This document shows positions 1-64,000 of a DNA stretch of 64,000 nt, piece by piece. This DNA is from Arenicola marina. Taxonomy: Eukaryota; Annelida; Polychaeta; Arenicolidae. The notes under the pieces are model-generated. The model saw only the letters and a list, made by a program, of their open reading frames with translations. It was not told where the DNA came from and searched no databases. The translations under genes and the position numbers were made by a program. Within the stretch, counting starts at the first letter, position 1, and every line of letters starts with the position of its first letter. Where the stretch lies: positions 68,020,119 to 68,084,118 of the forward strand of contig OZ025248.1 in NCBI GenBank assembly GCA_964019135.1, in the 5' to 3' direction.

Positions 1-1993
1 ATATTTTGAGCACGATAATCGCTCGACAAATCTTCCACTTATCTCTAAGTCTACTGGCGTAGCCTAAGTGGTGATTATGAATACGGCCCCTGGCCCTGAA
101 GCAGCCAACATTTCGTTCTATTTCATACTGTCTGTTTATCACAGTCCACCACAGACAGTGGAATGGAAGGTGGAGCCTGAGTTATACGGGCCGCACCGCG
201 CAGAGGACAGACCTCGGGAGAGTGGGGCGCCAGGCAATGACTCAGTGGGGAAGGGAGGGAAGAACGCAGCTGAAGACGCGAACAGGGGGAAGGGGTGGGG
301 GGTGGGGGTAGGTGTACACACGGGGAGCAGTGGGTTAGGGTGGGTGGAGAGAGGAAGGAGTAGAAGGAAGGGGGGGGGGATGAGTGAGTGAGGGGGTGGG
401 GGGTGGGGGGGGGATCGGTGTGAAGAAGGAAGATGCTACACATATGGCACCAGACAAATCAAGTTAACATGGTTGATGCGGTTGCAGGTTTTAAACGAGC
501 AACCAGCCAGGATTGAGGAACAAGGTTCAATCAAGTGTGTCAAGCTTAAAACCAACCAACCAATCATCGTGCGAACTGAATGAGTGTAGATATTCCGTTA
601 ATAAAAACCCTGCTCAGGTTAAACTGCAAGATGTGAAAAGACAGCACACATTTCACCCACACAAAGACATCAAGCACTCCACTCCAGTGAGATCCTCTCC
701 CTCCCCCGTCCCACCCGTTCCATCGGTTAGGGTAGCGCAGTGGGGTGGAGCAGGGGCAGGGGGAGAATGGGGAGGGGGGAGGGAGGAGAGGGGAGGAGGA
801 GAAGGGGATCATGGGCCAAACCCTAGGCCGACGTTACCATACGCCAAGCCAGACTCAGGGCGAAAGCCAAGCATATGTCGCTGCCGGCCACGTGTCTGAC
901 ACAAATGTAATTGAGGATATATATGTAGGCGCAGTCCGCCGGGTGTTGGCCGCCAAGCCTCCGACCTAAGTATCATATCTACCTCCTTCGCCACCAAATT
1001 TATTCCCTTTTATTCGTTAACAAAAAAGTAATCCGACGAGACAGGACGCGCATACGAGCGGCGGCCGACCTACATTAGTCATTACACCAGTAAGCGACAG
1101 TAAGTATAGACAAAATGTAGGCCAAGGTGCGTCGTCGGCTTACACCCGGGAGACACGCTGAAAGGCTAGCTTCTCTCTCTCCCTCTCAAGGACAGAACAC
1201 ACCGGTAAATTGACCGAAGAAGATCTATGGCCTGTATTTTATGACGAGAGAATAATGTTACAGGAAAAGGGGGGAGGGGAGGGGGTATGTCGAAATACCA
1301 ACACAAAGGGGATATCATCCCGGCATATATATTTCAGCATGTACACAGGACGCATGTGATTCTTATGCGTGTGCACTGCTAATACAGACTATTTTAGGCT
1401 GGGAAAACGGGGCCGGCTATTGTGCGCGGCCGCCCCGCTGTATCGCCGGGGGTTGCGGCAGCTACAGACATTAACCATGAGGGCTCTCTGACCTTCCACG
1501 CAAAATGACATCATCTGAGGGGAGAGCAAGGCGATAAATCTTGTCCATTTCAGCGATCTCCCGGCGCGCCCGTTAACCAGACAACCAGCGCGCGGCGTTG
1601 GTCCACGACCCACTTTGCTCGGCTCTGATTGGCCGGAATGTGGGTGGGTGTGTTGGAGGCCGCAGGCGCAGCGCGCTCGCCGTGGTGTCGATCAGCTGAT
1701 TCTGGCACGGTATCACCCGGCACAGGTGCCCGCGCACCAGCAGTCAATGTGAAGTCACGTAGAGACACAGCAACGCACCGTTACGTGCCGCCAGAGGCGT
1801 TATAATCAAGGCAAACTGTTTGCCAAGTCCAACTGTAGATCAACTTCCACACGTAAACCTGCATTTTTACGCCTGGTATGAATCAGTGAATGAAACTTCG
1901 CAGGGGTGTCTCTTTAATATGGGTCATTTTTTTACCATTTATTTTATTTTATTAATATAGCATTTAGGAATACAATACTGTACCAGAACGGTC
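1..1993. other. Gene-free CpG-rich flank
   Basis: I find no convincing exon here. Positions 240-420 are strongly G-rich on the plus strand, with several runs of four or more G that could form G-quadruplexes, and this also makes spurious proline/serine-rich frames on the other strand. Positions about 1,400-1,800 are rich in CpG and contain an inverted CCAAT motif (ctgattggcc) near 1,626. This could be a promoter, but no first exon could be tied to it. Confidence 0.5.
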
Positions 1994-2366
1994 CTTGCAT
2001 ATTGAGCTCTTTCTCGCCCAAACTAAAGAGGTCAAAATACAAATAAGAACCAGTCCTCGATTCATTCAAGATTTATTTTTCTTTCTCTATACTCCACGCA
2101 TGCCAAACTGCGAAATGGACTCTCTTAAACCTTAATTTACTACAAGTTTTCATTTTAGTGGTAAACGTCATCAGTTTGAGCGCTTCGCGATGCTTTGGTA
2201 TAAGTAGCAGTGCCGAGACAGTTCTGTGGTGTCCCGGGATAGACACGTTTGCCACATCACAGGTTTCTGAATTTATAAAATGAAACGATCGAGTTTTCTG
2301 CAATTTTTTATATACATTTCGCCTGGGCTTAGTATTGGCGGGAAAGAGCTCGATATGAAACTTTAA
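1994..2366. mobile_element. TTAA-type MITE, copy 1 (left end eroded)
   Basis: This is one of three related ~400-bp elements in the window (also 15,527-15,928 and 18,862-19,269). The shared body includes aaagaggtcaaaatacaaat near the left, gcttcgcgatgctttg in the middle and tcgcctgggctta near the right. The right terminus is tggcgggaaagagctcgata followed by tgaaactttaa, the inverse of the left terminus. In this copy the first bases (ttaaag) are lost and the inverted repeats carry several mismatches, so it looks like the oldest copy. It has no coding capacity; short frames in it are chance. Confidence 0.75.
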
Positions 2367-4021
2367 ATTTAGAGCGGGGGAAAGAGTGGGTGTGGGGGGT
2401 GCTACCCCTCGACATCACACAATATGTCCGGCCAATCTGGTTGGTCCAGAGCAGCCTCTATGTGCATAAACGTGGCCCAAAACGCCAACATTGCAATTCT
2501 GCTGACGTCAGGTAACTTAGATTCCTGAGTGCTCTTGAAACGTTTCAACTGCGGCAAACAATCAGGTGTATGATATCCGGCGTGCCTAGCCATTGTTAAG
2601 CACTGATAGTCTGGCAAATCAACCCATACATAGTTAGCCACCCGGCGACCATTGCTTCGTATGGGACATGCAAGACGCCGTATCAAAAAACCAATCCTCA
2701 AACGAGCCAATCGTCACCAATTAGAGACCTAATAACAATGAGACGAGGCTCTCGACAGACCGGTGTCAGGTGGTGTTACAACCTGAATAAATCAGCTGAA
2801 CACTTGACACCAAAGGGACACGCACCACAAGAGCGTGTACGAATTACGTACAGACATTTACCAATAAGAATAGTTTTGTGGTGACTCAACATACGATACA
2901 CATTGATCGTCGCAGCAATCGTATCTTGGACCTACGCTGTTCTACAATCATTGGTCGTACCTTGAAACATTGAAGACTTTACAATCCGTTAGAGGTGCAG
3001 ATACCAAGGTGTGTGTGTGTGTGTGTAGGGGGGGGGGGGTAATCCAGGGGGATGTCAAGTTTATGGGGTGTAAATTTCAACGGCAACTCCCCAATCAACC
3101 CCGCAAATGCAAAAATTTCAAGCGCGACTATCACAGTCACACCTTTTCAAAACCCAGAACCCCCCATACCTTTTCAAAATTCTGGACGAACCAATTTTAA
3201 CGATTTTGTGATGGCTCATTCAATGTCTCCTTTGTTTACCCAACAAGGGCCATAGGCGGACAACGCAGCATGCTTGACTTCAAAGTGTACAAAACCAACT
3301 GAAAGCTTTCGAAGCTGCAGTGAGAGGACTGAGAACCAGGTCAGGATACCAGTAATTCATACTGAGGGCGGATATGTTCAACAGCGATGGTCCAAGTCAT
3401 GTTGAAGACACGTACCAGGCTAAAACCGGGACGACCAACGAAATTGGTAAAATGTCTCGGCGAGGCTAGAAAAATACCCCTAGACAGTTCGATCCCGTCT
3501 GTGGTAATCCCGTTACGTCCCTTTACTGGCAGAGCGGCGGTAGGTCAAACAAGGCGCCAGTAGGCATCCCCATCAGAAGCACCTTGGCCCACACAGCCAT
3601 TATCCGGTTTTACAACCCGTCCGAAGAGGGAAAAAAAAAACTGTCGACCGGTCGACCTACTGGCCTGATCAACGGTTTCACCTGTCGATCTCTCGAGCGG
3701 GGGGCGGGGGGAGGAGGGAGGGAACGGGAACGGCGACGGAGGCGGAGGGTCTGGCGCGAAATCGCGTCGACGAGATGACGCAACACCGGGCAAGGCTTGC
3801 GCAGCAGATCATAACTCGCTTATACGGATGTAACGGGCGCTTTGTACATGATGTAAATAAACACGCAAGGCTGATAACCTGATGAATGCAGACAGCGTAT
3901 GTTTGAAAAAATTACGGTGTAGCGCGTTTGGGATATCAGATCCCGGATTTTACTTGACGATGCTGGGTGAACCGTCTCGCTGCAGCCAGGCCAGGAAGTG
4001 TAATGCAGCCGGGTGAAGGGT
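2367..4021. other. Gene-free stretch with simple repeats
   Basis: No exon is supportable. A (GT)n run followed by twelve or so G lies at about 3,009-3,040. A purine-rich patch lies at 3,695-3,750. Open frames here are short, differ in every phase and have no recognisable domain. Confidence 0.45.
2452..2500 (+). mobile_element. Possible SINE-B tail remnant
   Basis: The string tatgtgcataaacgtggccc and the following aaaacgccaacattgca match, with a few changes, the tail of the intact SINE at 55,846-56,034 (tatgtgcacaaaagtggcct then aaaacaccaacattcca). Only the tail is recognisable, so this is an old fragment. Confidence 0.4.
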
Positions 4022-4267
4022 CGGTTGGTTGGTTATTCAGGACCACTTTTGGTAATATCGCGAGAAGGAAGGGAGAGTGGAGCCACGTCCCCGGGGGTAA
4101 CCCGCTACTCTTTGCGAAGAAAGACATGGGATCTTTATCCGGTGACCACGCAGATATGGCCACAGCAAGGCCCGAACCACCGATCCACGTGCCGTTAGCC
4201 TCTCAGGTGGCCAGAGCACTCAATGCGAGCGCTCTAGCCCACTGAGCTATCGCGCTGGCCCCTCGGG
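4022..4267 (-). mobile_element. tRNA-derived SINE family A, copy 1
   Basis: Read on the minus strand, the element starts with a tRNA-like head, gatagctcagtgggctagag (A box), followed by a degenerate B box (ggttcgggcc). It continues into an unrelated body holding aaagatcccatgtctttctt and gcaaagagtagcgggttacc. A second copy in the same orientation lies at 5,106-5,353, a plus-strand copy at 38,441-38,677 and an old one at 11,827-12,015. A tRNA-like head with a common body in dispersed copies is the hallmark of a Pol III SINE. Target-site duplications are not clear. Confidence 0.8.
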
Positions 4268-4393
4268 TGAACGGTAACTGCAGTCCTAGGCCGGAGACAA
4301 AACGGTGACGGGGACACTACAGACTGAGAGATCTTCGTGGTGAAGGGATTCGAACACGGAAGTGGGCCGCGGCGGAGGGGGTGGGGGGGGGGA
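4268..4393. other. Short gene-free spacer
   Basis: Nothing beyond a G run at 4,376-4,392 is seen between the SINE and the duplicated block. Confidence 0.4.
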
Positions 4394-4600
4394 GCACTTC
4401 GACCACGATCACGGAAGCTATTACATCCCGAAATACACCAGCTAGAAATGTTTTAAGCTATAGGACCGTTCCGAACATTGAACTCAGGGTGGGTGGGGGG
4501 GGGGGGGCACTTCGACCACGATCACGGAAGCTACTATTATTCCGAAATACACAAGCTGGAAATGTCTTAAGCTACAGAAACGTTCCGTACATTGAACCTG
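4394..4600. repeat. Direct duplication of ~90-110 bp
   Basis: Two tandem copies share cacttcgaccacgatcacgg, then aagcta, a ccgaaatacac core, gctagaaatgtttt/gctggaaatgtctt and cgttccg.acattgaac. They are separated by a G-rich spacer at 4,487-4,507. The copies differ by several substitutions and a small insertion, so the duplication is not recent. Confidence 0.8.
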
Positions 4601-5015
4601 TGTACGCTTACTGTGCATTACATATATATTTATCATGTCTAGCACCGGACGACCGCTGCAATATACGTTTAGCAGTGTAGGTATATATATCGCTGTATTA
4701 CATGTCAAAGTATAACTTTACCGATATCTGGGGGCTGGCGGGTGGCCTAGTGGGAACTGTGTGTGTGTGGGGGGGGGGGGGCGGCGGGGACGTCGAGGGT
4801 TCCGGTCTGGTGGGTGGATGACCCCAGAGAAGGGGGGGGGGGGGCTAGAGTCTCATCTCGACAGGGCCGCCAGTGACATGTAAAAACCTTGGAAAAGCCT
4901 TTTGCAAGTCAACCAAATGATTTATTGCCTTCTGACCAGAGGTCAAATAGCAAACTATAAGCAATGTGGGTCATTTCGACGTTTCTGTTCAGCCGACCCC
5001 AGCCCTTTATACACT

Positions 5016-5018
<3 letters not shown>

Positions 5019-5063
<45 letters not shown>
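5019..5063. repeat. (TA)n microsatellite
   Basis: About 22 uninterrupted TA dinucleotides. Confidence 0.98.
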
Positions 5064-5065
<2 letters not shown>

Positions 5066-5105
5066 TGTACACATGCGGAATATGAGTATGCTTAGCATGT
5101 TTAGT

Positions 5106-5353
5106 GGTTGGACTGGTTGGTTATTCAGGACGCTTTGACCACTTTTGGTCCTATCGTGTCAATGGAAGAAGGGAGGGAGAGTGTAGCCATGTCTCTGGGG
5201 GTAACCCCCTACTCTTTGCGAAGAAAGACATGGGATCTTTATCCGGCGACCACAGCAGGGCTGGAACCACCGATCCACGTGCCGTTAGGCTCTCATGTGA
5301 CCTGAGCACTCAATGCGAGCGCTCTAGCCCACTGAGCTATCGCGCCGGCCCCA
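5106..5353 (-). mobile_element. tRNA-derived SINE family A, copy 2
   Basis: This copy matches 4,022-4,267 closely along its whole length and in the same orientation. On the minus strand it has gatagctcagtgggctagag, a degenerate B box (ggttccagccc) and the body with aaagatcccatgtctttctt. Both copies end (on the plus strand, start) in a ggttggttattcagga segment, which defines the 3' end of the family. Confidence 0.82.
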
Positions 5354-7005
5354 GCATGCTTAGTGAACCAAGGGGATAAAGGCTATAACAGACTATTCTT
5401 TGCAAAGGTCTTAATATGAAATCGGCTTATCTCGATATGGAAAAACACCAGGAGTTAATAGTACACTTGACGAACATCTTTAACGGATCATACCTAGGAG
5501 AGCTACACCCCCCCCCCCCTCCCCGCCCCCACTGCCCCGCCCCTCATGACGGATATATAACATGTATACCATGGGAACATTTGATGGGCAATATATCTAT
5601 ATCGATCTCCCGTTTCAGCAAGTAAGACCAATAGGCGGCGCTGTGGTCGGTTTCTGTGGCAGTCACGTGGGGCCGTCTCGTTGCATCCGGCGGTCGTAGG
5701 TAATGTGTGTTTGGTAATTAGATTGCTAACAGACGGAGCCTCCCGCGGCGGTGACAGTGACAGAAAGGCCGCCCAACCCACAATAATCCCCTTGGTGACC
5801 TCACCCCACCCCTGTATGGTCGACATTGCCCCTCACTACATGGCGTAATTACATTCCCGGCCCAAGGACCAGAACGATAACTGGGTCAACCAATTTATAT
5901 ATATATATATACAAACTTATATCCCAAACCCAAATGAAATGTTATCATGGTTACTACGAAAGGAGGTCTCACCGGAAGTGACACCCACACGTTTCCATGC
6001 CGACAGAACCGGCCTATTTATATCTTAGTTGTATTCGTCCCGCTCAATTGCAACACGAATTGTGTTTTCGGGCTTGGGTTGGGTTTAGTTGGGTTGGGAT
6101 AAGATGGGGCGGCTTGGCTATATAATCCCCTTATAGTCTGCCTCTTCAGCAGCCGCGGCGATGAGCGTCCGTCATCAGACCGCGGGGCCTCGAGCCGTCG
6201 GCATCGGAAATGTCCGCCCAACGTCCTCCTCATCCTTCCTGTGTGTTGCTATTCGGGACCAAGACGTGAGTGAGAACGAGACTCCGGGGATAGAAGCGCC
6301 CAGGAATAATAATGCCAAAGCACAGGACATACACATAGAGCCCCCCCCCCCTGACCCCCACTCCCTATCCTCCAAGTATAAAGATGGCCCCCCTCCCCCT
6401 TCCACATTCCCCCACCACCACAACCACCGCCACCACCTCACCCATTTCAAGAAATAGTTTCTGCCAATCTCTGTCGACCCAGTATCAGTTAATCCTGCGA
6501 ATGCACAGATAGGCGCCTCGCTGATGTCCTATACAATATCTGGGCCTATGGAAAACGACGCTGTAGCTCATTGGGATTCACGCCTCCTATTCTCCACTCC
6601 CAGCTCACACAGACACGGATTTTTCCCCCACGCCCCCGGCCAATGTACGCCACCGCGAGATAAACGTCGGACTCAACGCGAGCCAAGGACTTAGGTCGAC
6701 AGGCTAACGGCTCTCATATCGGAGGCGAAGACGAGATTCAGGGACGGGGAGGATAGGACACTGCTAAACCAGAGTGTAATCATAAATCGTGTTCCGGTAC
6801 ACTCGACGAACGAAGGTTCGCCCAAACGTTAGGGGTATGTCCTACAAGGCTAGTCACTTTTCTTTTAAGGTGGGTACACAGCAAAACCGTTACGAATTTT
6901 AGTGCCGCCTACTTGTGAGCCATGTTACAGTTAACAGATCAATTGGGCTTTTATCCGGTTAACCATGTTAATACAATATTACAACGGTGGCGCCACGAGC
7001 AGACC
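5354..7005. other. Gene-free stretch
   Basis: I see no supportable exon. A C run lies at 5,506-5,520, a short (TA)n at 5,896-5,910 and a C run near 6,340-6,350. The frames at 6,161-6,457 (plus and minus) follow a histidine/proline-coding CCA-rich stretch and look like low complexity. Confidence 0.4.
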
Positions 7006-7492
7006 GGGCTCTCCTGAAGCCTACTCCAGATGAGGACCGCTCTCTGACGCCTACCCCAGATGAGGACGGCTCTCTGACGCCTACCCCAGATGAGGACCGC
7101 TCTCTGACGCCTACCCCAGATGAGGACCGCTCTCTGACGCCTACCCCAGAGGAAGACTCTTTGATGCCCAATCCAGATGAGGACCGCTCTCTGAGGCCAA
7201 ATCTAGAAACGGACCGCTTTGACGCCCACCCTAGACGAGGACCGCTCTCTGACGTCCACCCTAGACGAGGACCGCTCTCTGACGCTCACCCTAAATTAGG
7301 ACGCTTTCTGACGCCCACCCTAGATGAGGACCGCTCTCTGACGCCCATTCTAAACGAGGACCGCTCTCTGACGCCCCTCTAACGGAGGACCGCTCTCTGA
7401 CGCATACCCTGACGCCCACGTTAAACGCCCACGCTGACCGAGGACCGCTCTTTGACACCCACGCTGACCGAGGACCGCTCTCTGACGCCCAC
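7006..7492. repeat. 30-bp minisatellite, ~16 copies
   Basis: The unit is gacgcctaccccagatgagg followed by accgctctct. The first five copies are almost identical; later ones diverge and vary in length. Because 30 is a multiple of three, one plus-strand frame reads a run of T-P-T-P-D-E-D-R-S-L repeats (6,987-7,382), and a minus frame reads R-E-R-S-S-S-G-V-G-V. No splice-flanked exon or unique domain surrounds it, so I treat it as non-coding. Confidence 0.9.
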
Positions 7493-9316
7493 TTGGGGAA
7501 GGGACGACCCTCCCTCGCCATTCCACCGCGGCCCTCAGGTACACAAAATCCATCCTTAGAAAGACGGATCTCATCTGGTATTATCAATCTTGATATTATC
7601 CGTCAGCAACGGGGCAGTGGTGGATTGTGGGAACGCCCCGGCATAAGGCCCCGCGGGATACCTACAGGTCTCTCGGTAGGTTATGTACAGGTCCCTCGGT
7701 GAGCTATGTGCAGGTCTCCTTTGCCATGCTAAATTCCTTCACATCCATTACTTATGGCGAATTTCGTTTAGCCAACAAAGTAGGACTGACCAGATGGTCG
7801 ATGTAGCCAATCTATAACCAAACATCGGGCTCTAACAACAACGCCATCTACCGCGAAAGTATGGCTTACAATCATTCGTTCAACGAGATCATGTTGGTAC
7901 AAGGTTTATAGTTATATGAGCATGCGAGAGCCGCAGCCAATACTGGTTTCAACGAATACAAAACGTTTTGTTTGACGCTTGGCATATGGCACGAACGCCA
8001 TCAGTGGCATGAAACCTCTATTCGGTGTCAAGATAAATGTAGAATATTTGTCGTATTCGGGTTCATTGTTCCTAGCTCGCACTATTATTATGCTAAGCCC
8101 AACACCAAACACAACGCGTCTTGTACAATTAGAGCCGGTCGGTGCAGCAGTTTTAAAGGTAGGAGGACTCGCTATCGAAGACCGCTTTAACACTCAATTA
8201 CGAGTGTTTGCTGTCGGCCAACGAGGATAAAGGTACATGGAACAAAGAAAGTGCTGTAATCTGGTAGCGACCATCACCACCCTTAAGTGGCTGTTATATG
8301 TTTGCGCTTATGTCATAGGTCGAACACTGGCCGTGCTGGAGCTTATGTCACTATTACACTATTACACTGTTAAGTAGGATTCGATGACGGCACAGGGCGG
8401 AATGGGTAAAACGGAGCGGAGCTGAAGCGTTGGATGCCACGCCGGTCGCCCCAAAAACAACCGCCACTCATTGTCGTCTAGACCGATTGCCATGTTGTAT
8501 TTAGGTGTTCGGGTGTGTGTCTAGGCTTACACCCCGTGTTTGGCCAGCGTGTATTGATCTGCGGCTACGTAAATAAATTGGCCAGGACGCAGCGGTCATA
8601 TGGTGGAAGCCATGGATTGGCCGGGATGAGTGGGGAGTGTGGGGAGTGGAGGGTATTACCCCCACCCCGGCAGATGAGGCCGGCGGGGTAGCGGTGGCAG
8701 GACCCCGGAGGCCACTCTGTCCAAGGAACGGGTTTGAGTGCTATCGACAGCGCTCGGCATGCCAAGCGGGTCAGACATTACAAAGCCAAGGACAAGTCGC
8801 TCATCCCGAAAATCCTGAATACACATACGTATATGTACAGAGTTTGACTTAGATGTTCTACATCAGGGGCATTCCGAGTGCTTATCCAACGCCGTGCAGC
8901 TTGATAACGCAAAAACGGATAACATACGAAATTGCGTGCGTTAATAATAACCGTGATAAATATTGGCTTTCTTTCAGGCTTGAAACCACGAGACATGCGC
9001 AAACAAGAACGACAATTGAACCCCTATACCGGTTGTCATCAATGGATTGAGATCTCCATGCATCCACTTTACCGGAAGATCATTGTCTTAACCCTGTCGC
9101 ATCCTGCAGGCAACGGATCATCAAAAACTGCTGGTACAAGAGCTGTGTATACAAAAAAACACCCCGAGAGCCACATTGCGAGAACTTTTCTTAAAATGAC
9201 CTACATCGCTCGATATCAAATAACGTCATCATGTTGATCTGCCCCACGCAGTTGTAAATGGTAAAACATAGGTCACATATATATGTAGGCATTGATTAGT
9301 CATTTTCTGTGCAGCC

Positions 9317-9360
<44 letters not shown>

Positions 9361-10009
9361 GACGTGCGTTTCACCAAATTCAGGTGACCAGTTACAGGCA
9401 ACAAAACATATCCGGGTCCGATTTTCTGGCCCTATAGTCTTGTTTAATTTTTACATCTCAGTGGAGCACAAAACAGACGTATTGATTATTATAATGGAAG
9501 CGGACCCGCGGAAAGCTTGATAAGTACCAGGCCAGCTGATGGCGGACTGAGTCACAGAAACAAAGGCATCATGTCGCAGCTGACGGTTTTAGTTTGAAAA
9601 TGCACGTCATTCCATGCCTCAACATTGCACCCTCTATATCGAAGATGAGACCGATCGTTGTCAAGGGTTAATAATAGTTGTTTAGGTCTGGTCTTGATGG
9701 TCTTAAGGCCGGATTAGCGGCGTGGTCGCATTAGCGGGGTTCAGGCCACTGTTAAAGCATAGGTAAAAATTCGGAACTGGGAAAAACGGTCTTAATGGCG
9801 GGGTGGTCATATTACCGGGGGGGGGGGGGGGTCTACAATCGGGGTTCCACTGTACATACAATAAAATGTTGGGCCCTGCAACTAAATGAAGGATCAGAAT
9901 AAAACTAATGATAGACTGACGGCAAGTCCGGGAAATCGGGAGTCAAGAGTTCGCACGAAGAGACATGCTCAAGCTACAGTGCACATAGGACAAGACAACG
10001 TAAGTTTAC
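7493..10009. other. Gene-free stretch, probably intron or 3' flank of the minus-strand gene
   Basis: This lies downstream of the donor at 10,008-10,009 of the minus-strand exon, so if that gene is real the stretch is its first intron. I looked for a following phase-0 exon on the minus strand and could not support one. A G run sits at 9,818-9,831, and a CRE-unrelated set of short frames is present at 7,900-8,230 without recognisable content. Confidence 0.4.
9319..9358. repeat. (TA)n microsatellite
   Basis: About 20 uninterrupted TA dinucleotides. Confidence 0.97.
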
Positions 10010-10405
10010 CTGTAAATCCAGTAGAATAGACTCGCAACGCTCGCGCACATCCGGAAACGGACTGAGTCGGCTAAGTCTGACCAAATCAGGCAGCTGCTCC
10101 CTGATGAGGTGTCGCAGGTCGGTTGAGATGCAATCCAACGCCTCTTCGGGGTTGGCTACAATCTTGGGACTGCCGTAACCCTCTAGCCACCCATCAAAGA
10201 TGCGCATGACATTGTCCAGCGCCTGAGTGCGTTGAGACGCGTCGCGGGCGGATACGCCGTAGAGGAAGCGCAGAGACTCGACGTCCTGGCATGGCAAGTG
10301 GGGGATGCAATGGTTGCTTGTGGCTTTGGCATCGTCACTGGCGCTATGGGAATTGAGCGGCGTAAAAGGTTCCAAGCTACTGGCACTACGACTCTCCGAG
10401 GCCAT
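10010..10405 (-). CDS. First or early coding exon of an unrecognised helical protein
   Basis: The exon encodes 132 codons in frame from the ATG at 10,405 to a donor whose GTAAAC begins at 10,009 on the minus strand, so it ends in phase 0. The N-terminal ~30 residues are Ser/Ala/Asp-rich and probably disordered. From about residue 40 the sequence becomes amphipathic and helical, with segments such as DVESLRFLYGVSARD, VMRIFDGWLEGYG and LRHLIREQLPDLVRLSRL, in the manner of HEAT/ARM-like or other helical scaffolds. I do not recognise the family. The composition (balanced charged and hydrophobic residues, no low complexity) and the clean donor argue for a real exon. A possible acceptor (ttag at about 10,411-10,414, minus strand) means it could also be an internal exon. 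The rest of the gene must lie at lower coordinates or beyond the left edge. Confidence 0.72.
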
Positions 10406-11826
10406 CAGCCTAATTCACAATCCCCTCATACAAATCTCCTTCTCCGGGCAAAGTAATCAAAGTACGCAATTCAGGTTAACTTCAGAGAGCATTGGACGGC
10501 GGAGGTCCAGTGCAATCGTGCACGTCAGCCGGGGCTGGTATCCGTGGTCGGCGATGGCTTTCACTGGTGGCGGCGTGCTGTAGCCATCTCTTCAAACATC
10601 CGTTTGCTAATAATACTGTGACGATTTCTAGCGGTAATACTGTGCAGGCAGAGTGGTCGGCAATATTGGTGTCGAGGGACAGGCTAGGCTGGCAGACAGT
10701 AAGTCGTCTTTGCTACTGGGTCTCTGTATTCACGTCGAGCCATGTTGAACACTCTGCAGAAAAAAATATTACTTTGAACATGTTAAATATTTCAAAGAGC
10801 TGTCCTACAGAAAACCGCAGAAATGCCAGGAACAATATAAAGATAGGTTGTAAAGCAATCGATACATTTTGTTATTTATATTTACACAACACACAATGTG
10901 TCCCCGCTCACTTTTACACTTGCCAAGAACACTTCAAGCAGTGATAACAAATTTATTATAAGATATATATTTGTCAACCATGTGTTATGTGTAATTGTAA
11001 TTAGTGTAAGCCTGTAAATAGGGTTTATTCAAGTATGTGCCCCTCCCCCATACTGACTTTGCAATGATAATAACCCAACTGTCACCTTATGCTGCACAAA
11101 TTAAAAAAGTTTTGTGTTGATAAAATTAATCACAAATCCACTATGATATAAACTGTCATTAGCTCAGCTGCTTCTTACAAGCAGGACAAACTTGTTCATT
11201 GAACATCCCTATAATTGACAATCTGCATTTAGCATCTCAACGTTGAGACCTTGACAATGACCAAATTAGAGCATCATTCTGATTGGAACAGATGTTGTGG
11301 ATTCAATGGCCATGTTACTAAAGTACCGGTACTTTGCAGGTAAATCAGATATTGTCCTAGCATCAAAGTCTGCACCACACTAGTGTGCATACCTTCATCC
11401 TGCCCCCTTATAAAACTATTTCTTGCAGAAGACAAAGAGCTCCAATTGACACTGTAAAAAAAGATGTCAGCATCTTACCCCATACATCCGTATCTTAACC
11501 TAACTCATGATGAAGACTGAATTTGAACTACAGTAGTGTCCCTTTATTGGTATTGATTAGACACAGTCTGTTATATGCAACACCTGGATGCACTGGGTTT
11601 GTTCTAGTCATTTGCATGTTATTTTTGTGTTTTTTTATGATGGGCCGGGTGCCTGAAGTTACCAATAAGCTATGTATCTATCTAACACCTGGATGCAACC
11701 GCTTCACCCTACAGCTGTTCAGGGTCTTTGACTGAATGCCCTTTGCCAATTCTGATATGCAAGCTGTTAAAGTCTTAAGGAGCACCGTGCTCCCTAATAT
11801 TTGGTAGCACATTTGGCTATTGTCGA
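10406..11826. other. Intergenic region upstream of the minus-strand exon
   Basis: Positions 10,406-10,700 are GC-richer than what follows and could hold the promoter of the minus-strand gene. On the plus strand there is a good donor-like site (gcagaca then GTAAGT, GT at 10,699). An untranslated first exon of the plus-strand gene starting near here is therefore possible but not shown. From 10,750 on the sequence is AT-rich and without exons. Confidence 0.3.
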
Positions 11827-12015
11827 GTGTACTCTGCTAGGTCAGCCAGCTGGTGAATGGTTTAAATCCCATCTGTGCAAATGTGTAGGTATGTGCAGGA
11901 TAACGATCTTGTCTTTCTTCGCAACGAGTAGGGGGTTACACCTAGACATGGCTCTTCTATAACTCTATTTCCCTTTAAATTCTCGCAATATAAACAACAA
12001 ATTTTGAAGAGTCCT
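11827..12015 (+). mobile_element. tRNA-derived SINE family A, old copy
   Basis: The body is recognisable: gatcttgtctttcttcgcaa, then cgagtagggggttacacc and agacatggctcttct, matching the body of the copy at 38,441-38,677. The tRNA-like head is strongly decayed (ggtcagccagctggtgaatgg, then gtttaaatccc in place of the B box). Confidence 0.6.
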
Positions 12016-13920
12016 ACATCAATCATTCAATCAAAGTCTTAATAGAAAATGTACACTGTTATTGCCAATTGATTAGCACATACATATTTCTATGCAAGTA
12101 TATATATATACTGTTGAAGACAAGACTTTGAAACTAGGTACATATATACAGACCAAACCAGGCCAACAAGCCTCTTGCAATAAGATTATCTCAATGCTCA
12201 ATGAATGACTGACTGAAACTCAGTAATCTACAAGATATTTTCATCAAATGACATTAGAAGGTTCAGTATCATATGTCGTTATTATTGGGTAATGTTGCCA
12301 TGTAACATAAACACAGACAGAGAAATTATAAGAAACTAGTTATTTTCCTAAATCATAACTGTTACTACTGTTACCAAATGATAAACTCACATGAGTCTAT
12401 GTACTATTGTCTTGGCTGGCAATGCACCTCAAATATTTCCCAATTCCTTTTAAATCTATTTTCTTTTAGTTCTATTCCCTGTAGACATAGACATGGCATC
12501 ACTCACAGTAGGGAAGGAGCATATGATAAGCTAAGCACCCAAGATGAAGTGGCAGTAAATATCTATAATGCCTGGAAGTCTTGGGAAGCTTACATTGTAA
12601 ATGATAATGAAAATTTATAATTTTCAGGATCAGGAAATCACATGAAATTTGAAAGTAATCGGGATTACAAATAGTCCTGTATGTAATGTTTAGCTGCTTC
12701 TATAGGGCTGCAGATGTCATACAGTCTGGTGAGGTGGGGGAGAAGAAACATGTTGGCCCAAATACTATAGGTCACAAATGAAGCACCCCTTCTATGACAT
12801 GGATATATAAATTAGTTACCTCACTTCTATGTTCAGCAAGCTTTATACAATGTTAGAACACCTCCTTCAATTAATCTATACCATGCTAGGTAGGTGAATA
12901 ACAGAAGAAACATCTACTGGCCCCTCCCTCCCTCAGCCACACCCCATATAGTCAACCTCACAGCTCTGTCCATAAGGAGGAGTCAAACAGATTATCACTG
13001 AAAAGCCAGCGATTACCCAGCCGAATTCTTTTGTTTTATCTATTGCATTTGTGCTATGTGTCATATTGCCATCAGTAGGTATGCATGATGAGAATTTCCA
13101 TATATTGTTAGCATAAGATAGAAGTGAAAAGCAAACAAATGGTGACTACCAGTAGTACAGAGGTCAGGCGGGTATGGAAAATGATCAATGAAAGTACTTT
13201 TATGATAAAGCCTACATTGCTAATTATATATTGATTATGATTACATTAAATTACATTTTCTTACATAGAAGGATATACTCAACCAACTAACCTTTGTTAC
13301 AATAAAGACTAGATTTACAATAAATGTGTATATAGTATTCTACATAGTCAAGGACGCAGTTTTCATGGTATTCCAATTTGTGTGATGTCACAATTTGCTA
13401 GGTTTTGTAGCGAAATGTTGCTACTTTCCAAGATAGAATATAACATGGGGAAGACCTAAAGTCAAAGTCATAAATGCTGTAGCGTGTCGTACGGCCCATA
13501 TTTTCGACAAATTTGTTGCGATCGCTCTAAAAATTACTGACGTGAGAAAGCAACACCATGCAATTTTAATAATACCGAACTTACATATATATACATTTCA
13601 ACAGTTCAGTTGCTTATTTGGTTCAAGACAAGGGAAAACAAGTGAGACTTACTCTCCAAGAACAGATTTAGTTTGAGGCAGAACAGAAAGATTTAATATG
13701 AGAAATGCCCACCCATCCTACCATTAAACCATACCTAACCTATGCAGGTCTATTTTATTCTTTGCATACACTGTACTGCCACTGGTTCTGGTAATCTGCA
13801 CTTTCTGATGCATGTCAGCTGCAGGCAGAGTACTATCATTGGCATCGGCATAGTTCTATATCATCTTGTTACGCCCAGGTACAGACTGATACTGTTAAAT
13901 CCATGGCCATGCGCCGGGTT
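12016..13920. other. AT-rich gene-free stretch
   Basis: No exon or mobile element could be supported. The region is low in CpG, unlike the first 10 kb. Confidence 0.4.
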
Positions 13921-14163
13921 ACCCGGTGTAGCATGATAACCTGTCCGCCGTGATAAAGTGTCCGGCTGATGTGCGCGCATGCGCAGCGAATAAAGTTGCC
14001 ATGTAAATAGCGCATTTTTGTTAGGTTTAGGGTTAGGTTATGGTTAGGTTAGGGCCTGGGTTAGGGTTAAGGTTAGGATTAGTGTTCTGGTTAGGGTTAA
14101 TGACATGAAAGAAGCCTGGCCGGACAGGTTATCACGGCCGGACAGGTTATTATGTTACACCGG
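13921..14163. mobile_element. MITE with ~45-bp inverted repeats and a telomere-like core
   Basis: The left end reads ccggtgtagcatgataacct then gtccgccgtgataaagtgtccggc. The right end, reverse-complemented, reads ccggtgtaacataataacct then gtccggccgtgataacctgtccggcc. The inner part is a degenerate ttaggg/gttagg array (14,020-14,096). A non-autonomous DNA transposon of ~240 bp explains this. The boundaries are clear, but no convincing target duplication is visible. Confidence 0.82.
13974..13985 (+). promoter_or_regulatory. Perfect NRF-1-type palindrome inside the MITE
   Basis: cgcgcatgcgca fits the NRF-1 consensus YGCGCAYGCGCR exactly. It sits next to the left inverted repeat of the MITE, so it may be spread by the element. 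Binding is an inference. Confidence 0.4.
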
Positions 14164-14256
14164 TCTTCACTTAATGATAAAGTCAAGAGGTTCATGTTGA
14201 ATTGCTACATTACTAGACTCAATGCCCCGAAGACAAGATCTATATGTGTATCTTAC

Positions 14257-14416
14257 AGATAACCACACACCCACTCCTTTCTTTAGAAGTCCTCAAGATT
14301 GTAGTCGTTTCGAGAAACGACAAGAGAGCCGTGTTCCTGTGTGCGAAGCCGAAGAGCCATTGATGTGTCTCCCGAACAGCTGATAACTCGATGTCTGGGT
14401 CAATGACATTCACCAT
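14257..14416 (-). CDS. Candidate first coding exon, minus strand
   Basis: From an ATG at 14,416 the minus strand reads MVNVIDPDIELSAVRETHQW and onward for 53 codons to a GTAAGA donor (GT at 14,256-14,255). The frame is also open upstream to about 14,448. The composition is protein-like and not repetitive, and a CpG-rich segment with a CRE and a CCAAT motif lies 250-280 bp upstream. I do not recognise the protein, and a frame this short can occur by chance. Confidence 0.3.
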
Positions 14417-14659
14417 TCTAGCCACGGGCTCAGAAATCTCACACGCCGGTTATCCACTCCAAAATTTACTCGAACATTGCACGGCTCACGCACAATTCTC
14501 CATATTTTGCAAGTGGGTACTCGTCAATATGCAACTTACCTATAGAAAAATATCCTCTGTTTCGAAAACGACGATGACTTGGTCCGGTTTCAATGAAAAT
14601 TTTAAGACGAACGTTCACACAACCAACCTCCCGCTCTGACACTTATTCGAAGCGACCCG

Positions 14660-14695
14660 TGACGTCACGTAGACACACCTCCATATTCAACCAAT
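14660..14695. promoter_or_regulatory. CRE palindrome plus CCAAT box
   Basis: A full TGACGTCA palindrome at 14,660-14,667 and CCAAT at 14,691-14,695 lie 25-30 bp apart in a CpG-containing segment. This is a common arrangement in ubiquitous metazoan promoters. If it is functional it would serve the candidate minus-strand exon at 14,257-14,416. Confidence 0.35.
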
Positions 14696-15526
14696 CAGGA
14701 TGCGAAGCCAAACGTCATGGAAAATTTCCTTCGTACGGACGCGAAAATGTATTAATATTTATGAACGTATATTTTGTGACACAAAAACCGTTTCTTTGAT
14801 CAGTAAAATAAGATTTGTATCAAAATTCGGTCTTGTGTGCCTCGTTAGCATCGATATGAAAGGAATACCGGTTCAAATATAGGCGATGAAGTCTTCAGCT
14901 GTGAAATACAGGAACGGCTAAAAGTATGGAGTCAACCATAACCGTCATTGAAATATTTTGGTCGGAGACATTTGGTTACCAAAAATAAACATCGCACATA
15001 TCATAGTTAAGATTAATTATTCAATTAAATTTAATGACGTAATTTATATCAACCTTGTTTAGAATAAGAACGGATTTTTTCTTCGCACGAATTTTTGTAA
15101 AAGGCATGATTTAATTATGTTAACTCGTTATTAATTTATTCAGTCTAACATACGTGAAGCCGTGAGCAAACGCATGATCTACTGACCACCGCCGATAAGT
15201 GTAAAACTGTTATTTGCACTGATCCAAGACAAGCGAGATGGTGTCCCGTGGGGCTGGGGCTGCCCCCCCCTTCCCATCCCTAATTCAACATGGGTGACCT
15301 GTTTTTTTCATTACAAATTGCAAGGGCGATCTCAGCAATTAGCAAAGTTGGTTTAAACATAGAGCGACAGCCACCACTTCAACAGTCTTCATTTCCAATT
15401 TACCTTTCGCAGCGATCTCGACATGAACAGTGCACGTTTGCAACGATCGGTCGATCAACATTAATAACTTAGTGTACATTAACGACATTAACAAAACTTA
15501 GCTTTTCGAGCAACGCGATCTCTGTT
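14696..15526. other. Gene-free stretch
   Basis: AT-rich, with no supportable exon. A short C run is present at 15,260. Confidence 0.4.
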
Positions 15527-15928
15527 TTAAAGTTGCATATCGAGCTGTTTCCCGCCAAAAGTAAAAAGGTCAAAATACAAATAAGAATCAGTCCTTGAAT
15601 CATCCAAGATTTTATTTGTCTATATTTCACGCATGCCATACTGCAAAATGAAGTCTCTTAGCCTTGCCCTTGATATCAATTTATCACAGGTTTCAACTTA
15701 GTGGTAAACGTCATCAGTTTGTGTGCTTCGCGATGCTTTGTTATAGGTAGCAATGCCGCGACAGTTCTGTGATGTCCCGGAATAGACACGTTTGCCATAT
15801 ATACTACAGCCGAAACGGCTATGTTTATTAGGTTTCTGAATTTATAAAATGAAACAATTGATTATATTGTGATATATATATCGCCTGGGCTTACTTTTGG
15901 TGGGAAAGAGCTCGATATGCAACTTTAA
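15527..15928. mobile_element. TTAA-type MITE, copy 2
   Basis: The 402-bp element runs from ttaaagttgcatatcgagct to agctcgatatgcaactttaa, nearly perfect inverse sequences extending about 35 bp inward through a cccgccaaaa/ttttggcggg motif. Each end carries TTAA, consistent with a TTAA target-site duplication as in piggyBac-like elements, although the inner termini do not follow a piggyBac pattern I can confirm. The interior is shared with 1,994-2,366 and 18,862-19,269. It has no transposase coding. Confidence 0.88.
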
Positions 15929-16615
15929 CGGTATGGGCGTGTCCAGGGCGGGGGGAAGGGGGGCACGTGTCCCCTGTACCCCCCCCCCCCCACCCCCTTT
16001 CAGACCCTTGGATAGGTGGGTCACAAGGGGTAAGAATTCAGGCTAATATCCGAAGTTATGCTTGCTTCATGTGTAGTATCTCAGTACCGGTCCGGTGCGG
16101 CATAAATAGACAAAAAACTACCTGTGCCAATGGGATTATCCCTTTGGCGCATCGCATTTGACGTTTCACTCCGAACGTTCTAGAATACGAGAGGGCAGTG
16201 GTAGAGTCCGAGCCATTGCTGGTACCAAATTTTCCCTGTCAGTTCGTGACCCCTTGGTCCCCGTATGCACATGTAGGTCGTAGGAAGGATACACAGAGGA
16301 CCGGGCTGAGTACAGACATCAAAATTATTGCTAACATATTATCCAACAGAACAGAAAATATTATAAATTAACAAGTCGACTTGGATAAATGTGCATGCAT
16401 CACCCCTTAGATATAGGTCAATTTATACGACCGAACCAAATGTGATAATAAATTCATTCATTTCAGTACTGGATTTAAAAAAACAAATTGACAATCCTAC
16501 ATAAGACACTCACCACGTGAACTTTAGCCTCGGACCGCCTGTTGGTAAAACAAGTTCTCGGCTTGTTATATTAATAACAGACACGCAACTGCCCTTTTTG
16601 TTCCAATGGACAGCA
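15929..16615. other. Gene-free stretch
   Basis: It holds a C run (15,979-15,996) and otherwise nothing I can name. Confidence 0.4.
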
Positions 16616-16706
16616 GGGGTCTGGAAGGGGTAAATGACCACAGGCGACACAGGCATATTTGAAATATCGACCTTCGACATTGACCCCCAAATACCGACAG
16701 TAAATA
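16616..16706. repeat. Dispersed repeat, partial copy
   Basis: ggggtctggaaggggtaaat, then caggcgacacaggcatattt, a tcgac-containing stretch and cattgacccccaaa match 17,678-17,757. It is the left part of the element described there. Confidence 0.65.
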
Positions 16707-17677
16707 GATATTATGCAAATTGTAAAATGTTTAGACAATGACGACATGCAATTAATAGGGAACCAATCGCACAACTCATAGAAATACAGCCACTGCACGT
16801 TGTTTCTATGACAAGTACCTTTTTACAAATTTCGGTTTAGAATATTTCGTTATTCTAAGCTTCATGCAGTGCATTAGAGAATTGGGAACGAAATAATCGC
16901 CAAAGGCAACAAACAAGAGCAAGTGGAGCATTTTAGACGAGCCGCGTATTGCAAGGTTTGTACCCATATCAATGATATAGAACAAGTGAAACCATTTAAA
17001 CTGAACTATATTTTCACCGCCTTCAGCGAAGATTCAGTCCACGCAGTGTGTTCTGTATACCATATGAAATGAGCAGACAAGCAACACAATACTCAATAGT
17101 TTATTCCCAACTATTAACAATTCCATGTGCAACATGTGAAGACGATGCCTGTGATTTTGTAACTTCCCGCGGTGGGGGGGGGGGGGGGGGACTACATATA
17201 GTTAGGTATTTACATATGTACCGCGGAAATAACCGCTTTTTTCTGTCAATCCCCGAAGCAGAAAACTGCACTTTCTCTCTATGTGCCCATCTGAGACTGA
17301 CTTGTTTTTATTCAAAATTTAATTTCTTGATTATAAGTCCAGTTGATATCGAAAGTGTTGAAATAATTAGCTACCAGCTGTCTAAGTTAGATGCCCTCTT
17401 TTACGACAAATTTCTGTCAGTGTCTATTTTAGATGCTTTTTTTAACCAAAAATCCCTCTCTCAATTACCACAAAATCGCGCACTGGCAAGGCCGGCACAC
17501 CCCACCCCGGTAGTAATGTAATGCCTGGAATCCGTACTTCTTGGTTGTGTGTTATCTATGAATATACTGCATGTATTATCGTTTATATGTTGGTCGCATC
17601 CCATCCTAATTTAAGTTCGGCTTCAGTCGGCAAGAACGAAAACAAAATTGAGCGCGAGAGCGAGCGAACCTAGTTCG
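16707..17677. other. Gene-free stretch
   Basis: A G run lies at 17,174-17,190. The 157-codon plus frame at 17,048-17,521 runs through that G run and has no domain-like character. Confidence 0.4.
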
Positions 17678-17890
17678 GGGTCTGGAAGGGGTAAATGCAT
17701 GGCGACGCGCGACACAGGCATATTTGAAAAATCGACATTTGACATTGACCCCCAAAATCCGATACTGAGGATATGAAAAAGCAACATCGACAGAAATTTT
17801 GGAGAAAAAAACGACGGAACGTCGCTAAAAGTCAACATTCGACACTGATAATTTTGAAAAATCGACACTGGACGATACTTCCAGACCTCT
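17678..17890. mobile_element. Small MITE-like element with short inverted ends
   Basis: It begins ggtctggaag and ends cttccagacc, a 10-bp perfect inverted repeat about 210 bp apart. Its left third is repeated at 16,616-16,706. The interior has recurrent tcgaca/tgtcga words. No target duplication is evident. Confidence 0.5.
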
Positions 17891-18861
17891 CTAGGTGTAT
17901 GTCGGTGGCAAATAAACACCATTTACACGTACTTCTGTCTTATACGTAAAGTGGTCATTCATTTCTTAGACTTTTTATACGTTTTTGCAAACGTTGACAT
18001 CTAAGCGATTCAGTTTTTGTACCAAAACCTTTAAACAGTTAAAGTTACTATTTCAATAACAACATGTAATCAAACGTATCGGCGGGGCCGCCTGTAACAT
18101 GTATTCCCATTAATCTTGGAATAACTAGTATAACTGATTACGATCGCAGATTTTTCTTTAAATTTAAATTAACTACTATGGAAAAGACCACACCCTTCAG
18201 CCTAAACAAGGGTTTCTGCCATCAGTAAATGCTAAAAAAAACTGTAACAAAATAATTAAAACGAAAAAACTTGTCCCAATAAGAAATGTTATGCACAACC
18301 GTGCAATCAGAACTCCGGCGCTATACTGACTAATAGGGCCCCTGATGGGGGGTAGCCATGTCGTGTCGATTTTAAGAAAAGGTCCATGTCGCGTGTCGAT
18401 TTTAAGAAAAGTTCCATGTCGCGTGTCGCTAAGTCTTATGTCGCATGTCGATTCTAAGACAACCCCAATGTCGCGTTGTCGATCTTAAAAATCGCCATGT
18501 CGCCGTGTCGAAAAAGCCCCTATGGGGCCCTACTAATCTATCTGGGGTTCACATGAGGACTGTTGTGATTTTGATGTGCCTCAGTGTTGCTGAAGTCAAA
18601 AATTCCTTCACCTTCACATGTATGCGGCCCCGCTCATCCAATGTTTATATATTGTTGAAATAACGTTAGTAACTTTAAAATTGAGGGTGAGCAGCTATTC
18701 TCAGATAACTTTTGTTGGACCATTTTTGCATTATGACGCAAACGAGTCTTAACATGTCAATTACGGTGATGCTAAGTAATAAATTTAAAATAATAGATAT
18801 ATAACTCTCAAACTTCGCAACCGCTGTCCGTTTGAACTGAACGATTCTTAATAACGACAGC
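17891..18861. other. Gene-free stretch with a degenerate 35-40-bp repeat
   Basis: Positions 18,352-18,515 hold about five degenerate copies built on ccatgtcgcgtgtcgatttt followed by aagaaaa. The rest shows nothing supportable. Confidence 0.55.
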
Positions 18862-19269
18862 TTAAAGTTGCACGTGGAGCTCTTTCCCGCCAAAACTAAA
18901 GAGGTCAAAATACAAATAAGAATCAGTCCTTGAATCATTCAAGATTGGTTTTGTCTATACTCCACCCATGCCAGACTGCCAAATAGTGTCTCTTAGCCTT
19001 GCCCGTGATATCAATTTACCACAAATTTTCATTTCAGAGGTAAACGTCATCAGTTTGTGTGCTTCGCGATGCTTTGTTATAAGTAGCAGTGCCGCGACAG
19101 TGTTCCATGGTGTCGCGGGATAGACACGTGTGCCACACCACAGCCGAAACGGCGAGGTTTATCAGGTTTCTGAATCAATGGAATGGAACAATCGAGTTTT
19201 CTGCAAATTTTGATATAAATTTCGCCTGGGCTTAGTTTTGGCGGGAAAGAACTCGACATGCAACTTTAA
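18862..19269. mobile_element. TTAA-type MITE, copy 3
   Basis: This 408-bp copy starts ttaaagttgcacgtggagct and ends agaactcgacatgcaacttt followed by aa. The inverted repeats are about 35 bp with few mismatches, and TTAA lies at both ends. The interior aligns with the copies at 1,994-2,366 and 15,527-15,928. Confidence 0.88.
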
Positions 19270-20328
19270 TGTTTGGTCGTAGGCCAAGCCAACCGGTTTT
19301 CCAATGCTTCCACCGAATTTTGAGTAAAGCAACAATGTGGTTCTCGAATATGCGCCACCGTGAGTATGTAAAATAGCTTATAAAAGAGGTTCAAAGCTTA
19401 GAACGATTTCTTTTAAATATTCTTAATAACTTAGACTGCGACAGTTATGATGTTTTTAAGGAACGCAATTTGCTAAAACCATAAATATTACATATATGTT
19501 ACTGAACCGTCCAAACAAACATAATCTCACATGATATCTGTTATTCTTCCCACCAAACACGAAATGTCAGCAATTTATTTAAACTTTAACCAACATAAAC
19601 CGCGCTGATGGCATAAATGGCGAGGTGACATCCATCTTAACGTATAGTAATTCTATATAGAAAATTGAATAAAGTGGTTGAACATGTTTTGCTTTTTAAA
19701 TTCTCAGCTGGTTTAACACGCTCATAAACGTAGGAATTAAGGGTATATATATATATAAATATATTATATTTTTCAAAACGCTGGTGCATGTAACTGAGCA
19801 AACCACTGGACTGTACAAACAATGTTATGACAGTCAAGGCATCGGGCGCGGTTATTATAATCCACATGTGTAGACCTAAATAGCAATAGTCGTAGGCTTA
19901 TAGTTTTATATGCCCCCCCCCCCCCCCATCCCCCCCCGCCCCTTCGCCTCCCTCCTCGTAATATCTAAATATCAGTACATTAATCCCTTTGCAAAGATGC
20001 TCATGAGTTTAGTCAAGTAATTACGATCCTAATGCATACTTTCGCACGTAAGCTGCTACCGCGCACCTTGTTGCCTGACGACTCGAAGCCACGCATGCGC
20101 TGTTCACCTGTTCGCCAGCCACAGCCAAGGGGGGAAACAGACGAACATGTCGACGCTCACATCGCGGTCTTTGCTGTGATTGTATGACTTACATCCTGAC
20201 CAGAGGTAGTAAATCTTGCTTGCTTTTGTAGATGTGCAGGAACACCACTTATACCGCAGCACATACTCTCTCATCATTGTCCGTGGAGCATTTTTGCGAA
20301 CCTTGACGTGCGCTAACCTGCTAACGTA
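19270..20328. other. Gene-free stretch
   Basis: It contains a short (TA)n at 19,743-19,757 and a long C-rich run at 19,913-19,943. Nothing else can be supported. Confidence 0.4.
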
Positions 20329-20434
20329 TAGCCTGAATGTTCAGACGTTACAGTCTTATTGACACTTTCTTGTGACTAACAGTAACACTACAGGAACAAG
20401 TGTCAAGACTGTAACGTCTGAACATTCACGCTAG
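20329..20434. repeat. Long hairpin (~38-bp arms)
   Basis: The left arm tagcctgaatgttcagacgt tacagtctt continues to gacact; the right arm aagtgtcaagactgtaacgt ctgaacattcacgcta is its inverse with one mismatch and a two-base bulge. About 30 bases separate the arms. It could be the terminal remnant of a foldback element or a transcript hairpin. Confidence 0.85.
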
Positions 20435-20633
20435 CTAACACACAGCCTACGGCTACGAGAACAACACACACTTGTCAAATCGACAAATGAATGTCAGGCT
20501 TGACACAGACACATTTACAGTGACGGTGTCAAACCGAGTTCGAGAAAGTCTGGAAAGTGTGTGAGCAAAGATCAGGTGCGGATCGAAGGACGGTCACAGG
20601 GGTCCTGTGACCCCTCTTTGTTAGATAGTTGGG

Positions 20634-21124
20634 TGTACATGCGTCGTGGTGCTTTAACCTGGCCGCCGATTAAGTTGGCTGCGGGGAGAGGTGGGTGAAT
20701 GGTGGGGGTGTCTGTTTGAGGGCCTCATCTGTTGGTTGGTTAAGCAGTTAATCGATCAAGGTGGTCGCCGGTTGAGATCGTGTTAGGTGTCAAGCAGCCT
20801 AACTTTCAAGAAAACTAAAGCGATCATCCATAGAAGATACTATGCTATTTAATAGTAGTGAACGTTGGCCTGGGGGACGATGAATTGTGCCTCTCTCGGT
20901 CCCAGGAGCGTTTCGCTCACCAGCGACAAAGGTAGCCCATATAGTTTGCAGGCATCGATCAGTGGCCGGAGCCCCTACCCGCCTCTAGCAATTAGCTTAC
21001 ACACTGCACTGCCTTTTATGCTGCTAATCTCTGGACCCCCCCGCCCCTTCAGCCCCTCCCCATTCTCTCTACGGCCAACTTAAACGGCGGTCAGGTTAAA
21101 GCGTGGCTACAGCGCACATGGACC
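20634..21124. mobile_element. Foldback/MITE-like element with ~45-bp inverted ends
   Basis: The left end (20,637-20,684) reads gtgctttaacctggccgccg then attaagttggc. The right end (21,068-21,115), reverse-complemented, reads cacgctttaacctgaccgcc then gtttaagttggc. A 10-bp direct repeat gatagttggg flanks the element at 20,624-20,633 and 21,125-21,134 and may be the target-site duplication. The ~490-bp interior has no convincing coding frame. Confidence 0.7.
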
Positions 21125-21134
21125 GATAGTTGGG

Positions 21135-23149
21135 GGTCACAGGTTCTTGCTGTAATGCAAAGGCAATATAAAGATATCAGCTGATCAGAGAGGGGTTTTG
21201 CGATCTGACCCCATCCCCTTTTGGAGGGAGGATGCTCCTCATCAATGCCAAAGGTGACCATATGTTAGTTAAGATGTGGTTGCCACACCCACTTTTTGTC
21301 TCTTCTGGACCCCCATATTATTATATGGATCCTTTAATTTGGTTCACCCCTCTCCCCTCCTCCCCCATGGTCTTAATAATTTCAAACTCAAAGTAAATCC
21401 CCCCATGAAATTCTCAAATTCCTGCATCCACGCAAGCTTATGACATCCACATGATTGCCTGCTGCATCTGTAACGGAACACTTTAGGCTGTAATGGGAGC
21501 AGAGACTGCAGGGACTGTCTCAAAAATCCGAAATTAGGTTGCCAATGATTTGTTATTGCATATTATATGTGGTATTATTGCATATTATATGTGGTATACT
21601 AATTCAGATTATTTTGATATTTTTGAAGTACTGCTACTGATATTGGGCTAATGATTCATGCCTTGCCAACTGGCGTTAAAGATAAAAGCGGCTATTCACT
21701 TCTACCACTGATATTGATTTCATAGTCAACAATGTGACAGAATGGGCCAATGAGATTGTATTTATAGAAAAAAATCCATAGGTCACCATTGGTATTTAGA
21801 CAGTAAGGAAGATTTAGTTATGTAATGCTATTGAAATGTAAATTTTTTGAATATTGGTCATTTTTCTCATTAAAGGCACACTGAAAAGAAATAAACACTG
21901 ATTTTTTCATGCAATTTATTTGTTTGTATCTCCTTGTACCTCTGGTACATCATGCAATGAAAAAAATGATATGTCACCAACCAACGTTACAATGAGTTAT
22001 ACGCATTTGGCTCAGGAATAGCCACTTTAAAGCTTGGCATTATGGCTTGGTGGCAATGACAAGCGTTACTGATCTGCTACTGTCGAGCAACTTGCAAATA
22101 TGATTTGTATGACAACAGCAAATCTGCTTTGTGGAGGGATTGATTATTTTCTTGAAGGTTAAAGGTATATTGAACTGTGTAAATATTTCATCAGTTGGGT
22201 ATATATGTATTCACTTTGGCAAGAGTGGCCGGTTGAAATGGTTGCTGTTGCTGTTTCGCACGAGTACTCACAAAGGGCATGCTACCGGAAGTGCATATGG
22301 GGTAAAAACATTGTGTAAACATTGGTAGAACCTCATGTTTTTGGACTTATTTTAAGTCTGGTTAATTATCTTGGAAATAAGTTTTAAGAAAGAAATAATT
22401 TGTTACATTTAATAGAAACGATTCAACAGTGAACAGTGAATTGATCTGCTACTGCCTGTGATCTGCTACTGCCTGTGATCTGTTACTGCCTGACAAGCTG
22501 TAGTCTTGAGATGTTCCTCATGCCTAAAATGTCATGTTAAAATTTTAGTTAGGCCTAATAGGCTAATGGGTAAATGGGTGTAAACTGCATAAGCTTACTT
22601 GTTTTGCCAGTTTACTCTTAGTACTGTGAATAGGACAACATCAGAATCATAGGCATTAAGACCATTAAATAATAAGTATACAACAACACAAGAAGGGATC
22701 AATTCATTTCATTTCTTTGAACTGAGCCAAATCTGTGGTGTTAAACATGTTCATATTTGAGCTTGCTAAATATAATATATATGCCCTTTCAAATTAGATT
22801 GCATACCACAGTTCATGTTGCATGTACAAGTAATGTGTGAGTATAAAGGTTCAGATGGGATCAGCCATTTGTGTCACATTGACTTTAATAAATTCAAATG
22901 ATAATCTTTATTGATACATAATTTCATGTGGGTTTCAAACCCTGGCTTACTCTTTGGTCATGTTTTATGTATTGTATTGCTTCGACACACAGCTTGGTAA
23001 AAGATAACTCATATATGTACATGACAACAATAGTCCGACATCCTCTCAGGATCTATCCCACTAGCTTTCATCATGATTAAATTCAGATTTCATTGCCTGT
23101 TATTGCTGTAATTATCCAACAGCCAAGCCCTGTTTCCTTCTCTCTCCAG
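21135..23149. other. AT-rich upstream region of the plus-strand gene
   Basis: It holds a 24-bp tandem duplication at 21,548-21,598 (attgcatattatatgtggta) and three copies of gatctgctactgcctgt at 22,441-22,493. The final bases, ttccttctctctccag, form a good acceptor with pyrimidine tract for the exon at 23,150. If the gene begins with an untranslated exon it is somewhere to the left and I could not place it. Confidence 0.5.
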
Positions 23150-23429
23150 GAACAATGAGGTGCTAGCAGCAAACAGAAGACACAGATTTCGTTGCCGCGT
23201 GATGTCGTTGCCAGGGAGTGGGGGGGTACTGCCGCCCGAGAGGAAGACTGCTATGGTGAACCCCACGCGGGGAGGGCTTCCTTTGACCCTCGATGACACC
23301 AAGATCCTGGGCAAGACGACCGAGAGACGGCGAGAGAAAGCCGTCCCGCCAACCAAGTTCCAGACACGTGCTTTCAAGACACTCACTAGCAACTGGACGC
23401 CTCTGGTCCACAAGCCCTCCAATAATCAG
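23150..23429 (+). CDS. ECT2L: ECT2L-like exon 1 of the model (N-terminus)
   Basis: The acceptor is ctctctccag before 23,150; the donor is cag then GTCAGC (GT at 23,430). The frame is open from the acceptor, with the first ATG at 23,202 (MSLPGSGGVLPP), which I take as the probable start because no upstream exon could be joined. The 76 residues are basic and probably disordered, with TTERRREK in the middle and NWTPLVHKPSNNQ at the end, the start of the conserved block ahead of the F-box. The last 45 bases together with the donor are the founder of the 49-bp minisatellite that follows. Confidence 0.75.
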
Positions 23430-24388
23430 GTCAGCAACCAACTGGACGCCCCTGGTCCACAAGCCGTTCAATAATCAGGTCAGGTGTCAAGTGGACGCCC
23501 CTGGTCCACAACACCTCCAAAAATCAGGTCAGGTGCCAACTGGACGCCCCTGGTCCACAAGACCAATAATCAGGTCAGATGTCAACTGGACGCCCCTGGT
23601 CCACAAGCCCTCCAATAATCTGGCCAGGTGTTAAGTGGACGCCCCTGGTCCACAAGACCAATAATTAGGTCAGATGTCAACTGGACACCCATGGTCCACA
23701 AGCCATATCCAATAATCAGGTCAGATGTCAACTGGACGCTCCTGGTCCACAAGCCCTCCAAGAATCAGGTCAGATGTGAACTGGACGCCCCTGGTCCCCA
23801 AGTCCTCCAATAATCAGGTCAGGTGTCAACTGGACACCCATGGTCCACATGCCTTCCAATAATCAGGTCAGGTGTCAACTGGACGCCCCTGGTCCACAAG
23901 CCCTCCAATAATCAGGTCAGGTGTCAACTGGACACCCATGGTCCACAAGCCCTCCAATGATCAGGTCAGGTGTCAACTGGACACCCATGGTCCACAAGCT
24001 CTCAAATACTCAGGTCAGGTGTCAACTAGACGCCCCTGGTCCACAAGCCTTCCAATAATCAGGTCAGGTTTCAACTAGACACCCACGGTCCACAAGCCCT
24101 CCAATAATAAGACCAGGTGTCAACTGGACACCCATGGCCCACAAGTCCTTCAATAATCAGCTCAGGTGTCAACTGGACACCCATATTCCACAAGCCCTCC
24201 AATAATCAGGTCCGGTGTCAACTGGACACCCATGGTCCACAAGCCCTCCAATAATCAGGCCAGGTGTCAACTGGACACCCATGGTCCACAAGCCGTCCAA
24301 TAATCAGGTCAGATGTCAACTGGACACCCATGGTCCACAAGCCCTTCAATAATCAGGTCAGGTGTCAACTGGACGCCCCTGGTCCACC
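23385..24388 (+). repeat. 49-bp 'exon end plus donor' minisatellite, ~20 copies
   Basis: The unit is aactggacgcccctggtcca then caagccctccaataatcag and gtcaggtgtc. The first copy is the coding end of exon 1 itself with its donor; about twenty further copies follow in intron 1, each repeating the exon-like part and the CAG/GTCAGG donor. Several copies are shortened (for example caagaccaataatcag at 23,557). Because 49 is not a multiple of three the copies cycle through all frames, which produces several short open frames that are not additional exons. Confidence 0.93.
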
Positions 24389-25743
24389 AGATGCACCAGC
24401 GAACAGTCACCAGAGACCAAATGGCGAATACGTTTTTCTAAATTTTATATTAAGCTTTGAAAAGCCAACAACGTTGACTATGATACCATCTAACTAGTTT
24501 CTGTGAGTGGCAGTTACTCGATTCATTTGTACATTATTCTTAATTAATAGGTAACTTTGTTTAATTTGCTTGAAACGACGGCTTTGGCTTTGTGTGTATG
24601 GCTGTTGTATGTATATTAGCATATACGTTATTCTCGCTGCACAATGTGATAGAAAACCTATCAGCTTGTATTCCATACCTCAATTCGAGTGATACACCCG
24701 CCACCCTCCTCCCCCAACCTCCATCCTCCCCCACCCGTCCTCTGCCCGCACCTACCCCCCCCCCCCCCCCCACCTACCCGCTGCCGAGGACTGTACCCTC
24801 TCTTATCCCTAGAAAAGCCGCTTTCTGCCCGTAAACCCAATCGTCGCCTCACCCGACTCGTCATTTAAATCTTCAATATTTTTTTTGGGTCGCACTCCAG
24901 CGGCCCCCCCCCCCCAACACACACACACCTTCCATCCGCCCCAGGGCGGGGTGTCCAAGGCCCAAGGTGTCCAAGGTTTGACCGTCTTCAGCACAGGTGA
25001 CGGCTTGAATTATTCATGAGGCTCGGCTGATGGAGGGAACGTATAGGAACCCATTGTGTACGGTCTCACAACCGTTAAAGACACTTATTATCGCTCTTGA
25101 CTTTGGGCTGATGTAACGCTCTTCCCAGTGAATGGATTAATTGGTCCCGTTTTTCCTTCAGTTTTGGTGATGTTGGTTTTGAACCCCGCTTCAACAGTTG
25201 CGCGCAGGCCATTTACTTAGATTTCAAAGACCTTATGTATCGTTTAATGTTCCTGAGGACCTGTTTCATATATGATCAATGTAGTTGCTCCTTTATCCAT
25301 AATCGCAAACATTGTCAGTGTATTATAGGTGACATCATGTTCTCGAATGTTACTGTCGAAAATAACGTCAGTCCTTGAAAATGACGCTTGGTCCTTCTAT
25401 ATTTATTGTAATTGTAAACTTCAGTATGTGAACTTCAGTATTACATTGGCCACGGAAATTAAATCGTATAACCTAGCTCAAGTGAAATCGACAGTCAAGT
25501 GGAAGCAGGTACTCTAGTCGCCTTGGTTACGGCTTTCTCGACTGGAAGTTATTACCTGGGATACGCCGCCCTCAGTTCAAGGCTGAACAGCTAATAGCTA
25601 TCTCTAGATGAGAACTGTCGCCATAAACACAGATGAAGAAGCTAATCCGCACCTCCCCTCGGTGAGCTGGGTGGTAAGTGGCCCTGTAGGGAGAAGAGGA
25701 AGGGTGGGCGTAAGGGGGCTGGGGGGGGGGGGGCGTCGAAGTT

Positions 25744-25774
<31 letters not shown>

Positions 25775-25984
25775 GTGGGGTGAGTCTATTAGGCAGGACT
25801 AACGGGAGGGGGCAGTGGGGTACAGCTGAAGGAAGGCAGTGGTAGATGAGGGAGGGAATTGGATCAGGGGCGGAGTGTCGGAGTGTGGGGTGGGGTACAG
25901 GGGGTGCGAACGATCGGGCGTAGGGGTGGGGCAGGTGGTACAAGCGAATAGAGTGGATTGGGTCGTGAAACCGATCAAGATGGA
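24389..25984 (+). other. Intron 1, unique part
   Basis: It contains pyrimidine runs at 24,690-24,775, a C/CA tract at 24,905-24,928, a G run at 25,719-25,731 and a (GA)n run at 25,743-25,768. I find no exon joined in frame with the model. Confidence 0.5.
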
Positions 25985-28718
25985 TGGGCGGGGGCTCCAC
26001 ATAGGACAGATGGGGGGGGGGGTGCACATAGGACAGATGGGTAGGGGGGGGGCTCCGCATAGGACAAATGGGTGGGGGGGGCTCCACATAGGACAGATGG
26101 GTGGGGGGGGGTTCCACATAGGACAAATGGGTGGGGGGCTCCACATAGGATATATGGGGGGGGGGCATGCACATAGGACAGATGGGTAGGGGGGCTCCAC
26201 ATAGGACAGATGGGTAGGGGGCTCCACATAGGACAGATGGGGGGGCATGCACATAGGACAGATGGGTACGGGGGGGGGGCTCCGCATAGGACAGATGGGA
26301 TGACTCCACATAGGACAGATGGGTGGGGGGGAGCTCCACATAGTGCAGATGGGTGGGGGGGCTCCACATAGGACAGATGGGTGAGGGGGGGCTCCACATA
26401 GGACAGATAGGTGGGGGGGGGGCTCCACATAGGAGATGGGTGAGGGGGCTGCACATAGGACAGATGGGTGGGGGGGGGGCTCCACATAGGACAGATGGGT
26501 GTGGGGGGGTGGGCTCCACATAGGACAGATGGGTGGGGGGGGGCTCCACATAGGACAGATGGGTGGGGGCTCCATATAGGACATATGGGTGGGGGGGGTT
26601 CCACAGTACAGATGGGTGGGGGGGGGCTCCACAGGACATATGGGTGGGGGGGTTCCACATAGGACAGATGGGTGGGGGGACTCCACATAGGACAGATGGG
26701 TGGGGGGTGGGCTCCACATAGGACAGATGGGTGGGGGGGCTCCACATAGGACAGATAGGTGGGGGGGGTTCCACATAGGACAAATGGGTGGGGGGCTCCA
26801 CATAGGACAGATGTGGGGGCATGCACATAGGACAGATGGGTAGGGGGGCTCCACATAGGACAGATGGGTGGGGGGCTCCACATAGGACAGATGGGGGGGC
26901 ATGCACATAGGACAGATGGGTAGGGGGGGGCTCCGCATAGGACAGATGGGATGACTCCACATAGGACAGATGGGTGGGGGGGAACTCCACATAGTGCAGA
27001 TGGGTGGGGGGGCTCCACATAGGACAGATGGGTGAGGGGGGGCTCCACATAGAACAGATAGATGGGGGGGGGGGCTCCACATAGGAGATGGGTGAGGGGG
27101 CTGCACATAGGACAGATGGGTGGGTGGGGGCTCCACATAGGACAGATGGGTGGGGGCTCCACATAGGACAGATGGGTGTGGGCTCCACATAGGACAGATG
27201 GGTGTGGGGGGGTGGGCTCCACATAGGACAGATGGGTGGGGGGGGGCTCCACATAGGACAGATGGGTGGGGGCTCCATATAGGACATATGGGTGGGGGGG
27301 GGGGTTCCAGAGTACAGATGGGTGGGGGGGGGGCTCCACAGGACATATGGGTGGGGGGGTTCCACATAGGACAGATGGGTGGGGGGGACTCCACATAGGA
27401 CAGATGGGTGGGGGGGACTCCACATAGGACAGATGGGTGGGGGGGGCTCCACATAGGACAGATGGATGGGAGGCTCAACATAGGACAGTTGGGTGGGGGA
27501 GGGCTCCACATAGGACAGATGTGGAAGGCTCTAAATAGGACAGATGGGTGGGGGGACTCTACATAGGACAGATGGGTGGGGGGGGCTCCACATAGGACAG
27601 ATGGGTGGGGGGGGGCTCCACATAGGACAGATGGGTGGGGGAGGCTCCACATAGGACAGATGGGTGGGGGGGGTCCACATAGGACAGATGGGTGGGGGGG
27701 ACTCCACATAGGACAGATGGGTGGGGGGGGTGGGCTCCACATAGAACAGATGGGTGGGGGGGCTCCACATAGGACAGATAGGTGGGGGGGGGCTCCACAT
27801 AGGACAGATGGATGGAAGGCTCAACATAGGACAGTTGGGTGGGGGAGGGCTCCACATAGGACAGATGTGGAAGGCTCTAAATAGGACAGATGGGTGGGGG
27901 GACTCTACATAGGACAGATGGGTGGGGGGGGGGGCTCCACATAGGACAGATGGATGGGGGGGACTCCACGTAGGACAAATGGGTGAGGGGGGCTCCACAT
28001 AGGACAGATGGGTGGGGGGGGGCTCCACATAGGACAGATGGGTGGGGGAGGCTCCACATAGGACAGATGGGTGGGGGGGGTCCACATAGGACAGATGGGT
28101 GGGGGGGCTCCACATAGGACAAATGGGTGGGGGGACTCCACATAGGACAGTTGGGTGGGGGGGGGGGCTCCACATAGGATAGATGGATGGGGGGACTCCA
28201 CATAGGACATATGGGTGGGGGGCTTCACATAGGACAGATGGGTGAGGGGGGACTCCACAGCGGACATATGGGTGGAGGGGCTCCACATAGGACAGATGGG
28301 TGGGGGACTCCACATAGGGCAGACGGGTAGGGGGGTCTCCACATTGGACAGATGGGACGGGGGGGGGCTCCACACAGGACAGATGGGTGGGGGGGCTCCA
28401 CATAGGACAGATGGGTGGGGGGGCTCCACATAGGACAGATGGGTGGAGGGGCTCCACATAGGACAGATGAATGGGGGTCTCCGCATAGGACAGATGAATG
28501 GGGGTCTCCACATAGGACAGATGAATGGGGGTCTCCACATAGGACAGATGAATTGGGGTCTCCACATAGGACAGATGAATGGGGGTCTCCACATAGGACA
28601 GATGAATGGGGGTCTCCACATAGGACAGATGAATTGGGGTCTCCACATAGGACAGATGAATGGGGGTCTCCACATAGGACAGATGAATCGGGGTCTCCAC
28701 ATGCCAGGGGGACTCCAC
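25985..28718. repeat. ~28-bp G-rich minisatellite, ~95 copies, in intron 1
   Basis: The unit is ctccacataggacagatggg followed by tggggggg with a variable G run (25-31 bp). The end of the array (28,450-28,690) has a uniform 29-bp subfamily with aatgggggt. There is higher-order structure: blocks containing gatgggatgactccacata recur 648 bp apart (26,299 and 26,947), and a block with gctcaacataggacagttgg recurs about 350 bp apart (27,473 and 27,822). Minus-strand frames of up to 647 residues (ICPMWSPPP, HLSYVEPPP and SVLCGAPP, one for each phase) arise because the unit has no stop on that strand. Confidence 0.95.
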
Positions 28719-28719
28719 A

Positions 28720-29203
28720 TAGGACATAAGGTAGAAGGGGTGATTCTCTTATTAGGGTAGAATATATGTTAACATATGTTAGAATAGAAGATTCTTCACA
28801 TAGGGTACAAGAGAAGATTCTCCACATGGGATAGAAGAGGAGATTTTCAACAGGATATGAGATTGTCCACATATGGTAGAATGGAAGATTCTCCACATGG
28901 GATTGAAGTGGGGGGGATGTTGCTGTTGAATATAGGCCGGGAGGGGTGGGGGGGGGGTGACCGGAGGGGTGACCGGGCTGGCTGGCTCGTTAGGGTGGGT
29001 CATCAGGTGTGGCGTAGCTCCATATTGACTGCACTAATCATATGAGGCTTAGGGTGGCAGGCGGCGCCTTCGGGGCTCCGTGGGACCCTGTGTCTGGACG
29101 CCCAAGGCGCCTCCCAGGACGACCGGCAAGGTGTTTTGTGTACGTACCACCCTCCCCCCTCTCCCCGTATATATAGCCGTTCCTCGCCTGTATCGGTACA
29201 CAT
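28720..29203 (+). other. Intron 1, between two arrays
   Basis: Positions 28,735-28,910 carry a decayed ~30-bp repeat (gaagattctccacatgggat) that looks like a distant relative of the preceding array. Positions 29,040-29,130 are GC-rich and unique. No exon is supportable. Confidence 0.5.
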
Positions 29204-30055
29204 GTGCTGTGTGGGTGGGTGAGCGAGTGAGGGTGAGAGGGTGAGTGGGTGAGTGAGGGTGAGTGGGTGAGTGGGTGAGTGAGGGTGAGTGAGGGTGAGT
29301 GAGGGTGAGTGGGTGAGTGGGTGAGTGAGGGTGAGTGGGTGAGTGGGTGAGTGAGGGTGAGTGGGTGAGTGGGTGAGTGAGGGTGAGTGGGTGAGTGAGG
29401 GTGAGTGAGGGTGAGTGAGGGTGAGTGAGGGTGAGTGGGTGAGTGGGTGAGTGAGGGTGAGTGGGTGAGTGGGTGAGTGAGGGTGAGTGGGTGAGTGGGT
29501 GAGTGAGGGTGAGTGGGTGAGTGGGTGAGTGAGGGTGAGTGAGGGTGAGTGAGGGTGAGTGGGTGAGTGGGTGAGTGAGGGTGAGTGGGTGAGTGGGTGA
29601 GTGAGGGTGAGTGGGTGAGTGGGTGAGTGAGGGTGAGTGGGTGAGTGGGTGAGTGAGGGTGAGTGGGTGAGTGGGTGAGTGAGGGTGAGTGAGGGTGAGT
29701 GAGGGTGAGTGGGTGAGTGAGGGTGAGTGGGTGAGTGGGTGAGTGAGGGTGAGTGAGGGTGAGTGAGGGTGAGTGGGTGAGTGAGGGTGAGTGGGTGAGT
29801 GAGGGTGAGTGAGGGTGAGTGAGGGTGAGTGGGTGAGTGAGGGTGAGTGGGTGAGTGTGGGTGAGTGAGGGTGAGTGGGTAAGTGAGGGTGAGCGAGTGA
29901 GGGTGAGTGAGGGTGAGTGAGGGTGAGTGAGGGTGAGTGGGTGAGTGAGGGTGAGTGGGTGAGTGAGGGTGAGTGACGGTGAGTGACGGTGAGTGACGGT
30001 GAGTGGGTGAGTGAGGGTGAGTGAGGGTGAGTGAGGGTGAGTGTGGGTGAGTGAG
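29204..30055 (+). repeat. GTGAGT array (8- and 10-bp units), ~95 copies
   Basis: The array mixes gtgagtgg and gtgagtgagg units in runs of one to five. On the transcribed strand each unit contains GTGAGT, a strong match to the vertebrate-type 5' splice-site consensus. The reverse strand reads H-P-H-S-P-S-L-T and similar in one long frame, a by-product of the repeat. I see no exon end from which it was founded. Confidence 0.95.
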
Positions 30056-31791
30056 AGGCCGGATGGATGGGTTTATCACAAGTGCGGTTTATTACAAAAC
30101 TTACGGTCCAACGGGTGTGTGTGTAGAAGGAGGTGGGGGGTGGGGCGGCGAGTAAGGAATTCGCGTGAATTCATATTGAGTATGTGAAACTGTCCGGTTA
30201 CAGTTCAATTATTAAATGTGTCATTTCGTGCGTGACATCAAAGATATGAGTATTTTGTCGGCATCAACAGTTCCTATTTGACGATTTGACGACCAATAGC
30301 GTGAACCATATGTGCAGATTTTAAAATTAAATAGTTGAATTACGATCAAAAGCGCGCACCATATATGGATTTTCAATGTGGTTATCAACAAACAAAGTAC
30401 ATATATAAAGCCTCCCTATTTGGTGAATTTTATAGTTTTTTACATTCCAGCACGATATTTTGCTATATTGCAATGGTTTATTATGACGGAAAATCTTCGA
30501 TTTTGCCGTCATCTATCAGTACGTTTGTGTGTGTGTGTGTGTGTGGGGGGGGGGGGGGTACGCTCTGTAGGGCGCAAAACGCAACATTTCGTTCTGTAAC
30601 GTTAACATGGGACCCTACGAGAGATTAACTGTAAGAGCAGCTGGCCGCCATCAATCGCGTGATGTGTGGCTGGGGACTCGTCACTTGGCTTATCCAAACA
30701 AGATATCAACTCAGCGCGGCTCACTAATCTGCTAATCATAACAACATAACAGCGATGCTCTGGGCGGTCGCGGTGGGGGGGTGGGGGCGTCAAGCTGGGG
30801 TGGTGGGATAATTGAGTTGGTTGCTATAAAACTAATGTGCATGATAGGGATGTAGAAGCTAGAAATGTAGACCGAAAGTGCATAAACGGGTAGTTTGGTG
30901 TTAGCTGTCGAGATCGTGAGATCGTTGAGCCTGGGGGCGAAAGTAAAGAGTGATTTTACTTTTGAGATGGGGCCGACAATTGAGAGCTCAATTGGATGTT
31001 CACTATAGCGACAGTTTTAGGCCTGCCGGATCTAATGGGTCAATATGGATCTGAGGTATCTAATATGGGAGGGGGCAAGGGGGGTCGTGTTCCCAAATCT
31101 CGAAGAATAAATTGCTTTATTCCCAGGTCACGACGAATTAAGAACGATAACTCCCAGTATACATCGGACGGGCGGACACATGATACTAATTAGCCATTTC
31201 CTAATTCACAGTTATTTAATATTAAAATGCCCAGTTCACGATTAATGAAAATCCTTGATCACGACGGTCAGCTAATACCCCATTCCCAGTTCACGAAGAA
31301 TTATTTGCCTCATTCCCAGTTCACGGTAAAATGAAAACTACATTCCCGAGAAACGGAAATATCCCTTGCCCCCCCCCCACCCCCAAATATAGACCTGAGG
31401 GGTCAATCGGGATCTAAGGTGTCAAATCTGGATCTGAGGGGCCAAATACGTGACAAGTAAAGTCTCAGTTAGTTAAGCTCAAGGTCATTTTAGTGGACCG
31501 AAGACATAATCCGGATTTTACATTTTACGTCATTCTCACCCTACGGGTAACGCAATCTCATTGTAACCTTCGAGCCGTTGATGCTTGTAGATTAAAGCTT
31601 TCAGGTCAGTCAGCCATCGTTGAGAACGGAGAGTCGTCTGATCAATGGCCAGATACAAATCCTACTTCACTATAGAATTACTATGAAAAAGAAATTGTCT
31701 TCGTTTAAAGATCATTCAAACAAATGCCGGTCGCCTCACTTGTCCGCCTTGCAATTCAATAATTATAAAAGATTGTTGGTTCTCCTTCCAG
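30056..31791 (+). other. Intron 1, 3' part
   Basis: A (GT)n-G(n) run is at 30,526-30,558. Positions 31,107-31,350 hold about five degenerate copies of a ~22-bp motif (attcccagttcacgaagaat). The acceptor region ttggttctccttccag leads into exon 2. Nothing else can be supported. Confidence 0.5.
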
Positions 31792-31827
31792 ATATTTCAA
31801 GAGCGGTGCGAACTTATATGTAACTGG
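31792..31827 (+). CDS. ECT2L: ECT2L-like exon 2 (36-bp microexon)
   Basis: It encodes IFQERCELICNW, phase 0 at both ends, between acceptor ttctccttccag and donor GTAAGT. It joins NNQ of exon 1 to FELWT of exon 3 and completes the conserved helix ahead of the F-box. The call rests on this continuity and on the strong splice sites, since 36 bp alone would not be persuasive. Confidence 0.72.
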
Positions 31828-32267
31828 GTAAGTGTGCATTTTAACCTGTGCCTGATCCCGCCACACGGCAAAAAGAAGAGCCATAAATAGCGAGACAACG
31901 GCCTTGCTGTAGTCACTTCCATCGGTGATCGGCAGAAAAAACTTTATTTTTACGTGTAATATTGCCTATATCGTACCATATTTTTGTTAGTTATTAGCTT
32001 TGTTCTGTAAACTTGTGTTGGCCAATCAAGACCGGTCGCATCTATAATTCGCTAATCGTGTTGCGGGGTCATGCGAGTGCGGCAGTTCAGTGAACCTGTG
32101 AGATCTCTGCTCGTGTACTGAACATAAAAGAGGCGATTATTTCCCCAGTAACTAACCTATGTATCCCTGCTATGCGGTGCATGCGAACATCAACTGCACC
32201 GCATATGTTATTCCTGGCGGCTTTTAATAGGTAGTGCACTCATCTCATGTGTTCCTTCACCCCTTAG
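31828..32267 (+). other. Intron 2
   Basis: 440 bp, without arrays or recognisable elements. A near-palindrome gcggtgcatgcgaacatcaa then ctgcaccgc lies at 32,175-32,203. Confidence 0.6.
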
Positions 32268-32402
32268 TTTGAACTGTGGACCAACCATCAGCGTAAGAAG
32301 TTCCTGGACTTCTTATTTCGACAGTGCAACAAGTCTCAACTCTACTTCATACAGAACTGGTTCCGCGACCGCGTTCCACTGAGACATGTCGACTTCACAA
32401 GG
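32268..32402 (+). CDS. ECT2L: ECT2L-like exon 3 (block before the F-box)
   Basis: 45 codons, phase 0 at both ends; acceptor cccttag, donor GTACGA. It begins FELWTNHQRKKFLDFLF and ends LRHVDFTR. It is basic and helical, with Q-R-K-K and Cys-Asn-Lys-Ser-Gln motifs that I associate with the segment just ahead of the F-box in ECT2L. The final VDFTR leads directly into the F-box of exon 4. Confidence 0.82.
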
Positions 32403-32441
32403 GTACGAAGCGTCGCCGTGATACACTTGGTGTATACATTT

Positions 32442-32530
32442 TAAATTTCAATTTCAATTCTTTATTGGTCTACGACATGTAAATACACTCGTGTTGCCAT
32501 GTAACAAAAAACACACAGAAAGAGAATTTT
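32442..32530 (-). mobile_element. Possible 3' end of a CR1/L2-type retroelement
   Basis: On the minus strand the sequence reads ccaataaagaattgaaattg followed by aaattt, the kind of short A/T-rich microsatellite tail seen at 3' ends of CR1/L2-like non-LTR elements. No reverse-transcriptase coding is present nearby, so only a 5'-truncated copy is conceivable. Confidence 0.3.
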
Positions 32531-33273
32531 GTTCAAAACGTGTTCACACGCGTAATTTCATGGCTACGTCGATAAATTGACCGACCGCAAATAGTGTCGC
32601 AGGGTGATCGCTTGACAGCAGGTCATTTAAGGCTTTTCGTCACTCCCCACTAAAGGATAACCCCAACCCCATAATTTCGGCTTGAAGCATTTTTCTGGGA
32701 CTAGAGAATGAATGTCATCTTCCACACTCCCCGAGGTACACTGTTTTCATACGCGTTCTGTCGCAGGTACTGGCATTGGCTTATTATAACGGCCAAGCTC
32801 AATTTCGAGTTGGTGGCTGGTATACCAGTAGAAGTCGGTAATAATGTTGACAATAGCGTTACGCCATAAGTGCAATTCTAGTGAATATCGTGACGTCACT
32901 GGTTTATGAATCATAACGGTCCGGCTCCCCGCCGCCTGGACCAATATTCCTCGCTATAGTAACAGCGCCAACTACCATATAATGGCCATGTTTTTGGTAT
33001 ATATGGCATTTTGCGTCCATTCGATACTTAAGTAAGTAAAGTCCCTATAGTAATGCAGTGTGTGTCTATCTGGTGGGTGGCTGTGACGTGGCCTGGGCTG
33101 GTCTGGTCTGGTCTGGTCTGGCCTGACGTGGCGTAGCAGCACCAATTGCTTTCAATGACATTTAGCGACAAAACGTTCATTGCCCAGAACATGAGAGAAA
33201 CATACACTCTAAAAGAAGGAATTGTTTTTTCACATGGACTACCCGACCAAAATTAATGTGTGAATATCTTCAA

Positions 33274-33371
33274 GTTTACACGTTATCGTTTTTGTTCACA
33301 CGTTGTCATTTTTGTTTAAACTTTGTCATTTTATTTGTGCACGTTGTCATTTGTTTACACGTTGTCATTAT
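33274..33371 (+). repeat. ~20-bp repeat at the acceptor of the F-box exon, ~5 copies
   Basis: Degenerate units of tttacacgttgtcatttttg run to within 15 bp of the acceptor (gtatcggacag, exon at 33,385). They enlarge the T-rich tract upstream of the splice site. Confidence 0.75.
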
Positions 33372-33384
33372 CTGTATCGGACAG

Positions 33385-33489
33385 GTGCTGCCGAGGTTCT
33401 TGTCACTGTACATATTTTCCTTCCTGGACCCGCGCAGTTTGTCGAGGGCCTCTATGGTTTGTTGGAACTGGAAGTTCTTCTCGGAACAA
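33385..33489 (+). CDS. ECT2L: ECT2L-like exon 4 (F-box core)
   Basis: 35 codons, phase 0 at both ends; acceptor atcggacag, donor GTGAGT. It encodes [20 protein letters not shown] followed by an R-A-S-M-V-C-W-N-W segment ending FFSEQ. The leucine/proline start (L-P-x-x-x-x-x-x-I-F-S-F-L), D-P-R-S-L and the V-C-x-x-W signature fit the F-box, which binds Skp1 in SCF ubiquitin ligases. This is the best-supported domain of the gene. Confidence 0.9.
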
Positions 33490-33816
33490 GTGAGTTCTTA
33501 CATAAGTAGCTATATTTAATTAAAAAAACGAATGTTTATACTTTCTATTCGGCAATCGTCATAAATATGAAATCTTCTTAACATGAAATGCAAAAGAGCA
33601 CTGAATTTATTTCGAAGTCGAGGACAGAATGCAGAAACTCCTTATGCTGTTAACTCAAACTAACTCAAACTAACGCTTTAATTGTTCGAATCGTTTTTTT
33701 TGAAAATGAAGTCCATGATGCACTGGTTGTTGTACTCGTGTGGTACATGTGACTGATAGCCAGCGATGGCTGTGTCAGCTGGAGACTGTAACGTATTGGT
33801 GCGTGGGTGGCTCCAG
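33490..33816 (+). other. Intron 4
   Basis: 327 bp with no arrays. The acceptor is ggtggctccag. Confidence 0.6.
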
Positions 33817-33957
33817 GATGTGGTGTGGCAGTCCAAGTGCATGCGGCAGGGCTGGTACCTGCCCTACACCCCGGGGGACGGCGAGTACGGGGCCTGGAAG
33901 CGACACTACATCGCCTGCACCCACACCCTGGACATGGACGTGCTGGCCAGGACCAAG
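33817..33957 (+). CDS. ECT2L: ECT2L-like exon 5 (conserved block after the F-box)
   Basis: 47 codons, phase 0 at both ends; acceptor ctccag, donor GTGAGC. It begins [20 protein letters not shown] and goes on with [18 protein letters not shown]. The Trp/Tyr-rich motif in this position is what I recall of ECT2L after its F-box, and it is a main reason for choosing that family over other F-box proteins. The start at the gatgtg codon was chosen because it continues SEQ from exon 4 without a stop. Confidence 0.85.
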
Positions 33958-34137
33958 GTGAGCCTCAGCCACACTACAACCCCTCCACCCCTCCTCTTCA
34001 CCCCTCCTCTTCACCCCCCCCCCTTCTGCAAGCCATGACTATACCCCTCGTCCCCTTCCCTCCACTCCCACCCTGGCCTACCCTTCACTGCATCCACCTT
34101 AACTCGTCCCCTCCAACATCCTCAATCCTTTCGCCTC
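33958..34137 (+). other. Intron 5, pyrimidine-rich start
   Basis: The first 180 bp after the donor are almost purely C/T (about 33,975-34,137) and pass gradually into the 35-bp array. Confidence 0.7.
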
Positions 34138-37100
34138 TTTCGCTGCCCATAACCCTGCACTGCCCTCCACCTATTCCCTCACCATAACCCTGCACTGCCC
34201 TCCACCTATTCCCTCACCATAACCCTGCGCTGCACTCCACCTATTCCCTCATCATAACCCTGCACTGCCCTCCACCTATTCCCTCATCGTAACCCTGCAC
34301 TGCCCTCCACCTATTCCCTCACCATAACCCTGCTCTGCCCTCCACCTATTCCCTCACCATAACCCTGCACTGCCCTCCACCTATTCCCTCACCGTAACCC
34401 TGCACTGCCCTCCACCTATTCCCTCACCATAACCCTGCACTGCCCTCCACCTATTCCCTCATCATAACTCTGCACGGCCCTCCACCTATTCCCTCACCAT
34501 AACCCTGCACTCCCCTCCACCTTTTCCCTTACCATAACCCTGCACTGCCCTCCACCTATTCCCTCACCATAACCCTGCACTGCCCTCCACCTATTCCCAC
34601 ATCATAACCTTGCACTGCCCTCCACCTATTCCCTCATCATAACCCTGCACTGCCCTCCACCTCTTCCCTTATCATAACCCTGCACTGCCCTCCACCAATT
34701 CCCTCACCATAACCCTGCACTGCCCTCCACCTATTCCCTCATCATAACCCTGCACGGTCCTCCACCTATTCCCTCACCATAACCCTGCACTGCCCTCCAC
34801 CTATTCCCTCATCATAACCCTGCACTGCCCTCCACCTATTCCCTCACCATAACCCTGCACTGCCCTCCACCTATTCCCTCATCATAACCCTGCACTGTCC
34901 TGTACCTATTCCCTCATCATAACCCTGCACTGCCCTCCACCTATTCCCTCACCATAACCCTGCACTGCCCTCCATCTATTCCCTCACCGTAACCCTGCAC
35001 TGCCCTCCACCTATTCCCTCATCATAACCCTGCACTGCCCTCCACCTATTCCCTCACCATAACCCTGCACTGCCCTCCACCTATTCCCTCATCATAACCC
35101 TCCACTGCCCTCCACCTATTCCCTTATCATAACCCTGCACTGCCCTCCACCTATTCCCTTACCATAACCCTGCACTGCCCTCCACCTATTCCCTCATCAT
35201 AACCCTGCTCTGCCCTCCACCTATTCCCTCATCATAACCCTGCACTGCCCTCCACCTATTCCCTTACCATAACCCTGCACTGCCCTCCACCTATTCCCTC
35301 ATCATAACCCTGCTCTGCCCTCCACCTATTCCCTCACCATAACCCTGCACTGCCCTCCACCTATTCCCTCATCATAACCCTGCACTGCCCTCCACCTATT
35401 CCCTTATCATAACCCTGCACTGCCCTGCACGTATTCCCTCACCATAACCCTGCACTGCCCTGTACCTATTCCCTCACCATAACCCTGCACTGCCCTGTAC
35501 CTATTCCCTCACCATAACCCTGCACTGCCCTCCACCTATTCCCTCATCATAACCCTCCACTGCCCTCCACCTATTCCCTTATCATAACCCTGCACTGCCC
35601 TCCACGTATTCCCTCACCATAACCCTGCACTGTCCTGTACCTATTCCCTCACCATAACCCTGCACTGCCCTCCACCTATTCCCTCACCATAACCCTGCAC
35701 TGCCTTCCACCTATTCCCTCACCATAACCCTGCACTGCCCTCCACCTATTCCCTCACCATAACCCTGCACTGCCCTGTACCTATTCCCTCACCATAACCC
35801 TGCACTGCCCTCCACCTATTCCCTCACCATAACCCTGCACTGCCCTCCACCTATTCCCTCACCATAACCCTGCACTGCCCTCCACCTATTCCCTCATCAT
35901 AACCCTGCACTGTCCTGTACCTATTCCCTCATCATAACCCTGCACTGCCCTCCACCTATTCCCTCACCATAACCCTGCACTGCCCTCCATCTATTCCCTC
36001 ACCGTAACCCTGCACTGTCCTGTACCTATTCCCTCACCATAACCCTGCACTGCCCTCCACCTATTCCCTCACCATAACCCTGCACTGCCCTCCACCTATT
36101 CCCTCACCATAACCCTGCACTGCCCTCCACCTATTCCCTCATCATAACCCTGCACTGTCCTGTACCTATTCCCTCATCATAACCCTGCACTGCCCTCCAC
36201 CTATTCCCTCACCATAACCCTGCACTGCCCTCCACCTGTTCCCTCACCATAACCCTGCACTGCCCTCCACCTATTCCCTCACCATAACCCTGCACTGCCC
36301 TCCACCTATTCCCTCATCATAACCCTGCACTGCCCTGTACCTATTCCCTCATCATAACCCTGCACTGCCCTCCACCTATTCCCTCATCATAACCCTCCAC
36401 TGCCCTCCACCTATTCCCTTATCATAACCCTGCACTGCCCTGCACGTATTCCCTCACCATAACCCTGCACTGCTCTGTACCTATTCCCTCACCATAACCC
36501 TGCACTGCCCTCCACCTATTCCCTCACCATAACCCTGCACTGCCCTCCACGTATTCCCTCACCATAACCCTGCACTGCCCTGTACCTATTCCCTCACCAT
36601 AACCCTGCACTGCCCTCCACCTATTCCCTCACCATAACCCTGAACTGCCTTCCGCCTATTCCCTCACCATAACCCTGCACTGCCCTCCACCTATTCCCTC
36701 ACCATAACCCTGCACTGCCCTGTACCTATTCCCTCACCATAACCCTGCACTGCCCTCCACCTATTCCCTCACCATAACCCTGCACTGCCCTCCACCTATT
36801 CCCTCACCATAACCCTGCACTGCCCTCCACCTATTCCCTCACCATAACCCTGCACTGCCCTCCACCTATTCCCTCACCATAACCCTGCACTGCCCTCCAC
36901 CTATTCCCTCACCATAACCCTGCACTGCCCTCCATCTATTCCCTCACCGTAACCCTGCACTGTCCTGTACCTATTCCCTCACCATAACCCTGCACTGCCC
37001 TCCACCTATTCCCTCACCATAACCCTGCACTGCCCTCCACCTATTCCCTCACCATAACCCTGCACTGCCCTCCACCTATTCCCTCATCATAACCCTGCAC

Positions 37101-38300
37101 TGTCCTGTACCTATTCCCTCATCATAACCCTGCACTGCCCTCCACCTATTCCCTCACCATAACCCTGCACTGCCCTCCACCTGTTCCCTCACCATAACCC
37201 TGCACTGCCCTCCACCTATTCCCTCACCATAACCCTGCACTGCCCTCCACCTATTCCCTCATCATAACCCTGCACTGCCCTGTACCTATTCCCTCATCAT
37301 AACCCTGCACTGCCCTCCACCTATTCCCTCATCATAACCCTCCACTGCCCTCCACCTATTCCCTTATCATAACCCTGCACTGCCCTGCACGTATTCCCTC
37401 ACCATAACCCTGCACTGCTCTGTACCTATTCCCTCACCATAACCCTGCACTGCCCTCCACCTATTCCCTCACCATAACCCTGCACTGCCCTCCACGTATT
37501 CCCTCACCATAACCCTGCACTGCCCTGTACCTATTCCCTCACCATAACCCTGCACTGCCCTCCACCTATTCCCTCACCATAACCCTGAACTGCCTTCCGC
37601 CTATTCCCTCACCATAACCCTGCACTGCCCTCCACCTATTCCCTCACCATAACCCTGCACTGCCCTGTACCTATTCCCTCACCATAACCCTGCACTGCCC
37701 TCCACCTATTCCCTCACCATAACCCTGCACTGCCCTCCACCTATTCCCTCACCATAACCCTGCACTGCCCTCCACCTATTCCCTCACCATAACCCTGCAC
37801 TGCCCTCCACCTATTCCCTCACCATAACCCTGCACTGCCCTCCACCTATTCCCTCACCATAACCCTGCACTGCCCTCCACCTATTCCCTCACCATAACCC
37901 TGCACTGCCCTCCACCTATTCCCTCATCATAACCCTGCACTGCCCTCCACCTATTCCCTCACCATGACCCTGCACTGCCCTCCACCTATTCCCTCATCAT
38001 AACCCTGCACTGCCCTGTACCTATTCCCTCACCATAACCCTGCACTGCCCTCCACCTATTCCCTCATCATAACCCTCCACTGCCCTCCACCTATTCCCTT
38101 ATCATAACCCTGCACTGCCCTCCACCTATTCCCTCACCATAACCCTGCACTGCCCTCCACCTAACCCTGCACTGCCCTCCACCTATTCCCTCACCATAAC
38201 CCTGCACTGCCCTCCACCTAACCCTGCACTGCCCTCCACCTATTCCCTCACCATAACCCTGCACTGCCCTCCACCTAACCCTGCACTGCCCTCCACCTAT
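34138..38300 (+). repeat. 35-bp minisatellite, ~119 copies, in intron 5
   Basis: The unit is ccctccacctattccctcac then cataaccctgcactg. Variants with gtac for ccac, atcat for accat and similar changes mark sub-blocks. Two marker variants (tgaactgccttccgcc at 36,641 and 37,586; tccatctattccctcaccgt at 35,986 and 36,931) both recur exactly 945 bp apart, 27 units, showing a recent block duplication. The last 160 bp form longer compound units (38,145-38,300). Confidence 0.97.
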
Positions 38301-38309
38301 TCCTTCTAT

Positions 38310-38396
38310 CTTTCGAATCGCATGGTCCCAGGAGGTTCCTTGTCCCGGTGTTATCCATGTGTGTCCAAAAGTGGCATAATTTATTCCACTGTCCAT
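38310..38396 (+). mobile_element. SINE-B tail fragment
   Basis: ttcgaatcgcatggtcccag, then gaggttccttg, a tgtgtgtccaaaagtggc core and a final tccactgtcc match the B box and tail of the intact copy at 55,846-56,034. The 5' part is cut off by the end of the 35-bp array. Confidence 0.6.
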
Positions 38397-38440
38397 CCTT
38401 TCTACCCCTTCAACCCTTGACCCTGCCCCTCCATAATGAT

Positions 38441-38677
38441 AGGCTCGACAGCTCAGTGGGCTAGAGTGCTCTGGCCACCTGAGAGCCTAACGGCACGTGG
38501 ATCCATGGTTCGAGCCCCGCTGTGACCAATGCCTGTGTGGTCGCACGATAAAGATCCCATGTCCTTCTTCGCAAAGAGTAGGGGTTACCCCCGGAGACAT
38601 GGCTCTACTCTTCCTTCTCCCGTTGACGCGATATGACCACAAGTGGTTAAAGCGTCCTGAATATACAACGAACCATA
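38441..38677 (+). mobile_element. tRNA-derived SINE family A, plus-strand copy
   Basis: The head cagctcagtgggctagagtg serves as an A box, and ggttcgagccc at 38,507-38,517 is a perfect B box. The body has aaagatcccatgtccttctt and gcaaagagtaggggttaccc, as in the copies near 4.1 and 5.2 kb. It ends about 50 bp upstream of the acceptor of exon 6. Confidence 0.85.
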
Positions 38678-38729
38678 AGGATAGGCAACAAGTTAACGGA
38701 CGATCTGACGCATGCAGTGTTTGTTGCAG

Positions 38730-38808
38730 TCTGAGCTTTATGGGTCCATTGGTGACGGCAAGAAGACAACCAAAAGGAAGGGCAACAGGTTGACATTGGA
38801 GGAGAGCA
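38730..38808 (+). CDS. ECT2L: ECT2L-like exon 6 (basic linker)
   Basis: 26 codons plus one base (phase 0 in, 1 out); acceptor gtttgttgcag, donor GTAAGT. It encodes SELYGSIGDGKKTTKRKGNR and LTLEES. It is a lysine-rich linker, probably disordered, and the kind of segment that could serve as a nuclear localisation signal. It is supported mainly by splice sites and phase. Confidence 0.7.
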
Positions 38809-39202
38809 GTAAGTCGTATTGTAAATAACAGACTAGTGACTTCTTGAGCTATTGTCCTATTGGGTTTATTGGTGACTGCTTGACATTAAATAGTACAATG
38901 TATGTTAATCTTAAATATCCTAGAGTAAATCGTGAAACATTAGTCTAGACCCATAATTTTGACAAAAAATGAGATCAACTTGTATTCGTTACGTTATAAA
39001 CAGGCGGTTACAGCAAAGATAGTCTAGGTGATTGTCATTGGGATATTGGTTCAAGACGCGTCTACGCTGGCTACTAACTCCGTAACGTTTGAAGGGTTTC
39101 AGCCGATAAGGAGACTAGATTTAGTGGTAAAGATATAAAGCAGTGACCACCCCCCCCCGTGCCTACATTATAATGCCCCCCCCCCCCCCGCGTCCTATCT
39201 AG
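38809..39202 (+). other. Intron 6
   Basis: 394 bp. Two C runs lie just before the acceptor (39,149-39,157 and 39,176-39,189). Confidence 0.6.
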
Positions 39203-39465
39203 GGGAGGTACTGGAGCTACGGCCGCCGTGGCTCCCCACCGACCATGACCCGAAGGACCTAGAAAGGTCGGCCAAGGCGATATTGGAGGAGTTTAACCCC
39301 AACGACCCCCTGTGCCACACCTCCATGCGGCAACACCACAACCAGTTCGGGATCGTCAAGACCGGACTTGTGAGGACCGGACTGATGAGGCAGTCGGCCC
39401 CGGGCGGTCTGGCGGAGTACGGGCTCCAGCAGAGCGCTAGGCGACAGCAGCACCGGATCCTCGAT
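39203..39465 (+). CDS. ECT2L: ECT2L-like exon 7 (linker)
   Basis: 263 bp, phase 1 in and 0 out; acceptor cgtcctatctag, donor GTAGGT. It begins REVLELRPPWLPTDHD and contains EEFNPNDPLCHTSMRQHHNQ and a Gly/Arg-rich repeat-like part (VKTGLVRTGLMRQ), then LAEYGLQQSARRQQHRILD. I recognise no domain. It is charged and probably flexible. Confidence 0.8.
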
Positions 39466-39777
39466 GTAGGTCACCAAAACCCATCACCAAATTTGGAAAT
39501 TATCTTTTTTTTAAGCAGGTCAGCAGTTGTGTGGCGCTGATGGAGGAGTGGTTTTATCAAACCTTGGCGTTGTCGACTTTAATGGTCTGTGTCTGTAAAT
39601 GCCTAGCTACGAGCTTTTTGCACTGCTGGTGAGATTGGTGTCTGCTCATTGGTTAGTCCTGAGATGGGGACGGCCATGATATCATTTACATAATTACGTC
39701 TGCAAATGTCCTGTGAAAATTCTTGCCTTGTATATGATGTTTATTGACGTATTTTATATGCCCGGTAGGGTTGTTTA
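39466..39777 (+). other. Intron 7, unique part
   Basis: About 310 bp between the donor and the array, without recognisable elements. Confidence 0.5.
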
Positions 39778-40706
39778 CTCTTGTTAACAGTTTCCTTACG
39801 CCCCCCGCTAGGGTTTATGTTTACACTTCTCTTTTCATGCCCCGATATGGTTAATGTTTACACTTGTTTACACTTCCTTTGCCATGCCCCGCTAGGGTTA
39901 ATCTTTACACTTGTTTACACTTCTTTTCATGCCCCGATATGGTTAATGTTTATACTTGTTAACACTTCCCTTACGCTCCCGCTAGGGTTAATGTTTACAA
40001 TTGTTTACACTTCCCTTTACCCAGTTCCTCTAGTGATACTGTTTTCAATTGTTTACACTTCCCTTGCCCGGTCCCGCTGGAGTTACTGTTTACACTTGTT
40101 TACAGTTCTCTTACGCTCCCCGCTAGGATTAATGTTTACACTAGTTAACACTTCTCTTTCTATACTCTGATATGGTTAATGTTTACACGTGTTAACACTT
40201 CCCTTACGGTCCCCGCTAGGGTTAATGTTTACACTTGGTAACACTTCCCATACTCTCCCCGCTAGGGTTAATTTTTCCACTTGTTCGCACTTACCTTACT
40301 CTCCCCACTAGGGTTAATGTTTACACTGGTTAAGTTTCCTTACGCTCCCCGCTAGGGTTAATGTTTACTATTGTTAACACTTCCCTTAGGCTCCCCGCTG
40401 GGGTTAATGTTTACCCTTGTTAGCACTTACTTTATGCTCCCCGCTAGGGTTAATGTTTACACTTGGTAACACTTCCCATACTCTCCCCGCTAGGGTTAAT
40501 TTTTCCACTTGTCAACAGTTGCCTTACGCTCCCCACTAGGGTGTATGTTTACACTTGTTAACACTTCCCTTACGCATCCCACTGGGGGTTAATGTGTACC
40601 CTTGTTAAAGCTGCTTGTCGAGCTTTTCCAGCTTGTCGGGCTTACACTGGTGGTTTGCAGTTGTTTACACAACCCTAGGATTAATGTTTACACTTGTTTA
40701 CACTTC
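39778..40706 (+). repeat. ~46-bp minisatellite abutting the acceptor of exon 8, ~20 copies
   Basis: The unit is ttaatgtttacacttgttaa then cacttcccttacgctccccgctaggg. Each unit holds a pyrimidine tract ending in CTAG, an acceptor-like site. The array runs straight into the real acceptor, where the last unit reads ttaatgtttacacttgttta then cacttcgctcag before GCTGAGG. The real splice site is therefore one more, slightly shortened, member of the series. Confidence 0.92.
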
Positions 40707-40712
40707 GCTCAG

Positions 40713-40864
40713 GCTGAGGACGATCCTGACTTGCGGCCGACTCGCCAGAGGGAGCCACTGTCCCACAGTATAGAGCTGGAGAGCTTTGAGGAGCGCCGTA
40801 TGATAGACCTGGTGCGCCAGCCCTGGGAACCCCCGCCCTCAGCCAAGATGATGTCACCACGACG
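40713..40864 (+). CDS. ECT2L: ECT2L-like exon 8 (acidic linker)
   Basis: 152 bp, phase 0 in and 2 out; acceptor cacttcgctcag, donor GTCAGC. It encodes AEDDPDLRPTRQREPLSHSI, then ELESFEERRMIDLV and a proline-rich end (WEPPPSAKMMSP). No domain is recognised. The open frame seen upstream of the acceptor belongs to the array. Confidence 0.8.
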
Positions 40865-41217
40865 GTCAGCTCACTGCCCCATCTCCTTCCTAATAATGTT
40901 TATATTAACCTGGTCACTCCTGGTCCTTCTCGCAATGTTTTTTGTATTCCCCATGGAATTAATTTCCAAATCTGATTCGCTTTTTTGTTACATCTTGTAG
41001 ATATTTTGTCCTATTAATGCCACATCGTGACTCAGGTCGTGTAGAGAAGTCACGCCATTCATATTTGATTGTCGGGATAGTCATGGGGGACACAGTGAAA
41101 GCTAGAGGAATCTGTTACATATATAGTTGCATACGTATCGCTCTATAATCACTTTTTATATAATACACCTTGATCTAATGAATGCAACGAATGTGTTCTT
41201 CCTTCTGTCTGTCACAG
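40865..41217 (+). other. Intron 8
   Basis: 353 bp, no arrays. The acceptor region ccttctgtctgtcacag is strong. Confidence 0.6.
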
Positions 41218-41350
41218 ACCAAATCTTGCTGGGGGTGGCGACTATCCGTTACCATGGAAGCACAACACGCGCCAGCCAATCAGCAAGAGCTACCCGAACC
41301 AAGCCAACCCTCGAATTATCTTCATATCATCCAGAGTTCCCGCTGCCGAT
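41218..41350 (+). CDS. ECT2L: ECT2L-like exon 9 (start of DUF4347-like domain)
   Basis: 133 bp, phase 2 in and 0 out; donor GTAAGT. It encodes RPNLAGGGDYPLPWKHNT and ends PRIIFISSRVPAAD. The strand-forming IIFI followed by S-S-R-V-P is like the start of the DUF4347 family as I remember it. The function of that family is not known to me; it is an alpha/beta fold found in large secreted bacterial proteins and in some animal proteins. Confidence 0.83.
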
Positions 41351-41689
41351 GTAAGTCACGTGGTCACCCCTCGCGCCACCTGCCGGCGTTTGGAATATTT
41401 CGACAGTGAGATATTGCGACAGATGTGGTTTTTTAAAGCTCCAGTTGTTGCCATAGATGGAGGGGAAGGGGCGCGGCGTGGCCATGAAATCCTTCGGATG
41501 GCACCCGTGTTCACCTGCGGCTTTTACGCTATCATTATGAAATAAATAGTTAGGATATATTAAATGGATGATAGTACAATAGATGACAGTACAACTACGT
41601 GTAAATAAGGTGACAATAGCCATCCTGGCCTGTGTACACTTCTTGTTGTGAAATACTAGCACTGATGCCTAGATTGCCTGAAGTTAATA
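41351..41689 (+). other. Intron 9, unique start
   Basis: About 340 bp of unique sequence between the donor and the long array. Confidence 0.5.
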
Positions 41690-44600
41690 CAGTTTATACT
41701 TAGTGAGAGCTGTGGTGAGCGCTGTATGTTTGAGGCCGGATGGTGAGCGCTGTGTTGAGGCCGGTTGGTGAGCGCTGTGTTTGAGGCCGGTCGGTGAGCG
41801 CTGTGTGTTTGGGGCCGGTTGGTGAGCCTTGTGTTGAGGCCGGTTGGTGAGCACTGTGTGTTGAGGCCGGTTGGTGAGCGCTGTGTGTTGAGGCCGGTTG
41901 GTGAGCGCTGTGTGTTTGAGGCCGGTTGGTGAGCGCTGTGTGTTTGGGGCCGGTTGGTGAGCCTTGTGTTGAGGCCGGTTGGTGAGCACTGTGTGTTGAG
42001 GCCGGTTAGTGAGCGCTGTGTGTTGAGGCCGGTTGGTAAGCCCTGTGTGTTGAGGCCGGTTGGTGAGCGCTGTGTGTTGAGGCCGGTTGGTGAGCCTTGT
42101 GTGTCTGAGACCGGTTGGTGAGCCCTGTGTTGAGGCCGGTTGGTGAGCCCTGTGTTGAGGCCGGTTGGTGAGCGCTGTGTTGAGGCCGGTTGGTGAGCCC
42201 TGTGTGTTGAGGCCGGTTGGTGAGCACTGTGTATTTGAGGCCGGTTGGTGAGCGCTGTGTTGAGGCCGGTTGGTGAGCGCTGTGTTGAGGCCGGTTGGTG
42301 AGCCCTGTGTTGAGGCCGGTTGGCGAGTGTTGTGTCTGAGACCGGTTGGTGAGCGCTGTGTTTGAGGCCGGTTGGTGAGCGCTGTGTTTGAGGCCGGTTG
42401 GTGAACGCTGTGTTTGAGGCCGATTGGTGAGCCCTGTGTGTTGCGGCCGGTCGGTGAGCCCTGTGTTGAGGCCGGTTGGTGAGCGCTGTGTTGAGGCCGG
42501 TTGGTGAGCGCTGTGTTGAGGCCGGTTGGTGAGCGCTGTGTTGAGGCCGGTTGGTGAGCGCTGTGTTGAGGCCGGTTGGTGAGCCTTGTGTGTCTGAGAC
42601 CGGTTGGTGAGCCCTGTGTTGAGGCCGGTTGGTGAGCCCTGTGTTGAGGCCGGTTGGTGAGCCCTGTGTGTTGCGGCCGGTCGGTGAGCCCTGTGTGTTG
42701 AGGCCGGTTGGTGAGCGCTGTGTTGAGGCCGGTCGGTGACCGCTGTGTGTTGAGGCCGGTTGGTGAGCCTTGTGTGTCTGAGACCGGTTGGTGAGCCCTG
42801 TGTTGAGGCCGGTTGGTGAACCCTGTGTTGAGGCCGGTTGGTGAGCGCTGTGTGTTGAGGCTTGTTGGTGAGCCCTGTGTTGAGGCCGGTTGGTGAACCC
42901 TGTGTTGAGGCCGGTTGGTGAGCGCTGTGTTGAGGCCGGTTGGTGAGCGCTGTGTTTGAGGCCGGTTGGTGAGCGCTGTGTTTGAGGCCGGTTGGTGAGC
43001 GCTGTATTTGAGGCCGGTTGGTGAGCGCTGTGTTTGAGGCCGGTTGGTGAGCCCTGTGTGTTGAGGCCGGTTGGTGAGCCCTGTGTGTTGCGGCCGGTCG
43101 GTGACCGCTGTGTGTTGAGGCCGGTTGGTGAGCGCTGTGTTGAGGCCGGTCGGTGACCGCTGTGTGTTGAGGCCGGTTGGTGAGCCTTGTGTGTCTGAGA
43201 CCGGTTGGTGAGCCCTGTGTTGAGGCCGGTTGGTGAACCCTGTGTTGAGGCCGGTTGGTGAGCGCTGTGTGTTGAGGCTTGTTGGTGAGCCCTGTGTTGA
43301 GGCCGGTTGGTGAACCCTGTGTTGAGGCCGGTTGGTGAGCGCTGTGTTGAGGCCGGTTGGTGAGCGCTGTGTTTGAGGCCGGTTGGTGAGCGCTGTGTTT
43401 GAGGCCGGTTGGTGAGCCCTGTGTTTGAGGCCGGTTGGTAAGCGCTGTGTGTTGAGGCCGGTTGGTGAGCCCTGTGTTGAGGCCGGTTGGTGAGCCCTGT
43501 GTGTCTGAGACCGGTTGGTGAGCCCTGTGTTGAGGCCGGTTGGTGAACCCTGTGTTGAGGCCGGTTGGTGAGCGCTGTGTTTGAGGCCGGTTGGTGAGCG
43601 CTGTGTTTGAGGCCGGTTGGTGAGCCCTGTGTTTGAGGCCGGTTGGTAAGCGCTGTGTGTTGAGGCCGGTTGGTGAACCCTGTGTTGAGGCCGGTTGGTG
43701 AGCCCTGTGTTTGAGGCCGGTTGGTGAGCGCTGTGTTTGAGGCCGGTTGGTGAGCCCTGTGTTGAGGCCGGTTGGTGAACCCTGTGTTGAGGCCGGTTGG
43801 TGAGCCCTGTGTTGAGGCCGGTTGGTGAACCCTGTGTTGAGGCCGGTTGGTGAGCCCTGTGTTGAGGCCGGTTGGTGAGCGCTGTGTTGAGGCCGGTTGG
43901 TGAGCGCTGTGTTGAGGCCGGTTGGTGAACCCTGTGTTGAGGCCGGTTGGTGAGCCCTGTGTGTTTGAGGCCGGTTGGTAAGCGCTGTGTGTTGAGGCCG
44001 GTTGGTGAACCCTGTGTTGAGGCCGGTTGGTGAGCCCTGTGTTGAGGCCGGTTGGTGAGCGCTGTGTTGAGGCCGGTTGGTGAGCGCTGTGTTTGAGGCC
44101 GGTTGGTGAGCCCTGTGTTGAGGCCGGTTGGTGAGCGCTGTGTTGAGGCCGGTTGGTGAGCGCTGTGTTGAGGCCGGTTGGTGAACCCTGTGTTGAGGCC
44201 GGTTGGTGAGCGCTGTGTTGAGGCCGGTTGGTGAGCGCTGTGTTTGAGGCCGGTTGGTGAGCGCTGTGTTTGAGGCCGGTTGGTGAGCCCTGTGTTTGAG
44301 GCCGGTTGGTAAGCGCTGTGTGTTGAGGCCGGTTGGTGAACCCTGTGTTGAGGCCGGTTGGTGAGCCCTGTGTTTGAGGCCGGTTGGTGAGCGCTGTGTT
44401 TGAGGCCGGTTGGTGAGCGCTGTGTTTGAGGCCGGTTGGTAAGCGCTGTGTGTTGAGGCCGGTTGGTGAGCCCTGTGTTGAGGCCGGTTGGTGAGCGCTG
44501 TGTTGAGGCCGGTTGGTGAACGCTGTGTGTTGAGGCCGGGTGGTGAGCCCTGTGTGTTGAGGCTTGTTGGTGAGCCCTGTGTGTTGAGGCCGGTTGGTAA

Positions 44601-47600
44601 ACGCTGTGTTTGAGGCCTGTTGGTGAGCGCTGTGTGTTTGAGGCCGGGTGGTGATCGCTGTGTTTGAGGCCGGTTGGTAAGCGCTGTGTTTGAGGCCTGT
44701 TGGTGAGCCCTGTGTTTGAGGCCGGTGGGTGTGCGCTGTGTTGAGGCCGGTTGGTGAACGCTGTGTGTTGAGGCCGGTTGGTGAGCGCTGTGTTTGAGGC
44801 CGGTTGGTGAGCGCTGTGTGTTTGAGGCCGGGTGGTGATCGCTGTGTTTGAGGCCGGTTGGTAAGCGCTGTGTTTGAGGCCTGTTGGTGAGCCCTGTGTT
44901 TGAGGCCGGTGGGTGTGCGCTGTGTTGAGGCCGGTTGGTGAACGCTGTGTGTTGAGGCCGGTTGGTGAGCGCTGTGTGTTCAGGCCGGTTGGTGAGCGCT
45001 GTGTTTGAGGCCGGTTGGTGAGCGCTGTGTGTTTGAGGCCGGGTGGTGATCGCTGTGTTTGAGGCCGGTTGGTAAGCGCTGTGTTTGAGGCCTGTTGGTG
45101 AGCCCTGTGTTTGAGGCCGGTTGGTGTGCGCTGTGTTGAGGCCGGTTGGTAAACGCTGTGTTTGAGGCCGGTTGCTGAGCGCTGTGTGTTTGAGGCCGGG
45201 TGGTGATCGCTGTGTTTGAGGCCGGTTGGTAAGCGCTGTGTTTGAGGCCTGTTGGTGAGCCCTGTGTTTGAGGCCGGTTGGTGTGCGCTGTGTTGAGGCC
45301 GGTTGGTGAACGCTGTGTGTTGAGGCCGGTTGGTGTGCGCTGTGTTGAGGCCGGTTGGTAAACGCTGTGTTTGAGGCCGGTTGGTGAGCGCTGTGTGTTT
45401 GAGGCCGGGTGGTGATCGCTGTGTTTGAGGCCGGTTGGTAAGCGCTGTGTTTGAGGCCTGTTGGTGAGCCCTGTGTTTGAGGCCGGTTGGTGTGCGCTGT
45501 GTTTGAGGCCGGTTGGTGAGCGCTGTGTGTTGAGGCCGGTTGGTGAGCGCTGTGTTTGAGGCCGGTTGGTGAACGCTGAGGCCGGTTGGTGAGCGCTGTG
45601 TTTGAGACCGTTTGGTGAGCGCTGTGTTGAGGCCGGTTGGTGAGCGCTGGTTTGAGGCCGGTTGGTGAGCGCTGTATGTTGAGGCCGGGTGGTGATCGCT
45701 GTGTTTGAGGCCGGTTGGTGAGCGCTGTGTTTGAGGCCGGTTGGTGAACGCTGTGTATTTGGGGCCGGTTGGTGAGCGCTGTGTGTTGAGGCCGGTTGGT
45801 GAGCCCTGTGTTTGAGGCCGGTTGGTGAGCGCTGTGTGTTGAGGCCGGTTGGTGAGCACTGTGTGTTGAGGCTGGTTGGTGAGCGCTGTGTTTGAGGCCG
45901 GTTGGTGAGCGCTGTGTTTGAGGCCGGTTGGTGAGCGCTGTGTTTGAGGCCGGTTGGTGAACGCTGTGTTTGAGGCCGGTTGATGATCGCTGTGTTTGAG
46001 GCCGGTTGGTGAGCGCTGTGTTTGAGGCCGGTTGGTGAGCGCTGTGTTTGAGGCCGGTTGGTGAACGCTGTGTGTTGAGGCTGGTTGGTGAGCGCTGTGT
46101 TTGAGGCCGGTTGGTGAGCGCTGTGTTTGAGGCCGGTTGGTGAGCGCTGTGTTTGAGGCCGGTTGGTGAGCGCTGTGTTTGAGGCCGGTTGGTGAGCCCT
46201 GTGTTTGAGGCCGGTTGGTGAGCGCTGTGTGTTGAGGCCGGTTGGTGAGCACTGTGTGTTGAGGCTGGTTGGTGAGCGCTGTGTTTGAGGCCGGTTGGTG
46301 AGCGCTGTGTTTGAGGCCGGTTGGTGAGCGCTGTGTTTGAGGCCGGTTGGTGAACGCTATGTTTGAGGCCGGTTGATGATCGCTGTGTTTGAGGCCGGTT
46401 GATGATCGCTGTGTTTGAGGCCGGTTGGTGAGCGCTGTGTTTGAGGCCGGTTGGTGAGCGCTGTGTTTGAGGCCGGTTGGTGAACGCTGTGTTTGAGGCC
46501 GGTTGATGATCGCTGTGTTTGAGGCCGGTTGGTGAGCGCTGTGTTTGAGGCCGGTTGGTGAGCGCTGTGTTTGAGGCCGGTTGGTGAGCGCTGTGTTTGA
46601 GGCCGGTTGGTGAACGCTGTGTTTGAGGCCGGTTGATGATCGCTGTGTTTGAGGCCGGTTGGTGAGCGCTGTGTTGAGGCCGGTTGATGATCGCTGTGTT
46701 TGAGGCCGGTTGGTGAGCGCTGTGTTTGAGGCCGGTTGATGATCGCTGTGTTTGAGGCCGGTTAGTGAGCGCTGTGTTTGAGGCCGGTTGATGATCGCTG
46801 TGTTTGAGGCCGGTTGGTGAGCGCTGTGTTTGAGGCCGGTTGATGATCGCTGTGTTTGAGGCCGGTTGGTGAGCGCTGTGTTTGAGGCCGGTTGATGATC
46901 GCTGTGTTTGAGGCCGGTTGGTGAGCCCTGTGTTTGAGGCCGGTTGGTGAGCGCTGTGTGTTGAGGCCGGTTGGTGAGCGCTGTGTTTGAGGCCGGGTGG
47001 TGTGCGCTGTGTTTGAGGCCGGTTGGTGAGGGCTGTGTTTGAGGCCGGTTGGTGAGCGCTGTGTTAAGGCCGGTTGGTGAGGGCTGTGTGTTGAGGCCGG
47101 TTGGTGAGGGCTGTGTTAAGGCCGGTTGGTGAGCGCTGTGTTTGAGGCCGGTTGGCGAGCGCTGTGTTTGAGGCCGGTTGGTGAGCGCTGTGTTGAGGCC
47201 GGTTGGTGCGCGCTGTGTTTGAGGCCGGTTGGTGAGCACTGTGTGTTGAGGCCGGTTGGTGAGCACTGTGTGTTGAGGCCGGTTGGTGCGCGCTGTGTTT
47301 GAGGCCGGTTGGTGAGCACTGTGTGTTGAGGCCGGCTGGTGAGCGCTGTGTGTTGAGGCCGGTTGGTGAGGGCTGTGTTTGAGGCCGGTTGGTGAGCGCT
47401 GTGTTTGAGGCCGGTTGGTGAGCGCTGTGTGTTGAGGCCGGTTGGTGAGCACTGTGTGTTGAGGCCGGTTGGTGAGCACTGTGTGTTGAGGCCGGTTGGT
47501 GAGCGCTGTGTGTTGAGGCCGGTTGGTGAGCGCTGTGTTTGAGGCCGGTTGGTGAGCGCTGTGTGTTGAGGCCGGTTGGTGAGCGCTGTGTGTTGAGGCC

Positions 47601-50600
47601 GGTTGGTGAGCGCTGTGTGTTGAGGCCGGTTGGTGAGCGCTGTGTTTGAGGCCGGTTGGCGAGCGCTGTGTTTGAGGCCGGTTGGTGAGCGCTGTGTTGA
47701 GGCCGGTTGGTGCGCGCTGTGTTTGAGGCCGGTTGGTGAGCACTGTGTGTTGAGGCCGGTTGGTGAGCACTGTGTGTTGAGGCCGGTTGGTGCGCGCTGT
47801 GTTTGAGGCCGGTTGGTGAGCACTGTGTGTTGAGGCCGGCTGGTGAGCGCTGTGTGTTGAGGCCGGTTGGTGAGGGCTGTGTTTGAGGCCGGTTGGTGAG
47901 CGCTGTGTTTGAGGCCGGTTGGTGAGCGCTGTGTGTTGAGGCCGGTTGGTGAGCACTGTGTGTTGAGGCCGGTTGGTGAGCACTGTGTGTTGAGGCCGGT
48001 TGGTGAGCGCTGTGTGTTGAGGCCGGTTGGTGAGCGCTGTGTTTGAGGCCGGTTGGTGAGCGCTGTGTGTTGAGGCCGGTTGGTGAGCGCTGTGTGTTGA
48101 GGCCGGTTGGTGAGCGCTGTGTGTTGAGGCCGGTTGGTGAGCGCTGTGTTTGAGGCCGGGTGGTGTGCGCTGTGTTTGAGGCCGGTTGGTGAGCGCTGTG
48201 TTTGAGGCCGGTTGGTGAGCGCTGTGTTGAGGCCGGTTGGTGAGCGCTGTGTTTGAGGCCGGTTGGTGAGCGCTGTGTTTGAGGCCGGTTGGTGAGCCCT
48301 GTGTTGAGGCCGGTTGGTGAGGGCTGTGTTTGAGGCCGGGTGGTGAGCCCTGTGTGTTTGAGGCCGGTTGGTGAGCGCTGTGTGTTGAGGCCGGTTGGTG
48401 AGGGCTGTGTTTGAGGCTGGTTGGTGAGCGCTGTGTTTGAGGCCGGTTGGTGAGCGCTGTGTTTGAGGCCGGTTGGTAAGCGCTGTGTGTTGAGGCCGGT
48501 TGGTGAGGGCTGTGTTTGAGGCCGGTTGGTGAGCCCTGTGTTTGAGGCCGGTTGGTAAGCCCTGTGTTGAGGCCGGTTGGTGAGCGCTGTGAGTTAAGGC
48601 CGGTTGGTGAGCGCTGTGTGTTGAGGCCGGTTGGTGAGCACTGTGTATTTGAGGCCGGTTGGTGAGCGCTGTGTTGAGGCCGGTTGGTGAGCGCTGTGTG
48701 TTGAGGCCGGTTGGTGAGCCCTGTGTATTTGAGGCCGGTTGGTGAGCGCTGTGTTTGAGGCCGGTTGGTGAGCGCTGTGTTTGAGGCCTGTTGGTGAGCC
48801 CTGTGTTTGAGGCTGGTTGGTGAGCGCTGTGTTGAGGCCGGTTGGTGAGCCCTGTGTATTTGAGGCCGGTTGGCGAGCGCTGTGTGTTGAGGCCGGTTGG
48901 TGAGCGCTGTGTTTGAGGCCGGTTGGTGAACGCTGAGGCCGGTTGGTGAGCGCTGTGTTGAGGCCGGTTGGTGAGCGCTGGTTTGAGGCCGGTTGGTGAG
49001 CGCTGTGCGTTGAGGCCGGTTGGTGAGCGCTGTGTTGAGGCCGGTTGATGATCGCTGTGTTTGAGGCCGGTTGGTGAGCGCTGTGTTTGAAGCTGGTTGG
49101 TGAGCGCTGTGTGTTGAGGCCGGTTGGTGAGCGCTGTGTTTGAGGCCGGTTGGTGAGCCCTGTGTTGAGGCCGGTTGGTGAGCGCTGTGAGTTGAGGCCG
49201 GTTGGTGAGCGCTGTGTGTTGAGGCCGGTTGGTGAGCGCTGTGTTTGAGGCCGGTTGATGATCGCTGTGTTTGAGGCCGGTTGGTGAGCGCTGTGTTTGA
49301 GGCCGGTTGATGATCGCTGTGTTTGAGGCCGGTTGGTGAGCCCTGTGTTTGAGGCCGGTTGGTGAGCGCTGTGTGTTGAGGCCGGTTGGTGAGCGCTGTG
49401 TTTGAGGCCGGGTGGTGTGCGCTGTGTTTGAGGCCGGTTGGTGAGGGCTGTGTTTGAGGCCGGTTGGTGAGCGCTGTGTGTTGAGGCCGGTTGGTGAGCG
49501 CTGTGTTGAGGCCGGTTGGTGAGGGCTGTGTGTTGAGGCCGGTTGGTGAGGGCTGTGTTAAGGCCGGTTGGTGAGCGCTGTGTTTGAGGCCGGTTGGCGA
49601 GCGCTGTGTTTGAGGCCGGTTGGTGAGCGCTGTGTTGAGGCCGGTTGGCGAGCGCTGTGTTTGAGGCCGGTTGGTGCGCGCTGTGTTTGAGGCCGGTTGG
49701 TGAGCACTGTGTGTTGAGGCCGGTTGGTGAGCACTGTGTGTTGAGGCCGGTTGGTGAGCGCTGTGTGTTGAGGCCGGTTGGTGAGCGCTGTGTTTGAGGC
49801 CGGTTGGTGAGCGCTGTGTGTTGAGGCCGGTTGGTGAGCGCTGTGTGTTGAGGCCGGTTGGTGAGCGCTGTGTGTTGAGGCCGGTTGGTGAGCGCTGTGT
49901 TTGAGGCCGGGTGGTGTGCGCTGTGTTTGAGGCCGGTTGGTGAGCGCTGTGTTTGAGGCCGGTTGGTGAGCGCTGTGTTGAGGCCGGTTGGTGAGCGCTG
50001 TGTTTGAGGCCGGTTGGTGAGCGCTGTGTTTGAGGCCGGTTGGTGAGCGCTGTGTTTGAGGCCGGTTGGTGAACGCTGTGTGTTGAGACTGGTTGGTGAG
50101 CGCTGTGTTTGAGGCCGGTTGGTGAGCGCTGTGTTTGAGGCCGGTTGGTGAGCGCTGTGTTTGAGGCCGGTTGGTGATCGCTGTGTTTGAGGCCGGTTGA
50201 TGATCGCTGTGTTTGAGGCCGGTTGGTGAGCCCTGTGTTTGAGGCCGGTTGGTGAGCGCTGTGTGTTGAGGCCGGTTGGTGAGCACTGTGTGTTGAGGCT
50301 GGTTGGTGAGCGCTGTGTTTGAGGCCGGTTGGTGAGCGCTGTGTTTGAGGCCGGTTGGTGAGCGCTGTGTTTGAGGCCGGTTGGTGAACGCTGTGTTTGA
50401 GGCCGGTTGATGATCGCTGTGTTTGAGGCCGGTTGATGATCGCTGTGTTTAAGGCCGGTTGGTGAGCGCTGTGTTTGAGGCCGGTTGGTGAGCGCTGTGT
50501 TTGAGGCCGGTTGGTGAGCGCTGTGTTTGAGGCCGGTTGGTGAACGCTGTGTTTGAGGCCGGTTGATGATCGCTGTGTTTGAGGCCGGTTGGTGAGCGCT

Positions 50601-53185
50601 GTGTTTGAGGCCGGTTGGTGAGCGCTGTGTTTGAGGCCGGTTGGTGAGCGCTGTGTTTGAGGCCGGTTGGTGAACGCTGTGTTTGAGGCCGGTTGATGAT
50701 CGCTGTGTTTGAGGCCGGTTGGTGAGCGCTGTGTTTGAGGCCGGTTGATGATCGCTGTGTTTGAGGCCGGTTGGTGAGCGCTGTGTTTGAAGCCGGTTGA
50801 TGATCGCTGTGTTTGAGGCCGGTTGGTGAGCGCTGTGTTTGAGGCCGGTTGATGATCGCTGTGTTTGAGGCCGGTTGGTGAGCGCTGTGTTTGAGGCCGG
50901 TTGGTGAACGCTGTGTTTGAGGCCGGTTGATGATCGCTGTGTTTGAGGCCGGTTGATGATCGCTGTGTTTGAGGCCGGTTGGTGAGCGCTGTGTTTGAGG
51001 CCGGTTGGTGAGCGCTGTGTTTGAGGCCGGTTGGTGAGCGCTGTGTTTGAGGCCGGTTGGTGAACGCTGTGTTTGAGGCCGGTTGATGATCGCTGTGTTG
51101 AGGCCGGTTGGTGAGGGCTGTGTTAAGGCCGGTTGGTGAGCGCTGTGTTTGAGGCCGGTTGATGATCGCTGTGTTTGAGGCCGGTTGGTGAGCGCTGTGT
51201 TTGAGGCCGGTTGATGATCGCTGTGTTTGAGGCCGGTTGGTGAGCCCTGTGTTTGAGGCCGGTTGGTGAGCGCTGTGTGTTGAGGCCGGTTGGTGAGCGC
51301 TGTGTTTGAGGCCGGGTGGTGTGCGCTGTGTTTGAGGCCGGTTGGTGAGGGCTGTGTTTGAGGCCGGTTGGTGAGCGCTGTGTGTTGAGGCCGGTTGGTG
51401 AGCGCTGTGTTGAGGCCGGTTGGTGAGGGCTGTGTGTTGAGGCCGGTTGGTGAGGGCTGTGTTAAGGCCGGTTGGTGAGCGCTGTGTTTGAGGCCGGTTG
51501 GCGAGCGCTGTGTTTGAGGCCGGTTGGTGAGCGCTGTGTTGAGGCCGGTTGGCGAGCGCTGTGTTTGAGGCCGGTTGGTGCGCGCTGTGTTTGAGGCCGG
51601 TTGGTGAGCACTGTGTGTTGAGGCCGGTTGGTGAGCACTGTGTGTTGAGGCCGGTTGGTGAGCGCTGTGTGTTGAGGCCGGTTGGTGAGCGCTGTGTTTG
51701 AGGCCGGTTGGTGAGCGCTGTGTGTTGAGGCCGGTTGGTGAGCGCTGTGTGTTGAGGCCGGTTGGTGAGCGCTGTGTGTTGAGGCCGGTTGGTGAGCGCT
51801 GTGTTTGAGGCCGGGTGGTGTGCGCTGTGTTTGAGGCCGGTTGGTGAGCGCTGTGTTTGAGGCCGGTTGGTGAGCGCTGTGTTGAGGCCGGTTGGTGAGC
51901 GCTGTGTTTGAGGCCGGTTGGTGAGCGCTGTGTTTGAGGCCGGTTGGTGAGCGCTGTGTTTGAGGCCGGTTGGTGAACGCTGTGTGTTGAGACTGGTTGG
52001 TGAGCGCTGTGTTTGAGGCCGGTTGGTGAGCGCTGTGTTTGAGGCCGGTTGGTGAGCGCTGTGTTTGAGGCCGGTTGGTGATCGCTGTGTTTGAGGCCGG
52101 TTGATGATCGCTGTGTTTGAGGCCGGTTGGTGAGCCCTGTGTTTGAGGCCGGTTGGTGAGCGCTGTGTGTTGAGGCCGGTTGGTGAGCACTGTGTGTTGA
52201 GGCTGGTTGGTGAGCGCTGTGTTTGAGGCCGGTTGGTGAGCGCTGTGTTTGAGGCCGGTTGGTGAGCGCTGTGTTTGAGGCCGGTTGGTGAACGCTGTGT
52301 TTGAGGCCGGTTGATGATCGCTGTGTTTGAGGCCGGTTGATGATCGCTGTGTTTAAGGCCGGTTGGTGAGCGCTGTGTTTGAGGCCGGTTGGTGAGCGCT
52401 GTGTTTGAGGCCGGTTGGTGAGCGCTGTGTTTGAGGCCGGTTGGTGAACGCTGTGTTTGAGGCCGGTTGATGATCGCTGTGTTTGAGGCCGGTTGGTGAG
52501 CGCTGTGTTTGAGGCCGGTTGGTGAGCGCTGTGTTTGAGGCCGGTTGGTGAGCGCTGTGTTTGAGGCCGGTTGGTGAACGCTGTGTTTGAGGCCGGTTGA
52601 TGATCGCTGTGTTTGAGGCCGGTTGGTGAGCGCTGTGTTTGAGGCCGGTTGATGATCGCTGTGTTTGAGGCCGGTTGGTGAGCGCTGTGTTTGAAGCCGG
52701 TTGATGATCGCTGTGTTTGAGGCCGGTTGGTGAGCGCTGTGTTTGAGGCCGGTTGATGATCGCTGTGTTTGAGGCCGGTTGGTGAGCGCTGTGTTTGAGG
52801 CCGGTTGGTGAACGCTGTGTTTGAGGCCGGTTGATGATCGCTGTGTTTGAGGCCGGTTGATGATCGCTGTGTTTGAGGCCGGTTGGTGAGCGCTGTGTTT
52901 GAGGCCGGTTGGTGAGCGCTGTGTTTGAGGCCGGTTGGTGAGCGCTGTGTTTGAGGCCGGTTGGTGAACGCTGTGTTTGAGGCCGGTTGATGATCGCTGT
53001 GTTGAGGCCGGTTGGTGAGGGCTGTGTTAAGGCCGGTTGGTGAGCGCTGTGTTTGAGCCCGGGTGGTGAGCGCTGTGTTTGAGGCCGGTTGGTGAGCGCT
53101 GTGTTTGAGGCCGGTTGGTGAGCCCTGTTTACTGAGGTCGGTTGGTGAGCGCTGTTTACTGAGGCTGGTTGGTGACCGCTGTGTG
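41690..53185 (+). repeat. ~26-bp minisatellite of ~11.5 kb, ~450 copies, in intron 9
   Basis: The unit is gaggccggttggtgagcgct followed by gtgttt, gtgtt or gtgtgtt (25-27 bp). Variants with gatgatcg, gagggct, gtgcgcg or gagcact define sub-blocks. A large higher-order duplication is visible: about 49,220-51,150 recurs at 51,124-53,058, offset 1,904 bp, with identical 242-residue antisense frames inside each copy (49,558-50,286 and 51,462-52,190). The array runs to within about 11 bp of the acceptor of exon 10. A 2,099-residue minus-strand frame (41,684-47,983) and others read T-N-R-P-Q-H-T-A-L repeats only because the unit lacks stops. Confidence 0.97.
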
Positions 53186-53196
53186 TTGTGTTACAG

Positions 53197-53312
53197 ATCC
53201 TCGTGGATGCCGTTAACTTTGGAGTGATCCCCATCGTGTTTGAGTACGAGGGGACGACTCTCGAGTCCCTGGCCAGCCAGCTGGACCTGTGTCTGCAGGG
53301 ACGGAGTGCACA
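53197..53312 (+). CDS. ECT2L: ECT2L-like exon 10 (DUF4347-like domain, part 2)
   Basis: 116 bp, phase 0 in and 2 out; acceptor gtgtgttgtgttacag, donor GTCAGT. It encodes ILVDAVNFGVIPIVFEYEGT and TLESLASQLDLCLQGRSAQ. The alternation of strand (VIPIVFEYE) and helix (LESLASQLDLCL) continues the alpha/beta fold begun in exon 9. Confidence 0.86.
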
Positions 53313-53716
53313 GTCAGTATATAGCACTACGTGCACACCGCTTATAGCCACATAATGGGGTCAAGCCATTTGATGTTTAAACACATCGGTAATGCTTTAA
53401 GTTAAAATAACCTTAATAAGTCTTTAGCTGTTAAATCTCTGTCCAGTATCTTGCGGTCCGATCATCTGTGGTTGTTATCTCCGTTTTGACGTTATGACTA
53501 TTAAGTACGTCATGTAACTGATATGGTTAATATGTAAAGTGCCGCCAGGAGCTATGTTTCGGGCATTGGGAGGGGGTGGGGGGAGGGTGGTAAGCCCAAG
53601 TCATTTCATGGATAAACATGTTCTTTCCTCACGCGGGATTCGAACCCAGCGGCCGACTGTCACGTGACTGTCATTGATGACTCACTGTCCCCCCCCCCCT
53701 CTCCCCTCATCCCCAG
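53313..53716 (+). other. Intron 10
   Basis: 404 bp, with a G-rich patch at 53,568-53,590 and a C run (53,690-53,703) within the tract before the acceptor ctcatccccag. Confidence 0.6.
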
Positions 53717-53901
53717 GAGTATCGGAGTGTTCGTCCACGCTGAGTATCCATGGGAACTGCGCCTCGTGCACGGCTCGACGGTCACCCTGGAGACCCTGGA
53801 TGACGCGGATCACGTGGTGTTCTTCCAGACGCTGGCCAGTGCCGTCCTACCGCCCGAACAGGGAGGTCACGTGGACCTCTTCGTCCCTCTGGGGTCATGC
53901 G
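53717..53901 (+). CDS. ECT2L: ECT2L-like exon 11 (DUF4347-like domain, part 3)
   Basis: 185 bp, phase 2 in and 1 out; acceptor atccccag, donor GTGCGG. It encodes SIGVFVHAEYPWELRLVHGS, then TVTLETLDDADHVVFF, ASAVLPPEQGGHVDLFVPLG. The pattern of a buried strand, a short helix and a second Gly-rich strand (GGHVDLFVPL) is what a DUF4347-like core shows after its first part. The frame stays open into the intron's C/T run, so the exon end was set by the next exon's phase. Confidence 0.84.
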
Positions 53902-54710
53902 GTGCGGACTTAGTGACATTTGTCAGCCCCTTTCCCCTTCCCCCTTTGCCCTTCCCCCTTCCCCTCTTCTCCTTCGCCGTCCCTCCTCCCTTCGCCTTCC
54001 CCCTCCTCCCTTCCCCCTTCGCCTTCCCCCTTTCCCCTTCGCCGTCCCCCTCCTCCCTTCGCCTTCCCCCTCCTCCCTTCCCCCTTCCCCCTTTCCCCTT
54101 CGCCGTCCCCCTTCCCCGTCCCCTTCCCCGTCCCCTTCCCCCTTCCCCCTTCGCCTTCCCCCTTCGCTTCCCCCTTTCCCCTTCGCCTTTCCCTCCCCTT
54201 TCCCTTCACCCTCCCCCTTCCCCTTCCCCTCCTCCCCTCCCCCCCCCTTTCCCTCCTCCCCTCCCCCTCCCCCTCCCCCTTCCCCCTTCTCTCATTGTGG
54301 CGCTCTTGCCTTCCCCTATACACATATCTCCCCTCCTCCCATGTTATAATCGGTGTGCTTCTCTCAGCGTATTGTCTTTGTTGTTGTTAGTCCGTGAATG
54401 ATTATTTGAGTGTAGTGAGTAAGCATGACCTAAAGCTGCAGTTGTCTGCACATGTAGTTGGTGTCTTAAATGTGTCGTTCGCGATGCACCCCCTAGGTCT
54501 CGCTTTATGCATTTGCACCTCAAGTTATCAGTTGTATTTGCTCAATGACAGGAAATGAACTACTTGTGTATGATCTTCAGCATAGCTCTCAAATGTTTAT
54601 GACGAGAATGCTTCTAGTTGCCATGATGTGTAAGTTTAGAATAGCTTTGAGATGGGTGACCAGCGTGCATCGCCCGTCACTGACCACCTATCATGTACCG
54701 CCCTGTGCAG
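53902..54710 (+). other. Intron 11 with a 370-bp polypyrimidine tract
   Basis: Positions 53,925-54,290 are almost only C and T (cccttccccctttcc-type units), with occasional gcc. The mirror-like polypyrimidine-polypurine composition could form triplex DNA. It makes three long but meaningless Pro/Ser/Phe frames on the plus strand. Confidence 0.85.
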
Positions 54711-54800
54711 AGCCCGGGACCGAGATGTTGATCCAGCTCAAGGTGCTAACCGGCGTCACCTTCAGCGCCCCTACCGGCATTGTGGGCAACTATAACCACG
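54711..54800 (+). CDS. ECT2L: ECT2L-like exon 12
   Basis: 90 bp, phase 1 in and 1 out; acceptor cgccctgtgcag, donor GTAAGT. It encodes EPGTEMLIQLKVLTGVTFSA and PTGIVGNYNH. It closes the alpha/beta region started in exon 9. Confidence 0.82.
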
Positions 54801-55845
54801 GTAAGTTGTGCCGCCGTCTGTGGCGACACCACCCGACATTCCAGAGAAACTTGCTGTGACCCTTGGTTGACTAGAGTCGCGGCGAGAGAATAGGCGACAG
54901 GGATTAACTGGTTATACCTAGCAGAATCGTGGGTAGAAGAACAACTTAGTGGAACTGTTACCTTTATCGGGATGGATGCCTTCTGGTGGAAGTCATTTGT
55001 TTTCCTCTGGCTGCGGAGGCAGGCAAGCTCCCTCTGTGTCTGTAGCCGCTTCATCTCCTTGCTATGGTTGGTTGGTTGTGGTTTATTTGGTCATGAAGGC
55101 CTTAAGGCCCAAATGACACAGCATATAATGATACAAACAGTTTGCATGGTGCGCAGTATTTTGAAGAACATACATTTACGTGGTGGAACAGAGACGATTT
55201 TCAATAAGATATAATATACACATTGCCAAATTCCTCAGGGTCGTTACATCATTATGACACATTAGGGTCCGAAAGAGATCCAATGGTGGGGGGTTCCAAA
55301 ACATAGAATCAATATATATTTTACGAGCGAACTTGGTACAACACAACAAAACGTGAAATTCATCCTCAGTAACGGTAACACCGATTCCGAGACAGTGTCT
55401 TCTAGTGGAGTGCCATCGCGACGCCCCAACTCGACAGAAAGTTTATGTGCGTTGACCTACCGGTTGATCTACCGGTTTTACCCCTTGATAACCCATTAAA
55501 ACGCCAATCACTAACTCCAGCCAACCTATTATTGATACACCGCCCACTCCCCAGCCATATGCGTACCACTTGGTGATGGACGTAACTTCGACATTCCTGT
55601 GTTTCGTACTGACATTTCATGACATGCAGTATGTAGTAGTAGTAGTAGTAGTAATAGTGGAAGATAAAGTGACACTTGGCATGAAACACTACATAGTATA
55701 CAATATAAATGTGTGAAATACAATAGCAGTTTAACATATCGGTCAACCAGCCTGAACAGCTTACGAGTCACTATCATATGTGCCTTTGGGATGTGTTATA
55801 TCACGTGTTTTATGATGGAGCCTATGCTGTGTTCATCATTATGGA
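54801..55845 (+). other. Intron 12, 5' part
   Basis: It contains a (TAG)n microsatellite (55,628-55,652) and an inverted word gaaggccttaaggccc near 55,095. Positions 55,060-55,400 have the look of a decayed antisense retroelement end but I cannot name one. Confidence 0.4.
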
Positions 55846-56034
55846 GGGGGGCCTCCCTGGTGTAGTGGTTAGCGCACTAGACCGCAGATCAATAGGTCCT
55901 GGGTTCGAATCCGGGCTCGGGCACCTAATCTGGGGCATGTTTCATTCCTTCATCCTTCATCGTCCCGGGAGGCTCCTTGGCCCAATTTAGCCTGTATGTG
56001 CACAAAAGTGGCCTAAAACACCAACATTCCATTC
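55846..56034 (+). mobile_element. Intact tRNA-derived SINE (family B) with 12-bp target duplication
   Basis: It has a tRNA-like head with A box tggtgtagtgg (55,858-55,868) and a perfect B box ggttcgaatcc (55,902-55,912), followed by a ~110-bp body ending in caaaagtggcctaaaacacc and aacattc. A perfect 12-bp direct repeat, catcattatgga, flanks it at 55,834-55,845 and 56,035-56,046, which shows insertion by target-primed retrotransposition. Tails of the same family are at 38,310-38,396, 63,308-63,450 and perhaps 2,452-2,500. Confidence 0.92.
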
Positions 56035-56190
56035 CATCATTATGGAAAGAGTCTCTGAGTCTCCAGTTCTTATTCTGATGTATTTGCCAGGCTTCGTACC
56101 ACGGTAAAACGATTGTTACCGGTAACTACCTCTGAATGGCTGGTCATTTTTGTTGCGAACTCACCTCTATACGATCCGTGCTTCTCCCAG

Positions 56191-56373
56191 TGAACAGCGA
56201 GTGGATGACGTCACCAGAGGGAGTGGCGCCCCCTACCCACTACTTCTGCAGCAGTAAGCTCAACATGTGGGCCAACATGGCGGACAAGGTCAAAGAGGCG
56301 TGCAAGGTCACCAAGCAAGTTGTGGGACGCTACTTTGAACAGAAGCACCGTGATCTTGTCGCTCAGCTTGTCG
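56191..56373 (+). CDS. ECT2L: ECT2L-like exon 13
   Basis: 183 bp, phase 1 in and 1 out; acceptor gtgcttctcccag, donor GTAAGT. It encodes VNSEWMTSPEGVAPPTHYFC, then a helical part with NMWANMADKVKEACKVTKQV and FEQKHRDLVAQLVG. The second half is amphipathic and may start a helical bundle that continues through exons 14 and 15. Confidence 0.85.
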
Positions 56374-56597
56374 GTAAGTGGACATTCCGGATAGTTACTC
56401 ACCAATGAAGAATATATTATAACAGCTGTTTCCTGGATCCTAATCCAGGGATTCCTGTTCCGTTACATGCCTGGTCTGAGAGGAGTACGACAATGTGGAA
56501 CGTCTGGAAATCAAGATTGCGTTTCTTTTGTTTTATCTAAATTTGCACAAATGCTCAGAATGCTGACAGAAAGTGTGCCATGTGTTCCTGGAAAAGT
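56374..56597 (+). other. Intron 13, unique start
   Basis: About 220 bp without recognisable features. Confidence 0.5.
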
Positions 56598-56990
56598 CCT
56601 ATTGTGTTTGATGTATAGGGGAAATCCGATTGTGTTTGATGTATAGGGGAAATCCGATTGTGTTTGATGTATAGGGGAAATCCTATTGTGTCATGTGTCA
56701 TGTGTGTTGTGTGATGTTATAGGGCAAGCGCTATTGTGTGATGTTATAGGACAACAATATTCTGTTATAGGACAAGCAATATTGTGTGATGTTATAGGAC
56801 AAGCAATATTGTGTGATGTTATAGGACAAGCGCTATTGTGTGATGTTATAGGACAACAATATTCTGTTATAGGACAAGCAACATTGTGTGATGTTATAGG
56901 ACAACAATATTGTGTTATAGGACAAGCAATATTGTGTTATAGGACAAGCAATATCGTGTGATGTGATAAGACAAGCGATATTGTGTTATG
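56598..56990 (+). repeat. 27-bp 'acceptor plus exon start' minisatellite before exon 14
   Basis: It opens with about four 33-bp units (attgtgtttgatgtataggg), then passes into about eleven 27-bp units ttataggacaagcaatattg then tgtgatg, some shortened. The real exon 14 begins after ttgttatag with GACAAGTGATATT; the units contain ttatag then gacaagcaatatt, so each repeats the acceptor and the first 13 exonic bases with one or two changes. Confidence 0.93.
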
Positions 56991-57037
56991 TCCATGAGCA
57001 TACTTGTGTCATGGGTTAACATGGTTTGTTGTTATAG

Positions 57038-57141
57038 GACAAGTGATATTCGACGCCACGGGTCAGGCTGACATCCAGGGCGTGCACCAGATAGTAGAGG
57101 CTCTACAGGACGGACTGCTGGAGCTAGGACACACCCAGAAC
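57038..57141 (+). CDS. ECT2L: ECT2L-like exon 14
   Basis: 104 bp, phase 1 in and 0 out; acceptor gttgttatag, donor GTGAGC. It encodes GQVIFDATGQADIQGVHQIV and EALQDGLLELGHTQN. The acceptor has only a weak pyrimidine tract. The choice of this AG over the many similar ones upstream rests on phase and on the unbroken coding sequence after it. Confidence 0.82.
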
Positions 57142-57268
57142 GTGAGCACCCCCCCCCCTCTCACTCTCACCGACTAACCTAGAACGTAGGAACCCCCCCC
57201 CCTCTCACTCTCACCGACTAACCTAGAACGTAGGAACCCCCTCCCCTCTCACTCTCACCGATTAACCC
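57133..57268 (+). repeat. 43-bp triplication founded on the donor of exon 14
   Basis: The true junction reads cagaac then GTGAGCACCCCC; two following copies read tagaacgtaggaaccccc, each followed by the same ctctcactctcaccga stretch. Copies start at 57,137, 57,181 and 57,224. The copied donors (GTAGGA) are weaker than the real one. Confidence 0.85.
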
Positions 57269-58944
57269 TCATTAACTCAAGATCTCACTCTCTCGATGAG
57301 ATATCATTGGTTCCATACGATCTCATTAAGTGACGCTAATATACGTAACCACCTAAATTAATAAAATTAACACACGTAACAACAACAGCCAATAATTCGC
57401 ATTCAAATGCCTGGCTGCAACCGTAAGTTCAATTAAAGTAATTAATTGGATGCGTGGAGTCAATAAGGAGTGGCATTAGGTTACGTGGATGCGGCACTAG
57501 TGATTACAGTCCGTATGAGATACTCTTTGTATGACATCTAGGAACAGCTTCATCGTTGGCGCTACTTTTATAGGACCCGAACAAGGACGAAGGCGTCAGG
57601 CTGTTGGCTGTAAGAAGCAAACACACGTGTGTCTTGGCTCTTGACCTAGCTGGTGTAGTCATGATGCACGTGTTACTGTTACATAGCTGCGTGTTACTGT
57701 TGTCAAGCTGTGTTACTGTTGTCAGGCTGTTACTGTTGTCATGCTGTGTTACCGTTGCCATGTTGTGTTACTGTTGTCATGCACGAGTTACTGTTGTCAG
57801 GCTGTGTTACTGTTGTCAGGCTGTTACTGTTGTCGTGTTGTGTTACTGTTGTCATGTTGTGTTACTGTTGTCAAGCTGTGTTACTGTTGCCATGTTGTGT
57901 TACTGTTGTCATGCACGATTTACTGTTGTCAGGCTGTGTTTCTGTTGTACGTTATAGTTGTTCTCTTCTGTTTTGGTAATTTTTTGGGCTGGTGAATGTT
58001 TTATTTTATTTAAGTTGCTCTTGAGTTTGAATGTATCGACGTTACCTGTAAAATATGTCCTGAACAGGTGTGTCGATGTTGGTGCCAGTCGTCAGGGCAG
58101 CTGATTAAATGCATACCAAGTAACACTCGGCGTATGATTAGGATCACGCTCCCATTAACTTCACAATATAGAAACACACCCCTTGTGAAATGTCATCTGT
58201 TTAGCGCCGATTTGACTTTGTTTATGACCAATTTCACTCTTGTTGTTAACAAATTTTACTCTTGTTGTTAAACAATTTTACTCTGTTTAGGACTAAGGTA
58301 TTTTTACTCTGTTTATGACCATTGTTACTGGCGTTTCTTGGTATATATGATATATTTCTATAACGAATTAAGGGACATTATGTCCATCATGTGACTATAG
58401 GAGCTTAGCTCAAGCGACCTGGTTGGAACTTACCGTACGTGAGTCTGTAATGGCAGATCATGTAGGCTGACAGTTTAGCACAATAACATGGCTAGTATTT
58501 TAGCAATACAACCTTGCATTAGACAGGCGTGTGACATACATAAGGAAAATGCTTTTTCTGATCACGCCGTGGCAATTTCTTCTTCACTGGCATCTCCACT
58601 AGCGTATTAAATTATCATTAACTCATAATCCAATGTAGTTTATGAACTAGATGAGGGTGCAGCCACTGTTAAAAGTGTATGCGAAAATGAACGCTCCCCA
58701 TCGACACATAAAATACGATCTCAATTAAATTTCATTTCTCATTGCGCATTCAACTATGTTGGCATCAATCAATATGTAACACATTATTCATATTACTAAT
58801 GGTGTGAGATGGCTATATGTCCTTGACCCTTCTTAACTTCAATGCGCTCAACAGCAGTCTCGACAAAAATGGGGATCAGTTATTTTTCCACTGCCTCCGG
58901 GTCAGTACCTACCGTGAAGTTACCACTGTGTGGTTGTGTTTCAG
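57269..58944 (+). other. Intron 14, remainder
   Basis: It holds the 19-bp repeat at 57,675-57,950 and a short ttttactcttgttgtta repeat at 58,222-58,320. I find nothing else. Confidence 0.5.
57675..57950 (+). repeat. ~19-bp minisatellite, ~14 copies
   Basis: Units of ctgtgttactgttgtcatg, with caggctg, gccatgttg and similar variants. Three plus-strand frames rich in C-Y-C-C and L-L-S come from it and are not genes. Confidence 0.9.
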
Positions 58945-59052
58945 GTGAAGGAGCCCCTGTCCCACCTGGGTCAGTATCTGCTGGAGTACGCGGACAAGAT
59001 GGCCGCCGCGGGAGGCGTGGACGACATGCTGACCAAGACCAGGCAGCGAAAG
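58945..59052 (+). CDS. ECT2L: ECT2L-like exon 15
   Basis: 36 codons, phase 0 at both ends; acceptor gtggttgtgtttcag, donor GTGACT. It encodes VKEPLSHLGQYLLEYADKMA, then AAGGVDDMLTKTRQRK. It is an amphipathic helix followed by a basic end. Confidence 0.85.
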
Positions 59053-59280
59053 GTGACTGGGCGAGGCTTCCCATACAAAACCGGTTTCCTTCAACTCTGA
59101 CAAATTGAACTCTTGACATGTTATATGGTGATGCCTGCTTTCTTCTATACTGTTCAGTGTGTCTTAGAGTGTCATAACGTTATGTACATACAAGCTCCAC
59201 GTTACGGCAGTTTGCGGTGCATGTAGGCTGGCTGTGTGGGAGGATCTTACACAAGTCAGATCGTGTCGATCATCATTGTA
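59053..59280 (+). other. Intron 15, unique start
   Basis: About 230 bp, no recognisable element. Confidence 0.5.
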
Positions 59281-62200
59281 GTCTAAGGCTGATCATGGAT
59301 CATGATTCCCCGTGGGGACCCTGTGAATGCGCGGGGACATCTCGGTCTAAGGCTGATCATGGATCAGGATTCCCCGTGGGGACCCTGTGAATGCGCGGGG
59401 ACATCTCGGTCTAAGGCTGATCATGGATCAGGATTCCCCGTGGGGACCCTGTGAATGCGCGGGGACATCTCGGTCTAAGGCTGATCATGGATCAGGATTC
59501 CCCGTGGGGACCCTGTGAATGCGCGGTGACATCTCGGTCTAAGGCTGATCATGGATCAGGATTCTCCGTGGGGACCCTGTGAATGCGCGGTGACATCTCG
59601 GTCTAAGGCTGATCATGGATCAGGATTCTCCGTGGGGACCCTGTGAATGCACGGTGACATCTCGGTCTAAGGCTGATCATGGATCAGGATTCCCCGTGGG
59701 GACCCTGTGAATGCGCGGGGACATCTCGGTCTAAGGCTGATCATGGATCAGGATTCCCCGTGGGGACCCTGTGAATGCGCGGTGACATCTCGGTCTAAGG
59801 CTGATCATGGATCAGGATTCTCCGTGGGGACCCTGTGAATGCGCGGTGACATCTCGGTCTAAGGCTGATCATGGATCAGGATTCCCCGTGGGGACCCTGT
59901 GAATGCGCGGGGACATCTCGGTCTAAGGCTGATCATGGATCAGGATTCTCCGTGGGGACCCTGTGAATGCGCGGGGACATCTCGGTCTAAGGCTGATCAT
60001 GGATCAGGATTCTCCGTGGGGACCCTGTGAATGCGCGGTGACATCTCGGTCTAAGGCTGATCATGGATCAGGATTCCCCGTGGGGACCCTGTGAATGCAC
60101 GGTGACATCTCGGTCTAAGGCTGATCATGGATCAGGATTCTCCGTGGGGACCCTGTGAATGCGCGGGGACATCTCGGTCTAAGGCTGATCATGGATCAGG
60201 ATTCCCCGTGGGGACCCTGTGAATGCGCGGTGACATCTCGGTCTAAGGCTGATCATGGATCAGGATTCCCCGTGGGGACCCTGTGAATGCGCGGGGACAT
60301 CTCGGTCTAAGGCTGATCATGGATCAGGATTCTCCGTGGGGACCCTGTGAATGCGCGGGGACATCTCGGTCTAAGGCTGATCATGGATCAGGATTCCCCG
60401 TGGGGAACCTGTGAATGCGCGGTGACATCTCGGTCTAAGGCTGATCATGGATCAGGATTCTCCGTGGGGACCCTGTGAATGCGCGGTGACATCTCGGTCT
60501 AAGGCTGATCATGAATCAGGATTCTCCGTGGGGACCCTGTGAATGCGCGGGGACATCTCGGTCTAAGGCTGATCATGGATCAGGATTCCCCGTGGGGACC
60601 CTGTGAATGCGCTGACATCTCGGTCTAAGGCTGATCATGGATCAGGATTCTCCGTGGGGACCCTGTGAATGCGCGGGGACATCTCGGTCTAAGGCTGATC
60701 ATGGATCAGGATTCTCCGTGGGGACCCTGTGAATGCGCGGTGACATCTCGGTCTGAGGCTGATCATGGATCAGGATTCTCCGTGGGGACCCTGTGAATGC
60801 GCCGTGACATCTCGGTCTAAGGCTGATCATGGATCAGGATTCCCCGTGGGGACCCTGTGAATGCGCGGTGACATCTCGGTCTAAGGCTGATCATGGATCA
60901 GGATTCCCCGTGGGGACCCTGTGAATGCACGGTGACATCTCGGTCTAAGGCTGATCATGGATCAGGATTCCCCGTGGGGACCCTGTGAATGCGCGGTGAC
61001 ATCTCGGTCTAAGGCTGATCATGGATCAGGATTCTCCGTGGGGACCCTGTGAATGCACGGTGACATCTCGGTCTAAGGCTGATCATGGATCAGGATTCTC
61101 CGTGGGGACCCTGTGAATGCGCGGTGACATCTCGGTCTAAGGCTGATCATGGATCAGGATTCCCCGTGGGGACCCTGTGAATGCGCGGTGACATCTCGGT
61201 CTAAGGCTGATCATGGATCAGGATTTTCCGTGGGGACCCTGTGAATGCACGGTGACATCTCGGTCTAAGGCTGATCATGGATCAGGATTCTCCGTGGGGA
61301 CCCTGTGAATGCGCGGTGACATCTCGGTCTAAGGCTGATCATGAATCAGGATTCTCCGTGGGGACCCTGTGAATGCGCGGGGACATCTCGGTCTAAGGCT
61401 GATCATGGATCAGGATTCCCCGTGGGGACCCTGTGAATGCGCTGACATCTCGGTCTAAGGCTGATCATGGATCAGGATTCCCCGTGGGGACCCTGTGAAT
61501 GCGCGGGGACATCTCGGTCTAAGGCTGATCATGGATCAGGATTCCCCGTGGGGACCCTGTGAATGCACGGTGACATCTCGGTCTAAGGCTGATCATGGAT
61601 CAGGATTCTCCGTGGGGACCCTGTGAATGCGCGGGGACATCTCGGTCTAAGGCTGATCATGGATCAGGATTCTCCGTGGGGACCCTGTGAATGCGCGGGG
61701 ACATCTCGGTCTAAGGCTGATCATGGATCAGGATTCCCCGTGGGGACCCTGTGAATGCGCGGTGACATCTCGGTCTAAGGCTGATCATGGATCAGGATTC
61801 CCCGTGGGGACCCTGTGAATGCGCGGGGACATCTCGGTCTAAGGCTGATCATGGATCAGGATTCTCCGTGGGGACCCTGTGAATGCGCGGGGACATCTCG
61901 GTCTAAGGCTGATCATGGATCAGGATTCCCCGTGGGGACCCTGTGAATGCGCGGTGACATCTCGGTCTAAGGCTGATCATGGATCAGGATTCTCCGTGGG
62001 GACCCTGTGAATGCGCGGTGACATCTCGGTCTAAGGCTGATCATGAATCAGGATTCTCCGTGGGGACCCTGTGAATGCGCGGGGACATCTCGGTCTAAGG
62101 CTGATCATGGATCAGGATTCCCCGTGGGGACCCTGTGAATGCGCTGACATCTCGGTCTAAGGCTGATCATGGATCAGGATTCCCCGTGGGGACCCTGTGA

Positions 62201-63307
62201 ATGCGCGGGGACATCTCGGTCTAAGGCTGATCATGGATCAGGATTCCCCGTGGGGACCCTGTGAATGCACGGTGACATCTCGGTCTAAGGCTGATCATGG
62301 ATCAGGATTCTCCGTGGGGACCCTGTGAATGCGCGGGGACATCTCGGTCTAAGGCTGATCATGGATCAGGATTCCCCGTGGGGACCCTGTGAATGCGCGG
62401 TGACATCTCGGTCTAAGGCTGATCATGGATCAGGATTCCCCGTGGGGACCCTGTGAATGCGCGGGGACATCTCGGTCTAAGGCTGATCATGGATCAGGAT
62501 TCTCCGTGGGGACCCTGTGAATGCGCGGGGACATCTCGGTCTAAGGCTGATCATGGATCAGGATTCCCCGTGGGGACCCTGTGAATGCGCGGTGACATCT
62601 CGGTCTAAGGCTGATCATGGATCAGGATTCTCCGTGGGGACCCTGTGAATGCGCGGTGACATCTCGGTCTAAGGCTGATCATGAATCAGGATTCCCCGTG
62701 GGGACCCTGTGAATGCGCGGTGACATCTCGGTCTAAGGCTGATCATGGATCAGGATTCCCCGTGGGGACCCTGTAAATGCGCGGTGACATCTCGGTCTAA
62801 GGCTGATCATGGATCAGGATTCTCCGTGGGGACCCTGTGAATGCGCGGTGACATCTCGGTCTAAGGCTGATCATGGATCAGGATTCTCCGTGGGGACCCT
62901 GTGAATGCGCGGTGACATCTCGGTCTAAGGCTGATCATGGATCAGGATTCCCCGTGGGGATCCTGTAAATGCGCGGTGACATCTCGGTCTAAGGCTGATC
63001 ATGGATCAGGATTCTCCGTGGGGACCCTGTGAATGCGCGGTGACATCTCGGTCTAAGGCTGATCATGGATCAGGATTCTCCGTGGGGACCCTGTGAATGC
63101 GCGGTGACATCTCGGTCTAAGGCTGATCATGGATCAGGATTCTCCGTGGGGACCCTGTGAATGCACGGTGACATCTCGGTCTAAGGCTGATCATGGATCA
63201 GGATTCTCCGTGGGGACCCTGTGAATGCACGGTGACATCTCGGTCTAAGGCTGATCATGGATCAGGATTCCCCGTGGGGACCCTGTGAATGCGCGGTGAC
63301 ATCTCGG
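59281..63307 (+). repeat. 64-bp minisatellite, ~63 copies, in intron 15
   Basis: The unit is gtctaaggctgatcatggat then caggattccccgtggggacc, ctgtgaatgcgcggggacat and ctcg. The copies are more than 95% alike. Main variants are tccccg/tctccg, cggggac/cggtgac and gcgcgg/gcacgg. A 2-bp-deleted unit (gcgctgacatct) recurs at 60,611, 61,441 and 62,143 (spacings of 830 and 702 bp), which points to block duplications. Each unit has a tccccgtgggga palindrome and two GATC sites. Confidence 0.97.
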
Positions 63308-63450
63308 CCGCTGTGGCCGGTTGGGTTGGGGTTCGAATCCGTGCCCTGGCACCTAATCACGGACATGCTTGCTTCCATGCATTCAACCTTCATCGTCCCG
63401 AGAGGTTCCTTGGCCCAGTTTAACCCTTGTGTACACAAAGCGGAATAAAC
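63308..63450 (+). mobile_element. SINE-B, 5' truncated, fused to the 64-bp array
   Basis: It holds gggttcgaatccgtgccctg (B box) and gcacctaatcacgg, then a body with ttcatcgtcccgagaggttc and cttggcccagttta, as in 55,846-56,034. The A-box part is missing: the array ends inside the tRNA-like head. Confidence 0.8.
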
Positions 63451-63480
63451 ACCAGTTAATTTCCTTAATTTCCTCTGCAG

Positions 63481-63907
63481 GCGGCTGGTGGCACCCTGGC
63501 GCCGGCCCCCACCATGGCGGCCCACACCCTGACCGACCACCTCCAGCTGGACGAGCAGTTCGCCGACAGCATCCAGGACAGCGAGTGCACGGACGAGGCG
63601 GACAGCGAGGTGGCCGCCATCACGGACGCCAGCCCCGCGGGGCACGCCGGGAAGGCTTCTTCCAAGAAGGTCGCCTCGCGCGAGACGCCTGGGAGTGACG
63701 TGAGCAGCGAGGTCGAGGAGGACCTGGCGGAGGAGCTGGACGACGAGGCGCAGGAGGCGGAGGAGGATCTCCCGGAGGACTTGGACCAATCAGACGTCAG
63801 CGACGAGGAGTTTGGGGGCGCTCAGAAGACCCCCCGCAGAGCCAAGTCGAAGGGCACAGTCCCCAAGCCGCAGAAGTCGAAGTCGCCTAAGCATGTTACC
63901 ATGAAAT
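63481..63907 (+). CDS. ECT2L: ECT2L-like exon 16 (acidic then basic segment; last exon seen)
   Basis: 427 bp, phase 0 in and 1 out; acceptor aatttcctctgcag, donor GTGAGT (GT at 63,908). It begins AAGGTLAPAPTMAAHTLTDH, is rich in Asp/Glu (EVEEDLAEELDDEAQEAEED and DLDQSDVSDEEF) and turns basic at the end (TPRRAKSKGT, PKPQKSKSPK). It is low complexity and probably disordered; casein-kinase-like S/E-rich sites are frequent. Codon use is strongly G/C-ending. The phase-1 end means coding continues beyond the right edge, where a DH domain would be expected in an ECT2L homologue. Confidence 0.85.
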
Positions 63908-64000
63908 GTGAGTGTCCAATCGCCATCAGCTTTCATATGTCACACTGGGGGAACATCTCTCATGAGCTATTTTGCTCACTTTGAGAATGTACGATGTCAC

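Follow-up and report, generated by a model that had tools for sequence, protein, structure and literature searches.

Tandem copies of an exon end and its splice donor in the ECT2L gene of an annelid-like genome

How does a transcript find its 5' splice site when the same exon end and donor are offered about twenty times in a row, and how does such a series arise? The question is raised by a tandem array in the window, the 64,000-nucleotide stretch analysed here (C1:68020119-68084118 of an 867-Mb assembly in 762 contigs; the exon A array and the ECT2L exons and edge arrays placed in it below lie on the forward strand). A preliminary description had reported a 49-bp unit, made of an exon end and its donor, that repeats about twenty times into the intron, and both points held. 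Tandem Repeats Finder (TRF) placed the array at 23390-24387 (period 49, 20.4 copies, 86% matches, score 1418). Splitting it into units gave 20 full units, 17 of 49 nt, two of 46 nt and one of 51 nt, and a 21-bp partial unit at 24367-24387; mean pairwise identity was 87%. Aligned with the exon, the first unit (23391-23439) comprised 39 bases of exon and 10 of intron. Units 2-20 are all intronic and make up 19 decoys. Over the exon-derived bases, a single substitution separates the exon copy from the unit consensus, CCT versus CCC, which is proline either way. A 24-base probe across the exon-intron junction had 17 copies (at least 18/24 matching) within the next 3 kb of intron, while each of 50 shuffled versions had none in the same 3 kb. 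In a search of the genome, the matches listed (at least 11, such counts being lower bounds) all fell inside the array itself.

Judged by homology, the host gene of the array is ECT2L, an F-box/RhoGEF gene. Exon A (23150-23429) was delimited by its open frame, acceptor, donor and the homology of its end; it has an ATG at 23202 and ends in ...SNWTPLVHKPSNNQ. The previously proposed exon end at 23429 was borne out, as GTCAGC follows (the native donor, 23430-23435) and homology runs across the junction without a gap. The junction peptide KPSNNQ/IFQER was gapless in 12 of 12 aligned homologues, which were picked out of 120 listed, and KPSN-x-Q followed by x-F-x-E-R was found again in distant animals. 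The donor had been given as CAG/GTCAGG; this is right for many decoys, most of which carry GTCAGG or GTCAGA, but not for the native donor. A donor of the GTC type is an ordinary form, since 4 of 20 donors of the ECT2L gene start this way (A, F, H and Q) and the accessible text on earthworm metallothionein genes gives the donor consensus GTYAGK (PMC12783039). The label "exon 1" is doubtful, because the acceptor-like tttccttctctctccag lies upstream of exon A. A further upstream exon is therefore likely, and exon A, though probably the first coding exon, would not be where the transcript begins.

The next exon, 36 nt long (IFQERCELICNW, 31792-31827), sits 8.4 kb downstream of exon A and is followed by exons B (32268-32402, found by tblastn), C (33385-33489, carrying the F-box) and D (33817-33957, by homology). 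All of these joins are in phase 0 with ag...gt borders. The joined peptide matched solved ECT2L (PDB 11xu, residues 57-207) without a gap at E 3.5e-58, and exon C matched an F-box-like domain (E 1.8e-8), which places the F-box near the N-terminus as expected of ECT2L. Exons E (39203-39465), F (40713-40864), G (41218-41350), H (53197-53312), I (53717-53901), J (54711-54800), K (56191-56373) and L (57038-57141) were assigned by joining phases, open frame and homology. An exon is absent from the model between D and E, where phases do not join, and residues expected between exons L and N were not found in the homology search. Exons N to U lie just downstream of the window, with the frame open through to the stop, and C-terminal portions of PF00621-annotated ECT2L proteins, the RhoGEF part, matched collinearly just past the window (tblastn). 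FBXO16, a short F-box protein that lacks the RhoGEF part, was ruled out as host, as the gene continues into these ECT2L exons. The 623-aa gene model matched ECT2L proteins across animals among the matches listed (best 120 of 354), in a search that scored only the 7997 candidates with most shared words. Other searches added little: Rfam gave no matches, Pfam gave no families in six-frame translations of 38304-41713 and 53185-59280, one frame had a single weak match in PDB, and tblastn with 120 proteins returned mostly noise.

In gene trees of 25 and 16 rows, in which Capitella teleta is the sole named annelid and no row is a named brachiopod or nemertean, ECT2L grouped with Capitella at support 100/99. 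In the 16-row tree this pair joined five molluscs, again at 100/99. A tree constrained to pair ECT2L with Branchiostoma was rejected (p-AU 1.18e-12); identity to B. belcheri ECT2L was 42%. Amphioxus was accordingly discarded as the source, and with these rows the animal can be placed no more closely than as an annelid-like lophotrochozoan.

The peptide at the end of exon A is shared, without gaps, by ECT2L and FBXO16 of distant animals. The exon end is thus old and served as the source of the array. The near identity of exon end and unit would also fit the reverse, an exon end supplied by the intronic minisatellite, but the same shared peptide speaks against it and leaves it only the faintest chance. 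We regard it as likely that an intronic minisatellite arose from the end of exon A, that its first donor is the functional one, and that the decoys are largely a neutral by-product of a minisatellite-rich genome. A tandem duplication of the exon end with its donor would have founded the array, which would then have grown and been partly homogenised by ordinary minisatellite turnover. Assemblies often mis-size arrays, so that the array or its repeat number could be an artefact; here the units differ from one another by 1 to 13 bases, with private changes, and we hold mis-assembly to be very improbable. A coding repeat was ruled out, as the frame stops inside the first intronic unit.

Differences among the units bear on this history. 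Two linked changes are common to 10 of the 19 decoys, all from the seventh unit onward, and units farther apart are slightly less similar (Mantel r 0.22, p 0.019), as would be expected for spreading within the array. Against such spreading, adjacent units are hardly closer to each other (6.2 differences) than all pairs are (6.5). Mean mismatches per column among the 19 decoys are alike in the exon-derived (1.54) and intron-derived (1.50) parts. The GT columns have 2 and 3 mismatches, so GT has been neither purged nor kept. The decoys therefore carry no visible constraint; they appear to be mere potential cryptic donors, probably lacking a function.

Between 23479 and 24362, unit splitting placed 19 decoy donor positions, the first at 23479 and the last at 24357, and GT is kept in 15 of them (lost at 23623, 24112, 24161 and 24259). 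With a donor score matrix, nine decoys scored above the native donor and four more came within 0.1 bit of it. The earlier statement that each unit offers a near-identical donor thus agrees with 15/19 decoys for GT and with 13/19 for score. By this measure, donor strength does not explain why the first donor should be chosen. The other expectation, that use of a later donor would change the frame by 49-bp steps, hardly matters. An in-frame TAA (23472-23474), reached when the first donor is skipped, comes ahead of the first decoy donor at 23479, and because of it all decoy products would end the protein at one point.

Decoy products would keep exon junctions downstream of this stop, an arrangement that marks a transcript for decay. 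We favour position as the basis of the choice: the first copy, adjoining the exon body to which acceptor and enhancers belong, would win through exon definition, the decoys would be passed over, and a transcript spliced at a decoy, carrying the early stop, would be removed by nonsense-mediated decay. The same features could be given a regulatory meaning, in which splicing at decoys happens at an appreciable rate, each product meets the common stop and decays, and the copy number tunes ECT2L output. Retention of GT in 15 of 19 decoys behind a stop that precedes them all would suit such a poison-donor array, as would exon L, where all 13 decoy acceptors examined likewise lead to a stop. The decoy donors show no sign of conservation, however, and most introns are expected to hold a stop soon after the exon anyway, so that we consider this role improbable.

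RNA structure might select the first donor instead, if the GGTGTC of each decoy paired with GAC(G/A)CC in the unit that follows and so hid the donor. The native intron has CAAC where decoys carry the pairing bases, and the predicted opening energy of the native donor ranked 1-3 of 16 GT donors in all 12 settings. This easier predicted opening leaves room for a structural cause. With U1 pairing added, however, the native donor ranked 1-8 of 16. Changing the native CAAC to GTGT shifted its opening energy only from 2.18 to 2.89 kcal/mol, CAAC placed in decoys made 3 of 15 harder and not easier to open, and the decoy at 24308 is predicted to be about as open as the native donor. Identical units in a myosin gene (L040, described below) could not be distinguished by local pairing either. 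Structural hiding as the main cause is weakened by these predictions, and we rate it as rather unlikely, in preference to which we retain position and decay.

The array at exon A is not the only one at an ECT2L exon edge. Among the 42 edges of 21 exons, seven had adjacent copies above 50 shuffled probes. With 24-base probes the copies numbered 17 at the A donor, 8 at the L acceptor, 2 at the L donor, 5 at the Q donor, 44 at the T acceptor and 22 at the stop-codon end; the S donor, with a single copy, is counted among the seven edges but forms no array. The array at 56707-56991 copies the acceptor and the start of exon L (TATAG/GACAAG...; 8 copies at 18/24 or better). At the other end of exon L, a 44-bp array of 3.1 copies (57133-57267) begins in the last 9 bases of the exon and its donor. 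This is the weakest case, with only two copies at 18/24 or better, and it is borderline: its best copy matched 18/24, where controls reached at most 17 in one run and 15 in another.

The remaining arrays lie on C1 just past the downstream end of the window, in a stretch we call L009. At exon T, a 60-bp unit holding the acceptor and the start of the exon is repeated 45 times (L009:5327-7967; best copy 24/24). Exact words mark 28 decoy acceptors there, of which seven are in frame and none keeps the frame open throughout exon T. The array at exon Q (39 bp x 33, L009:3271-4555) begins 2 bases past the donor and repeats that donor, with GT lost in most of 16 copies that have the exact downstream word. 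A 57-bp unit repeated 23 times (L009:8422-9776) consists of the last ECT2L coding bases and the stop (WITLIEDTVRAAVQESS*), and this array extends downstream of the gene. As it copies an edge without a splice site, a splice site is not needed for such an array. Two further arrays lie in ECT2L introns. A 26-bp x 440 array (41713-53184), whose unit contains the donor-like GGTGAGC, fills almost a whole intron and stops 12 bases before exon H. Upstream of exon F, a 46-bp array (39840-40608) has a unit that resembles the intron end at that exon; with a 24-base probe, its copies were not above control.

Exon-edge arrays were also found in myosin genes. A myosin search gave 77 matches and 10 loci, and two of the 16 exon matches sampled in those loci have arrays at their donor edges, counted without a shuffled control. 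In L040 (C12) the exon ends ...NNYLLEK/GTAGGC, and an array of period 62 bp at 1623-3174 repeats the exon end ...KGDPIGGHINNYLLEK with the donor GTAGGC, of which the locus holds 20 exact copies. Three decoy units are identical to the native unit over 62/62 bases, so local sequence cannot decide the donor in this gene. In L039 (C7, minus strand) the exon ends ...ILEANPVMEG with donor GTAAGC, and about 12 copies follow with a 32-bp period (1824-2196). The first in-frame stop precedes the second donor in L040 and follows it in L039; a stop ahead of the decoys is therefore not general. Other copies in the sample lay in the flanks of L035 and of both L036 exons, and upstream of one L039 exon, with the L035 array and the first L036 array starting inside the intron. 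Elsewhere, at C4:367768-384767, myosin-head exon matches recur about 1 kb apart, which suggests a muscle myosin gene with alternative exons.

Are exon edges then preferred sites for such arrays, or are they hit by chance? Tandem arrays occupy 63% of 22900-73900. In 20 evenly spaced 10-kb stretches (L013-L032), which sample genome-wide array density on C1 only, they occupy a mean of 36% (median 25%), and three of the 20 are wholly tandem. There are 20 arrays in 22900-73900, and four contain an exon edge by their TRF extent. With the best-scoring TRF periods, 2.99 edge arrays were expected against these four (P 0.34). With basic periods, which were assigned by hand, 1.48-1.67 were expected, and P was 0.054-0.077 for four arrays, 0.012-0.020 for five, once the L acceptor array is included although it does not reach its edge, and 0.002-0.004 for six, with the Q donor array, whose start lies 2 bases beyond the edge, included as well. 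The excess over chance is not firm, since P ranges from 0.34 to 0.002 depending on which periods are used and which arrays are counted. We read the edge arrays as the remainder of random founding after selection has removed arrays within coding sequence. Should exon edges be preferred founders, something tied to exon borders or splicing would start the duplication. The seven of 42 ECT2L edges, the two of 16 myosin exons and the lower P values for five and six arrays lean that way; the values for TRF periods and for four arrays, the hand-assigned basic periods and the copied stop-codon end, which lacks a splice site, lean against it. We consider preferred founding unlikely, though less so than structural hiding.

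Arrays derived from exon boundaries are known as mirages in amphioxus, a term that the preliminary description had put forward and that is in published use (PMC3087553, PMC3902484). According to the portions of these papers available, mirages occur at Adh3, the globins BflGb6 and BflGb9 and other genes (PMC3087553) as well as at PGBD5 (PMC3902484), and they are reported not to disturb splicing. Their length is further described as unstable between haplotypes or tissues (PMC3087553). The exon A array is likewise a minisatellite-like series in which an exon-intron border is copied in tandem and, in the one assembly analysed, has the sequence features of a mirage as the available text of PMC3087553 gives them. 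There, mirages sit at donors or acceptors and the splice signal survives in many of their units, though not in every one, as GT is kept here in 15/19. Unlike those mirages, as far as these portions describe them, the ECT2L arrays come from an animal placed with Capitella and not from a cephalochordate, reach 20 copies at exon A and 45 at another exon, number several per gene and include one at a stop-codon end. Mirage-type arrays are thus not confined to cephalochordates. We propose that the exon A array works as the amphioxus mirages do. It has several counterparts in this annelid-like genome, where minisatellites are rich.

Internal tandem repeats at human exon-intron boundaries also overlap the exon border; in the available part of that report they differ among recent paralogues and can give rise to novel introns that transcripts support (PMC2812944). 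Earthworm metallothionein introns likewise hold large minisatellites in an annelid, but the accessible text does not describe these as copies of exon borders (PMC12783039). By title or opening of the abstract, no boundary-derived minisatellite was found for an annelid among the papers listed. Compared with the literature so found, the phylum, the copy numbers, the presence of several arrays in one gene and the stop-end version seem to be new.

Mirage-type arrays may follow wherever minisatellites are rich. They offer natural tests of how the spliceosome chooses one site among near-identical ones, the L040 myosin being an example, and they are a warning that gene models in such genomes may mistake decoy copies for exons. 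A far-reaching reading would have exon edges amplified genome-wide, with decoy number a heritable and fast-changing dial, occasional use of poison sites setting transcript loss, and splicing reading position, not sequence; as a whole we think this a long shot.

Repeats of other kinds were noted in passing. A 30-bp x 16 repeat in the window (7008-7492) is partly open as a ten-residue repeat (DRSLTPTPDE), its coding status being putative. At C5:5402476-5437356 there are five kinase copies of equal score, spaced by about 8.5 kb. On small contigs such as C443, C465, C504, C330 and C652, kinase matches are interrupted by in-frame TAA and TAG only, as if stops were reassigned in the organism they came from, which might be a companion or a contaminant.
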